From Hygrocybe punicea (lineage: Eukaryota > Basidiomycota > Agaricomycetes > Agaricales > Hygrophoraceae), in contig OY744466.1 in assembly GCA_963556145.1 (NCBI GenBank), positions 2,914,001 to 2,978,000 of the forward strand: 64,000 nucleotides of DNA, given 5' to 3'. The notes under the pieces are model-generated. The model worked only from the letters and a program-made list of their open reading frames with translations. It did not search any database and was not told where the DNA came from. Below, in pieces: positions 1 to 64,000 of the stretch (position 1 is the stretch's first letter; each line of letters starts with the position of its first letter). A program made the translations under genes and the position numbers.

Positions 1-229
1 AACAGTATCTGATTTTCCAATATCAAAAGTAGAATCATATCTTGTCTTCTAACAAACACAAAGAATGAGTGTAAATTAGAATTAAGTCTATGTACGAATT
101 TGGCAAGTTGTGGCGCGTCTGCCTCTCAGCTCGTGCCACTCCCACTTGCCACTCCAAAAGATCTTCCCTGCTCAATAGAGCAGATTATCTCTTTCATTTC
201 TCTCCGAAAGTCACACACCAACTTCTCTG

Positions 230-1851
230 ATGCCTCGACTTCTCTTCGACCCTGCCCAACTCCAGTGCCCGGACTATGCATCTCTCTTTTATGCCCCAAC
301 CCGAGCACCCTTTGTCAATGCCGCCACGACAGAGGCCCAAGCGGTACAACTGCTCACCAACGTCTGGACTGCAGGTAACGACCTAGAAAAGCAATTATGG
401 CAAGATCAGCTACACAACGACGCGGCGGAGCAAGCAGAACAGTTTTTACAGGCCCAAGCAGCCGCGGAACAACACGCTCTCCTAGCCGCCCAAGAACGAG
501 AGGACGTGCGAAAGGAAGAGATGAAGAAGAACAAGACCAAGTACATCCCCATCCCGAATCGGCCGATGCCCTCCATCACCCCCGTCTTCGCGTCCAACTA
601 CGCCACTAAAAAGATGGACAAAGGGCAATACGTCGAACTCTGGTACTACACTAATGAGGGCCTAGACGAGGCCATGCAAGCACACGCCACAGTCGACGAC
701 GATGCCATGGTGATGGCCCGGAAACCCGATGGCTCGACATCCTGGGTACCCGCTGCCGCTGCCAGAGACTCCAACAAGGCCCTCGACGACAGGGACATCA
801 AATGGGAAGATTTCTGTCAAGCCGTCCCCCGGATGATCCTCGCCATGGAGGAGGCCGACTGGCCAGCCGATCGCGTGGCCATGCTCGCCTCCTTCTGGGG
901 CAAGCTTCAGATCCATGAGATGCGGTCCTCCCGCGACCCCCTTGACCAGAAGGCCCTGCTCTTATACCAGGCTAGACAACGACGGCTATGGCACCTTGCC
1001 ATCCCCTCACCCCGCGGCGCCTACAACATCTCCATAATAGATGAATCCGTCTTGCGTAAAACGAAAGAGGAGGTTTATTGGGAAGATCGGAAGCATAGAG
1101 ACAATACCAGGGACTTCCGCGTGAGTCCCCCCTCCTTCCATCCAATGATAGATCACTTGCTGACTGTTGCCCCCCCCGATTTCCCTCTACCATTATCCAT
1201 CTAAAACGACAACCTCCACCTTCCTTTGCATCGCGCATGCCTCCTCTTTGCTCCATGCATGCCTTCTCTTTGCTATATGCATGCCCCTTATTTGCTCCAC
1301 GCATGCCACGCACTTGCTCCACGCATGCCACACCCTTGCTCCATGCATGCTCTCTGCACCCGCACCCTACGCATCCACGCGCTCAGGCTGACCAGGACAT
1401 TAGTTCAGCCCACAGCACCGCTGCCAACCCCTCCCCCTCCAGACGGAGCCGAGAGTACAAGCGGTTAACCGATGCTCGCAGGAGGTCTGGGTCTCCACCC
1501 CGGCCTCGCGACAGCCGAGGATGTCCGGAAAAGAAGTCGGATTTTCGGGCAGGCGCAGGCAGTGGGGGCTACTCTGCCTGCGCCGTATGCCTGGGTCGCA
1601 ACCCCCACAGAATTGTGGAATGCGCCGCAACGCATACCTGGGATGGACTCCACCTCGCGCTCGCACAGCGCGTCAACAAGTCCCTCGTACTCCGCGATGG
1701 CCGCCCCATCTGTGTCGACTTCCAACGCGTGGCCGGCTGCACCAGCACCCGCCACGACAATCGTCACCTCTGCTCCGGATGTGGTCATACCACTCACGGC
1801 GCACAAGGCTGTCCTCGAGCGCAGAAGGCATCAAGCCCTCACTCCCTATAA
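230..1851 (+). CDS. Gag-like protein of the DIRS element (spliced)
   Basis: The reading frame from the ATG at 230 runs to 1,120 and meets a GTGAGT donor. An acceptor at 1,385-1,386 leads in phase 0 into 1,387-1,851, giving 451 codons. The intron of 266 bp is long for this window. The first exon encodes a Gln/Ala-rich coiled-coil-like N terminus followed by a globular region. The second exon is Arg/Ser-rich and then carries Cys/His-rich motifs (CAVCLGRN...H...C; CSGCGHTTHGAQGC) resembling a nucleic-acid-binding zinc region, as expected for a Gag. Without splicing the first frame would stop at 1,204 and lose the zinc region. It overlaps the start of the RT frame by about 380 bp. Family assignment rests on position and composition. 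Confidence 0.7.
1226..1352 (+). repeat. Short tandem repeat in the gag intron
   Basis: About five imperfect units of roughly 25 bp, each holding a CATGCATGC or CACGCATGCC core preceded by TTTGCTC, fill the middle of the predicted gag intron. The repeat explains the low-complexity His/Cys/Pro-rich frames here, which are not likely to be translated. Confidence 0.7.
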
Positions 1852-3811
1852 ACCGGATGCTTGGGAAGCGCTACTCCGTTCAAATAGCATCTGGCCTCGC
1901 TATGATCATCTCCCTCAAAGTATGCGATACGGTTTCAATCTTGAGATACCCACCATTTCACGCACCCAAGCCCCACCCAACAAAGACTCCATCATTGAAC
2001 ATAGCTCCGAATTCCAAAAAATCATATCCAAAGAGCTGTCCAAAGGCCGATACCTGGGACCCTTTTCTCAGTCAACTCTCGAGACGCTCATCGGCCCCTT
2101 CCAGACGGCCCCCTTTGGCATCATACCCAAACCAGGCCGACCGAATCACTTCCGCAACGTACAAAACTATTCATTCCCTCATAAGACCTCACCAAAATTC
2201 CCGAGTCCCTCTATCAACTCCCAGATCGACTCGGACCGCTTCCCCAGCACCTGGGGGACTTTCTCAATCGTCTCCTTACTCATCTCACGCCTTCCCCCCG
2301 GCTCTCAGGCAGCCACGAGAGACGTGGCAGAGGCATACCGGACGATCCCCCTGCACCCCTCCCAATGGCCAGGTGCCGTCGTCCGACTCGCTGCCGACGA
2401 ATTCTGCATCGACACCGCCACCTGCTTCGGGGTTGCACCATCAGCCGGAGTGTATGGCTCCGTCAGCGATGCAGGCACCGAGCTATTCCGCTGCCATGGG
2501 ATGGCACCTCTCTCCAAATGGGTCGACGACCACATCTTCTTCCGGATCCTTCGAGAACGCCTCCACGAATACAACACGCGCCGCAGAGACTGGCACGCCG
2601 ACATTGCCCCCCGTGGCCGACATCACGATGGTGGGCGCCTCTGGTTTGGTGGCAAAGTTTTCCCCGATGGCACGCTGGAAGAATTCGACGAAGATTGCTC
2701 TTCCCCTTGCCTCGACTTATCATCGCACTCACCCCGCTCCTCTGAGGACCAACGCTTCGCCTACAACTTCGACGACATTGACCGTCTATCCGACCAGCTG
2801 GGTATCCCCTGGGAGAAATCCAAGGACCTGCCCTTCGCTTCAACCACGACATTCATTGGCCTGGATTGGAATCTGGAAACACTCATGGTCTCCCTTCCAC
2901 CAAAGAAGAAGGCCAAATACCTCACGTCAATCCATGAATGGGAATGCTCGCCTACCCACATCCTCGGCGATGTACAAAAAATCTACGGAAAGCTCCTTCA
3001 CGCATCCCTGGTGGTCCCTCCAGGCCGCGCCTACCTCACCGGCCTGGAGAACATGCTTGGCATCTACGGTGACCGTCCTCTCATGCCACGCCATGCTGAC
3101 CAGTCGATCCGTGGAGACCTGCAATGGTGGCGTGCCAAGCTGGCCCAACCCTTCCTTGGCCGGACAATCCCAAGCCCTGTCCACCTCACAAACCTCGACG
3201 CCTTCTCAGATGCCAGTTCGGGCATTGGCATCGGAATCGTCGTTGCTGGCCGCTGGCGCGCTTGGCGCCTCATTCCAGGATGGAAGACCCTTGATGGTAA
3301 ACGCGACATCGGCTGGGCAGAGGCCCTGGGATTCGAACTCCTCATTCGATCAGTCGCCCGGTCTGCGACAACTGGCCAACATTTTGAATTATTCGGGGAC
3401 AACATGGGAGTCGTTGAAGGCTGGCCAAATGGCCGCAGCAGGAATGCAGCCATCAACGACATCTTTAAACGCATCCACAACTTCATCGAGTCTTGTGACT
3501 CCATTATCTCGATCCATGCAACCTACATCCCCAGCAAATCCAACCCAGCCGATGGCCCCTCCCGGGGCATCTATCCTCCGTACCACCTCCTCTTACCCCC
3601 CATTGAAATACCCGCCGGTCTCGACCGGTTCATCATTGATGCGACCCTACCATATTCAGACACTGAGCTCAAGCTGCTCCGAGAGGGCCGATACCCCAAA
3701 GCAACCGCAAAACTCATTGCAAATTCTCTCAGGAATCCTGGTCCCCCACACAAACAGCCCACCGACTTTGAGACTGATATACGAGCCCTCCGAAGCCAAT
3801 GGTCTGGTTGA
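1472..3811 (+). CDS. Reverse transcriptase-RNase H of the DIRS element
   Basis: This 779-codon open frame encodes the polymerase. The RT palm is visible from about residue 180: motif A TRDVAEAYRTI, motif B around CFGVAPSAGVYGSV, and the catalytic loop KWVDDHIFF, where VDD replaces the usual YXDD. An RNase H domain follows with acidic residues in DAFSDASSG, WAEALGFE, LFGDNMG and the terminal NPADGPSRG typical of DIRS and gypsy-like RNase H. The first ~120 residues overlap the gag zinc-finger exon in another frame, so the true start may be later or reached by frameshifting. The frame ends at 3,811, where the recombinase frame (+1) takes over. No internal stops are present, so this copy may be young. 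Confidence 0.85.
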   Translation: MLAGGLGLHPGLATAEDVRKRSRIFGQAQAVGATLPAPYAWVATPTELWNAPQRIPGMDSTSRSHSASTSPSYSAMAAPSVSTSNAWPAAPAPATTIVTSAPDVVIPLTAHKAVLERRRHQALTPYKPDAWEALLRSNSIWPRYDHLPQSMRYGFNLEIPTISRTQAPPNKDSIIEHSSEFQKIISKELSKGRYLGPFSQSTLETLIGPFQTAPFGIIPKPGRPNHFRNVQNYSFPHKTSPKFPSPSINSQIDSDRFPSTWGTFSIVSLLISRLPPGSQAATRDVAEAYRTIPLHPSQWPGAVVRLAADEFCIDTATCFGVAPSAGVYGSVSDAGTELFRCHGMAPLSKWVDDHIFFRILRERLHEYNTRRRDWHADIAPRGRHHDGGRLWFGGKVFPDGTLEEFDEDCSSPCLDLSSHSPRSSEDQRFAYNFDDIDRLSDQLGIPWEKSKDLPFASTTTFIGLDWNLETLMVSLPPKKKAKYLTSIHEWECSPTHILGDVQKIYGKLLHASLVVPPGRAYLTGLENMLGIYGDRPLMPRHADQSIRGDLQWWRAKLAQPFLGRTIPSPVHLTNLDAFSDASSGIGIGIVVAGRWRAWRLIPGWKTLDGKRDIGWAEALGFELLIRSVARSATTGQHFELFGDNMGVVEGWPNGRSRNAAINDIFKRIHNFIESCDSIISIHATYIPSKSNPADGPSRGIYPPYHLLLPPIEIPAGLDRFIIDATLPYSDTELKLLREGRYPKATAKLIANSLRNPGPPHKQPTDFETDIRALRSQWSG

Positions 3812-4991
3812 TCCACCCTTCAATCCCCCCCCGGCCCCAGTTCCTTCTAGGCCACAACCATATCGACTCGGATTGGCCCCTCTTGACTCACCGCTTCGTC
3901 CCCACTGCCTTGCCCGCGACCGTCTGCGGCTATGGGTACCAGCTCGAACACGTACGGCACATGATGCTAACGGACACACCCTCCACATCACCAACGCTGA
4001 CCTAGACCGAATCCTAGAGGTCATCGGTGTATCCTGGGCTCAAGGCACTTGGGCTGGATACGGTGCAGGACTTCTCGCATTTCACCGGTTCTGTGATCTC
4101 CGCAGCATCCCTGAACCTCAACGATGTCCAGCCGGGCCTGTCCTAGTCCTCGCCTTCATCGCCAACTGCGCCGGAGCTTACTCCGGAAAGACGCTGGCTA
4201 ATTATGTCTTCGCTGTCCGTGCATGGCACATTCTCCATGGCCAGCCATGGTCCGCCAATCACCCAGAGATAAAAGCGGCCCTCGATGGCGCCATTTCCCT
4301 CACTCCCCCCACATCCATTCGTGCGAAGAGAGAACCCGTCACCACCGAATTCCTAGCAATGGCCAAGGATAAACTGGACCTAACGCTCCCTTTCGATGCC
4401 GCCTTCTATGCTTGCCTTACGACCGCCTTTGATTCCGTATCTCGGCTTGGTGAACTTACCGTTCCCACTTTAAAAGCCTTCAATCCTAACCTACATGTCA
4501 AACGCTCTGACATGACGTGGCGGAAAGATCGCAACAATCTCAAAGTATCAGTCTTCCACATCCCAGTCACCAAGACTTCACGAGAAGGTGAGGATATATA
4601 CTGGTCGACACAACCAGGCCCATCGGATCCAGAGGCCGCCATCAATAACCACTTCGCCATCAACAACCCATCCCCAGCTGATCCTTTATTCGCATGGCGC
4701 CACCCTCAAGGACTCCGACCTCTCACGCGATCAGCTTTCATATCACGGCTGAAGGATATCAGCAAAGCACTGAAAATACCTCCCTTTCAGGGACATGGGA
4801 TCCGTATTGGAGCCACACTTGAACTCCTACTACGAGGCGTTCCCTTCGAGGTGGTAAAAACCATTGGTCGCTGGACCTCCGGCGCATTCCTAACATACCT
4901 ACGCCAACACGCAGTAGTCATGGCCCCATATATGCAGGGAACGCCAATCCTGGAACCCTTCCTCCGCTATGCAATGCCACCTCCCCGCTAA
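3774..4991 (+). CDS. Tyrosine recombinase of the DIRS element
   Basis: The open frame continues to the stop at 4,991 and encodes a phage-integrase-fold recombinase that would insert the cDNA circle. An N-terminal SAM-like core-binding region (WAQGTWAGYGAGLLAFHRFCD) is followed by catalytic motifs. These are the first Arg in SVSRLGELTV, a Lys candidate in VTKTSREGE, the HxxR box in GHGIRIGATLELL, the RWTSGAF segment and the Tyr nucleophile in FLTYLRQH. All expected catalytic positions are present. I see no ATG between the RT stop and the domain in this frame, so expression probably needs frameshifting or a fusion with the RT. The annotated start is only where the frame becomes plausible. Confidence 0.85.
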   Translation: MIYEPSEANGLVDPPFNPPPAPVPSRPQPYRLGLAPLDSPLRPHCLARDRLRLWVPARTRTAHDANGHTLHITNADLDRILEVIGVSWAQGTWAGYGAGLLAFHRFCDLRSIPEPQRCPAGPVLVLAFIANCAGAYSGKTLANYVFAVRAWHILHGQPWSANHPEIKAALDGAISLTPPTSIRAKREPVTTEFLAMAKDKLDLTLPFDAAFYACLTTAFDSVSRLGELTVPTLKAFNPNLHVKRSDMTWRKDRNNLKVSVFHIPVTKTSREGEDIYWSTQPGPSDPEAAINNHFAINNPSPADPLFAWRHPQGLRPLTRSAFISRLKDISKALKIPPFQGHGIRIGATLELLLRGVPFEVVKTIGRWTSGAFLTYLRQHAVVMAPYMQGTPILEPFLRYAMPPPR

Positions 4992-5010
4992 ACTGTGAGT
5001 AACTCACCCA

Positions 5011-5078
5011 TCTCCTAATCATTGGGAGTCCACTTCGCTTAACGCGTCGCTGGGCTCCTAACATCTGGGAGTCGCAGC
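5011..5078 (+). repeat. Short direct repeat in the 3' region of the DIRS element
   Basis: Two related segments, CTCCTAATCATTGGGAGTC at about 5,011 and CTCCTAACATCTGGGAGTC at about 5,055, lie just after the recombinase stop. Each contains an inverted CTCC/GGAG pair. Split or internal complementary repeats are common in YR retrotransposons, but I could not link these to a copy at the left end. Confidence 0.45.
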
Positions 5079-5375
5079 TCATTCGACTTCTCGATTAGGA
5101 CTGGACACTGTTTTCGAGTTTGAAAAAACCCCTTCCTGTTTTTTCCCCCAAAAACTGAGTTTCTCGCTATACCACAGATTTGTTTCTCGTAACCACTTCC
5201 GAAACAAATTCCTTCTGCCAGAAACTTTGCCTGCACGGACATAGATCTTGCCAAAAAAATTTTCTCTATAGGCGATCATAGAACATTAATTAATCAATTA
5301 ATTAATTAATTACGAACCCTCACTGGTCCTGGTTTGATAAAGAACGAGTCTTTTAATAAATTAAAAGAACTTGTA

Positions 5376-8300
5376 ATTCAAGGCAGGATTTCTGAAATTA
5401 AACATAAGAGACATTTATTGATGTATTATGACAAGAGGTTTCAGAAAGATCCCCACTTTCCTTTGATTGCATTCAACCATGAGCAAATAAAGGAGTCTAC
5501 AACAGGTGGCTATTTATTAGCTGAAAAGGCAAAGTTTGAACACATTTCACAAAGATTGATGGATGTTGATCTTAGAGTGTTGAATAAGATTGCTAGAAAA
5601 ATGGAAAATGGTGAACATGTCACTCCAGAAACAGATGAAGAGAAGTTATGTTTCCAATTAATTAAAGACATTGATCATGTAGGAATTCATGTCAAAGGAT
5701 CACTCACAAGCAAGAAATATATGAGAAATGAAGTCTGGTCTCTGATGTCCTTTGTGGGTGCACCTTCCTGGTTCATTACATTTTCACCAGCTGATAACAT
5801 GCATCCACTCTCCCTATATTATGCTGATACAAAAGAAACATTCACACCTGGGCTTAGAGGATATGATGAGCGCTATAGACTTATTGCAGAAAATCCAGTG
5901 GCTGGTGCTAGATTCTTTCACTTTATGGTAGAGCTCTTTATCAAACATGTCCTGGGAGTTGGTTCAAAGCATTCTGGCTTTTATGGCAACACCAAAGCAT
6001 ACTATGGCACAGTGGAGCAACAAGGACGTCTCACACTTCACATGCACATGCTACTATGGCTAAAAGGATGTCTGTCACCTCAGGAAATCAGAGATAGAAT
6101 AATGGATCCCATGTCAGATTTCCAACAAGCTTTTGTTCAGTATCTAGAAAGCGTACATATTGGTGAATTCATGACTGGAACAATAGATGAAGTCAAAGCT
6201 AAGGTCAACCAGAAGTCTGAACAAGAAGACTACAAAGATCCCACTCAGACTTTACCTGAAGCACCCCCACCTATGTGTACAAATAAGCATGATGTGAACA
6301 GTGACAACAATTGTAATGATTGCAAGCAGGTGAATTCATGGTGGGACAGATTTTCAGACACTTTTGATTATTTGATTTTACGTTCTAATGTTCATAATTG
6401 TGGCAAAAACAGTGCTAACAATGAAAAAGTGCAGAGAAAAGATAGACCCAGTTGCATGAACAAACATGGTAAATGCAAAGCTAGATTTCCCAGACCTTTG
6501 TTTGAATCAACACAAGTAGACCCAAAAACTGGTGCATTGAATATGAAAAAGGGTGAAGCTTGGATTAATACATTAACACCTCTTGTGACATTTCTACTTC
6601 ACTGTAATTCTGATGTTACAAGTCTTCTTTCTGGTACTGCAATCAAAGCAATTGTAGCATATATTTCTGACTATATTACAAAACCTGGATTGAAAACATA
6701 TAGCATATTTGATACCATTAGAAGTGTGTTTGACAGAAACTCAGAAATGCTTGGAGGGTCAATGAAAAGAAAAGACAAAGCTAGAAAACTCATCACCCAG
6801 ATCATCAATGCTTTAACTGCAAAACTTGAAATTGGTGGTCCAATGGCTTCCATGTATCTGCTTGGTCACCCTGACCATTATACTAGACACAAATTCATTC
6901 CTGTTTACTGGAGAAACTATGTGAGAGAAGTCCAGAAAGCTTGGAATCCAGATGAAAATGATGACATGCAAGTTGACTCTGAAAAAGTTGTACTGCACAA
7001 TCAAAAGGGAAAATTCATAGGACTATCTGCTGTGCATGACTATATTTACAGACCAACTCATTATGAAGACATGAATTTATATGAATGGGTGCAGGGTGCA
7101 GAAAGAGTCAAGAGAAACATTCAAAAACCTCATGATGAAATAAACAGTGATGATGAGTTAGATGTCTTGGAATCTGAGCCACAAACCGCAACTCACAAAA
7201 AAACTTCGAAATCTAATGTACCTACCAGTAATGACTTAAGCATAGAATTTGATGATCTTAACATCAAAGATGATGACAATTTCATAGAATGTGATTCAGA
7301 GGATAATTATAATGAGTCTGATAGCACTGAGTCTGTCCAAGAAGATACCAAGCTTTTCCTGGAAGATCACCCATTGTATGAAACACACTGCATAGAATTC
7401 AGTGAAAAGAAGCAGGATGTTGTTCCAAACTTTGTTGGTGGTTCACTGCCCAGACGTGATAGAGGAGACAGAGAATACTATTGCATCACAATGCTCACTC
7501 TGTTCAAACCATGGAGATCTGGCAATGACTTCAAAAGTAACCTAGAATCATGGGATGAAGCATTCACTGATCATGAATTCACTGACAAGCAATTAGAAAT
7601 TATGGACAACTTTAATCTGAGATATGAATGCCTTGATGCTAGAGATGACTATTCTGCTCAGCTTAGACAAGGAGCAGTGTTAGATGGTACTTGTCCTCAA
7701 TTTATGACTTCAGACATGATTTCACACTTGGATGATGACAACATTCAAAATGGTGGTGACTTTGGAGATGACAATTATGAGCAGGACAAAAACAATGCAG
7801 ATTATGGCACTAACAAATATTCTGAACTTGGTCAACATGGTAGACTGATCAAAGCTCAAATGGATGCCACTGAGAACATTGTCAGAAACATTGGTTGGCT
7901 TGATCCATGTCCAGATGGTTCTATTACAGTAAATTCTGCTCCACTTGAAGTTGAAATGAATCAACCTGGTACTCAATGGAAACAACTTGTTCAAGAACAA
8001 AGACAAGAAATACTAGATGAGCGCAATCAATATATTCCTGCAAACTCAAAGTCTGTTTCACACAAAACATATGCTGATACAAATGAAAACAATGTGATCA
8101 TTGTGGACCAGTCATACTGGATGCAATCTTTCAGAGCTGCAAATGCACAGAGACAACAGCTAATTGATGCCACAGTTAGAAAATTCAGCTTGAACACTGA
8201 GCAGAAAAGAGCCTTTAGGATTATTGCAAATCATGCTTCATCTCCCAGCACTGACCAGTTGAAAATGAATATTGCTGGAATGGCTGGCACTGGAAAATCA

Positions 8301-10478
8301 CAAGTCATCAAAGCAGTTGTTGAGTTCTTTGACAATGTACATGAGTCTCACAGATTTGTTATTCTTGGTCCTACTGGTACTTCTGCAGCTCTACAAAATG
8401 GCTCAACTTATCACTATTTCCTGGGCATCAATCCAAACATGTCAAATAGAAATGAAGCAATGGGCATTGCTCAACTAAAAGGTAGACTAGAAGGAGTTGA
8501 CTATATTTTCATTGATGAAGTCTCAATGCTGTCTTGTCATGATCTCTACAAAATCAGTGCTAGACTCGCTAAAGCTTTGAACATTTATGACATGCCATTT
8601 GGTGGAATCAACATGATATTTGCTGGAGACTTTGCACAGTTACGACCAGTTGGAGGTGTACCATTGTACAGTGGAACAGTTGGCACTCAGATCACATCAG
8701 CCTTGACCACACACTCTCAGGAAACTGCCATTGGAAAAGCACTCTGGCATCAAGTGACCACAGTTGTCATTCTAAGAAAAAACATGAGACAGAGGACACA
8801 AACAACTGAAGATGCATTGTTCAGAACTGCCCTTGTCAACATGCGCTATGGCAAATGTACCGCACATGATATTCAATTTTTGAGAACCAGAATTGCAGGC
8901 AAACGTCCAGACCAGCCTAATGTAGCCTCTAAGAAGTTTAGAAATATTCCTATCATATGTGGCATTCACTCACAAAAGGATCAGATCAACCAGCTTGGAT
9001 GTGAAAGATTTGCTTCTGACACCAACCAGAACTTGACCAACTTCTATTCCATTGACAAGTGGGGAAAAGACAAGGATTCGGTTAGAAGCAAGTCCAAATC
9101 TAAAGCCATACATCAATCCAGTGACATAGACTTTGATACACAAAGAGAGATATGGAACGTGCGACATGCTGGAACTGATAATTTTGCTGGAAAACTCTCC
9201 TTATGTCTTGCATGCCTGTGATGCTTCGCAACAATGATGCCACTGAACTCTGCATTACAAAAGGACAAGAAGGATCTGTTGTTGGATGGCAGTCAATGAA
9301 AGCAAGTCATGGTAAAAGAGTACTTGACACTTTGTTTGTTGAACTGGACAAACCTCCAAAGCTGGTGCAGATTCCAGGACTTCCTGACAATGTGGTGCCC
9401 ATTGTAAAAAACACCAAGACAATTCAGTGTGTTTTTCCCAGTGACCTGAAGGAATCCATTGAGAGACAACAAGTCTGGGTGCTACCTAACTTTGCAATGA
9501 TTGCTCATGCTGCTCAAGGAAAAACACGTCCATTCAATGTTGTCCATTTAAACAGTTGCTTCAACCACATGTCATATTATTCTTCATTGTCTAGAAGTGC
9601 TTCTGCTGCTGGAACCGTAATAATTCAAGGCTTTGACACCAAAGTGATCACTAGAGGTTGTTCTGGATATCTTAGACAAGAATTTAGAGAACTAGAATTG
9701 CTTGATGAGATTACCAGGATCAGATATGAAGGCACTTTAACTGACCACATTGATGCTGGTACACGCTCTGTTATGCTTCGAAATTTTCAGCAGTGGAAGG
9801 GAATTCACTATGTTCCTGCCAAAACTGATAATGCTCTTAATGGTCACCAACTGATCCACTAATATTGGCTCATACAATCCCTGATAGCCCATGGCAATTG
9901 GTTGAAAAAGGCAAAGGAAAACAGAAAGCAGCTGTAATTGCAACTTCATTTGTTCCAGCAAAAGGCTCAGTTGCTATTGGTTCAACCCAAAAACATTCAC
10001 TTGACACAAACAATGAACCAGTAGCTAAAAGGCCTCGGATCACCAAAGACCATGTCAACAAAGGATCCACAAGCAAGCAACAGATCATTAACTCTCCAGC
10101 TGGACTGATCTGGGACAGAAATGACTACAGCTGTGCATATGACTCATTGTTGGTCATTCTGTTCAACCTGTGGAAAGACAATCATGCAGAATGGTCCACA
10201 ATATTCAGAAGCATGAATGATCATTTGACCACATTGTCTCATGGTTTTCCACAGGTGTTGCACAAGAATATGGTATTTGAACAGCTAAGAGATCACCTTA
10301 GGACTACACTGCATAACATGAATCCTACAGACTTTCCTAGAGGCACTGTAGGCATCAGTGTTGCAAATCTGGCTATGGAGTTGTTTAAAGTCAATGACAT
10401 TGTAGCCTCTTCTCAACATGAATGTTCTCAATGTGACTTTGCAGAAGAATCCATTGATGACAGACTAGGCTATGTGTT
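5376..10478 (+). pseudogene. Hel-1: rolling-circle transposase (Rep-PIF1 helicase-USP), decayed
   Basis: This encodes the replication/transposition enzyme of a Helitron-class element. The Helitron-like N region is followed by the HUH motif LTLHMHMLLWL at about 6,030-6,062 and a two-tyrosine motif YISDYITK at about 6,655-6,680. The PIF1 helicase then has Walker A GMAGTGKS at about 8,275, Walker B FIDEVSML at about 8,505 and the late motif around AHAAQGKTRPF at about 9,500. After an NLS-like AKRPRI segment comes a cysteine-protease Cys box YSCAYDSLL at about 10,125. Against sister copies there are one-base deletions near 9,208 and 9,838. The 5' end is cut by element A1 at 5,375 and the 3' end by another element at 10,479. 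Helicase motif III reads GDFAQLRP rather than the canonical LPP. It cannot make an intact protein. Confidence 0.9.
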
Positions 10479-10800
10479 ACGAGTTCTTTCATTTATGGAA
10501 AACTCGTTCTTATAAACCCGGTTTTCAGCCATTGAGGTGATTCATTCATCTCAGGGACTGAGGGAAAAATGTGTCCAAATATAGAAACTGAGTTCAAAAT
10601 CCCTGTTAATTGGTTTCATTCTGTAATTCAGAGCCTTTATTCACTTTTACACATCATGGATTCTCATGAAAATAGACAAGGAGTATGTGATTGACACTGT
10701 CATGCTGGAAAAAAATTATGGAGTGGATATGGTATAATTTGGGCTACCTATGAGCTATTTTGTGCAAGGGAAATGAGTATAGATTCAATAACTAGTGTAA
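10479..10800 (+). mobile_element. Family-B element, 5' end fragment inserted in Hel-1
   Basis: Hel-1 coding sequence stops matching after GGCTATGTGTT, and the 5' terminal hairpin of family B (ACGAGTTCTTTCATTTATGG...) begins at 10,479. The uninterrupted sequence is seen in Hel-2 near 11,665 (complement). The fragment matches 52,190-52,500 and the reverse complement of 28,950-29,398. It is itself cut at 10,800/10,801 by the Hel-2 element. Its other half is not in the window. Confidence 0.85.
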
Positions 10801-10852
10801 CTTGTTTAGTGGGCCAGTGCTGCGCATGGCATGAACGAGTTCTTTTTTCCCC
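10801..10852 (-). other. 3' terminal hairpin of the Hel-2 element
   Basis: On the minus strand the end reads AAGAACTCGT, then a hairpin GCCATGC/GCACTGGC with a one-base bulge, then CCCACTAAACAAG. AAGAACTCGT is the inverse of the 5' terminal ACGAGTTCTT, giving the asymmetric inverted repeats described for Helentron/Helitron2 elements. Matching ends occur at 14,240-14,287 (+), 15,728 (-) and 49,094 (-). Confidence 0.8.
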
Positions 10853-11245
10853 TTCCTCACTTCTTTGCTGAATTAAGAAAATTGCATAGAGCATGTTACA
10901 TATGGCATAAGATACATAGCATGTGTTGCATATTGCATATTGATCTAATAAACCCACCTCCCACCTCTGCAACATATATAAATTAGTATAAAATAAAACT
11001 ACATAGAGTGTCTTCATCAACCTCCTCTCTACCTGCCATCTCCCCTGTGTTGCACCATCATGCAACACTCTCACCCATGAAGCAATTGCTCAGGGAGCAA
11101 CAGGTCAACTGCCAAACACAACTGCCCCCCAAACAGTGTGCTGACAATTAACTCACATTGGCTCAACCCTACTTCTCCATGACCCTGAATGCTACACAAC
11201 AGATGAACACATGAAGACAGCCGTGCTTGACCTCAAGGAGGATGC

Positions 11246-13125
11246 TCAAAGACTCTGAGCATAAATAGCTAGTACAAGGTTTCTATTTTTACAGTGTCTG
11301 ATATCATGGTCTGAAAGTTGTGTAAGGACAGTGTCTCTGGAACAAGAGTTGCCTGTAATCATTCCATCATGATACCACACTTGTTTCTGTGCAGTAATAA
11401 TACGTGAGGTGAAATGATATTGACCATGATATACAATGCCTCTAAGTTCTAATGTCTTTGTGCCAGTTTCTGAAACACATTCTAGTCTATGACTGGTTTC
11501 AATATTTTTGAATGGATACTCCAGAACAAGAATGTGCGGTGCTTCATTATAAAATACAACTTGATTCATTCTGCTATTGCAATCAGGACATCTTCTATTG
11601 GTTTTCTGTGACAAGGTATCAACCCACTTCATTGTAGACTGTTTAATTGTGTCATCAGCATGTAACACATAGCCTAGTCTGTCATCAATGGGCTCTTCTA
11701 CAAAGTCACATTGAGAACATTCATGTTGAGAAGAGGCTACAATGTCATTGACTTTAAACAACTCCATAGCCAGATTTGCAACACTGATGCCTACAGTGCC
11801 TCTAGGAAAGTCTGTAGGATTCATGTTATGCAGTGTAGTCCTAAGGTGATCTCTTAGCTGTTCAAATGCCATATTCTTGTGCAACACCTGTGGAAAACCA
11901 TGAGACAATGTGGTCAAATGATCATTCATGCTTCTGAATACTGTGGACCACTCTGCATGATTGTCCTTCCACAGATTGAACAGAATCACCAACAATGAGT
12001 CATATGCACAGCTGTAGTCATTGCTATCCCAGATCAGTCTAGTTGGAGAGTTAATAACCTGTTGCTTGCTTGTGGATCCTTTGTTGACATGGTCTTTGGT
12101 GATCCGAGGCCTTTTAGCTACTGGTTCATTGTTTGTGTCAAGTGAATGTTTGTGGGTTGAACCAATAGCAACTGAGCCTTTTGCTGGAACAAATGAAGTT
12201 GCAATTACAGCTGCTTTCTGTTTTCCTTTGCCTTTTTCAACCAATTGCCATGGGCTATCAGGGATTGGATGAGCCAATATACTAATAGTGGATCAGTTGG
12301 TAACCATTTAATAGCATTGTCAGTTTTGGCAGGAACATAGTGAATTCCCTTCCATTGCTGAAAGTTTCGAAGCATAACAGAGCGTGTACCAGCGTCAATG
12401 TGGACAGGTAAAGTACCCTCATATCTGATCCTGGTAATCTCATCAAGCAATTCTAGTTCTCTAAATTCTTGTCTAAGATATCCAGAACAACCTCTAGTGA
12501 TCACTTTGGTGTCAAAGCCTTGAATTATTACGGTTCCAGCAGCAGAAGCACTTCTAGACAATGAAGAATAATATGACATGTGGTTGAAACAACTGTTTAA
12601 GTGCACAACATTGAATGGACGTGTTTTTCCTTGAGCAGCATGAGCAGTCATTGCAAAGTTAGGAAGCACCCAGACTTGTTGTCTCTCAATTGATTCCTTC
12701 AGGTCACTGGGAAAAACACACTGAATTGTCTTGGTGTTTTTTACAATAGGCACCACATTGTCAGGCAGTCCTGGAATCTGGATCAGCTTTGGAGGTTTGT
12801 CCAGTTCAACAAACAAAGTGTCAAGTACTCTTTTACCATGACTTGCTTTGATTGACTGCCATCCAACAACAAATCCTTCTTGTCCTTTTGTAATGCAGAG
12901 TTCAGTGGCATCATTATTGCGAAGCATCACAGGCATTCCAAGACACAATGAGAGTTTTCCAGCAAAGTTATCAGTTGCAGCATGTCGCACTTTCCATATC
13001 TCTCTTTGTGTATCAACGTCTATGTCACTGGATTGATGTATAGCTTTAGATTTGGACTTGCTTCTTACAGAATCCTTGTCTTTTCCCCACTTGTCAATGG
13101 AATAGAAGTTGGTCAAGTTCTGGTT
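11246..13125 (-). pseudogene. Hel-2 transposase, C-terminal part: helicase end and USP-like protease
   Basis: This piece covers the last helicase motifs (around AHAAQGKTRPF), the NLS-like linker and the whole protease domain to its stop. The protease keeps a Cys box (NDYSCAYDSLLVI), two CxxC pairs (CSQC and CPDC) like a USP zinc finger, and a His/Asp region (RGIVYHGQYHFTS...VWYHDG). This is the USP/UCH (clan CA, C19) order. A 5-bp insertion near 12,280 shifts the frame between helicase and protease. The upstream end is set by element A2 at 13,126, and the gene resumes at 14,288. Confidence 0.85.
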
Positions 13126-14287
13126 ACGAGTTCTTTTAATTTATTAAAAGACTCGTTCTTTATGAGACCTGGTTCAGTGAGGGTTCGTAATTAATTAATT
13201 AATTAATTGATTAATTAATAAAGTTGATCGCCTATAGAGAAAATTTTTTTGGGCAAGAGATGTGATTCTACTTCTGATACTGGAAAATCAAATACAGTTG
13301 GGGCCATGTGTGGACAAGCTTACATAAGCATCCAAATATAGGTTGTTGCAAAAAAGATAAATTACCTTCCAATTATATTCAAAATATTCGTACTGGTCTC
13401 AATTCTTATCAGAATCGGCTGAAAATCGAACTGCTGACTAATATTAACATTTCGGGTCAGACGTGACAGTCACTTGTGACCAGTCTAACCATATCAGGTA
13501 ATTTTTGATATTATATAGCAAATTTTTTGCTGATCACAATGGTGACAGTCACATGTGACCAGTCTAACCATATAAGGCCATTTTACATCATATATGCTAA
13601 ATTTTGAGGTGATTACAGGAGTCATAGTCACATGTGACCACCATTACTATATATAGATATATCAGCCATATAAGCCGAAATTAGTATAACTCAGATGATA
13701 TAATGATATTTTTACTTGAAACATATAATTCAATGTGATATCCCTGTATGTATTATATGCTAATTATAGATTTCAAGCAAAATCACTTATCGATGTTTGT
13801 AATAATCATAGAAATAAAAATCCAGTGACAGAAACGAGACTTTGTTCATGCCATCCGCAATATTGGCCCACTCAAGCATAGCTGTCTTCATATTATCATC
13901 TGTTGTGCAGCAAGGTTATAGAGGAGTAGGGTTGAGCAAATGTAAGTCAATTGTTATTATGCTGTTTAGAGGCAGTTGTATTTGACAGTTGACCTGTTGC
14001 TCTCTCTTTTGGCTAAGAATATTGCATAATGATGAAGCAAAGAAGACATGACAGTAGAAGAGAAGGTCAATGAACACTCAAGACACACCATGTAGTTTTA
14101 TTTTTTCTACTTTTTATGTTGCTATGGTGAGAGGTGGGCTTATCAATATACAACATATACTATATGTCTTATACCACATATAACATGCTTTATGCAATTT
14201 AATGTTATTGTTTAACTCATCATGAAAGTGAGGAGGGGAAAAAAAGAACTCGTTCATGCCATGCGCAGCACTGGCCCACTAAACAAG
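13126..14287 (+). mobile_element. Element A2: 1,162-bp non-autonomous Helentron-like element
   Basis: It lies inside Hel-2. The left flank ...TTCTGGTT and right flank TTGGTGTC join to the uninterrupted TTCTGGTTGGTGTC present in Hel-4 near 51,415, so TT is the target. The 5' end is a hairpin (ACGAGTTCTTTTAAT with its complement) followed by an (ATTA)n tract. The 3' end is AAGAACTCGT, the hairpin and CCCACTAAACAAG. Bases 13,890-14,287 resemble the 3' non-coding end of Hel-2 and Hel-4. A second, degenerate 3' terminal motif lies inside at about 13,835-13,875. No coding potential is seen. Confidence 0.9.
13455..13700 (+). repeat. Internal tandem repeat of element A2
   Basis: Three units of about 80 bp each contain GACAGTCACATGTGACCAG or a variant, with the palindrome GTCACATGTGAC, followed by CTAACCATAT. 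The reverse complement occurs in A3 at 29,590-29,790. Confidence 0.7.
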
Positions 14288-15727
14288 TTGGTGTCAGAAG
14301 CAAATCTTTCACATCCAAGAAGATTGATTTGATCCTTGTGTGAGTGAATGCCACATATGATAGGAACATTTCTAAAATTCCTGGAGGCAACATTGGGCTG
14401 GTCTGGACATTTGCCTGCAATTCTGGTTCTCAAAAATTGAATGTCCTGTGTGGTACATTTGCCATAGCGCATGTTGACAAGGGCAGTTCTAAACAGTGCA
14501 TCCTCAGCTGTTTGTGTCCTCTGTCTCATGTTGTCTCTGAGAATCACCACTGTGGTCACTTGATGCCAGAGTGCTTTTCCAATTGCAGTTTCCTGAGAGT
14601 GTGTGGTCAAGGCTGATGTGATCTGAGTGCCAACTGTTCCACTGTACAATGGTACACCTCCAACTGGTCGTAACTGTGCAAAGTCTCCAGCAAATATCAT
14701 GTTGATTCCACCAAATGGCATGTCATAAATGTTCAAAGCTTTAGCGAGTCTAGCACTGATTTTGTAGAGATCATGACAAGACAGCATTGAGACTTCATCA
14801 ATGAAAATATAGTCAACTCCTTCTAGTCTACCTTTTAGTTGAGCAATGCCCATTGCTTCATTTCTATTTGACATGTTTGGATTGATGCCCAGGAAATAGT
14901 GATAAGTTGAGCCATTTTGTAGAGCTGCAGAAGTACCAGTAGGACCAAGAATAACAAATCTGTGAGACTCATGTACATTGTCAAAGAAATCAACAACTGC
15001 TTTGATGACTTGTGATTTTCCAGTGCCAGCCATTCCAGCAATATTCATTTTCAACTGGTCAGTGCTGGGAGATGAAGCATGATTTGCAATAATCCTAAAG
15101 GCTCTTTTCTGCTCAGTGTTCAAGCTGAATTTTCTAACTGTAGCATCAATTAGCTGTTGTCTCTGTGCATTTTCAGCTCTTAAAGATTGCATCAAGTATG
15201 ATTGGTCCACAATTATCACACCATTTTCATCTGGATCAGTATATGTTTTGTGTGAAGTAGACTTTAAGTTTGCAGGAATGTGTTGATTGCGCTCATCTAG
15301 TAGTTCTTGTCTCTGTTCTTGAACAAATTGTTTCCATTGAGTACCAGGTTGATTCATCTCAACTTCAAGTGGAGCAGAATTTACTGTGATTGAACCATCT
15401 GGACATGGATCAAGCCAACCAATGTTTCTAACAATGTTTTCAGTGGCATCCATTTGAGCTTTGACCAGTCTACCATGTTGACCAAGTTCAGAATATTTGT
15501 TAGTGCCATAATCTGCATTGTTTTTGTCCTGCTCATAATTGTCATCTCCAAAGTCACCACCATTTTGAATGTTGTCATCATCCAAGTGTGATATCATGTC
15601 TGAAGTCATAAATTGAGGACAAGTACCATCTAACACTGCTCCTTGTCTAAGCTGAGCAGAATAGTCATCTCTTGCATCAAGGCATTCATATCTCAGATTA
15701 AAGTTGTCCATGACATCTAATTGTCTA
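14288..15727 (-). pseudogene. Hel-2 transposase, middle part: linker and helicase motifs I-IV
   Basis: Reading on the minus strand, this runs from the region equivalent to Hel-1 residue ~760 to the segment ending CERFASDTN. It contains Walker A GMAGTGKS, Walker B FIDEVSML, motif III GDFAQLRP (same LRP variant as Hel-1) and LRDNMRQRTQ. At 15,727 the coding sequence is cut by the 3' end of element A3, and the matching upstream half resumes at 30,129. At 14,287 it is cut by A2. No internal stop is seen in this stretch. Confidence 0.9.
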
Positions 15728-16653
15728 CTTGTTTGGTGGGCCAGTGCTGCGCATGGCATGAACGAGTTCTTTTTTCCCCCTTCTGACTTCCATGATGAAG
15801 TAAGCAATAAGATTAAGTTGCATAAAGCATTTTACATATGGTATGAGACATATAGCATATATTGTATATTGCAAATTATTCTAATGGGTCTACCTCACAC
15901 CTCAGCAACATAAAAGTAGACAAAATAAAACTATATAGTGGGTCTTCAGTCTTGATCAACCTTCTTGCTTACTGTTATGTCTGCTATGCTGTATCATCTT
16001 GTAATATTCTCAGCCTTAAAAGAAATGTTCAAGGAGCAACAGGTTAACTGCCAAACATAACTGTCTCCTAAACAGTATAAATAACTTGGGGAAGTGGGCC
16101 ATCACAAGTGTGGCATGAACGAGTTCTTCTTGGTTCTATTCAATCATTTGATGTCCATTATTTATTCTACATAATCTGCAGTTGTAATGTATAACAAGAA
16201 TAATCATAGTATATGTGAACATTGTTGGAATTTGGAATCATACATTCTATGTTATCCCATTCTGTTAGTAACAATGTACTACTTGTCCTCAGTTGGGGCC
16301 TTTGATCAAGGGACTACTAATCTCTTGGACAATATTATTGACACTTGTTCCTGCCATACTTGTATATTTCTAGTCAACCAACATTGTAGTGGACTGAATG
16401 TCAGTTATACAACAGTTTATCCTGGCATTTACTACTACCACTGTTACCATTACTTATCAGTGCTCGGGCAATAAGTAACAATAAGAACTTAAGTATTTGA
16501 CATCATGTAATGTATTTATAACATTCCTATATTTAATGGCCCACTTTCCCACCCTGAAGATTTCCTTCAATTTTGATGTCCAATATGAATTTACAAATGG
16601 TGAAAATTTTGAATGTCCCACTTTCCCACCCAATAGTCCTCAATTATATTAAA

Positions 16654-16950
16654 TTACTGGTTTTGAGCATAAACTGCTAGCACAAGAATTTTATCTTCAT
16701 ATCTTTTAAAACCATCATCTGACATGATACCAATGTGACCATCTTGCTTACATGTTGCTCCAGTTGTCATACCATCATGATACCAAATTGTGCCATCTTC
16801 TGATATGAATTGAGATGTAGAGTGATATCCTCCAACATATACAATACCTCTTAGATACAAATTTACTGACTTGTCATTTACATTTACAGTTATTTGATGG
16901 CTGGTAATCATGTTTATGTTGGGATATTCTAATACCAGCAACTCAGGTGT
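16654..16950 (-). pseudogene. C-terminal remnant of a second USP-like protease domain
   Basis: About 95 codons ending at a stop at 16,654 match the end of the Hel protease domain (LVLEYPNIN...LRGIVYVGGYHSTSQFI...TIWYHDGM...LVLAVYAQ) but are clearly diverged. They represent the autonomous partner of the E2 family. The catalytic-His segment (GGYHS) and WYHDGM are kept. The upstream domain and helicase are absent. A shorter copy of the 3' region is repeated at 19,250-19,606. Confidence 0.75.
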
Positions 16951-17394
16951 TTTGTATAGTATATGGTACGGATAATTGAAACATTACATAGTGGACCGAG
17001 CCATGTACCGTGTAAACAAGGCCACCAGAGATTTCTGGTGCTTCAATCAATGGTCAGATAAACCAACCTGTCTTTGTGAAGAAATCACATATGCAATGAT
17101 GCATTGGCATTCACATTGGCCTGTCATGCAACACAAGTTAAATGAATGGTCAGAATGTGTCACTGACAACAAGAAAGGAACTGTAAAACGGACATGAGAA
17201 CTGTTGAGACCAGAGGGAATGGGGAACAGCAGGAGCAGTAGGAACACAACACAGTAGAATAGCATGTTATGCACTAGCAGATGATGTGTCACAAGTGTAG
17301 CATTTAGATTTCAAAGATAAATTTGGAAATTGATTAGATAATATTTAATTTCTATTTAATAATTAAATATAAGTAAATATATGAGTCAAAAATG
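16951..17394. other. Unassigned non-coding stretch
   Basis: AT-rich sequence between the protease remnant and the GC-rich array. I see no gene, repeat or terminus here. Confidence 0.5.
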
Positions 17395-18640
17395 GAAGGC
17401 CTGACACCCCCAACTTCGCGTTTTCAAGAGAAACAGGGTACGGGGATCTAGATGAGGGGTGTGGGACGGGGTGACATGGTGAGTGAAAATGGGGGGGGAT
17501 GGTTGGGCAGACAGCCAGAATCCGAGGGCCTGAGACCCCCCGACCCCTCATTTTCAACGCGAATGAGGTCCAGGGGGTGTAGACTGGCCGGGGGTGGTCG
17601 AAAACGGGTGTCCTGGAGGTAGAAAAAGGGAGGGTGGTGGTGGTTGGGCAGAATGCCGGATCGCGAGGGCCTGAGACCCCCCGACCCCTCGTGGTCGACG
17701 CGAACGAGGTGCAGGGGGTGTGCACTGGTCGGGGGTGATCGAAAACCATACAGGGTGGGGCGTCCCGGGGGATGAAAAGGGGGGGGGGGGTTGCTGGTTG
17801 AGCAGACAGGCGGAATGCGAGGGCCGGAGACCCCCGACCCCTCGTTTTCGACACGAACGAGGTGCAGGGGGTGTAACCTAGCCGGGGGTAGTCGTAAAAG
17901 CCGTGGGACGGGTTGTCCTGGGGGATGAAAAAGGGGGGGTGTTGCTGGTTGGGCGGACAGCCGGAATGCGAGGGCCTGAGATCCCCCGACCCCTCGTTTT
18001 CGACGCAAATGAGGTGCGGGGGGTGTAGCCTAGCCGGGGGTGGTCGAAAAAGTCGCAGGATGGGCTGTCCTGGGGGATGAAAAAGGGTGTTGCTGGCTGG
18101 GCAGATAGGCGGAATGCGAGGGCCGGAGACCCCCTGACTTCTCGTTTTCAACGGGAACGAGGTGTGGGGGATCTAGACTGGCCGGGGATGGTCGACAACG
18201 GGGCTGGACCAGGTGTCCTGTTGGTAGAAAAAGGGCGGGTGGTGGTGGTGTGGCAGACAGCCGGATCGCATGGTTTTGAGACCCCCCACTCGCGCGTTTT
18301 CAACGCAAACAAGGTCCGGGGGGTGTAGCCTGGCCAGGGGTGGTCGAAAACGCGGCGGGACGGGCTGTCCTGGTGGTTGAAAAAGGGGGATGTTGGTTGT
18401 TGGGCAGATAGCTGGATCGCGAGGGCCTGGGACCCCCCGACTCCTCATTTTCAACAGGAACGAGGTGCAGGGGGTCTAGACTGGCCAGGGATGGTCGAAC
18501 ATAAGGCTGGGTGGGGCATCCTGGTGGTTGAAAATGTTGGGGGGCGCTGGTTGGGCACAAGGCGGGAATGTGAGGTCCTCAGACCTTCCGACCCCTGGTT
18601 TTCGATGGAAACGGGTTGTGGGGGGTACAGACGTCAGTAC
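17395..18640. repeat. GC-rich tandem array 1, ~150-bp period
   Basis: About eight to nine imperfect units, recognised by GAGACCCCCCGACCCCTC followed by TTTTCAACG, AACGAGGT and GGCCGGGGGTGGTCG. Successive GAGACC marks fall at about 17,532, 17,673, 17,827, 17,978, 18,126, 18,278, 18,429 and 18,580 (spacing 141-154, mostly 150). Long Pro-rich open frames on the minus strand come from a unit length close to a multiple of three and are not believed to be genes. The array lies just inside a family-B 5' region. Confidence 0.85.
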
Positions 18641-19824
18641 TAGACCAAGGACAATAAAACTATGTCCATACCTCTGTTACACCACCCCCTCGACGATGTT
18701 GCTGTTGAGCAACAGAAGGTTTGTGCACTCATCTGAGCTCGAAAGCTCTCACTGTATATTTAAGACTCCGCTCTAATTTCAGCCACAACTCCGGACCACT
18801 CTTGCTTGTTTGCATTCTAGAGACTCAGATATCACATTTTACAACTGCCTTCAGTGGACAAAAGTGACCCAGACATACACTAAAATACAGTCAGAAATTA
18901 CCACATTTTTATTGGCAGTATAACATTAGTTATTGCATCTATACTCATTTCCTTGGCAAAAAATGGCTCACAGAGAGCCCAAATCATACCAGATCCCCTC
19001 CATATTTTTTTTCCAGCAGGACAGTCCCCATGACATGCTCCTTGTCAAATCTGGTGACAGTCTATGCAGTGTGCAAGTCAATAGAGGCTCTGAATTCTGG
19101 AATGAAACCAGTCAAACGGGATTTTGAACTCAGTTGCCATATTGGGATGCAATTTTCCCTCAGTCCCTGAGATGAATGAATGAATCACCTCAATGGCTGA
19201 AAACCGGGTTTATAAGAACGAGTTTTCCATAAATGGAAGAACTCGTAAACCAACATTGTAGTGGACTAAACGTCAGTTATACAACAGTTTATCCTGGCAT
19301 TTACTACTACCACTGTTACCCTTACTTATCAGTGCTCGGGCAATAAGTAACAATAAGAACTTAAGTGTTTGACATCATGTAATCGATTTATAACATTCCT
19401 ATATTTAATGGCCCACTTTCCCACCCAGAAGATTTCCTCCAATTTTGATGTCCAATATGAATTTCAGCTGGTGAAAATTTTGAATGTCCCACTTTCCCAC
19501 CCAATAGTCCTCAATGATATTAAATTACTGGTTTCGTGCATAAACTGCTAGCACAAGAATTTTATTTTCATATCTTTTAAAATCATCATCCAACATCATA
19601 CCAATGTAGACTTTTTGAATTTTATTGGTAGATTAGAAAAATCTTGACTTAGCAAAATCTTGAGTGGTGTATTTTATATCTCATGAAATACTGTATGGAT
19701 TGACATGGTTATTGATGAAAGGTTGTACTATGTCTTAAGGGCTATCTACTCCTGTAATTACATTTCGAAAATATTTAGTGTGTGATGAGTTGTGGATGAA
19801 ACAAGAGGTGAACCAGTACTTTAT

Positions 19825-20466
19825 ATGGCCAGTCAGGGGTACACCCACAGTGCTCTGGGGCTGTACTCGGACCCGTACCCATCACGGGTACGTACCCGAG
19901 GCCAAAAGTACGGGTATGGCACGGGTTTTGCAGGGGTACAGGAAGAAACATGCAAAATACCCCATTTTTACCTGTTTTTGGTGGTTTTTATAATTATTGT
20001 GGACAGAATACTGGCCGGATCCCTTTAGTGTAAAGGAACACAATGTTTAGAATACTGTGGGGAGTGTTGAGAGCATTTTTACATATTTTTACAAGCAATG
20101 ATTCTCATTATATCCCTCAAAAACATGCAAAATACCCCATTTTTACCTGTTTTTGGTGGTTTTTATGGTTATTGTGGATGGAATACTGGTCGGATCCATT
20201 CAGTGTAAAGGAGCACAATGTTCAGAATACTGTGGGGAGTGTTGAGAGCATTTTTTCATATTTTTACAAGCAATGATTCTCATTATATCCTTCAAAAATA
20301 GCGAAAAATACCCCAAAAATTGAGTTTTTGATGTTTCTTCTCCCAAAAGAAATACAGCCCATACCCGCATGGGTACTGCGGGTATTCTGAGGCTGGACTC
20401 GTACCCTTAACCCGTGGTACCCGTACTCTTAACCCCTGGGGGTATTGCATACCCTTGACCTGCCCT
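19825..20466. mobile_element. 642-bp transposon with 10-bp target duplication
   Basis: The direct repeat AGTACTTTAT occurs at 19,815-19,824 and 20,467-20,476. The opposite arm of the surrounding fold-back (near 20,815) carries the single uninterrupted copy, which serves as an internal empty site. The ends are imperfectly inverted (GGCCAGTCAGGGGTA against GGGCAGGTCAAGGGTA). A 9-10-bp duplication fits the Mutator-like class better than hAT (8 bp), but no transposase is present. The interior holds a tandem duplication. Confidence 0.7.
19951..20300 (+). repeat. 175-bp tandem duplication
   Basis: Two units starting TGCAAAATACCCCATTTTTA at 19,951 and 20,126 are about 95 percent alike and lie inside the 642-bp transposon. 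Confidence 0.85.
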
Positions 20467-21037
20467 AGTACTTTATGACACCCCAAATGATATTGTCAAA
20501 TAATGCCATCAAATGAACTCCTATGAAGAAGATTGTAGAGAGAAAGTTGTTCATTTTGTCAAGGGCTAGAAGTACATATACCATGTTTTTCTTTATTTTT
20601 TGTTTTTTGAGCCAATATTTATGACTTTGGTAGTCATGATCTCAATGCAGACAAGCATAGTAATGATGTAATATTGGCTCAAAGAACAAAAAATAAAGAA
20701 AAAAACAGTATATGTACTTCTAGTCCTTGAACAACTTTCTCTCTACAATCTTCTTCATAGGAGTTCATTTGATGGCATTATTTGACAATATCATTTGGGG
20801 TGTCATAAAGTACTGGTTCACCTCTTGTTTCATCCACAACTCACCACACACTAAATATTTTCTAAATATAATTACAAGAGTAGATAGCCCAACAACTTTC
20901 CCTCTATAACCATGTCAATCCATGCAGTATTTCATGAGATACAAAATACACCACTCAAAATTTTTCTAAGTCAACATTTTTCTAAACTATCAAAAAAATT
21001 CAAAAACTCTCGAGAATTTCAAAAACAGCTGTAATGT

Positions 21038-21808
21038 ATATTATTTATTCCAGATATTATTCTGTTCTTTAGTAAAATATAAGAAGAGTAATCATTACTA
21101 TATCGGAACCTTATTAGAATTTGGAACATCATACATTGTATGTGTTTCTGTTGGTCACTTACACATTGTAAAGTCAGAAAATATGATTTCATTAATTTTT
21201 ATAAATTTTGCAATGTGGTGAGGATATGCTTGATTGAGAATATGACTGTACTGTATGTTTGTCATGTCTGCAACTTCTGAAAATATTCTTAGAATATGAC
21301 AAGCTGATGAGACTTGGTGATTTTCCAATGACCTTTTACCTGCTGATAAATAAGGTGCATGCTAGTTATCACTTATAACACCTGGCTGATGCTTGCAGCT
21401 GTACTCTGCTCTTGCCTCCAATGCTCTACAAAGCCTCTCATATTTCAACCAATCTTGCAAGGAAATTGTTGTGGTTGTCCTTCCCATCCTTGGACTTGTT
21501 GTGCTTGTTGTCCACATCTTGCTTGTCCCATTGCTGTTGTGGTCTATGTTGCTACCATCTTGCAAGTGGTTGGTCTTGGTTGCTCATTGTAGTTGCCTAA
21601 ATATATATAATTAGAATAGTTGAATTACAAAAGAAAACATACTCTGGCTGTTATTACTGTGAACCTGTCCAAAACTGTGACACAGCAGGTGTGGGTCACA
21701 GTTCACCTGCAGGTGCCAAATTTAGCAACCACACCTGTACCCATGACCTAAAAATCACAGGTGCATCCATACCTGTAGTCAACCTAACCATTACCAGACA
21801 AGGAGAGT
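21038..21808. other. Degenerate 3' region of an E2-type element and CAGGTG-rich segment
   Basis: About 21,040-21,180 is a diverged copy of 16,170-16,260 (AATTTGGAA...CATACATT...). The segment 21,670-21,780 is dense in CAGGTG/CACCTG motifs with local dyad symmetry. Open frames here are short, Cys/Leu-rich and unconvincing. Confidence 0.45.
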
Positions 21809-22587
21809 TTACAGCTGTTCTTGTAATTGTTGGCAGTAACTCAGCATTTTTCAATCAATTAAGAAATTTGGACTTGAGTAGAAATTTGAGTGCTCTGTTT
21901 TGTATCTCATGAAATACTGCATGGATTGATATGGTTATGGAGAGAAAGTTGTACTATTTCTTGAGGGCTATCTGTTCCTGTACTTACATTTGAACAATAT
22001 TTAATGTATGGTGAGTGGATGAAACAAAAGGTAAACCAGTACTTTTGGACAATCAAAATGATATTGTCACATTATGGCATCAAATGAGCTCATATGAAGA
22101 AGATTGTACAGAGAAAGTTGTTCATTTTTTCAAGGGCTAAAAGTAAATATACTGCTTTTTTCTTTATTTTTGTCTTTTGAGCCAATATTACATCTGTGCT
22201 ATGTTTGTGTATATTAGGTTTGAAATATCACGAAAATCACAATTAGGGGCTCAAAAGACAAAGATAAAGAAAAACACGGTATATCTACTTTTAGCCCTTG
22301 AAAAAATGAACAACTTTCTCCCTACAATCTGAGCTCATTTGATGCCATAATGTGACAATATCATTTTGATTGTCCAAAAGTACTGGTTTACCTTTTGTTT
22401 CATTCACAACTCACCATATGCTAAATATTGTTCAAATGTAATTACAGGAATAGATAGCCCTCAAGAAATAGCACAACTTTCCCTCCATAACCATATCAAT
22501 CCATGCAGTATTTCATGAGAAACAAAACAGAGCACTCAAATTTCTACTAAAGTCCAAATTTCTCAATTATTACAAGAATGGCTGTAA
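21809..22587. mobile_element. Fold-back element 2 (long inverted repeats)
   Basis: Inverted arms begin TTACAGC at 21,809 and end GCTGTAA at 22,587, with several hundred bases of paired sequence (for example GAAACAAAAGGTAAACCAG near 22,021 and its complement near 22,385). It is non-coding. A convincing target duplication was not found. Confidence 0.65.
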
Positions 22588-23269
22588 TCACCATTATCCC
22601 CACACCACTACTGATATTCAAAACTTGCCAAATTATAATGCTAAATATTTCATATAAGAATTATGCTTGAAACAAGTTGGGGGGGGTGGGACCATCCATC
22701 ACCGTCATCACCTGTGCTTGTAATGTCTGCCATTACTATTATTGGAGCAGAAGTGAAAATTGGATCTGTAATGCAAATGTCTTGGAACAGTGTATTCTAC
22801 TGCTCCATGTAAATTTGGGGACATAAACATATAATATGAATTCTTTTGCCTAGTCATATGCAGGATTTTTCAAGTGAGTGAAGTTGGAGAGAGAAAAAGT
22901 GGTGATTTTGGCTGTGTATGAAATACTGTGGGCCAGAATCCTAGAGATCTGTTGTGAATGTTGCAATTTTCAAGCCTCCCATACACTAACAACTATTTGG
23001 GCTTACCAGAAAACAGTCCACAATACTATCTATGGTTGCATGAGTGTTGTTGTAAAGATATTTTCTCATTGCAGACTGGGAAAGGCAGAACATCTGTATG
23101 ACATTCTGTGACATCAATTTGCATTAAAATCAGAGTCAACATCTTGGTCAATGCCCCATGGCCAAGTCTCTCACTATAAAAATCAGAAAAAATATAATCA
23201 TACATAGCTTCATATCTGTACAAATTATTAGAGGCAGGGAACCAATACAAGTCAGGTGTAGTCAGGAAC
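22588..23269. other. Unassigned non-coding stretch inside E2
   Basis: AT-rich sequence with a G-run at 22,679. No gene or repeat was recognised. Confidence 0.5.
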
Positions 23270-24940
23270 TGCATGGGAGGGTGTATCTTGAGTGTAGTAA
23301 AATTGGGGGTGGGAGGTTGGGCATATGGTGGTGGCGAGGGAGTATAAAAAGACGGGTGGCTGGTTTGGGGCACATAACAGATCGGGGGCCCCACGGCTGC
23401 TCCTGTTCACCTGAAACGAGGCGCCGTGGCTGTATTCCAGCCGGGCATGGTCGCAAACCGCGGGTGGGTAAGGGCATGCCGTGGGTTGAAAAGTGGCGTG
23501 GAGGTTTGGGCACTTGGTCGCGACGCGATGTGAGGGATTAGGACCCGACGGTTGCTGGTTTTCAACGGGAACGTGGCGCCGTGGTATATTCCAGCCGGGC
23601 GTGGCCAAGAACCGCGAGGGGTGCATGTTTGGGGTGCACAAAAAGAGGTGGGTGATTGGGGCACCTAGCGGCGATGCGAGGGATAAGGGCACCGCGGCCA
23701 CTCATTTTCAACGGGAACGTTGCGCCGTTGGTGTATTCCAGCCGGGCGTGGCCAAGAACCACGAGGGGAAGCGTGTTTGGGGTGAACAAAAAGCGGGGGT
23801 GAGTGGTTGGGGCACAAAGTGGCAATGCGAGGGATTAGGACCCAACGGCCGTTCGTTTTCAATGGGAACGATGCGCCACGGGTGTATTCCAGCCGGGCGT
23901 GGCCAAGACCGGCAAGGGGAGACGTGTTTCGGGTGAAAAAAAAAAGGGATGAGTGGTTGGGGCACATAGCGTCGATGCGAGGGATCAGGGCCATGCGGCC
24001 ACAGGTTTTCAATGGGAACGAAGCACCGTGGGTGCATTCCAACCGGGCGTGGCCAAAAACCGGGTGCGTGGGTGTGTTTAGGGTGTAAAAAAAATGTGTG
24101 GTGCTTGGGGCACAGATGGCGGCAGCGCGAGGTCCGGAGACACGCCGCCCGCTCGTTTTCAACGCGAACGAGGTGCGGGGGCTGTAGACGGGCCGGGGGT
24201 AGACGAAAAAGTGGCGGGACGGGACGTCCTGATGGTTGAAAGGGGGGGGTGGTGGTGGTTGGGCAGACAGCCGGATCGCGAGGGTCTGAGACCCCCCGAC
24301 CGCTCGTTGTCAACGGAAACGGAGTGTGGGGGGTGTAGACTAGCCGGGGGTGGTCAAAAACGGGACGGGAGCGGGGGGTCCTGGTGGTAGAAAAAGGGGG
24401 TGGGGGTGGTTGGGCAGTCAGCCGGATCGCGAGGGCTTGAGACCCCCCGACCGCTCGTTGTCAACGGAAACGGAGCGTGGGGGGTGTAGACTAGCCGGGG
24501 GTGGTCGAAAACGGGACGGGAGCGGGTGTCCTGGTGGTAGAAAAGGGGGGTGGGGGTGGTTGGGCAGTCAGCCGGATCGCGAGGGTCTGAGACCCCCCGA
24601 CCGCTCGTTGTCAACGGAAACGGAGCGTGGGGGGTGTAGACTAGCCGGGGGTGGTCGAAAACGGGACGGGAGCGGGTGTCCTGGTGGTAGAAAAGGGGGG
24701 TGGGGGTGGTTGGGCAGTCAGCCGGATCGCGAGGGCCTGAGACCCCCCGACTACTGGTTTTCAACGGAAACGGAGCGTGGAGGGTGTAGCCTAGACGGGG
24801 GAGGCTGAAAACGCGGCGGTACAGGCTGTCCTGGTGGTGGACCAAAGGAGGCGCGGTGGTTGGGCAAATGATGGGAGCGTGCGGTCCTGAGACCCCCCGA
24901 CCCCTCGTTTTCAGCACAGATGAGGTGCGGGGGTGCAGAC
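23270..24940. repeat. GC-rich tandem array 2, two unit types, ~150-bp period
   Basis: The first half (to about 24,110) uses a unit with GCGCCGTGG and TTCCAGCCGGGCGTGGCC, at about 23,421, 23,576, 23,722, 23,872 and 24,023. The second half uses the unit of array 1, with three nearly identical 150-bp copies marked by GAGACCCCCCGACCGCTCG at about 24,289, 24,439 and 24,589. The near-identity implies recent duplication. Overlapping long frames on both strands are artefacts of the repeat. Confidence 0.88.
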
Positions 24941-24944
24941 ATCA

Positions 24945-25555
24945 GTACCAGACCAAAGAAAACAAACTACGTACTTACCTTGGTCTACACCACCGCCCGA
25001 CAATCTTGCTGTTGCCAGTGAGCCGCAGGTTTTGCACTTAACTGAGCTCGAAAGCTCTCCCTGTGCATTTCAGACTCCGCTCGAATTTCAGCCACAGCTC
25101 TGGACCACCCTTCCTTGTTTGCATTCTAGAGACTCAGATATCACATTTTACAACTGCCTCCAGTGGACAAAAGTGTAGCATACATCCAGTAGAATATACT
25201 TGGAAATTATCACATTTTTATTTGTAGTATAACATGAGTTATTGTATCTATACTGATTTCCTTGGCAAAAGATAGCTCACAGGTAGTCCAAATTATGCCA
25301 GATCCACTCCATAATTTTTTTCCAGCAGGACAGTCCCCATGACATCCTCCTTGTCAAATCTGGTGACAGTCTATGCAGTGTGCAAGTCAATAGAGGCTCT
25401 GAATTCTGGAATGAAACCAGTCAAACGGGATTTTGAACTCAGTTGCCATATTGGGACACATTTTTCCCTCAGTCCCTGAGATGAATGAATGAATCACCTC
25501 AATGGCTGAAAACCGGGTTTATAAGAACGAGTTTTCCATAAATGGAAGAACTCGT
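24945..25555 (-). other. Family-B 5' region of E2 with terminal hairpin
   Basis: About 600 bp shared with 18,650-19,246 and 28,795-29,398, ending in the hairpin whose minus-strand form is ACGAGTTCTTCCAT/ATGGAAAACTCGT. The inner stem differs from family A (TTTTAAT/ATTAAAA) but stays paired, which suggests the structure itself is selected. Confidence 0.8.
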
Positions 25556-27440
25556 AACAATTGACTTATATTTTCTCAACCCTACTTCACTATGATCTTG
25601 AATGCTGTACAACAGATGAGTCATCAATATGAAGACTACTGTACTTGTTGAGTGGGCTAATGTTGCACTTGGGGAAGTGGGCCATCACCAGCGTGGCATG
25701 AACGAGTTCTTCTGGGCAGCCCTCTCTGAAACTTGTCAGTTGTCATTTTCAGATTGAGATACTTTATATCATAATGTTATCAATATTCACATTAAATTTC
25801 CAACACTACCAGTACATGTAAGGAATGGGTTGCATGGATATGAGTGGTTAGACTCTGACGATACTTAAAGCTATGCTTAGAGTATCAAAATGGATGGAGG
25901 AAGTTCGGTGTATGGTGTAACCAATGTTCAACTATCCAGAATGTTAGCATGCTAATTATATACATGTAGGAATGGAATAAACCAAATAGAATGGTACTGA
26001 ATCAACCAAACAACAGACCAATCAGTCCAGACCAATGACAAAGAAGAAATGACTAAGACCAACATAACAATGTACAATAACAAGATTACCATTTCCAACA
26101 GTACAGTATTCAATGGCATCATTGAACACAACAATTAAGGCTCAATACTGAAGTGTGTTGCAGATACTGATAGTGATACTGACTAAGCAATGACTAAGCA
26201 ACTCATGTGCTCTGCTTTTGTTGATGCAGGCCTTGTTTTCACTGTTTTGCTGCAATGCCCAACCAAATACATACCAGAAAATTTGTAGGACACTGTTGAC
26301 ATGTTACACTACAAATGCTACTGCAATGTCAAGGCTTTTTATGTACAAATAGAGTCAATATTAATCAAATTTTATAAATTTGTTGAAATCTGCACTATCT
26401 TTGGCACTAGAGCAATGTGAATTGTTATTCTGCTTATTCCTTATTTGTGTTGTGAAATGACTCATTGCAGGTACACAATAAATTTTCAGTACTTTATTTA
26501 ATGGAAGAAAAATGATGTTTCTGGTCATTTGGAAAAAAATGCCACACCAAAATATGCTTTCTTAACTTACCTGTCTCCAAATTAACCATTTATCACTCTT
26601 ATTTACCTTCCATTATAGCTGCTGTATTCTAACTTCTGTATCCTGCCTTGCCAGCACCATGAATGATTTAAAGCAGAATACCAAGCATTTCCAGTGTTTT
26701 GTATTTGATTTTTCTTGAGCAGAGATGTAGTCTAATCTCTTTGAATCATAGATGTGAATTGTAGTATAGAACCTAGAGAAAACATCAAATATTTTAAAAA
26801 TATGAAATGTAAAGCTGCCCTTATGTTAAAGTCAACATACTGCAACTTGCTTGGTAACTTGTACAATGTGGGATGTTGACTATATCTTCACAATAATGGC
26901 ATACAAAATTCTCAAAAAATCCCTAATGTTTTCTATTAGCCTCACACTACTACCTTTACTCCAGAGGGATTTTATTTAGAACAAATTAGGTGCCAAAAAT
27001 TCTTTGTCAAACCAAACAGCATAAGGTTTTCAGCAATTCATGGATTTGGTAAATCTGTCTTCATATACTACTCAATAAATTTCCAGGACTTTCCACATAT
27101 CTCTCCACATGATGTACAACAAGTCCTCCTGCAAAGGTAAAGCATTTTGAGTTCAACTGGACTCAGTATTAATTTACTGACAACATTTTATGAATATTCA
27201 ACCATTATTCTAATTTAGCTTGAAATCCTTAGCCTTTGCAGGCAAGGTTGTAGCAGGATATGTGGAGAACCTCTTACAATTTTATAGGAATTTATTTAGT
27301 TGTATGCCATGGACAGGGTGCAAAGTCTGAACCCCAGGTAAAAGCAATTATTTGTTTAATTATTTGTTTAATTATTTTTTCTCTGCAACACACGTATCGG
27401 GCCACAATTAACCTAAAATGCCACAGGTGGCCAATTTATC

Positions 27441-27490
27441 TTGAACAAAATCTGAGTAGACAGAATTCTGTCTACTCAGATTTTGTTCAA
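27441..27490. repeat. 50-bp perfect palindrome
   Basis: Two 25-base halves are exact reverse complements, centred on GAATTC at 27,463-27,468. The half-site is TTGAACAAAATCTGAGTAGA plus CAGAA. There is no spacer. Confidence 0.95.
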
Positions 27491-27869
27491 CTCCCCTCTC
27501 ATACCAATTTTCAAGGGAATCCAGTAATATTTGAATGTTTTATGATCAAAACATTGGTGTTCAAAGGAGTGAACAGATTCCCCCCTAATGGGTGAATATT
27601 AACTTTCTAATTTTATTGATACTCCTGAATAAAAAATTCATACCCAGATAGGTTCAGATAATGCTCAGAAGGAATTAGAATATCTTTTAGCAGTAGAAAT
27701 TGGTACAGAATCAGGGTGTTCAAAGGACTGGTATGGAAACCACCAGTTGAAACTTGCAAAATGCTAATACTGCAATATTTCAAATAATAAATACAATAAT
27801 AATAGTTAATTAATACTGATATACTGTCAATATTTGTGAATAAGCAATAGAAAAATTAATTGAACTTGA

Positions 27870-28790
27870 AAATGTGCCGCTCAATGGGAACCAGGCGCAC
27901 TGGCCCAATTCCAACCCAGCGTGGCCAAAAACTGAGCAAACAGGGTGGGTGGTTGGGTGCATGGTGGCAACGCGCAACGATTGAGACCCTACTACTGCTT
28001 GTGCTTGATGGGAACGAGGCGCCGTGGGTCTGTGCTAGCCGGGCATGGCCAAAAACCGGTGTAAAAAATAGGAAGATGGGTGCTTGAGTCCGGAGGTGCT
28101 TGGGCACTGGCCGACAACGGGTGAGACTGGGACCCCCCGACGCCTCGTTTTCTACGCGAACGAGGTGTGGGGGGCGTATACGAGTTGGGGCTGGTCAAAA
28201 ACGGCGTGGGTGGCGTGTCCTGGGTGGAAAACAGTTGGGGGGCGTGTTGCTTAGGCACTGGGCGGAAACGGGTGGGAGTGGGACACCCCGAAGTCTCGTT
28301 TTCGACGCGAACGAGGCGTGGGGGGCGTATACGAGCTGGGGGTGGTCGAAAACGGCGTGGGGTGGCGTGTCCTGGGTGTAAAAGAGTCGGGGGGGTGATG
28401 CTTGGCACATAATGGTGATGCGAGGGATTGGGGCCCCATGGCCACTCGATTTCAATGGGAACGACGCGCCGTGGGTGTTTTCCAGCCGGGCGTGGCCAAA
28501 AACCGTGTGGGACGGTGTGTTTAGGGTGTAACAAACTGGGTGTGGTGGTGGGAGTGCAGATGGCGGCAGCGCGAGCTCCTGAGACCCCCCGACCCCCCGT
28601 TTTCAACGTGAACGAGGTGCAGGGGGCATAGACGAGCCGGGGGTGGTCGAAAACAAGCGGGGTAGGGTGGACTGATGGGCGGAAACAGGGGGGGTGGGGT
28701 GGTTGGGCAGATGGCGGGATTGCAAGGTCCTGAGACCCCCCGGCCCCTCATTTTCAACGCGGATGAGATGCGGGGGGTGCAGACATCATT
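27870..28790. repeat. GC-rich tandem array 3
   Basis: A mixture of the two unit types of array 2: GCGCCGTGGGTGTTTTCCAGCC-like units and GACCCCCCGACCCC...AACGAGGTGCGGGG-like units, with a period of about 150 bp. It is followed directly by the family-B 5' region. Units are more diverged than in array 2. Confidence 0.82.
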
Positions 28791-30128
28791 ATTAGACCAC
28801 ACAAATAAAACTACGTGCTTACCTTTCTGTACACCACCCCCCCCGACGATCTTGCTGTTGAGCAACTGAAGGTTTTGCACTCGTCTGAGCTCGAATGGTC
28901 TGACTGTGCATTTCAGACTCCGCTCGAATGTCAGCCACAAGTCCGGACCACCCTTGCTTGTTTGCATCTTAGAAATTCAGATATGACATTTCACAGCTGC
29001 TTTCAGTGGACAAAGGTGTACCATACATACAAGAGAATATAGCTAGAAATTACCACATTTTACTTTGCAGTATTACACCAGTTATTGTATCTATACTCAT
29101 TTCCTTTGCATAAACCAGCTCACAGGTGGTCCAAATTATGTCAGATCCACTGCATAATTTTTTTCCAGCAGGACAGTCCCCATGACATGCTCCTTGTCAA
29201 ATCTGGTGACAGTCTATGCAGTGTGCAAGTCAATAGAGGCTCTGAATTCTGGAATGAAACCAGTCAAACGGGATTTTGAACTCAGTTGCCATATTGGGAC
29301 ACAATTTTCGCTCAGTCCCTGAGATGAATGAATGAATCACCAAACAGACTGCAAACCCGGTGTATAAGAACGAGTTTTCCATAAATGGAAGAACTCGTAA
29401 CATAGCATAAACAAGTCTGTTTTCTTTCATTTTATTTGTATGATTGTTACTCACATTAATAAGTGATTAATATACAATTAACATATATGATAATGTGTGA
29501 TATCACATTAAATTTTATGTTTGAAGTAAAAATCATAGTAGATGATCAGAAATAAGCTTATTTCTGCTTATATGGCTGATATTTCCATATATGGTAATAG
29601 TGGTCACATGTGACTATGACTCATATGATCAGCTCAAAATTTAGCATATATAGTGTAAAATTGCCATATATGGTTAGACTGGTCACATGTGACTGTCACC
29701 ATTGCGATCAGCAAAAAAATTGCTATACAATATCAGAAATTGCCTTATATGGTTAGAGCAGTCACATGTGACTGTCACAACTTGCCTGAAATGGTTATAT
29801 TAGTCAGCAGTTCAAGTTTCAGCTGATTCTGACAAGAATTGAGGCTGGTACGAATATTTTGAATACAATTTAAAGGTAATTTGTCTTTTGGGAGACAACC
29901 CATGTTTGGATGCTTATGTAAGCTTGTCCACACATGGCCCCAACAGTATCTGATTTTCCAATATCAGAAGTAGAATCATATCTCTTGCCCAAAAAAATTT
30001 TCTCTATAGGCGATCATCGAACATTAATTAATCAATTAATTGATTAATTAATTAATTAATTAATTACGAACCCTCACTGGTCCTGGTTTGATAAAGAACG
30101 AGTCTTTTAATAAATTAAAAGAACTCGT

Positions 30129-31407
30129 AACTAGTGAATTCATGATCAGTGAATGCTTCATCCCATGATTCCAGTTCACTTTTCAGGTTATGACCAGATC
30201 TCCATGGTTTGAACAGAGTGAGCATTGTGATGCAATAGTATTCTCTGTCTCCTCTATCACGTCTGGGCAATGAACCACCAACAAAGTTTGGAACAACATG
30301 CTGCTTCTTTTCACTGAATTCTATGCAGTGTGTTTCATACAATGGGTGATCTTCTAGAAAAAGCTTGGTATCTTCTTGAACCAGCTCAGTGCTATCAGAC
30401 TCATTGTCCTCTGAATCACATTCTATGAAAGTGTCATTATCTTTGATGTTAAGATCATCAAATTCTATGCTTAAGTCATTACTGGTAGATACATTAGATT
30501 TCAAAGTCTTTGTATGAGTTGCAGTTTGTGGCTCAGATTCCAAGACATCTAACTCATCATCACTGTTTATTTCATCATGAGGTTTTTGAATGTTTCTCTT
30601 GACTCTTTCTGCACCCTGCACCCATTCATATAAATTCATGTCTTCATAATGAGTTGGTCTGTAAATATAGTCATGCACAGCAGATAGTCCTATGAATTTT
30701 CCCTTTTGATTGTGCAGTACAACTTTTTCAGAGTCAACTTGCATGTCATCATTTTCATCTGGATTCCAAGCTTTCTGGACTTCTCTCACATAGTTTCTCC
30801 AGTAAACAGGAATGAATTTGTGTCTAGTATAATGGTCAGGGTGACCAAGCAGATACATGGAAGCCATTGGACCACCAATTTCAAGTTTTGCAGTTAAAGC
30901 ATTGATGATCTGGGTGATGAGTTTTCTAGCTTTGTCTTTTCTTTTCATTGACCCTCCAAGCATTTCTGAGTTTCTGTCAAACACACTTCTAATGGTATCA
31001 AATATGCTATATGTTTTCAATCCAGGTTTTGTAATATAGTCAGAAATATATGCTACAATAGCTTTGATTGCAGTACCAGAAAGAAGACTTGTAATATCAG
31101 AATTGCAGCGAAGTAGAAATGTCACAAGTGGTGTCAATGTATTGATCCATGCTTCACCCTTGTTCATATTCAATGCACCAGTTTTTGGGTCTACTTGTGT
31201 TGATTCAAACACAGGTCTGGGAAATCTAGCTTTGCATTTACCATGTTTGTTCATGCAACTGGGTCTGTCTTTTCTCTGGACTTTCTCATTGTTAGAACTA
31301 TTTCTGCCACAATTATGAACATTGGAGCGTAAAATCAAATGATCAACAGTGTTTGAAAATCTGTCCCACCATGAATTGACCTGTTTGCAACTATTACAAA
31401 TGTTGTT
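30129..31407 (-). pseudogene. Hel-2 transposase, N-terminal part: Rep two-tyrosine region
   Basis: The minus-strand coding sequence starts within the segment between the HUH and two-tyrosine motifs. It includes RKDRPSCMNKHGKCKARFPRP, the YISDYITKPG two-tyrosine motif and the acidic linker, ending HEFTS where A3 is inserted (30,128). The upstream HUH region is lost because a family-B' element begins at 31,408. It is about 95 percent identical to Hel-1 by eye. No stop interrupts the segment. Confidence 0.9.
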
Positions 31408-33370
31408 ACGAGTTCTTCCATTTATGGAAGAATCGTTCTTATCAGTCCAGGATACAGCGCAGTTCGTCAGTAATTAAATAAATAAATAAATAAATTAATT
31501 GATTAATGTTTGAAATCGACCATAGAGCCAAATTTTGCATTGCTGACCGTTTCTTTTTGAAAAAATTCATGAATAAACTAGATTTTTCGAATTTTGTCCT
31601 CAAATATTGTCAGGAATATAGGATTTATCTTGAGGTCATAAGAACTCAAAGACCATTACAATGGATAAGAAAAATAATTTGTATGACGCGGAATTTGAGC
31701 GAAAAAGGCAGTTGTCACACTGAGTAACAGGTGAGTTGCCCCCCCCTCCTCGAATTTTTTTGGTTCATCTTCAGTCAGATACCACTGACTTATGTAGGGG
31801 CAGGCCCAAAACGATTCCGGCACCCCGTTTCCGACTAAAACGACGAGTCTGGGCGAGGGGAACGGCCACACACGGAATTGGTAAGTCACCCCCCCTTGAT
31901 ACATTTTTGTTCACCTTCACCCGAATACAGCCTGTCCCGCCCCGTTTTCGACCACCCCTGGCCATTCTTCACTCCCCGCTCCTCGTTCGTGTTGAATACG
32001 AGCGACCTGGGGGTCTCAGGCCGTCGCGTTCCAGCTCTCTGCCCAATCTCAAGCACCCACCCTTTTTCATCCACCAGGACACCCTTTCCCTCCCCGTTTT
32101 CGACCACCCCCAGCCAGTCTCCACCCCCCGCACCTCGTTCCCATTGCAAACAAACACCCGGGCGGTCTCACGACCGCACGTTCCAGCTCTCTGCCCAGCC
32201 AGCACCACCCCGTTTTCAACCACCAAATCACCCCGTCCCGCCCCGTTTTCGACCACCACCGGCCAGTCTCCACCCCCCACAACTCATCCCCATTGAGAAC
32301 GAGCAGTCGAGGGGTGGCAGGACCTCGCGTTCCGGCTTTCTGCGCAACCACTGCCATACCACATTTTCATCCACCAAATCACCCCATTCCGCCCAGTCTT
32401 CGATCACTCCCAACCAGTCTACACCCCCAGCACCTCGTTCCCTTTGAAAACGAGCAACTGGGGGGTGTCAGTACCTCGCGTTCCGGCTGTCTGGCCAACC
32501 ACCACCAACCCCCCTTTTCAACTACCAGGATGCCCCTCATGCCCCGTTTTCAACCACCTACGGCCACTCTACACCCCCCATGCTTCATTTCCATTGAAAA
32601 CGAGCGACCAGGGGGTCTCAAGACCTAGGGTTCCGGCTGTCTGCGCTACCACCACCACCACCCGGTTTTCACTCACCAGGACACCCCTTCCCGCCCCGTT
32701 TTCGACCACCCCCGGCTGGTACATGCCCCCCGCGACTCGTTTCCGTTGAAAACGAGAGGCCGGGGGGGTCCGAATCCGTCGCGTTTAATTAATTGATTAA
32801 TGTTTGTAATCAACTATAGAGCCAAATTCTGCATTTCTGCTCTTTTCTTTTTGAAAAAAATCACAAATAAACTAGATTTTTCGAATTTTGTCCACAAATA
32901 TTTTCAGGAATACAGGATTTATCTTGAGGTCATAAGAACTCACAAAATGCTCCAATGGACGAGAAAAAGTATTTGTATCACACGAATTTGAGCGAAAAAG
33001 GCAGTTGTCACGCTCAGTCACATGTGAGTTGCCCCATTTTTTTTGGTTCACTTTCGGTCGGATACCACTGACTTAGGTAGGGGCAGGCCCCAAACGATTC
33101 CGGCACCCCGTTTCCGACCAAAATGACGTCTCGGTAAGGGGAACGGCTGCGCACAGAATCTGTGCCCCCTTGATATTTTTTTTCTCTCTTTTGCACAGGT
33201 ACAATTTACTTAGGTTCACACAGGCTTGAAACGATTCCGGCACCCCATTTCCGACTAAAACAACGAGTCTAGGCGAGGGGAACGGCCACACACGGAACAA
33301 CCTCAAGCACCCCGCATTTCCATCCACCAGGACGCCCCACCCCACCCCATCCTGTTTGCGACCACCCGGC
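31408..33370 (+). mobile_element. Family-B' element, 5' part, partly duplicated
   Basis: The 5' hairpin (ACGAGTTCTTCCATTTATGG with its complement) starts at 31,408 after TGTT, inside Hel-2. It is followed by an (AAAT)n/ATTA tract. The segment from about 31,495 to 31,880 is repeated at 32,788-33,300 with a tandem array between, so the element contains an internal duplication or a second copy. I could not find its 3' end. It may end before the gene at 33,520. Confidence 0.6.
31900..32785. repeat. GC-rich tandem array 4
   Basis: About seven units are the reverse-complement counterpart of array 1 (CGTTTTCGACCACC, CACCTCGTTC, AACGAGCG...GGGGGTCTCA). As in the other elements it sits just inside the 5' region of its host element. 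Open frames on both strands are repeat artefacts. Confidence 0.8.
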
Positions 33371-33519
33371 TAGTCTACACCCCCGTGTTGCATAAGTTAT
33401 AGCAGTTCTTAACATTCAAGTTAACAGAAATGCACCCATGTTCATATAGATTAAAAATATGTACAAAAAATTTGAAAAGATGACGGTTTCAAGAAGAAAA
33501 AAATTCAAGCAGGCTGATC
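33371..33519. other. Short spacer between the transposon nest and the first gene island
   Basis: AT-rich sequence after the last array unit. It is probably the 3' untranslated region of the minus-strand gene ending at 33,520. Confidence 0.4.
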
Positions 33520-34713
33520 TTAGTTATTATTGACGGCATCTTCAACCGCATTCTCGTCATCGTCATCCTCGTCATCAGTGAAAGCCATTCCCCTTTTTCT
33601 AATCTTTGAGGATACCTCCTGTTGAAGACGTTGGGTCTTCAACAACGTTTTTGATGCCTCCTTAACCAAGCCAGCCCAGATATCAGTCAAAATATGCAAG
33701 GGTAGTTAGCCTACATACCTGGGCAAACCTATCATCGATGAGAGCTAAGGTGTGAAGTACGATTCCAAGTTTGAAGGTTTTATCATCCTTGGCAGAAAAT
33801 GCACGAAATGACACTCGAACATCCACTATCACGCCTGGAAAAAAACTGGTCGGTGCTATACGTCCATATCTACACATTTTGACCCGTGAGTTTTTCTCGG
33901 TAGAGTCAATATCATATGCTCACTTGGTTTTGTTCTCAGGCGTTATCTGTCTTGTGAAGTAACCAACATTGTTGGAGGCAACGTGCAAGTATCGGCTTTG
34001 ATCGACTGAGGCTAAAACTCCGTCAGGATCCACAAGAGGATCAAAGGGAACGACATTTGATCGGTTGGCAAATTTGGCACTGGTGAAGTATCTGTTGTCT
34101 GCCTCAATAGTTTTGTAACCCGCAAAAGTTCCAGGCATCCAGGGATGTAGTTTGGAAAGACGAACGTCTTTGGAAAATATGGAGTGGATAGCTTGGATGC
34201 CATCCAGTGCGAGGTCGAACTGAGGGGAATTCAGCCCTGTCAATACAACATGCTGCCGGAGAAATTTGATGCTGGACCCCTTGCTACCAATAATCTCAAG
34301 ATAAACTTCAGATCTTCGCATATTGGCTAGTACTCACCTTGGAAGTCGGTGAATTGGAGGTAAGTTACTCTCTACAATAATTCCAGTGAGACGAAAGACA
34401 ACTTCCTCCATCTCACCGCCATCTATATCTTGGACCAGTTCATAGTGCCCTGTTTCTTGATTGTGTTGAGGCTTCGCTTTCAAATATAGACCGTTTTCCT
34501 AGTATATTGTTGGCAATTTAACCAAGAAAATATTCGTCGGAATACATGCCTTATTAAATACACCCAGATACTTCTGGCGAAGTTTTCCCTCATATGCCTC
34601 AGTAGAGAGCGTTTCGAGTACCTTAGCTTTTATTGAGGAGCATATGAGCTGTAATAACTGTAGCTCATAAGAGTTCTCTTACCAGCTGCAGTATACTGAT
34701 AGAATTGATTCAT
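33520..34713 (-). CDS. Unknown 302-aa protein with acidic tail; paralog of 63,007-64,000
   Basis: Six exons give one uninterrupted frame: complement of 34,713-34,683, 34,626-34,550, 34,498-34,338, 34,271-33,924, 33,869-33,719 and 33,660-33,520. All junctions have an AG acceptor. The second intron has a GC donor (GCATGT). The product starts MNQFYQYTAA. Its conserved core (VLTGLN...WMPGTF...ADNRYFTS...VVPFDPLVDPDGVLASVD...VGYFTRQ, then VIVDVRVSFRAF...LALIDDRFAQ) closely follows the second copy at the window end. It finishes with a basic stretch and a Glu/Asp tail (DDEDDDDENAVED). No catalytic motif or membrane segment is evident. I recognise it only as a repeated Agaricomycete-type hypothetical protein. 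The preserved splicing and frame argue that it is, or recently was, functional. It is divergent from the gene at 35,169 across a 455-bp spacer. Confidence 0.8.
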
Positions 34714-35168
34714 CGTAGTTGGTTGCTGGTAGAATTCAAAGAGGATAACTTGTGTACGGTATATTAAGATTAGTAGTTCTTGGCTGTTTCTGATGCAAGT
34801 GTCAGAAATCTAACTATATTCAGGTAAACCGTCCTGTTTGTGTCTTAGTGTTGCCGGTGTTTTGGTGTTCCGTACTGCCGGTGTTGGCGTTCGGGGTGTT
34901 TGGATGTTTGGATGTCCAGGTATTTGGATGTTCTGATATTGAGAGTGACATCATTGTGTCTTTTGTGGGCAAATTATCTATTGCATTTGATATTTATGGC
35001 TTCTTACCGAGGTAACAAGGCACAAAAAATAACACAGAACAGAATGTAATTTTCTTTTCTAGATTCTAATATATGAGAAAGGTGTTCCTGATTCATACCG
35101 TTAATGTCGACGAATATCAGGTTTTGTTGGAACACCTTTTTTTCTTCGTGTTTGTCCTTCTTACCAAC
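34714..35168. promoter_or_regulatory. Divergent intergenic region
   Basis: A 455-bp spacer separates two oppositely oriented start codons, so it should hold both promoters. Around 34,855-34,945 are imperfect repeats of GTGTTTGGATGTTTGGATG and GTTGGTGTT type. No confident TATA box was assigned. Confidence 0.4.
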
Positions 35169-37199
35169 ATGCCCCCGAAAAAGCGTTCCAGTGTTGGGTC
35201 TTCTCCACCTGCTGTATTCATCTTCCCTTTATTCAGCTCCCCAATTCACTTATCTTTGTACTGGTGTAGCAGGCAAGGCAGTACTCATGCTCGAAAAAAA
35301 AAGCCGGTGTATGTTTACAGCGACATCGAGGAGATGTGGGTGCTTCTTTGTTACTTGAAACAGTCTGATTTCTGATGTCTCACCCAGTGATGGCGAAAGT
35401 GAGGAGGCCACACAGTGAGTATGGTTTATCTGCAATTTGACCGATTTATTTAACTCACTTGAATGATTTATTAGAGAGGATAAAACTCCCTCACCGATTC
35501 CCAAGCCGAAGGGATCAGCTAAGCGGTTTGTAATCATTTTTGATCTAGTGGAATGACTTGTCTTATTATTATGCGTTACACAGGGGCATCTCAACCACCA
35601 AGAGTACTTCTCGTTCTGTGAAAAAAGCTCGAGTTGCTTCTCCAGAAATCTCCCAAGAAGAAGACATGCTGTATGTGACTTTGCATCATTTCGACCGTTG
35701 AATGATTGATGTTGAAAGATACTTCAATAGTTCATCAAAGCCCCAAACAAAGTATTGCTCACCAGTGTTCCACACACCTTACCCGTCACTAATACGTCAG
35801 TTGGTCCAACAGGTCTCTTCAAAAGGCGTCTTCTCAAAAGGTCTTTCATACAAGAGCCGATTCCCCTGAAGAGGATGTTTTTCGGTAAAAGACAGTCCTT
35901 AATTTGAGAAGCATCCATTCATCTCATGCTTACTAGTTCGTCCCCATCTAAGAAAGTCAAGAAAGAGGGGGAAGGAATGGTATATTTTGATGACTTTCCT
36001 GAATCGTAGGTGTTTTCCGACTTGCATTATTATATCATAAATCTCACATTTTACTCTGCTAGCCGAAGCTTCGTCAAGTCCGGTGCTGGTCCTGTCGAAT
36101 GTGAAGTTCTCTTTTCAGAACTAATGGACCCCATGTTGAAGGACACATATAGGAATCTCCCTGCTCTTCGGTGAGCATCAACCGTTTTGTTTTTGTATTG
36201 TTTTTATGATTGACTGTGCTGGATTTAGCAAAGGGACTCTGGTCACTGCCAATGCTGGTATTGATCCCATTGAACCATTTTTGCTTAGCAACATTCCAAC
36301 AATCTTTCCCTCAGCAAATATGAAGTATGTCTCTTGCTTACTTTGATCATGAGCTGTGGTTCAAACTGTAACTGCGTACCTAGGCTTCTTTTCGAGGCCA
36401 TCACCTTTACTAGGTCCGGTGTGTTCATGAATCCGTCCAGAGCATCCCCACATGTTGTCAAGACCAACCCAGTATCGGAAAGTGCACGATCTGTGGAGTA
36501 TGCTAGCCAGGCTGGCTCATACGGATTCAATCCTTATATCGTTTTTACCTCCGTTTTGCTTGTGACCAGTTCCAACTTGACATCTGAACCTGTTGGGATT
36601 TTCCGGCAGATCAGCGGACTGATGTGCACTCAGGAGTGGGAGAGGTTCTGCGCCTTTTTCTGCATGGTATTCAAGGTTCCTGAGCTGAGGGCTCAAATAT
36701 TTGAGGGTTCGGTGGTGATTAGCACTCGTGCTAAACAAAAAGACAGGGATGACGGTAAGTACCAGTCACATCCTATTGCATTCGAGATCTTCTAATAACT
36801 TAGTCATTGTTCAGCTGGATCTACAGGAAATAACATTGCGAAACTACTGGCCAGAAAGAAATCAGCCACCAATCAGTCTCCGGTGAAAGCCATGTCATCT
36901 AATAGTAGGACAGTGAAAGGTGCATTGAACTTCGAGGACCAAGGTGAGTAAAATTCGATTGGTTAGTTTTCGATGGTCTGAGGAAGTTGCCAGTTCCGGT
37001 ATATGACGGCATGAATGGCATGGTGAATTTTACCAGGCTCGATCACCTTCCGTCTGACTTGAAGTTGTGGGAGGACGACTTGGTGGGAAAGATTTGTCTG
37101 GTTGGGTACATGGCGAATAGCTGGATCCCCAAGGACAATGTGACCAAGCAGCTCTCCCTAAATATCCAGTGGGCCATAGTTTTAGCCAAGGAGGAGTAG
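35169..37199 (+). CDS. Unknown multi-exon protein with basic, Ser-rich N terminus
   Basis: At least ten short introns with GT...AG borders (for example GTGAGT at about 35,412, GTATGT at 35,670, GTGAGC at 36,171, GTAAGT at 36,756 and GTGAGT at 36,943) can be removed to give a continuous frame ending at TAG 37,197. The N terminus (MPPKKRSS..., then KKKPVYVYSDIEE, KRGISTTKSTSRSVKKARV, SPEISQEED) is basic, Ser-rich and NLS-like. A conserved-looking middle follows (LLFEAITFTRSGVFMNPSRA...GFNPYIVFTSVLLVTS...GIFRQISGLMCTQEWERFCAFFCMVF). The C terminus has PVYDG...LDHLPSDLKLWEDDLVGKICLVGYMANSW and ends SLNIQWAIVLAKEE. I know of similar hypothetical proteins in Agaricomycetes but no function. The exact junction after exon 1 (35,213 or earlier) is uncertain. 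Confidence 0.7.
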
Positions 37200-37450
37200 A
37201 GCCGTCAGCTTCGGTGAAATTTTTTTTTACATGATTATTCTGAATCTGTAGGGTTGTTTGAAAACCCAATATACCGTTTTGTTGCCTGGTTTTGAACACA
37301 AGTTCAGCTTGTTTGTTAATGACCGAACTTGCATGGGTGAAAAAGTTTTTCCATGCCTTACTTGAGTTTTTTACCGTCCTTGTGAAATTTTTTTCCACAC
37401 ATTACTTTAATTCGTTACGAAGTTCCAAAACACATAAACAGCTTGTCGTT
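37200..37450. other. Convergent intergenic spacer
   Basis: The 251 bp between two convergent stop codons is probably shared 3' untranslated sequence. Nothing else was recognised. Confidence 0.5.
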
Positions 37451-38837
37451 CTACTGCCCCAGCAGTTCTTTAAGAGTACTAAACAGTCCAAGTCCCATTT
37501 CCCATCTAGTTGCGCCTTCTTTCTCTAACTCAGCCCTAGCCCACTTTTTCGAAGCCAGAAATGCAGTAACACTCTGGAACCCATACTCCACCCATCTAAA
37601 CAAGCCCCCTGCCGTGTACTGTGTGAAGGACATCCTTGTTTCTCCTGATTGAATTGAGGTGTTGGAGTGGCGGAGGACGGCGGAAGGAATAATGGCGGTG
37701 GTCCCAGCGGGAAACTCGATAACCATCTTCAAATCCCAAAGGATGAGATGGCCCCCAAGTGTCGGATCGAAGTCGCCCAGTGGGGTGATGGAGCACATCC
37801 CAAAAGACAAATTCTTGAAGTCGATGTGGTCGAAGCATACCGTCTGTGGTCCGAAATTGAACGTGCTGGTTGACCATATGCTGTTGTCGAATGTCCTTGC
37901 CAACTCGGGATACCTCTTGTACAGTGCTCCCATTTTTTCCTTGTAATATGAATACAACTTTGGCATCCACGTCGAAAATGCTCCTGATGCAAATCCTGCA
38001 AATCCCCTAATTGCAGGGTGATTAATGAGCATCATGAGGATTTCGCTATCCTTAGCGCTATTGCAAAGGTTCCCAGGCATCTACTCAGGGAAGGAATCAG
38101 TAGATGAATCGGCAATACAAAAATGGAGTTTGCCTTCTGTCCCCCCCCATATGATGCCCCGTGGCTTAGCACATAGAAAATGCCACGTCTATGACTCTCT
38201 TGGGTGACTGAGAAGCTAGCTAACGTCCTAGCATGGGCCATGGCTTCCGCAGCGTCTCGATGCATCGTCTGACCTAGCTCACCAGTAATGGGAATGAGAC
38301 TTACTTTCCGTCCCAATGGTGTAGGGTAAATTTGAATATGGAGTCGGAACCCACCATTTCCTCCAATGTAAAGGTCCTATTGTACCCATCCACGTTGACC
38401 ATGGTGTAGCCGATTTTTGTAACTGATACTGCATCAACGTCAAGGTCGAGTTGGGCAGTGACTTTGTTGGCCTCCTTGACGTGTTTTTTGGTGGTGGAAG
38501 GACGGACAGTGTAATCACCAAAGGAACGACTACTCCGTTCTTGCTGCCATTTCATTTGTCGTTTTTGTTTACTTCTCAGCTTTCGATATTCGTTTACGGA
38601 TTTCGCAGGTGGCTGACGAGAAATGGGGGTCGCAGTGGATGATGTGGGTGTCTGATGTTCATCGGAGTTGATATCAACATCGGAATCGTGATCAGAAGGC
38701 GCAGGGGTGTCAGGTTGGTCAGTTTGACATATGGATTGGAAGGGGTAGTCCTCTGTGTTGTCCTCCTGGTTGCTGATTTCGGATTGGACCGCATTGCCCA
38801 GTAATTGTTCAAAATTAAAAGAATTATTATTCGCCAT
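37451..38837 (-). CDS. TET/JBP-family 2OG-Fe(II) dioxygenase
   Basis: Enzymes of this family oxidise 5-methylcytosine (or thymine) in DNA using 2-oxoglutarate and Fe(II). The minus-strand product starts MANNNSFNFEQ, has an acidic, Pro/Ser-rich N terminus and a basic patch (RKLRSKQKRQMKWQ), and ends in a compact catalytic domain. Visible family marks are SHGASYGGGQ, TFNFGPQTVCFDHIDFKN (the HxD iron pair), GDFDPTLGGHLILWDLKMV, FPAGTTAIIPSAVLRHSN (distal His) and ETRMSFTQYTAGGLFRW (2OG-binding Arg). One intron with a GC donor (GCAAAC...TGAGTAG) joins GGGQK to MPGNL near 38,095. The frame changes near 38,305 between LHHWDGK and the continuation VSLIPITGELG, through either an unresolved intron or a one-base indel, so activity is unproven. 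The family call rests on recalled motifs. Confidence 0.75.
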
Positions 38838-39208
38838 GATGGCCTGAGTCTGACAGATCAAATTCAGCAACTAGTTAGCTAACCCCACTGAAATATATAT
38901 TAATGTTTACCATTGAACGGGTTTGCATGGTGTTAGTTCAGCGGTCCAGCTTGAACACTCGAAAAATATATATGTCACATGACCATCAATTGGTGACACG
39001 TTGACGGTTGACTCGTGCCCACTATCGCGACCATGAAATGACGATAACAGTAACGACAATGATGCCGAGGACAATGAGGGCAAGCACAACAGTGACAACG
39101 ACGACCACCACTACCTCAAAATACTACGACACCATGGCCACCACAAAAACGATGACTCTCCTTCCTCTACCCCCTCCCCTCGCCCTCTCTCCCTCGCCCT
39201 CCATCTTC

Positions 39209-39442
39209 CTCTCCCTCTCCCTCTCCCTCTCCCTCTCCCTCTCCCTCTCCCTCTCCCTCTCCCTCTCCCTCTCCCTCTCCCTCTCCCTCTCCCTCTCCCT
39301 CTCCCTCTCCCTCTCCCTCTCCCTCTCCCTCTCCCTCTCCCTCTCCCTCTCCCTCTCCCTCTCCCTCTCCCTCTCCCTCTCCCTCTCCCTCTCCCTCTCC
39401 CTCTCCCTCTCCCTCTCCCTCTCCCTCTCCCTCTCCCTCTCC
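39209..39442. repeat. (CTCCCT)n hexanucleotide microsatellite
   Basis: About 39 almost perfect copies of the hexamer, with purine/pyrimidine strand asymmetry. All three minus-strand frames (Arg-Gly, Arg-Glu and Gly-Glu repeats) and the plus-strand Ser-Leu frame are open because of the repeat and are not genes. Flanking sequence to 39,540 is a degenerate CT-rich tail. Confidence 0.97.
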
Positions 39443-39847
39443 CTTCTCCCTTTCCCTCTCCATCTTTCTCCCACTCTCCCACTCTCCCCCTCTCTTCTTT
39501 TGCTAATCTCATTCACCATCTCCTTAATTTTTATTATGTTTTAATACTTAATTATCAATTTGTACACGAAAAAAATGACACGGACGATGACTGTGACTAA
39601 GAACTCACCATCGATATTCCGAGTCAGACTGCACCCTCTGTAACCTCACGAACACAGCGCCAATGTCAATCGACATGGCTGTGCACATTCGCGAGGATAG
39701 ATGGGTTGCAAGCTGGCATTACAGTTCTCAGCGTGACTCCCTGTCATCGGCGCGTTGACATTGGCAAGGGCGTGGCGTGTGTGCCACAGCTGTGCAGGGT
39801 TAGGCCTGCACCCCAAGACACCTGTTGCATCAACATTGATGAGGTCC

Positions 39848-40110
39848 GACGACAACCCGGGCTGAAGTCTTTGATGGGTCCAGCGAGACTGCGTTCAAAA
39901 TTAAGTTCACTTTCACTGGGTGCCCCATTTTCAGTTTGCGGACAAGTCTCAAGGAAGATCCGACAAAGTCCCGGTCTCAAGTCTTCGAAGGGTTCAGAGA
40001 GACTGCCCTATTGTTTTTTGGGTGCCCATCTGCAGTCTACCAACAGTTCTCAAGGGAGGTCCGACAAAGTCCCGGTCTCGAGTCTTCGAAGGGTCCAGAA
40101 AGACTGTCCG
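39848..40110 (+). repeat. ~100-bp tandem repeat
   Basis: Two good units and one partial unit contain GACAAAGTCCCGGTCTC followed by AAGTCTTCGAAGGGT and AGAGAGACTG or a variant. Confidence 0.8.
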
Positions 40111-40119
40111 CAACAGCAG

Positions 40120-40500
40120 ACATTCAAAGGGTGGAAGCGAATCGTGCACAGACTGCACGATTACGACTCCCGCGGCGCAGATCGCCCCCTCCGGTGAAAA
40201 ACGTTGGGGACTGGAGGAGGGCCATGCACAGACTGCACATCCACGCCCTCCATGGCCCAGACGGCCATTCCCCACTTCAATTTAGCAGGGTGGAAACGAA
40301 TCGTGCACAGACTGCATGATTACGGCTCCCGTGGCGCAGATCGCCCCCTCCAGTGGAAAACGCTGGGGACTGGAGGAGGGCTGTGCACAGACTGCACGTC
40401 CACGCCCTCCATGGCCCAGATGGCCAATCCCCCGGTCAGAAGGGTGGAAGCGGATTGCACACAGACTGTGCAATCACGACTTCCACGGCCCAGACGGCCA
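40120..40500 (+). repeat. ~157-bp tandem repeat
   Basis: Two full units and a partial third, starting at about 40,126, 40,283 and 40,440, share GGGTGGAAGCGAATCGTGCA, GCGCAGATCGCCCCCTCC and CCACGCCCTCCATGGCCC. The internal GTGCACAGACTGCAC is a near-palindrome. Open frames across it are repeat artefacts. Confidence 0.82.
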
Positions 40501-40862
40501 CCCTTCTATGCTACAAAGCTAGGAAACATATTAAAACTATCAAAACTATGTGTAAAGTACTGGGACTGACCTTTGTGGTGGGATTAAAAGAGCAACCAAA
40601 GCGTGTCAACCAAAGCGCGTTGACGCGTCAAACAATGATTAGTAATATTTTCCCACGGTTAAAACAAAATTTGTAAACATAAACAATTACTTCTTGTGGT
40701 GGGGGCTGGACTAAAATGATTATAATTAGCACTGGATTAGTAGTAATATTTTCCCTCGGTTCAAAAAAGTTTTTTAAAGAATTAAATTATTATAATTAAA
40801 GATCATTAAACCGATCCCATTTGATAACTCGTTGTTCTGTTCACCAAAATTGATACTTGAGA

Positions 40863-42488
40863 ATGCCTCGTACTAAACAAACTGCCAAGTTGTCAGTCGG
40901 TGGTATTGCACCCCGAAGAACTGCTCAAACCGAATTGGTGTCGACCCCTGCAACGCCGGCGGTGCGTCTGATCGTGTCCTCCGATGCCTCAACTCCGTTG
41001 CCTCCCCCACCGTCTGATGACAAAAATGATGTCCGTACTTACTTTTGGCGTTTTTTAAGTGGAAGCTGACCTCGTAATAGTTTTGTTACATTTGCCTGAA
41101 TGGCGGATGCCTCCTGGTCTGTGATTACTGCCCACGTTCGGTTTGCGACGGATGTCTTTCCATCCCCACCTATTTGGATACCGCGTCCACAGTCTTTATC
41201 TGCCCAACGTGTCATGAGTTGAATTTCAAAGGCCCTCATCATCACCCGTACTATGTAGGTGTGTCAATAATTCTCGACGACTTCAACTCTAATCATGATT
41301 CATTACTGACTTAGGCAATGTACACGTTGAATGGCCCAGCATACGTCGGTAATTCCCTCAACCCCACCGCCCATGTACCTGCCACGACATCTCCGGCTCA
41401 AATTGCCCATTCCTTTCAAATGCATGCCCATTCCCAAGTCTCCAACGATACCGTCCTGATCCTGCACTTTGTGCTGTCCGGGACGTCTCACGCTGGTACA
41501 CCCGCTAACGTTCTTGCTGCGTACATGTCAAGCTTTCTGGGAGAGTCAACTCTCGAGTTCGCCGAGGTTGAGTTCGATCTTTCGGACGACTCCAACTTCG
41601 AGCCGCATGCGAAACAAGTTTCCAGCCTTTGTCGCAAGTACCTGTATGTTTATAATTATCACATACTATACTGCTTCATCTGCTGAATTAAATACCAGAC
41701 ACCATGCATCTCAACTTGTTGTTTTTATAACGACTCATTCCCATGACAACACCGGTGATCTGTTCATTGGTCCAAATCTGTGTGCCTCCGTAACCGAAGT
41801 GAGTCTTTTTTTTTTTGTGCTCCATTTTTCTAATTACTTGCATTAAACGTTAGTTTTTCAATCTCCTGATCCCCCGGAGGGTCGTAGGCTTTTTTTGTGA
41901 GCAGGATGTCACCGTTTGGGTGATGTCATGTGGTGCTTTGGTCAAAATGCCTGAGAGCTACCAGGACTTGGCCGGGGTGGTGAAACAGTACGTTTTTTCA
42001 TCTTCGGTTTCAACTAAACTAAGTGCTTTATTTTAAGTTTTAAATTTAACAATTTGGTTGCCTTCACGGCAACCAAATTTCAACCGATTCTCACCATCAA
42101 CTTGATCATCAGCGTGGCGCAAAGGAACCTTGTGGAGCAGTTCTCATTTGAACGTGCGATTCAGGACACGGTGCCGACAGTTTTTTCAATTGGCCACCAT
42201 ACTGATATCGTATATATTCAATATTCTGGCGACGTTCTCAAGGGTGCTCGTTATACCTGGTGCCACCCCAAAATCCGCCCATGGGGACAACAACTCCCCA
42301 CTCAATGCTCCAAATGTGGCCGAATTCGATCTTGGTCTTTTTCTCGACAACGGTCGGATATAGTGGTGACGTGTGATAGGTGTCGATATCATTTAACTTT
42401 CGAACACCCAGGGGGTGAGCTTAACTGGTTGGGGGGCGAATTCTTCGGTGGACGTTGGTTGATACGTGATATCCCATTTACCACGTAG
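40863..42488 (+). CDS. Histone H3-tail mimic fused to a PHD finger and a caspase-like His/Cys region
   Basis: Six exons (40,863-41,030; 41,081-41,254; 41,315-41,643; 41,699-41,798; 41,854-41,987; 42,038-42,488) with introns of 50-60 bp give an intact 451-aa frame. Residues 1-19, MPRTKQTAKLSVGGIAPRR, match the H3 N terminus: after Met, R2 T3 K4 Q5 T6 A7, S10, G12 G13 and A15 P16 R17 are identical, while H3 A1, K9 and K14 are replaced by Pro, Leu and Ile. Residues 57-101 form a PHD-type zinc finger (C58/C61, C70/C73, C78/C81, C97/C100; Cys in place of the usual His). Residues ~155-290 have LVVFITTHSHD (H237) and VTVWVMSCGALV (C283), resembling the His and Cys motifs of clan CD (caspase/CHAT-like) peptidases. 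A C-terminal ribbon has CSKC and CDRC. PHD fingers commonly bind the H3 tail, so self-recognition or histone competition is possible (inference). The first donor (GTCCGT) is weak. Confidence 0.85.
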
Positions 42489-42543
42489 TTATATTTTTAC
42501 CTTTCATGTGCATTTGTTTGTCTCAGCAACTTTGATAGTTGCT

Positions 42544-43036
42544 ATGCCCAAATCCCAGATTCAAGCAAGTCAAGCAGAACTTCAGACAGGTGAGCCAGGT
42601 TCTGGGACTAAAAAAAAATCGTATGCATGTATGAAGAAATGAATCATTTCCACCCTATATACCTATTCTAGTAGTACGTTAATTCCATATTATACTTCAC
42701 TGCATGACCTGAACTAGCAAGAGATATCGGATAGAACCAAAGATATTTCATCACGTGATGTTCAAATTCTTTTTCTCTCCAAACCAAATTCCGATGCTGT
42801 CCAAACGTCTCGTCTCAACATCACTGCTGCTGCTTCTTGCACTAACCATTCTATTCCAAATGAATAATCTAGAGGTCCTATTTGACTTGTATTCAACACA
42901 TCTGAATTACTAAACTACTAAATTATGTTAGTTCTCGACCGCCGAAGTTCATACAGATGGAAAATTCGGTAAAATCTTGGCTGGAGCTAGCCAATTGCTT
43001 TGGAAGGGTTTCGGTAAGTAAAGCCAACTACTTCTA
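42544..43036 (+). pseudogene. Possible start of a gene truncated by the Hel-3 nest
   Basis: An ATG at 42,544 opens MPKSQIQASQAELQT and runs into a GTGAGC donor. A possible later exon (about 42,932-43,013, reading FSTAEVHTDGKFGKILAGAS and on) ends at GTAAGT. The phases of these two do not fit directly, so at least one more small exon is needed. Transposon sequence begins soon after 43,085, so the remainder is missing. Evidence is weak. Confidence 0.3.
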
Positions 43037-43109
43037 CATCTATTCAATCAATTGAGGCCTTTCATCCTATGGAATGGTTAGGTATTACTTGTCAGGGTTG
43101 GAGCGGATT

Positions 43110-43270
43110 CAGCCTGTTCAAACCATTGGGTTTGTCCTTCTCTCAGCCCAGCCAGTTGGGTTTGTATTTTTCTCCGCCCAGACGGTTGGGTTTGTGTTTA
43201 TCTCCACCCAGACAGTTGGGTTTGTATTTTTCTCTGCCCAGGCAGTTGGGTTTGTTATTATCTCAGCATG
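43110..43270 (+). repeat. 30-bp tandem repeat upstream of Hel-3
   Basis: About four and a half units of GCCCAG(A/G)C(A/G)GTTGGGTTTG plus TATTTTTCTC. A frame through it encodes QLGLYFSPPR-like repeats and is open into the Hel-3 frame, but the likely transposase start is the later ATG at 43,426. Confidence 0.85.
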
Positions 43271-43425
43271 AAATATTCTGTGCATTGTTCTCTTTACCCA
43301 GACCATCTAGTGTATTGTCTTCTCTGCCTCAACAGTTGAATCAATCTCCATACGTCTTGTTATGGATCTGCACAGGTATCCTAACCTGGCATTTTCCTAC
43401 ATTGATAATATTCCATCTCAGGAAG

Positions 43426-46400
43426 ATGGTAATGTCATACAAGTTCCATGCTACAGCAGTATTACCACAAAATATTGATATAATCAAGGCTATGTATAGC
43501 ACATGTGTAGGAGGTGGCAAGAAACCTATCTTTACTTTATCTGAACTTATCTCAAAAGATTCCCAATACAAACCAGGAAACTACACATTTAAATCATATG
43601 TATCTGAAAGGAATTTAATTCATCTGGATTTTTCAAACCCGTTTCTTGTGGCATTAGATGTCCCACTTCAAACCTTAGTAAGTAAATTAACCATTGCAGA
43701 TCTAAAAATTATTGCCAGTTATCATTCTATTTATTTACCTGCAAAGATGAAGTATACCAATATTCAAACAAAAATTGTCAATCACAAATGCATTGATTGT
43801 TCCTCTTATCTTTCTATCTTTGAATTTATTGACGATATAGAAATAGCAAATAAAAAGAGAATGGCTAACATTGAGGCTGTAAAGCTGTCACACAATAAAA
43901 ATATAGACAAATACTGTAAAGAACATCTCCATGCAGTTAAAAAATACAATCAAAATAATATTGATAAACATCAGCAGACAAATCAAGCTGCTGTAAAAAG
44001 ATATAATTTCCAACATCCACAGATTCGTCAGCAGCAAAATTTGATTGACTGCTGTTAAAATTTATCATTCAAGACATACAGAGCAGCATAAGCAGCAAAA
44101 TTTAGCTGCAGTTAAAAATTATCACTTGAAACATCTAGAAAGACATCAACACCAAAATTTAGCCACCGTTGAAAGAGATTTTTCTGATGATTCAGAGAAC
44201 CATAAAATGTTTAATCAAAAAGCAGTTCAATCTTTTCGTATCAGTAATCCAGACCAATGTAAACAGCAAAATCAAATTGCAGCACAGTCTTATAGGGACA
44301 ACATAAAATTTCCACCTATACCTCCTTCTCAATCCTTGCAACATACCATTATTTCAAATTTTTGCATGGAAAGTAGTCCTAATAAATTTTCAGAAGCTGG
44401 TTGTGCAGTTTGTGGACGACTAACAGCAATTCAAGGTTTATCACAACTATCTTCACTTGATTTGGATTTAACTCTGTTACTACAAGCTTCTGCCACACAA
44501 CAAGAACGTTTTTCATCTGATGATCCAGTTCAAAGCATGGATAAGCCCATTTTGATTGAAAACTTAGACAATATATGCAAAACATGTCACAAGTCATTAA
44601 CCAAAGGAAAACAACCCCTGCATGCATTGGCAAATGGTCTGTGGATTGGTGATGTGCCAACAGCTTTACAAAACCTATCATATGCTGAACAGTTGATGAT
44701 TGCAAGGGTTAGACACAATAGATGCATTGTCAGAGTCTCTTCAGGCATGCACAAGATGAGAGCCAATGTAATTACATTTGCAATTACATTTGCAAATCCA
44801 GTTCCCAAACTATATGATATTTTGCCACCTCCAGCTGATGAATTAGATGAAGTTCTTGCCTTTATTTACACAGGTCCATGCAAACCAACCAAGTCTGACT
44901 TTGAAAGAACACCTCTGCTTGTTAGGAGAAACAAAGTAGCAATAGCGTTGAATTGGCTAAAGTTAAACCACTGTGATTACTTTGACTTGGAAATATCACA
45001 AGAGAATTTGAATCAATATCCTGAAAATGATATACCAGTGGTTGTTGATTACCGCCAGTCATTCACCAACAAAAGTCAAGAATCAACTGCAGTACATGAT
45101 ATGGAAACTGAAGAAGGAACGAAGACTGGCAAATGTCCATTTGTTGTTCATGGCTTGACTGGTGAGGAATATTCAACTAAGAGTGTCAAAGCATTAAAGG
45201 CTATTGCTTTGAAACATTTAAAGAGCAACCACATGGTGCTTGCTATCGGACATGACAAAGATCCACAATCAATCTATGGCAACCCACAGTTATTTCCACA
45301 AATGATGCCTTGGCTGTTTCCATATGGACTTGGTGGTATTGGAAATAATATAAAGCAAGGATCTTTATCTGATATTGCACATAAAAGACATTTGTTAATG
45401 TATTATGACAAGTGCTTTCAGAGAGACCCACACTTTCCATTGATTGCATTTAATCATGAACAAATCAAACAGGCAACTACAGGAGGGTACTTGTTGGCTG
45501 ATAAAGCAAAATTTGATCAGATATCTCAGAGACTAATGGATCTTGATGTTGGTGTTCTTAATTACATATCCAGAAAGATGGAAGAGGGTGAACATGTCAA
45601 ACCTGACACCGATGAGGAAAAGCTTTGTTTCCAGGTGATCAAGGACATTGACCATGTTGGAAGTCATGTACAAGGATCATTGACAAATAAGAAATATATC
45701 ACAGGGTGCGCAGTAGCATACCATGTCACACAGTATCTTGAAAGTACTTGACAAGTATACTAAATATCATTACCATAACATTCAACATGGTATTGTAACA
45801 GTATTCAGACATAAACTACAATACTTGTGCTCAAATTCAAAGATACTGTGTCAATACTTTTAAGATACTGTTTCAGTACTTTTATTATAATAAAAGTATC
45901 CTAAAAGTATTGACACAGTATCTTAAATCCACAATATGGCAATAGTACTATACTATTTCACACTGTATCTTGAAAGGATTCAAAAGGTATCCTAGTAGTG
46001 AAAGTGGCACAACTTCCTTACTAGTTTAATACTTTTATTCATCTTAGGCTGTAAGTATTCTATCCGAACTATACGGTACTTTGCTGTAGATACAGTAAAA
46101 GTAGTGAAACAAAAGGCTTGATGTTATTGAAAAGGTATAAGTCTCATTTGCCTTCATACCTTCAGATGAATTTGAGCACAAGTATTGTAGTTTATGTCTG
46201 AATACTGTTACAATACCATGTTGAATGTTACGGTAATGATATTTAGTATACTTGTCAAGTACTTTCAAGATACTGTGTGACATGGTATGCTACTGTGCAC
46301 CCTGTGTATGAGAAATGAAATCTGGGCACTGATGTCATTCTTTGGGGCCCCATCTTGGTTTATCACCTTTTCACCTGCAGATATCATGCATCCACTATGT

Positions 46401-49093
46401 TTATATTTTGCTGACACCAAAGAGAAGTTTTCCCCAAACTTGCGAGACTATGATGAGAGATACAGACTTATTGCCCAAAATCCTGTGGCTGGTGCAAGAT
46501 TCTTTCATTTTATGGTCAAGTTGTTTATCAAACATGTACTTGGAGTTGGCTCAAATCACTCTGGATTTTATGGAGATACAAATGCATATTATGGTGCTGT
46601 TGAACAGCAAGGACGATTAACTCTTCATATGCATATGATGTTATGGCTCAAAGCATGCTTGTCGCCACAAGAGATCAGAGATAGAATCATGGATCCCAAC
46701 TCAGACTTCCAAAAAAGATTTGTTGAATATCTTGAAAGTGTTCATATTGGTGAATTTATGACTGGCACAATGGATGAAGTAACAGCCAAAGTCAATGCTC
46801 AATCCATGCAAAAAGGTTATAAAGATCCAACTCAAACCTTGCCTGAAACACCACCACCTCTGTGCAATGACAAACATAAAGACATGGATGATCAATCTGA
46901 ATGCATTGAATGCAAGAATGTTGAGTCATGGTGGAATCGATTCAGAAACACTGTGGATGATTTGATACTTCACTCCAATGTTCATAATTGTGGCAGATAC
47001 AAGTCTAATGCTGAGAAAGTAAATAGAAAAGACAGACCCACCTGCATGAACAAACATGGAAAATGCAAAGCTAGATTTCCAAGACCATTGTTTGAATCCA
47101 CTCAAGTTGATCCAAAGACTGGTGCACTGAATGTGAAAAAGGGTGAAGCATGGATTAACACATTAACCCCACTTGTAACATATCTATTACGCTACAACAC
47201 TGATATCACAAGTCTTCTATCTGGCACAGCAATCAAGGCGATTGTAGCATACATATCTGACTATATAACTAAACCAGGACTAAAAACTTATAGCATATTT
47301 GATACTATCAAAAGTGTATTTGACAGAAATTCTGAGATGCTTGGTGGATCAATGCAGAGAAAAGAAAAAGCTAGAAAATTAATCACACAAATTATCAATA
47401 CATTAACAGCCAAACTGGAAATAGGTGGACCCATGTCAGCTCTATATTTGCTGGGCAATCCTGATCATTACACTAGCCACAAGTTTATTCCTGTGTATTG
47501 GAAAAATTATGTCAGAGAAGTGTTAAATACTTGGAAAACAGATGGTGATACAGAAATGTCAAGTGAGCCAGACAGAGTAGTCCTCCGAAATCAGCAAGGC
47601 ACTTTTGTTGGAACATCAATAGTGCATGATTACGTTTATAGACCTCAAAGGTTTCAGGATGTCAATCTATATGAATGGATTCAATGTGCCAAAAAAGTTA
47701 AAATCCATAGAAAAACAGTTCATGATGAAATTCACAGTGAAGATGAATTACTTTTAGAGCCAACATTACAAGATTCAGGTAATGATTGTGGTGTCAGAGC
47801 ATCACCTGCTAATCACTGTGAAACTGATGTTGATTCTGATGATCTCAACATTGATAAGGATAACACATTATTTGATCATGACAATGATTACACAGATGAA
47901 ACAGACAGTATGCATTCTGACAATGTAGAACACATATTGTTCCTGCAAGGTCATCGGATGCACTTTATGAAACACATTGCATTTACTTCAACGAACAATA
48001 TCATTTGGTTCCAAATTTCATTGGTGGTTCACTTCCCAGATGTGACAGAGGAGATAGAGAATATTATTGTACAACCATGTTAACTTTGTTCAAACCATGG
48101 AGATCTGGTCATGACCTGAAATTAGGGGACCAATCTTGGGATGAAGCTTTTGACACTCATGAATTTACAAAAAGACAAATACAAATAATAGACCATTTTA
48201 ATTTGAGATATGAATGCAATGATGCCAGAGATGACTTTTCAGCACAACTCAAGAAGGGTGAAATGTTACCAGATGGCACATGCCCACAGTTTATGACTGG
48301 AGACATGATCTCACATCTCGATGATGACTACAGTCAAAATGGTGAAGACATAGATTATGCAGCAGATGGTCAAGATGGTCAAGATGGAGAATATCATCTA
48401 AACAAATACACTGACCTTGGAAGTCATGGCAGATTGATCAAAGCACAAATGGAATCTACAGAAAATGTTGTTAGAAATGTGGGTTGGTTGGATGCCTGTC
48501 CAGAAGGCAATGTAGCAGTGAACATAAATCCACTTGATGTGGAAGTGCATAAGTCAGCATCTCAATGGAAATCTGCAGTTCAAGACAAAAGACAACAAAT
48601 TCTTGAAGAACGTAACCAGAATATTCCTTCAAAGTCACATAAACATGGCAAACAATATTCAGACCCCAATGAAAATAATGTGATGGTTGTTGACCAATCA
48701 TACTTTATGCACAATTTCAAGGCAGAGAATGCACACAGACAGGTGTTGATTGACACTACTGTTCAAACATTTCACTTGAATACAGAACAAGATAGGGCAT
48801 TCAGAATTATTGCAAACCATGCTTCATCTTGTAGTGAACAATTAAAAATGCATATTGGAGGCATGGCTGGTACTGGAAAATCACAAGTGATCAAAGCTGT
48901 TGTTGATTTTTTTAAAGCTGCAAATGAGTCTTACAAATTTGTTATCCTTGGTCCAACTGGAACATCAGCTGCATTACAGAATGGTTCCACATACCATTAC
49001 TTCTTAGGCATTAATCCAAACTCGTCTGGCAAAAATGAAGCCACCAACATTGCTCAGCTAAGGCCAGATTAGAAGGAGTTGACTACATATTCA
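43426..49093 (+). pseudogene. Hel-3: most complete N terminus of the rolling-circle transposase, decayed
   Basis: This copy shows the N-terminal region missing from the others. The start is MVMSYKFHATAV. A run of ~19-residue repeats follows (KYNQNNIDKHQQTNQAAVKRY and relatives), then a Cys-containing segment (CAVCGRL...CKTCHKSL...ANGLWIGDVP, a DUF6570-like pattern), then the Helitron-like N domain, HUH motif LTLHMHMMLWL near 46,620, YISDYITK near 47,255 and helicase Walker A GMAGTGKS near 48,865. Defects are a one-base frameshift near 44,045, a MITE at 45,700-46,306, a frameshift near 47,955 and truncation at 49,093 by the Hel-4 element before Walker B. It is more diverged from Hel-1/2/4 than they are from each other, so it is a separate subfamily. 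Confidence 0.88.
45700..46306. mobile_element. 607-bp MITE with 140-bp inverted ends
   Basis: The ends CACAGGGTGC.../...GCACCCTGTG are inverted over 140 bp (45,700-45,839 and 46,167-46,306) with about two mismatches. TAT is duplicated at 45,697-45,699 and 46,307-46,309. The homologous site in Hel-1 (near 5,720, AAATATATGAGAAATG) is the empty target. A second internal inverted repeat lies at about 45,840-45,925. There is no coding capacity. A 3-bp duplication and CACAG ends suggest a CACTA- or Harbinger-related source, undecided. Confidence 0.92.
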
Positions 49094-52000
49094 CTTGTTT
49101 AGTGGGCCAGTGCTGCGCATGGCATGAACGAGTTCTTTTTTCCCCCTCCTCACTTCTTTGCTGAATTAAGAAAATTGCATAAAGCATGTTACATATGGCA
49201 TAAGATACATGGCATGTGTTGCATATTGCATATTGATCTACTAAGCCCACCTCCCACCTCTGCAACATATAAATTAGTATAAAATAAAACTACATAAAGT
49301 GTCTTGAGTCTTCATCAACCTTCTCTCTACCCGCCATCTCCCCTGTGTTGCACCATCATGCAACACTCTCAGCCATGAAGCAATTGCTCAGGGAGCAACA
49401 GGTCAACTGCCAAACACAACTGCCCCCCAAACAGTGTGCTGACAATTAACTCACATTGGCTCAACCCTACTTCTCCATGACCCTGAATGCTACACAACAG
49501 ATGAACACATGAAGACAGCCGTGCTTGACCTCAAGGAGGATGCTCAAAGACTCTGAGCATAAATAGCTAGTACAAGGTTTCTATTTTTACAGTGTCTGAT
49601 ATCATGGTCTGAAAGTTGTGTAAGGACAGTGTCTCTGGAACAAGAGTTGCCTGTAATCATTCCATCATGATACCACACTTGTTTCTGTGCAGTAATAATA
49701 CGTGAGGTGAAATGATATTGACCATGATATACAATGCCTCTAAGTTCTAATGTCTTTGTGTAAGTCTCTGAAACAAATTCTAATCTATGACTGGTTTCAA
49801 TGGTTTTAAGTGGATACTCTAGAATCAGAATATGTGGTGCTTCATTATAAAATACAAGTTGTTTCATTCTGCTGTTGCAATCAGGACATCTTCTATTGGT
49901 TTTCTGTGACAAGGTATCAACCCACTTCATTGTAGACTGTTTAATTGTGTCATCAGCATGTAACACATAGCCTAGTCTGTCATCAATGGATTCTTCTGCA
50001 AAGTCACATTGAGAACATTCATGTTGAGAAGAGGTTACAATGTCATTGACTTTAAACAACTCCATAGCCAGATTGGCAACACTGATGCCCATTGTACCTC
50101 TAGGAAAGTCTGTAGGATTCATCTTATGTAGTGTAGTCCTAAGATGATCTCTTAGTTGTTCAAATGTTACATTTTTGTGCAACACCTTGGAAAAACCATG
50201 AGACAATGTGGTCAAATGATCATTCATGCTTCGGAATACTGTAGACCACTCTGCATGATTGTCTTTCCACAAGTGGAATATAATCACCAACAATGAGTCA
50301 TATGCACAGCTGTAGTCATTTCTATCCCAGATCAGTCTAGTTGGAGAGTTAATAACCTGTTGCTTGCTTGTGGATCCTTTGTTAACATGGCCTTTGGTGA
50401 TCCGAGGCCTTTTAGCTGCTGGTTCATTGTTTGTGTCAAGTGAATGTTTTTGGGTTGAACCAATAGCAACTGAGCCTTTTGCTGGAACAAATGAAGTTGC
50501 AATTACAGCTGCTTTCTGTTTTCCTTTGCCTTTTTCAACCAATTGCCATGGGCTATCAGGGATTTTACAAGCCAATATGAGTGGATCAGTTGGTGACCAT
50601 TTGATAGCAGTATCAGTTTTGGCAGGAACATAGTGAATTCCCTTCCACTGCTGAAAATTTTGAAGCATAACAGAGCGTGTACCAGCATCAATGTGATCAG
50701 ATAAAGCACCTTCATATCTCATCCTTGTAATCTCATCAAGCAATTCTAGTTCTCTAAATTCTTGTCTAAGATATCCAGAACAACCTCTAGTGATCACTTT
50801 GGTGTCAAAGCCTTGAATGATAACAGTTCCAGCAGCAGAAGCACTTCTAGACAATGAAGAATAATATGACATGTGGTTGAAGCAACTATTTAAATGGACA
50901 ACATTGAATGGACGAGTTTTTCCTTGAGCAGCATGAGCAGTCATTGCAAAGTTAGGAAGCACCCAGACTTGTTGTCTCTCAATGGATTCCTTCAGGTCAC
51001 TGGGAAATACACACTGAATTGTCTTGGTGTTTTTTACAATGGGCACCACATTGTCAGGAAGTCCTGGAATCTGCACCAGCTTTGGAGGTTTGTCCAGTTC
51101 AACAAATAAAGTGTCAAGTCCTCTTTTGCCATGACTTGCTTTCATTGACTGCCATCCAACAACAAATCCTTCTTGTCCTTTTGTAATGCAGAGTTCAGTG
51201 GCATCATTGTTGCGAAGCATCACAGGCATACCAAGACACAAAGAGAGTTTTCCAGCAAAGTTATCTGTTGCAGCATGTTGCACTTTCCATATCTCTCTTT
51301 GTGTATCAAAGTCTATGTCACTGGATTGATGTATAGCATTGGATTTGGACTTGCTTCTCACAGAATCCTTGTCTTTTCCCCACTTGTCAATGGAATAGAA
51401 GTTGGTCAAGTTCTGGTTGGTGTCAGAAGCAAATCTTTCACATCCAAGCTGGTTGATCTGATCCTTTTGTGAGTGAATGCCACATATGATAGGAATATTT
51501 CTAAACTTCTTAGAGGCTACATTAGGCTGGTCTGGACGTTTGCCTGCAATTCTGGTTCTCAAAAATTGAATATCATGTGCGGTACATTTGCCATAGCGCA
51601 TGTTGACAAGGGCAGTTCTGAACAATGCATCTTCAGTTGTTTGTGTCCTCTGTCTCATGTTTTTTCTTAGAATGACAACTGTGGTCACTTGATGCCAGAG
51701 TGCTTTTCCAATGGCAGTTTCCTGAGAGTGTGTGGTCAAGGCTGATGTGATCTGAGTGCCAACTGTTTCACTGTACAATGGTGCACCTCCAACTGGTGGT
51801 AACTGTGCAAAGTCTCCAGCAAATATCATGTTGATTCCACCAAATGGCATGTCATGAATGTTCAAAGCTTTAGCTAGTCTAGCACTGATTTTGTAGAGAT
51901 CATGACAAGACAGCATTGAGACTTCATCAATGAAAATATAGTCAACTCCTTCTAGTCTACCTTTTAGTTGAGCAATGCCCATTGCTTCATTTCTATTTGA

Positions 52001-52189
52001 CATGTTTGGATTGATGCCCAGGAAGTAGTGATAAGTTGAGCCATTTTGCAAAGCTGCAGATGTACCAGTGGGACCAAGAATTACAAATCTGTGAGACTCA
52101 TGTACATTGTCAAAGAAATCAACAACTGCTTTGATGACTTGTGATTTTCCAGTGCCAGCCATTCCAGCAATATTCATTTTCAACTGGTT
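49094..52189 (-). mobile_element. Hel-4 autonomous-type Helentron-like element (5' truncated)
   Basis: The minus-strand 3' end at 49,094 (CTTGTTTAGTGGGCCAG on the plus strand) interrupts Hel-3. The first 450 bp nearly duplicate 10,801-11,245. The element runs to 52,189, where a family-B element begins. The remainder, including the Rep domain, is absent from the window. Confidence 0.85.
49544..52189 (-). pseudogene. Hel-4: intact helicase-USP half of the transposase
   Basis: About 880 codons are open without frameshift from the insertion point at 52,189 to the stop at 49,544. The helicase has GMAGTGKS, FIDEVSML, the canonical motif III GDFAQLPP (unlike LRP in Hel-1 and Hel-2), LRKNMRQ and the AHAAQGKTRPF region. 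The linker carries AAKRPRITK (NLS-like). The protease has NDYSCAYDSLLVI, CSQC and CPDC pairs, and GQYHFTS...VWYHDGM. The start is lost: the upstream coding part (HUH, two Tyr) was cut off by the element at 52,190, so it cannot transpose by itself. This is the best reference for the protease domain. Confidence 0.9.
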
Positions 52190-52725
52190 ACGAGTTCTTC
52201 CATTTATGGAAAACTCGTTCTTATAAACCCGGTTTTCAGCCATTGAGGTGATTCATTCATTCATCTCAGGGACTGAGGGAAAAATGTGTCCAAATATAGC
52301 AACTGAGTTCTAAATCCCTTTTGACTGGTTTCATCCGAGAATCCAGAGCCTCTATTGACTTGCACACTGCATGGATCTTCACCAAATTTGACAATGAGTA
52401 TGTGATGGGGACCATCCTGCTGGAAAAAAGTTATGGAGTGCATCTGGTATAATTTGGGCTACCTGTGAGCTATTCTTTGCAAGAGATATGAGTATAGCTA
52501 CAATAACTGGTGTAATATGGCAAAGTAAAAGATGGTACTTTCTAGCTACATTCTATTGTATGTCTGGGACACTTTTGTCCACTTAAGGCAGCTGGTAAAT
52601 GTGATATCTGAGTCTCTAGAATGCAAATAAGTGAGGGTGGCCCGGAGTTGTGGCTAAAATTCAAGTGGAGTTTGAAATCCATGTTGAGAGCATTCGAGCT
52701 CAGATGAATCCAAAACCTTCTCTTG
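52190..52725 (+). mobile_element. Family-B element, 5' region inserted in Hel-4
   Basis: The 5' hairpin starts at 52,190 after GGTT, with the uninterrupted target seen in Hel-1 near 8,262 (GACCAGTTGAAAATG). About 530 bp match the complement of 28,870-29,398. Beyond about 52,725 the similarity fades and no 3' end was found, so the right limit is a guess. Confidence 0.75.
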
Positions 52726-54938
52726 GTCAACAGCCCCATCCCCCTCCATTTCAGACTCTACTGCCAGCCCCCTGCTACACCTACTGCCCTACAACTTTCC
52801 CATCCTCCTCTACTGTCCCCTAACTCTCTCCAGGAAACCTTTTGGCCTCCAAAAGGTCACCGATGTCTAGCAATAGTGTCACCAGCAACCCCAGCAACAG
52901 AAGCACATTCCGGCTGCTTTGGAGCGCCATGGAGGGTTTCTGAGGGCAGCAGGGGATGTGGTGCACCCACCTCCTGCTATACTAGATGAGTTTTCTGTTT
53001 TATTAGCTGTCCTGGATCTGAATTGACCATGGGGTGCTCACCCAGGTGTCACCTGCTCCTCCCAGCCTTTCCACCCTATTCAGCACCCTCCCAGCCTTCT
53101 TTCAGTCCCGCTGTAGTCCCAGCACCCATTCGTCACCATCTCCACTGCTTCCTTTACCCCTCTTAGCCTGTTCTGCCCCTTTTTCACCCTTCTGCTCATT
53201 CCCCCTCTCCAATCCTTTCTTTGACCTTTATTGACTCTCTTATCATTCACTTATCACGACTATCTCTCATTCCCATCCATTGCCTTCATTGTAGCCATAT
53301 TGTAATACTTTGTAAATAATTTGACATTTAATGAAATTAATTAAATTACAGATAAGTCCCTATTTGTAGAAGAAAGTGGCTAGCAGGAGATCATCGCAAT
53401 GCCTGAGGCAATTTTGCTAACCACTTCAGCGACTCTGACTTTAATCCTCATGATCATCAGGGGTGTGCACATAGGTATTATACTATTAATCATTAATATA
53501 TTTGTAACAAACTATATGTCTTATTGGATACACTATGAGTACGTGGATTGAAAAAGAGCTTTCCACATAGCTGTCACTCAATGTGCAATGGGTTGTTGTC
53601 CTTGCATCATGTAACGAGTAGTATTTGATCATTCCTTGATATATAGATCTTTAAGATCGTTGATATCTACTTGGTTCAGACCGTTTATTCTGGTTATGTA
53701 AGGAAACATGTGCTTATCACGTGTTTGCTGGGGGTCATATGCCTGAATTCTCACGATCCGTCTTTTCTTTTCCTCTAGTCTTTCACCATGGTCTTCTGGT
53801 GTCTACTCCTTTTTATTGCTGCTTCTCTGTGCAATAAATTGTAATAAAAAACTATCCGATGCTATGAACAGGTCCTCTGTCCTCCCTCTGAGTACATTTT
53901 TCATTTACACTTTATTATTATTTTTATTTGATGATTGCATACAGAGCGCAAAGTCTGTGACTGGCCTTTTTGTGCCAATGTTTCTACCCTAAACAATCAA
54001 CGCGTTGAACTATTCTGGAGGATGGATGGGCCTGAAGTCAATGCTTGACATTGACTTCTTTCTTTCTGGGGTGAACACTTTGTCTTTATTTGGGCGGGTC
54101 TTGGTTGCTGGTTAGCTGGGAACGGGAGGGTTAATGGTCGTTCGTCCTTTTCTTTATCTTTTCATACTCAATTTTTCATTTCATTATATTCGTTTCTGTT
54201 TTGTTATGTTGTGTTGTTCAATGCATTCATCATGTCATCATGAGTTCGTCAAATAGATGAGAGGGGTTGTATTATCACCATGTAGCTATATACCATCATC
54301 CATATTTGCCATTCTTCGGCAAGTCATTTACATTTGTGAAAACAATCTGGATAATAATGAAGAAAGAATGCACAGCAGGAAATCATGTGCACGAAATAAA
54401 AATAGTGTCCAATCACGTGATAAGGATCATAAGAAAAGAGGGTGCAGCAGGAAGTCACATGCATGGATAAGGTGTGCAAAGCTGAGTGACTCTGTGACCT
54501 CATACATGACTTGTAATTTCTGATCAATAGGTATACCAGTTCCTGTACCGTATTCAAAATACTGTCATCCCCTCAGAATATATCAGTAAAAGCCCTAGAA
54601 ACAGCTACTTCTATGATATATATCTCATGAAAATTCAAATGCCTATGTGTGGTGTAAACTCACTAGTGCCTGAATTTGGGCTCAAATCACTTAGTGCTGG
54701 TGACAAGCACCTCCATTTCATTTAGTACTATAACCTTTCCCATATAACCTTCAAAATCCATGGAGAATTGAGTGAGAAACAAATCAAATACTCTACCAAA
54801 AATGTCCATTTGGTAATGAATTAATTAATTATTAATAAAATATTTATTAAATAGATATGTCCATATTTGTAAGAGAAAGTGACAAGCAAGAGATCGCCTC
54901 AATGCCCGAGGCGATTTTGCTAGTCACTTTCGGCTTAT
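52726..54938. other. Gene-poor stretch with two related hairpins
   Basis: Sequence at 52,740-53,230 is CT-rich and Pro/Ser-biased in all frames, with no supportable gene. Two related hairpins occur at 53,374-53,426 and 54,875-54,931. Between them I see only short frames; one ATG near 53,787 opens a hydrophobic 18-codon peptide of no clear meaning. Confidence 0.5.
54875..54931. repeat. Hairpin with related copy at 53,374-53,426
   Basis: GAAAGTGAC pairs with GTCACTTTC, AGCAA with TTGCT, and ATCGCCTC with GAGGCGAT, around an AATGCCC loop. The 53,374 copy keeps the outer stem (AAGTGG/CCACTT) and loop with changes. Both follow an AT-rich tract, like the hairpins at the 5' ends of the Helentron-like elements. 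Confidence 0.7.
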
Positions 54939-54984
54939 TCAGCAGATGGCAACTTCAACAGCCCCACCATGACCCGCACATGCA

Positions 54985-56150
54985 ATCTGTGAGTTGGATA
55001 TTTTTTGTTCACCTTCGCCCGGATACCACTGACTGATGTTCACACAGGCCGTGATCGATTCCGGCACCCCGTTTCCAACCGAAATGACGAGTCTGCGCGA
55101 GGGGAACGGCCGCACACACAATCCGTGAGTTGCCCCCCACTTGATTTTTTTTTGTTCACCTTTGCTCGGATACCACTGACTTAAACTCACACAGGCCGTG
55201 GTCAGTTCCGGCACCGTGTTTCCACCCGAAACGATGTGTTTGCGCGAGGGGAACGGCCGCACACGCAATCCGTGAGTGGCCCCCCCCCTTGTTTTTTTTT
55301 GTGCACCGTCGTTCGGAAACCACTGACTCATGTTGACACAGGCCGTGGTCGATTCCGGCACCCCGTTTCCAACCGAAACGACGAGTCTGGGTGAGGGGAA
55401 CGGCTGCACACGCAATCCGTGAGTTTCCCCCCCCCCTTGATTTTTTTGTTCACCTTCGCTCGGATACCACTGACTTAGTTTGACACAGACCCTCATCCAC
55501 TCCGGCACCCCGTTTCCGACCGAAACGACAAGTCTGGGTGAGGGGAACGGCTGCACACGCAATCCGTGAGTTTCCCCCCTCCCTTGATTTTTTTTTGTGC
55601 ACCGTCGCTCGGAAACCATTGACTTAAGTTCACACAGGCCGTGGTCGATTCCAGCACCCTGTTTCCCCCCGAAGCGATGTGTTTGCGCGAGGGGAACGGC
55701 TGCACACGCAATCCGTGAGTTGCCCTCCCCCCTTGATTTTTTTTGTGCACCGTCGCTCGGAAACCACTGACTCATGTTGTCACAGGCCGTGGTCGATTCC
55801 GGCACCCCGTTTCAGACCGAAACGACAAGTCTGGGTCAGGGAAACGGCTGCAAACGCAATCCGTGAGTTGCCCCCCCCCTTGATTTTTTTTTGTTCACCA
55901 TCGCTCGGATACCACTAACTTAAACTCACACAGGCCGTGGTCGATTCCGGCACCCTGTTTCCCCCCGAAGCGATGTGTTTGCGCCAGGGGAACGGCTGCA
56001 CACGCAATCCGTGAGTGGCCCCCCCTTGATTTTTCTTGTGCACCGTCGCTCGGATACCACTGAGTTAAGTTCACACAGACCCTCATCAATTCTGGTATCC
56101 TGTTTCCAACTGAAAGGATGAGTTTGGGCGAGGGGAACAGCTGCGTACAG
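54985..56150. repeat. Tandem array 5, 147-bp period
   Basis: About eight units with marks at 54,990, 55,125, 55,272, 55,419, 55,566, 55,715, 55,863 and 56,011. Each contains TCGATTCCGGCACCCCGTTT, CGAAACGACGAGTCTG, GAGGGGAACGGC and a C-run followed by TTGATTTTT. Single or paired units of the same family occur at 31,760-31,880 and 33,010-33,300. The minus-strand open frames (288 aa and less) reflect a unit length of 3 x 49 and are not taken as a gene. Confidence 0.9.
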
Positions 56151-57394
56151 AATCATTCTGTCTCCACCCACTTTTTTTTTCTGTTTTTTTTTGTTGCTCC
56201 AGCATTGTTGGGAGACCCTTACCTTATGCCTACACTTAATCAATGCTCTACCTTTGTTTGCACTTGAATGAGCTCTCTCAGCCTTGTTGTATTACTTTAA
56301 TAGTTGAAATGTTATATTTTTTGCGCAAACAATGTTGTTTGGTCACGGTGGTGCATTGCTTTTTGCTTTCTGCTATACCTACTAGCCCAACAATTGTTTT
56401 GGGAGTCCCAGACAATTTAAACTGCCTCTGTGCTTGTCCTAGCCTGATTCTTGGTGTTGTACACCAACAATCTTTGCTGTCAAAGCTCTCATAAACGACA
56501 AAGTACATTGCTTTTTTGAAAGCTGGATTTCACTCATCTTGTGTCTTCATCCTACACATCTAGAGCCATCTTGGAGATCTTTGCAAGGGTTTCCTTTCCG
56601 TAGCTCCAAATCTCCATTTGGTTCAGTGGTTGTGGAGCTATAACTGTTTTACTATTCAGGTACATTTGGTTGATATTACAGCAACCCCTAATCATAATTT
56701 TATCATCCTAGCAATTATTTTGAAGCCCTTGCTTCCCTCTATCCAACTACCACTAAATCAGCAGAATCCAACCGCTGGTTCACAAGGTATTTGACTTTTT
56801 CTATCCTCACACTCCTATCTCTTTGTCTCAGAGTATACTCATCCAAATCTCTTGATTTTGTAGCCAATTTGGGACCTCTTGGCAACTTCTTTCTGCTGGT
56901 ATCTTGGCCTTTCCAAGAGACCACTCTGGTCCCGTGACAAGTCAATTTTTCATTGGCTTTTTCACTTGCGCTTGGCTTTTCGTCTCCGATTGATCTGGTA
57001 CTTCTGGGACTAGTTCTGGACTCGCATATTATCACTCTCATCAGTTCTTGCTGTGGCTGTAGTGCTGCACATTGGTTTATTAAAAGGAGACTAGAGCAAG
57101 GTGAATTACAGAGAAGTGCTACCTCCCTGGGCTCTCTCTACGAGTGTTACCCCAGTTGCTTGTGATCTAACCAATCACTGCACCGCTCTCTGTAATACAG
57201 TGTGTAGGGAGATTGGGCTGGCGGGTTTACAGTTGCCTCCCCTTCCAATTTGGAAGATTCTCTATTATCAACTACCACTGTTGACACCGATTTCGTCTCT
57301 TTGAGAATATACTGGTAGTGTGTACTAGATCCACAGAGAACTGATTTTCAACCTCGCATCTATCCCAAACTCCCCACTGTCCTTTGACGTACTC
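56151..57394. other. Intergenic region upstream of the chromodomain gene
   Basis: No gene could be supported. A TTTATTAAAAGGAG sequence at about 57,074 could be part of a promoter. A 100-codon minus-strand frame at 56,739-57,041 has no recognisable features. Confidence 0.4.
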
Positions 57395-60300
57395 ATGGAT
57401 CTCTCTGACTTGATTAATGTGGAAATGTGTGAACAAAATGCTCCGGTGAGTTCTGAGTACTCATTTTAATTTGAGTTGCTTGCTCAAGGTTCTCATAGGA
57501 TGATGGCAACCAGTTTGATGCTCCTATGGGGTCAAATACCGATCAGATGGACTTGGATGTCGCAGTTGTCAACAGAAATCAGGACAATCTATCATGTTCG
57601 TTTCTATAACATTATATTTTCTTGCTTTTGTTTAATTCTCCTTCAATAGGCCACAATAATCCTGAATCAGACAATCCAGTTCTCTTTGGTATCAGGGATG
57701 TATACAGCATATCTCCTCTGGATCCCTATACAACAGAACCGCCCTACGACTCATTTTGGTGTGAAGATCAGATATCCAGGACACCTGTATCGTCACCAGC
57801 TGTATTGGTTCCACCTCCCCCCACAAATCCTCCTGAGGGATCTGGATTCGTCTATCCTAATGCGCCATCTTATACGTTGGTTCAAGATAACCGTTATCAA
57901 AGGGGATACACATATGTAGCCAATTTCGACACGGCTAAGAAAAGCATGGTTCTGGAAACACTGCTCCATACCATTACCCCTCCAAACATAGGTCCTAGTT
58001 TGGTTGATGGGAAACTTGTACACGTTCCAGTTCCTGGCATGATCCTGATGCCTGTTGGCATACCATTCGTTAATCGTATAAATGGCTCCGATAAACATAT
58101 CATCACCGTCGCCTGCATTCAAACCATTTCCTCCATGCAACAGTATGCGTGCGGCCCAGAAGTCAGCAGACTCGCTGATGAAGTACTGGAAATAGCCTTT
58201 GGAAAACCACCTGTTATTGGCCAGCCTGCTGTTCCTGCCATATACGACCTTGGACTTAAGCACAATGACAGGTCCACAACAGACATTGGCGATCCTCGTA
58301 ATGGTTCCTCCAGTTTGGCCACAACCAAGATTGAGGGTGATGGACGTGGCGTAATTGCACCTGCTGTTCAAGTTCAACATCCACAGATATCCCGCCTTCT
58401 TCGCATCTGTTACCAGCTGTTCCGACACATCATGCCAGCTTGCATCTCCAAGCTGGAGTGGGATATGTTTGAGTGGATCTTTTGGGATAACAATGTGCCT
58501 GGATTTGGTGGTCCTTTACCGAACAACACTGGTCTGCAAGTCAATGTATCATCTGATATCGGTGATCTGGCTTCCATGATTGGTCAGTTCCAGGGGAGAT
58601 TGCACACCGATCGCAATGATTTTCATCCGGCATTTACTCTTTTTATTCTGGCTATACGCTTACCTCCAGGTACATGTTTTTGTCATATTTCTTTTCTAAA
58701 TGCATTTATTAACAATCACAATAGGCAGTGATTCTGGTCCCTTCTTCTTCCCGAGGCCTGCTTTATACTTCAGGGCAATAAATGTTGCCGTGTTTTTTTC
58801 AGTGTTCAAGGGACAGGATCTTCATGGTGGTGAGAAGCCAACTGTAAATCCAGATCCAGTTGTGGCAAAGGAGTGGCTGGCGCAGACTGGTCTTGGTCAG
58901 CTTGCGGATTTGGTCGGCATGCAAAATCGGGTCGGCATGGTTGTATATCCTAATCATGCTGCATTTACACGGATTACCCCATTTCTCGTTACCCCAGTCA
59001 CAGGCTTCGGAAACATGGGATCTCAGTCACATTTCAGCCGTGGATACCCTACCTTTGCTAGTGATGGCCTACAAATCTTTGGAGATATCGCAACACACAA
59101 GAATTTCCTTGCACGTGACCTTGTGTGTAACTCCTGGAATAGCGCCATTCTTGCTGGCATAGATTCCCCTGTGCATCCTTCTGTTATGCTGTCCAGCATG
59201 ACTTATACCGATGAGAATGGGGAGATTTGTAGGATGGCACCTCTTCCATACGATCCGGTCAAAGACAGGTCTTTTGTGCGACGAATGAGAGGATACTACT
59301 CGTGGTATGTGCAGAAGATATGTGATCCACATCATATTCCTATTACGAAGACGGCATATGGAAATACCCAGCAGCATTTGCGAGAATCATACAAGAATTC
59401 ATTGGAATCCTCTCGCCCACGACTTGCACCTCTCAATGTCCGACTCCCCATCAAGCCACGACTTGCAGTTACTCCAGATCAGGATTCAGACGCTGCTCAT
59501 TCTACTCTCTCAACACCTTTGTCATCCCCCCCAGCATCGGTGATAGATATCAATTCTGAAGAGCCTATTGCAGCTGTTGCTGCTAATGTCAGACAGTCAG
59601 GATCAAAGCGAAAGGCTCTTTCTCCTGTGACCGAACAGTTGGATGACTCCCATCTTCCTGAAGCAGATGACACTGTAGAGATTGAGAATGATGATGGCTC
59701 AGAGTATGAGATTGAATCTATCCAGGAGGTTGCAATAATTGATGTAAGTATCGTCTGGATTCTTTCACTTACTCATTACTATTTCCTTTTGTAACTGAAA
59801 CTCTTTGTTTAGGGGATTCCCCAATGGCGTCTAAGATTCAAGGGATACGGACCATCTGAGGACTTGTGGTATGAGCATAAGGGAATTGCGTATGTGTTTC
59901 TTTTATTCCATACCAATATCTTTGTAATCTTTTGGATTTAGAAAATCTGCTCCCTGCCTTCTCAAGGAGTTTCATAGGAATCCCCAGAACAATGTTCGTC
60001 CCTTACATGAACTGGTGTCATCAGCTGGGTCCGATGATGATAGCGACACTTCGGATGAGGATTGGGTTGACGACCAAGACCCAAAGCCAAAGAATACATC
60101 TTCTGCACGCCCTCAACCCGACATCATAACTGACCCACCCACAAAGCAACCAAGTTCCTCTGTAACTACAGGCATGCTTGTTATGCCTGTGGTTTCACAG
60201 TTTCTCGGTCCTGTGCCTGATACGTCCTTCAAGATGCTCGATATACTTCTTGATGTGACCAGACTCCAAGAGGAAGCTATTGCGCTGGATGCTGGTCAGA

Positions 60301-62770
60301 ACCTTGTTGGCAAGCCTATGGATTCCAATACCATTGTCAAGCTTCTTCGTGATCGTCTTGACCTTGACAATCAGGTCACAGCATTTATGGAACTTGCACC
60401 AGAATCAAAGTACACCAACGTATCACCAAATGATGAAGCCACCCTAATTTTGGAACAGATCGTTGGCTCAGTCGATATTCTCCCTGCCCTGATGGTGGAA
60501 TCTGAAAAACTGCATTTTCTCCAAAGAGCTATCCAGTGGCAGATGTGTCGTTCCTACTTGGTGTTCTTTCAGTGGTATGAAGAAAGTGGCCCACATCTGG
60601 CGCGACAGGTGGCTAACAGTCATCGAGAACACACAATTAACGCTACTTTCCCATCATTTGCAAACTGCGTCAACCATGTCGTACAATATGTCACATGTGT
60701 TTGTACTCGACAACAAAGTATTGTTAGTCATGGAACCAAACGACGCAAGACCTCAGCAAAGACAACCAATTTATCGACTCCTCATCTCAAGTTCAATGAC
60801 AATTTCACAAGACTTTCACTCATACCCTCCCATTTTGTTGACAATCGCATCAAGTCCAGTTCTTCTGCCGTCACACCTCTGCCAATTGTGAATCGGACCA
60901 TCAACAATGGTGATGCAGCACTTTATGCCATTGTTTCAGAAGTCCTCTTTGCACTGTGGTGTGATGCACTTATCATCCCCTCACTTGATACAGCGGATAA
61001 CCTGTTCAACACCTCTCGACGTCGTAAAATTCCTAACGACTCAAAGACAACTCGGAACAAGAATGTAGTTGACCGCTCAATTGTTCGAGGTGGGATTGTT
61101 ATGGCATTAGTTGATATTGTTGGAGAGGGCATACTGGCATCTGATGGCATCCGCAATTTCCTATCCAGTCCAGCCAGGATGTTTACCAAAAACCTGCAGA
61201 AGGATGACGCATTCGCCAGTAAACTCATTCGGGATTATGCAAGTACTATGGAACCTCTCATTACTCATGTTGAGGATTTGCTGGCCGCTAAACCAAAGAT
61301 AGCAGATTGGTGTGATTACATTGGAAAGTTGGTTAGTGGTGCTCTGGTGGATCTCGGTGATAGGAGTCTTTCTGCTCTGCCAGGTGGGGCGTCCAAGGGA
61401 TCGAGATCCAAGAAGAAATGCGTTCCACGGTCCCCACTCAAGCCTGCTCTTCCCATCAAGAAATTGGAGGACATATTGACAGATTCCAAGGCGCCACATT
61501 TTGGTGCTCTTGCTTTAATCTGCCGTGAAGCTTTATCTGTGGATCATGGAAAGGGCATTCAAGACCTCCATCTCAATCGCGTTCTCTTAGGCCAAACGAA
61601 GCCGAAGTACCAACGGACACATACACTTAGTCAGACTTACCCATTCCGTCATGCCAGCCCATATGCGATTCTGTTTGCAAAACACTTGCCAGCCAGGCAA
61701 CTCACCGGACGACTAGGTTTGGCCAATGCATTGGTGTTTATGGTTAGTTCTCAATGTGAGGACACCGTCAAGTTTTTGAACAGCGTCACATTCTGGTCCG
61801 ATTCACTGGAGGAATGTATAGAGACTTTTGATCAAATTGTCAGGAAAAACTCGCATTTCTACACCGATCTACGCTATAATCCCATATCACCATCTTCATC
61901 CAAGACCAAGACGAGTAAAGCAGGCGATACAAAGAAGAAAACTGGCTTTTTTGCCCTGAACAGACGCGAGCAGGCAGCCTTAGGGTATATTCATTTTGAC
62001 TCACCAACCATATGGGGTCAGCCTTCCTGTCAGCTCAGTCTATTCTCAAAAATCCCCCATCGAGATCCTCTGGTGAATCGTTTTACTGAACTCTTCAGTG
62101 ATGATTTTCAGACCAGGTGGACGAACTTTCTTGGACCGCTTTTCAACCAAGACCCTGCTTCCTTCACAGGAAATAAACCCACATGGAACGATATGCATCA
62201 GTTTATTTGCAAGCTCAGTGTAGCTGGCTTAGGATCAACAACACAATCCTCCCTTACTGCGTTTCAACTCACAAATAATCTCACACTTGCACGCCTCTGC
62301 ACGCCTCCTCTTGTAGAAGACGTAACAGCCTGGATATGGAAGATGAAGAAGGCTGGTGCTTATCGTGGTCTACAGGAACTAGGATTCAATGTCACATCTC
62401 TCCACAGGACCCACACATCATTCAAATGTGTGTTCAAACACTTTGATGATAATCTGTCGCAGCGTGATCGGTCTTCAATGGGATTTGACATCGGTTGTGG
62501 TGTCATTTTTGTGGAGCATATACTGTGCAAAGTCGTTCGCTGGGATAAGCGCTTGGTGTACAATTGTGGTCAGGGTGCCAGTCTGGTTGGGCTTGGAGAT
62601 GTAGCGGCTGGTAAGGTAACATGGGCAAAGGGTGCTAATCATGACGATGCATCCCTTTTTCCAATTCCTCTTAAAATGAGTCAGGATCGTCTGACAGAGC
62701 TTTTGGTTGACGGTAAGATATCTCTTATATATTTGTTATTGGTTCTCATATCACCTCTTCAGCTTCTTAG
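57395..62770 (+). CDS. 1,680-aa protein: 2OG-Fe(II) oxygenase-like domain plus chromodomain
   Basis: Seven exons (57,395-57,445; 57,499-57,595; 57,650-58,669; 58,725-59,743; 59,813-59,889; 59,942-62,712; 62,763-62,770) join in frame to 1,681 codons including the stop, and every intron has GT...AG borders of about 50 bp. Around residues 360-425 an oxygenase-like signature appears: GRLHTDRND (H368, D370 as an HxD pair), FPRPALYFRA, and FKGQDLHGG (H423 as distal His candidate). A Ser/Pro and acidic linker (SGSKRKALSPV) precedes a chromodomain at about 716-775 (YEIESIQEVAII, WRLRFKGYGPSEDLWYEH), split by two introns. The last 900 residues show no domain I recognise; they include a basic stretch (RSKKKCVPRSP) and a Trp/Cys-rich end. 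Chromodomains read methylated histone tails, so a chromatin-bound oxygenase is the working idea. Oxygenase assignment is moderate, chromodomain good. Confidence 0.78.
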
Positions 62771-63006
62771 TTCCATTGCCCTAAATTCTGAATACGTCAC
62801 TTGAACTTTTGACTTGGTTGTAACATTAATGTATCTTACTGTACTTGTATGTGATGCGGTCCCATGATTTATATCGAGTTTCACATGTTTTGTTATGCAT
62901 GTATTTTGTGCTACTACTACTCAATTTGTCTGTTGGTGATTAAACCGAAGATTTTATATGATTGAGTCTTTGATTAAACAGTGTTAAATATCTGAAATGT
63001 CTCATA

Positions 63007-64000
63007 CTACGTCTCTTGTTCATCCTCAGAAAAGTCCGCATTCCTCTTTAATGTCTTTAAAACTTTGGGCTTCTGAAACAATGCTTGTGCTTGTGCAAGC
63101 GCAGCTTTCTGATAAGACATTAACAATTGGGATAACAACGGACAATGAAATTTGATTTCCAACCTTTGTGAATGTATTGTCAATCAAGGCAAGCGATCGA
63201 AGCACAATCACAAGTCTAAAATCTTTGCTGACATTGTTTTTATCACCACTGGCAAGAGGGACTACCAAGAATGAAAGTCGTGCTTCCACAATATCTCCGA
63301 CAGAAATATTGGTTGGATTCATGCGGGTATATCTAAGGTAGAGTATTTGACATGGGAAATTTCATATAACTGTAAACCTTACCGGAAGCTACCATCATCC
63401 TTTGTCGCCCTTTGAAAATAGCCAACTTCATTATCCACAGTATGGCGATACTTGGAATCTACAGATGCCAGAATTCCATCAGGATCAACAAGGTTGTTGA
63501 AAGGTACAACTTCAGCAGATGCCGCAATTGCACCAGTGCTGAAATATCGGTTGCCAGCTCCTACAACAATCCATTCCTCGAACATATCAGGCATCCAGTC
63601 TTTTAACGTGTCCGAATGCATATGCTTGGCAAAGGTCGAACAAATTGTTGATATACCCTCCAAAGCCGCCTTGTACTTGTGGGTATCCAAACCAGTCAAT
63701 TGTATTGCCTGCCTAATACGCATTGGATTCCTGAAATTTGAGTAAGTTCTTCATTCACGTCATTGTGCTGGAAATACCTGGGTAGCTTGAGAACTGGTGG
63801 TAGTTCACAGTGAGTGAGGATGCCTGTCAGACGTAATACTACTTCTTCAGGTCCTTCTCCCAGTCCCCCCTTTACAAGTTGGTACTGATGACGGTCTTTC
63901 TTATAGCGGACTTGCAGTGAATCAAGAAGGCCATCAGCCTGTATGCAGCTAAGTTTTTGCTGTGTCGCAAAGATATTCAGGCTCTTACTTTAGTCAACGT
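63007..64000 (-). CDS. Unknown protein, paralog of 33,520-34,713 (5' end outside window)
   Basis: The minus-strand exons follow the same plan as the gene at 33,520. There is an upstream exon ending ELPPVLKLPR, then (after an intron of about 50 bp at the same place) MRIRQAIQLTGLDTHKYKA...WMPDMFEEW...AGNRYFSTGA...VVPFNNLVDPDGILASVD...VGYFQRA. Next comes YTRMNPTNISVGDIVEARLSFLVVPL...LRSLALIDNTFTK and a Lys/Gln/Ala tail ending EDEQET with a stop at 63,007. It lacks the long Asp/Glu tail of its paralog but ends acidic. It is convergent with the chromodomain gene, 236 bp away. No stop or frameshift was noticed in the visible part. The start codon lies beyond 64,000. Function is unknown. Confidence 0.75.

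Follow-up and report, generated by a model that had tools for sequence, protein, structure and literature searches.

A histone H3-like N-terminal tail and a PHD-like finger in one predicted protein encoded beside a TET/JBP-type dioxygenase gene in Helitron-rich DNA of Hygrocybe punicea

Histone mimicry has mostly been described for viruses, pathogen effectors and some host proteins. TET+ Helitrons, for their part, have been reported from P. graminis, Agaricus bisporus and Pezizales, and oxidation of methylcytosine was proposed by Kojima as the activity of TET+ transposons (Kojima 2025, PMC12730594). The PHD finger of UHRF1 is reported to read both H3 (ARTK) and PAF15 (VRTK), and DPPA3 targets the same finger and thereby antagonises chromatin binding (PMC12704277). 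A TET-controlled and DPPA3-driven demethylation pathway has been reported from mammals (PMC7686362), a pairing of partners similar to the one considered here. We analyzed a window of 64,000 nucleotides of Hygrocybe punicea (contig OY744466.1, positions 2,914,001 to 2,978,000, forward strand), which contains a gene for a protein with an H3-like N terminus and a PHD-like finger (the H3-mimic gene) and, next to it, a gene for a TET/JBP-type dioxygenase. All positions given below are those of the window, and the coordinates of the features are collected in Table 1.

The H3-mimic gene belongs to a repeated family. Exon 1 gave 29 genomic matches in the 92.2-Mb assembly of 42 contigs, the window's own included, and the start could be read in all 29. 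Four subfamilies were distinguished, namely A (10 copies, tail MPRTKQTAKLSVGGIAPRR), B (12 copies, MPRTKQTAKNSTGGVVPRK), C (4 copies, MPRTKQTAQKSTGGVAPRK) and D (3 copies, MARMKATAKKVTGGI or MAQTKATAKKVTGGI), where each tail string is that of a single copy from which other members deviate by a few residues. An earlier sequence-only reading had claimed that the exon phases close over 451 codons, and this is borne out: the six exons join in frame with GT-AG borders throughout. However, the span assigned by that reading (40863 to 41254) comprises exons 1 and 2 only, whereas the gene itself runs to 42488. The introns measure 50, 60, 55, 55 and 50 bp, and their positions are common to the subfamilies. 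The start at 40863 is supported by an in-frame stop upstream, with only 3 codons in between. An upstream in-frame stop and an A at position −3 are present in all 9 copies checked, 7 of which have no earlier in-frame ATG. The block of coding similarity between the window copy and subfamily B begins at 40862 in 7 of 9 B loci (later in L027 and L028), and the two also resemble each other in parts of the upstream repeats. The idea that the real protein begins downstream, or that the exons are wrong, can draw on the single in-frame upstream ATG found in each of the two D copies checked; against the stops, the start context, the border of the similarity block and the common intron positions, we regard such an artefact as highly improbable. 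A caspase-like nature of the middle domain, as its H-S-H and S-C-G motifs might suggest, gained no support from Pfam and PDB sequence searches and is not claimed.

Table 1. Features of the window around the H3-mimic gene and its dioxygenase partner.
Feature	Position	Strand	Remarks
Segment common to two other genomic copies	31405..49093		Left flanks differ
Catalytic exon, TET/JBP-type dioxygenase	37454..38077	-	HxD...H...R; divergent to H3-mimic gene
First exon of dioxygenase gene	38304..38837	-	ATG at 38837; splice to catalytic exon provisional
Intergenic region of divergent pair	38838..40862		CCCTCT array 39172-39484 (about 52 units); 159-bp repeat 40128-40432
H3-mimic gene	40863..42488	+	Six exons, 451 codons plus stop, five GT-AG introns
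Exons of H3-mimic gene	40863-41030, 41081-41254, 41315-41643, 41699-41798, 41854-41987, 42038-42488	+	In-frame join
H3-like tail, residues 2-19	40866..40919	+	12/18 H3 matches; counterpart in four subfamilies
PHD-like Cys8 finger, residues 57-101	41081..41215	+	Profile matches to H3K4me0-reader PHD fingers
Last exon of H3-mimic gene	42038..42488	+	C-terminal zinc-ribbon-like CxxC...CxxC; Zn_ribbon_IS1595, E 0.063, below cut-off
Helitron gene part, DUF6570	44045..45699	+	E 5.8e-41
Helitron_like_N (Rep) part	46308..48080	+	E 4.6e-24
PIF1 helicase part	47921..49069	+	Cut off where copy diverges from two others near 49093

The predicted window protein opens with MPRTKQTAKLSVGGIAPRR. As the sequence-only reading had noted, this stretch keeps R2-A7, S10, G12, G13, A15, P16 and R17, or 12 of H3 residues 1-18. 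A chance resemblance can be rejected, because among the 1299 ATG-opened 18-codon frames of the window (this one included) no other frame reached more than 5 of 18. R-T-K-Q-T-A has 37 exact DNA matches in the genome, compared to 2 for the reversed pattern that served as control; part of the 37 come from another repeat, where the three places read were not ATG-started. A Pfam scan of the protein found no histone family. The whole-protein profile did retrieve histone H3 (E 0.008-0.016, among the 60 of 183 matches listed), and in the matches listed this alignment is confined to about residues 1-35 of the profile and leaves out the histone-fold core. Since the same profile retrieves PHD fingers as well as H3, a reader-like and a ligand-like part lie within one chain. 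The loss of K9, K14 and A1 that had been read from the window copy holds for the family only in part: K14 is lost in all four subfamilies, but K9 is kept in C and D, and A1 in D. When one copy of each subfamily is aligned, R2, K4, T6, A7, G12, G13 and P16 are invariant, whereas K9, S10, T11 and A15 vary; position 8 is Lys or Gln, and position 14 is Ile or Val. With the exception of R8 and K14, every residue of H3 1-18 occurs in at least one subfamily. Some damaged copies deviate at R2, T3 or other tail positions.

With respect to the origin of the tail, three host H3 genes were read, and all have an intron between G13 and K14. The mimic has no intron there and is therefore not simply their captured first exon, which leaves the capture of a first exon from a present-day host H3 gene unsupported. 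The tail may instead stem from an intronless or processed H3, or from convergence. One host H3 gene, L029, starts in the canonical way, but its exon 2 (GKAPRKQLGIKTSSKQVEKQIGYKGVKKPHRF) is that of an unusual H3 variant.

The finger following the tail had been described as a complete eight-Cys PHD-type finger. The eight cysteines are indeed in place (Cys 58, 61, 70, 73, 78, 81, 97 and 100), but the fifth ligand is Cys where the classical finger has His, so that seven Cys ligands align with C4HC3 and the fifth position departs from it. The full Pfam PHD model was matched in all four subfamilies at 10.1-18.2 bits, below the cut-off of 24. Among solved structures in the PDB, a profile built from 14 finger sequences matched PHF21A (E 2.1e-6) and CHD4 (2e-5), the other best relatives being TRIM66, TRIM24, TRIM33 and AIRE, as well as ZMYND8 and ZMYND11. 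ATRX, NSD2, PHF2 and PHF8 were matched more weakly and ranked below the H3K4me0 readers; since they match at all, the ranking by sequence is no proof of the specificity of the finger. The residue two before the first Cys is acidic in all four subfamilies (Asp in A, B and C, Glu in D) and aligns with the BHC80 Asp in the whole-protein profile. D489 of BHC80 and D297 of AIRE are reported to touch the K4 amine (PMC3214078), and BHC80, AIRE-PHD1, CHD4 and TRIM24 are described as readers of unmodified H3K4 (PMC3471955). Judged by these sequence relationships, the finger should prefer unmethylated K4; a structure prediction was too poor (mean pLDDT 46.8) to judge the pocket. With this expected preference, and with K9 retained in two of the four subfamilies and K14 alone lost in all, the earlier proposal that loss of K9 and K14 favours 'active' marking is not supported.

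Divergent pairing of the mimic and dioxygenase genes was found in all four subfamilies. Counting against a two-gene kit, a partner match is absent within 15 kb in 7 of the 29 copies, 6 of which belong to B. Across 35 aligned rows, H84, D86, H137 and R148 of the 2OG-Fe(II) oxygenase core are invariant, and a VIA-align comparison of Foldseek's top 1000 chains assigned the partner to the TET-type fold. In 15 of the 35 aligned members, Pfam Tet_JBP was matched with an E value no higher than 0.1, the best being 8e-5; the window exon matched no Pfam family. Searched against the PDB by sequence, the dioxygenase profile found only three chains, all weak and unrelated, and the window exon none.

Most copies of the family retain the tail. 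A Met-started tail was read in 26 of the 29 copies, with 10 to 15 H3 matches in 18 residues, and most of the intact copies match H3 at 12-15 of 18; two B copies are out of frame at the start, and one copy has no tail. The latter (L046) was left out of the whole-gene alignment, which comprises 28 loci. As read from the tabulated loci, 8 of the 28 are free of premature stops and keep all GT-AG borders (L010, L011, which is the window's own, L012, L014, L016, L023, L024 and L042); L019 and L020 keep the frame with a changed intron 1 donor. Six comparisons, each between single copies of two different subfamilies, gave a tail dN of 0.15-0.40, dS of 0.68-2.3 and dN/dS of 0.13-0.35, values that are rough because the tail has 18 codons and dS is near saturation. 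Drift of the tail without selection is unlikely. From residue 103 on, dN/dS is tighter (0.09-0.20); constraint on the tail is thus somewhat weaker than on the remaining gene, of which the tail is not the most constrained part. CpG transitions account for 98 of 378 changes in 9 A copies (192 of 1699 positions being CpG) and for 188 of 296 changes in 11 B copies (166 of 1700), which shows that the copies have decayed largely through CpG transition. A protein-database search, which depends on shared 5-residue words, gave one relative (P0001, 254 aa) that covers the C-terminal half and is uninformative on the N terminus. No wider relatives were confirmed among 26 pattern matches in viral_contigs and 262 in genome_contigs.

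The gene pair lies in a Helitron setting. This setting had escaped the sequence-only reading, as had the repetition of the gene, its dioxygenase partner and the chromosomal clustering of the copies. Comparison with two other genomic copies, which have different left flanks, places the left end of the element near 31405; a right end was not found in the same comparison. DUF6570 sequence lies 3' of the H3-mimic gene in 15 of 20 loci taken with about 10 kb. In 13 of the 29 copies (5 A, 7 B, 1 C and no D) a Rep match lies within 15 kb downstream, where the Rep matches counted are the 29 that belong to the 93-100% class; save for the one C copy, with its match at 10 kb, C and D copies have no close Rep or helicase. 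The H3-mimic genes of A and B share about 72% identity and the Rep regions about 95%, which indicates modules with different histories. The gene pair may be true cargo of the Helitrons or a passenger within the regions that they occupy. The Helitron gene of the window is broken by an insertion at 45700-46306 and by the divergence from the two other copies at 49093. The insertion is a 607-bp CACTA/EnSpm-like inverted-repeat element with long termini (CACAGGGTGC...GCACCCTGTG) and a 3-bp TAT target duplication; it is missing in one other copy and present in another. Further Helitron Rep/helicase-like frames at 5310-9859 (+), 12208-15831 (-), 30118-31473 (-) and 49547-52252 (-) represent nested Helitron copies. 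Two long frames by a helicase, at 9841-10512 (+) and 11249-12292 (-), have in common the Cys/His-containing sequence SNDYSCAYDSLLVILFNLW and perhaps encode a protease-like domain; the second had no Pfam match. The frames at 33923-34333 (-) and 63382-63750 (-) are similar to each other (...DPDGILASVD...), the first having no Pfam match, and three long adjacent open frames at 57610-62801 (+) likewise matched no Pfam family.

From the sequences we propose, with a confidence that falls slightly short of even, that the two genes form a transposon-borne pair with which the element could operate in silenced chromatin or escape it. Once Met is removed, the chain would begin with P/A-R-T-K, and this end could rival nucleosomal H3 as a ligand of modules that bind the H3 N terminus. 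These modules would include the protein's own finger, on the same or a neighbouring molecule, as well as host silencing or modifying proteins, and engagement of the own finger could result in a switch or a chain. The finger would anchor the protein on chromatin unmethylated at H3K4, the partner dioxygenase would oxidise methylcytosine, and the two would jointly loosen the silencing of the element. The UHRF1 finger with its ligands PAF15 and DPPA3 provides a precedent for such a mechanism. In the host genome, SRA domains were matched at three places and DNA methyltransferases at four. Self-binding and competition for H3 readers, as suggested by the sequence-only reading, are possible in a protein that combines tail mimicry with a PHD-type finger. 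The fixed G12, G13 and P16 and the always hydrophobic position 14 hint that the tail has a second reader beyond its first residues.

Part of this evidence would also suit a protein whose tail is a ligand for itself only, filling its own PHD pocket until real H3 displaces it, which would either switch the protein off or join molecules head to tail, with no host reader being fooled. A tail and an H3K4me0-type finger in a single chain fit such an arrangement, as does the invariance of the finger-contacted R2 and K4 in the four aligned representatives where K9 and S10 vary. However, G12, G13 and P16 are invariant as well, yet the cited fingers read the first few residues of H3, and we consider the restriction to self-binding unlikely. 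Less likely still would be a relic, or a basic stretch for nuclear localisation or nucleic-acid binding, instead of H3 mimicry. The lower constraint of the tail and the differences between subfamilies at K9, S10, T11 and A15 are consistent with this. A generic basic tail would nevertheless have no need of R-T-K-x-T-A and G-G-x-x-P, and the survival of nearly every H3 residue of the tail, bar R8 and K14, in one subfamily or another argues in the same direction.

The genomic distribution of the copies raises the further question of targeting, in which the finger would lead the element to, or keep it in, a type of chromatin near centromeres and the tail would merely tune this. The 29 copies are spread over 12 contigs, and every one of them is found no more than 0.5 Mb from the median Rep-match position of its contig, compared to 28 of 150 reverse-transcriptase domains; none of 20000 placements that were uniform or sampled from reverse-transcriptase positions was as tight. 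A role of this kind has been proposed for the PHD fingers of LINE ORF1 (PMC4120745). However, 94 of 106 Rep matches lie within the same distance (partly by construction), the clustering of the Rep/helicase family includes its more diverged classes, and Rep-sampled placements equalled the observed tightness in 39 of 20000 cases. The underlying totals are lower bounds, with at least 106 Rep matches (106 of 792 candidates scored, after two of 108 matches were dropped as fragments of others) and at least 150 reverse-transcriptase domains (150 of 594 scored). The Helitron-rich blocks, one on each of 13 large contigs, are candidate centromeres. Since clustering is a property of the whole Rep/helicase family, it cannot be ascribed to the mimic, and we regard targeting as improbable.

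The proposal of a gene pair acting against silencing can be given a narrower form, which we put forward only tentatively and with considerable doubt: the mimic would be the first transposon-encoded H3 mimic, the TET-like enzyme would attack DNA methylation, and the tail would engage readers or writers of the H3 N terminus, perhaps as a pseudosubstrate, with the finger perhaps as a switch. G-K-x-P is the context of Gcn5-type acetyltransferases. The replacement of K14 by Ile or Val in all four subfamilies, with G13 and P16 fixed, would be in keeping with a pseudosubstrate, and the own finger could be a switch that is opened by real unmethylated H3. If the proposal is true, selfish DNA would counter histone-based and DNA-based silencing through one gene pair, and the role of fungal TET+ transposons would become testable with small purified parts. 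The four subfamilies would then form a natural mutagenesis series that reveals which H3 residues matter to the reader of the tail.

Compared to known systems, the locus combines features that have been met separately. SNAG-domain proteins such as Snail have an H3-like N terminus that begins with Pro-Arg and binds LSD1. The mimic is like them in that N-terminal Pro-Arg replaces Ala1-Arg2, but the H3 resemblance of SNAG-domain proteins is far shorter. To our knowledge, PAF15 and DPPA3 are mammalian host proteins without a PHD finger of their own. Like PAF15 (VRTK) and DPPA3, as described for UHRF1 (PMC12704277), the mimic would offer a short H3-like stretch to a PHD finger that reads H3 ARTK; unlike them, it is a transposon protein, matches H3 at 12-15 of 18 residues in most of the intact copies and carries a finger in the same chain. 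With BHC80/PHF21A, AIRE, CHD4 and TRIM24, the closest sequence relatives of its finger, it has in common the acidic residue two before the first Cys, and it differs from them by the fifth ligand, Cys for His, and by the ligand-like tail on the same chain. Like the TET+ fungal DNA transposons (PMC12730594), the element is a DNA transposon with its own TET/JBP-type dioxygenase; here, however, an H3-tail protein accompanies the enzyme, while the main text of that report mentions neither a PHD finger nor a mimic. LINE ORF1 proteins are likewise an example of a PHD finger in a mobile element, but these are retrotransposons, and the passages on their PHD fingers mention no histone mimic (PMC4120745). 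The Pleurotus Helitrons resemble the present element as fungal Helitrons with extra genes, some of them expressed there, and the main text describing them mentions neither PHD nor histone (PMC4289320). TET+ transposons, PHD fingers of LINEs and histone mimics are thus each known already. No mobile gene pair that combines them came up in a partial, open-licence literature, where titles and abstract openings reported no transposon-encoded H3 mimic, and there is a real chance that a histone mimic is described here from a mobile element for the first time.
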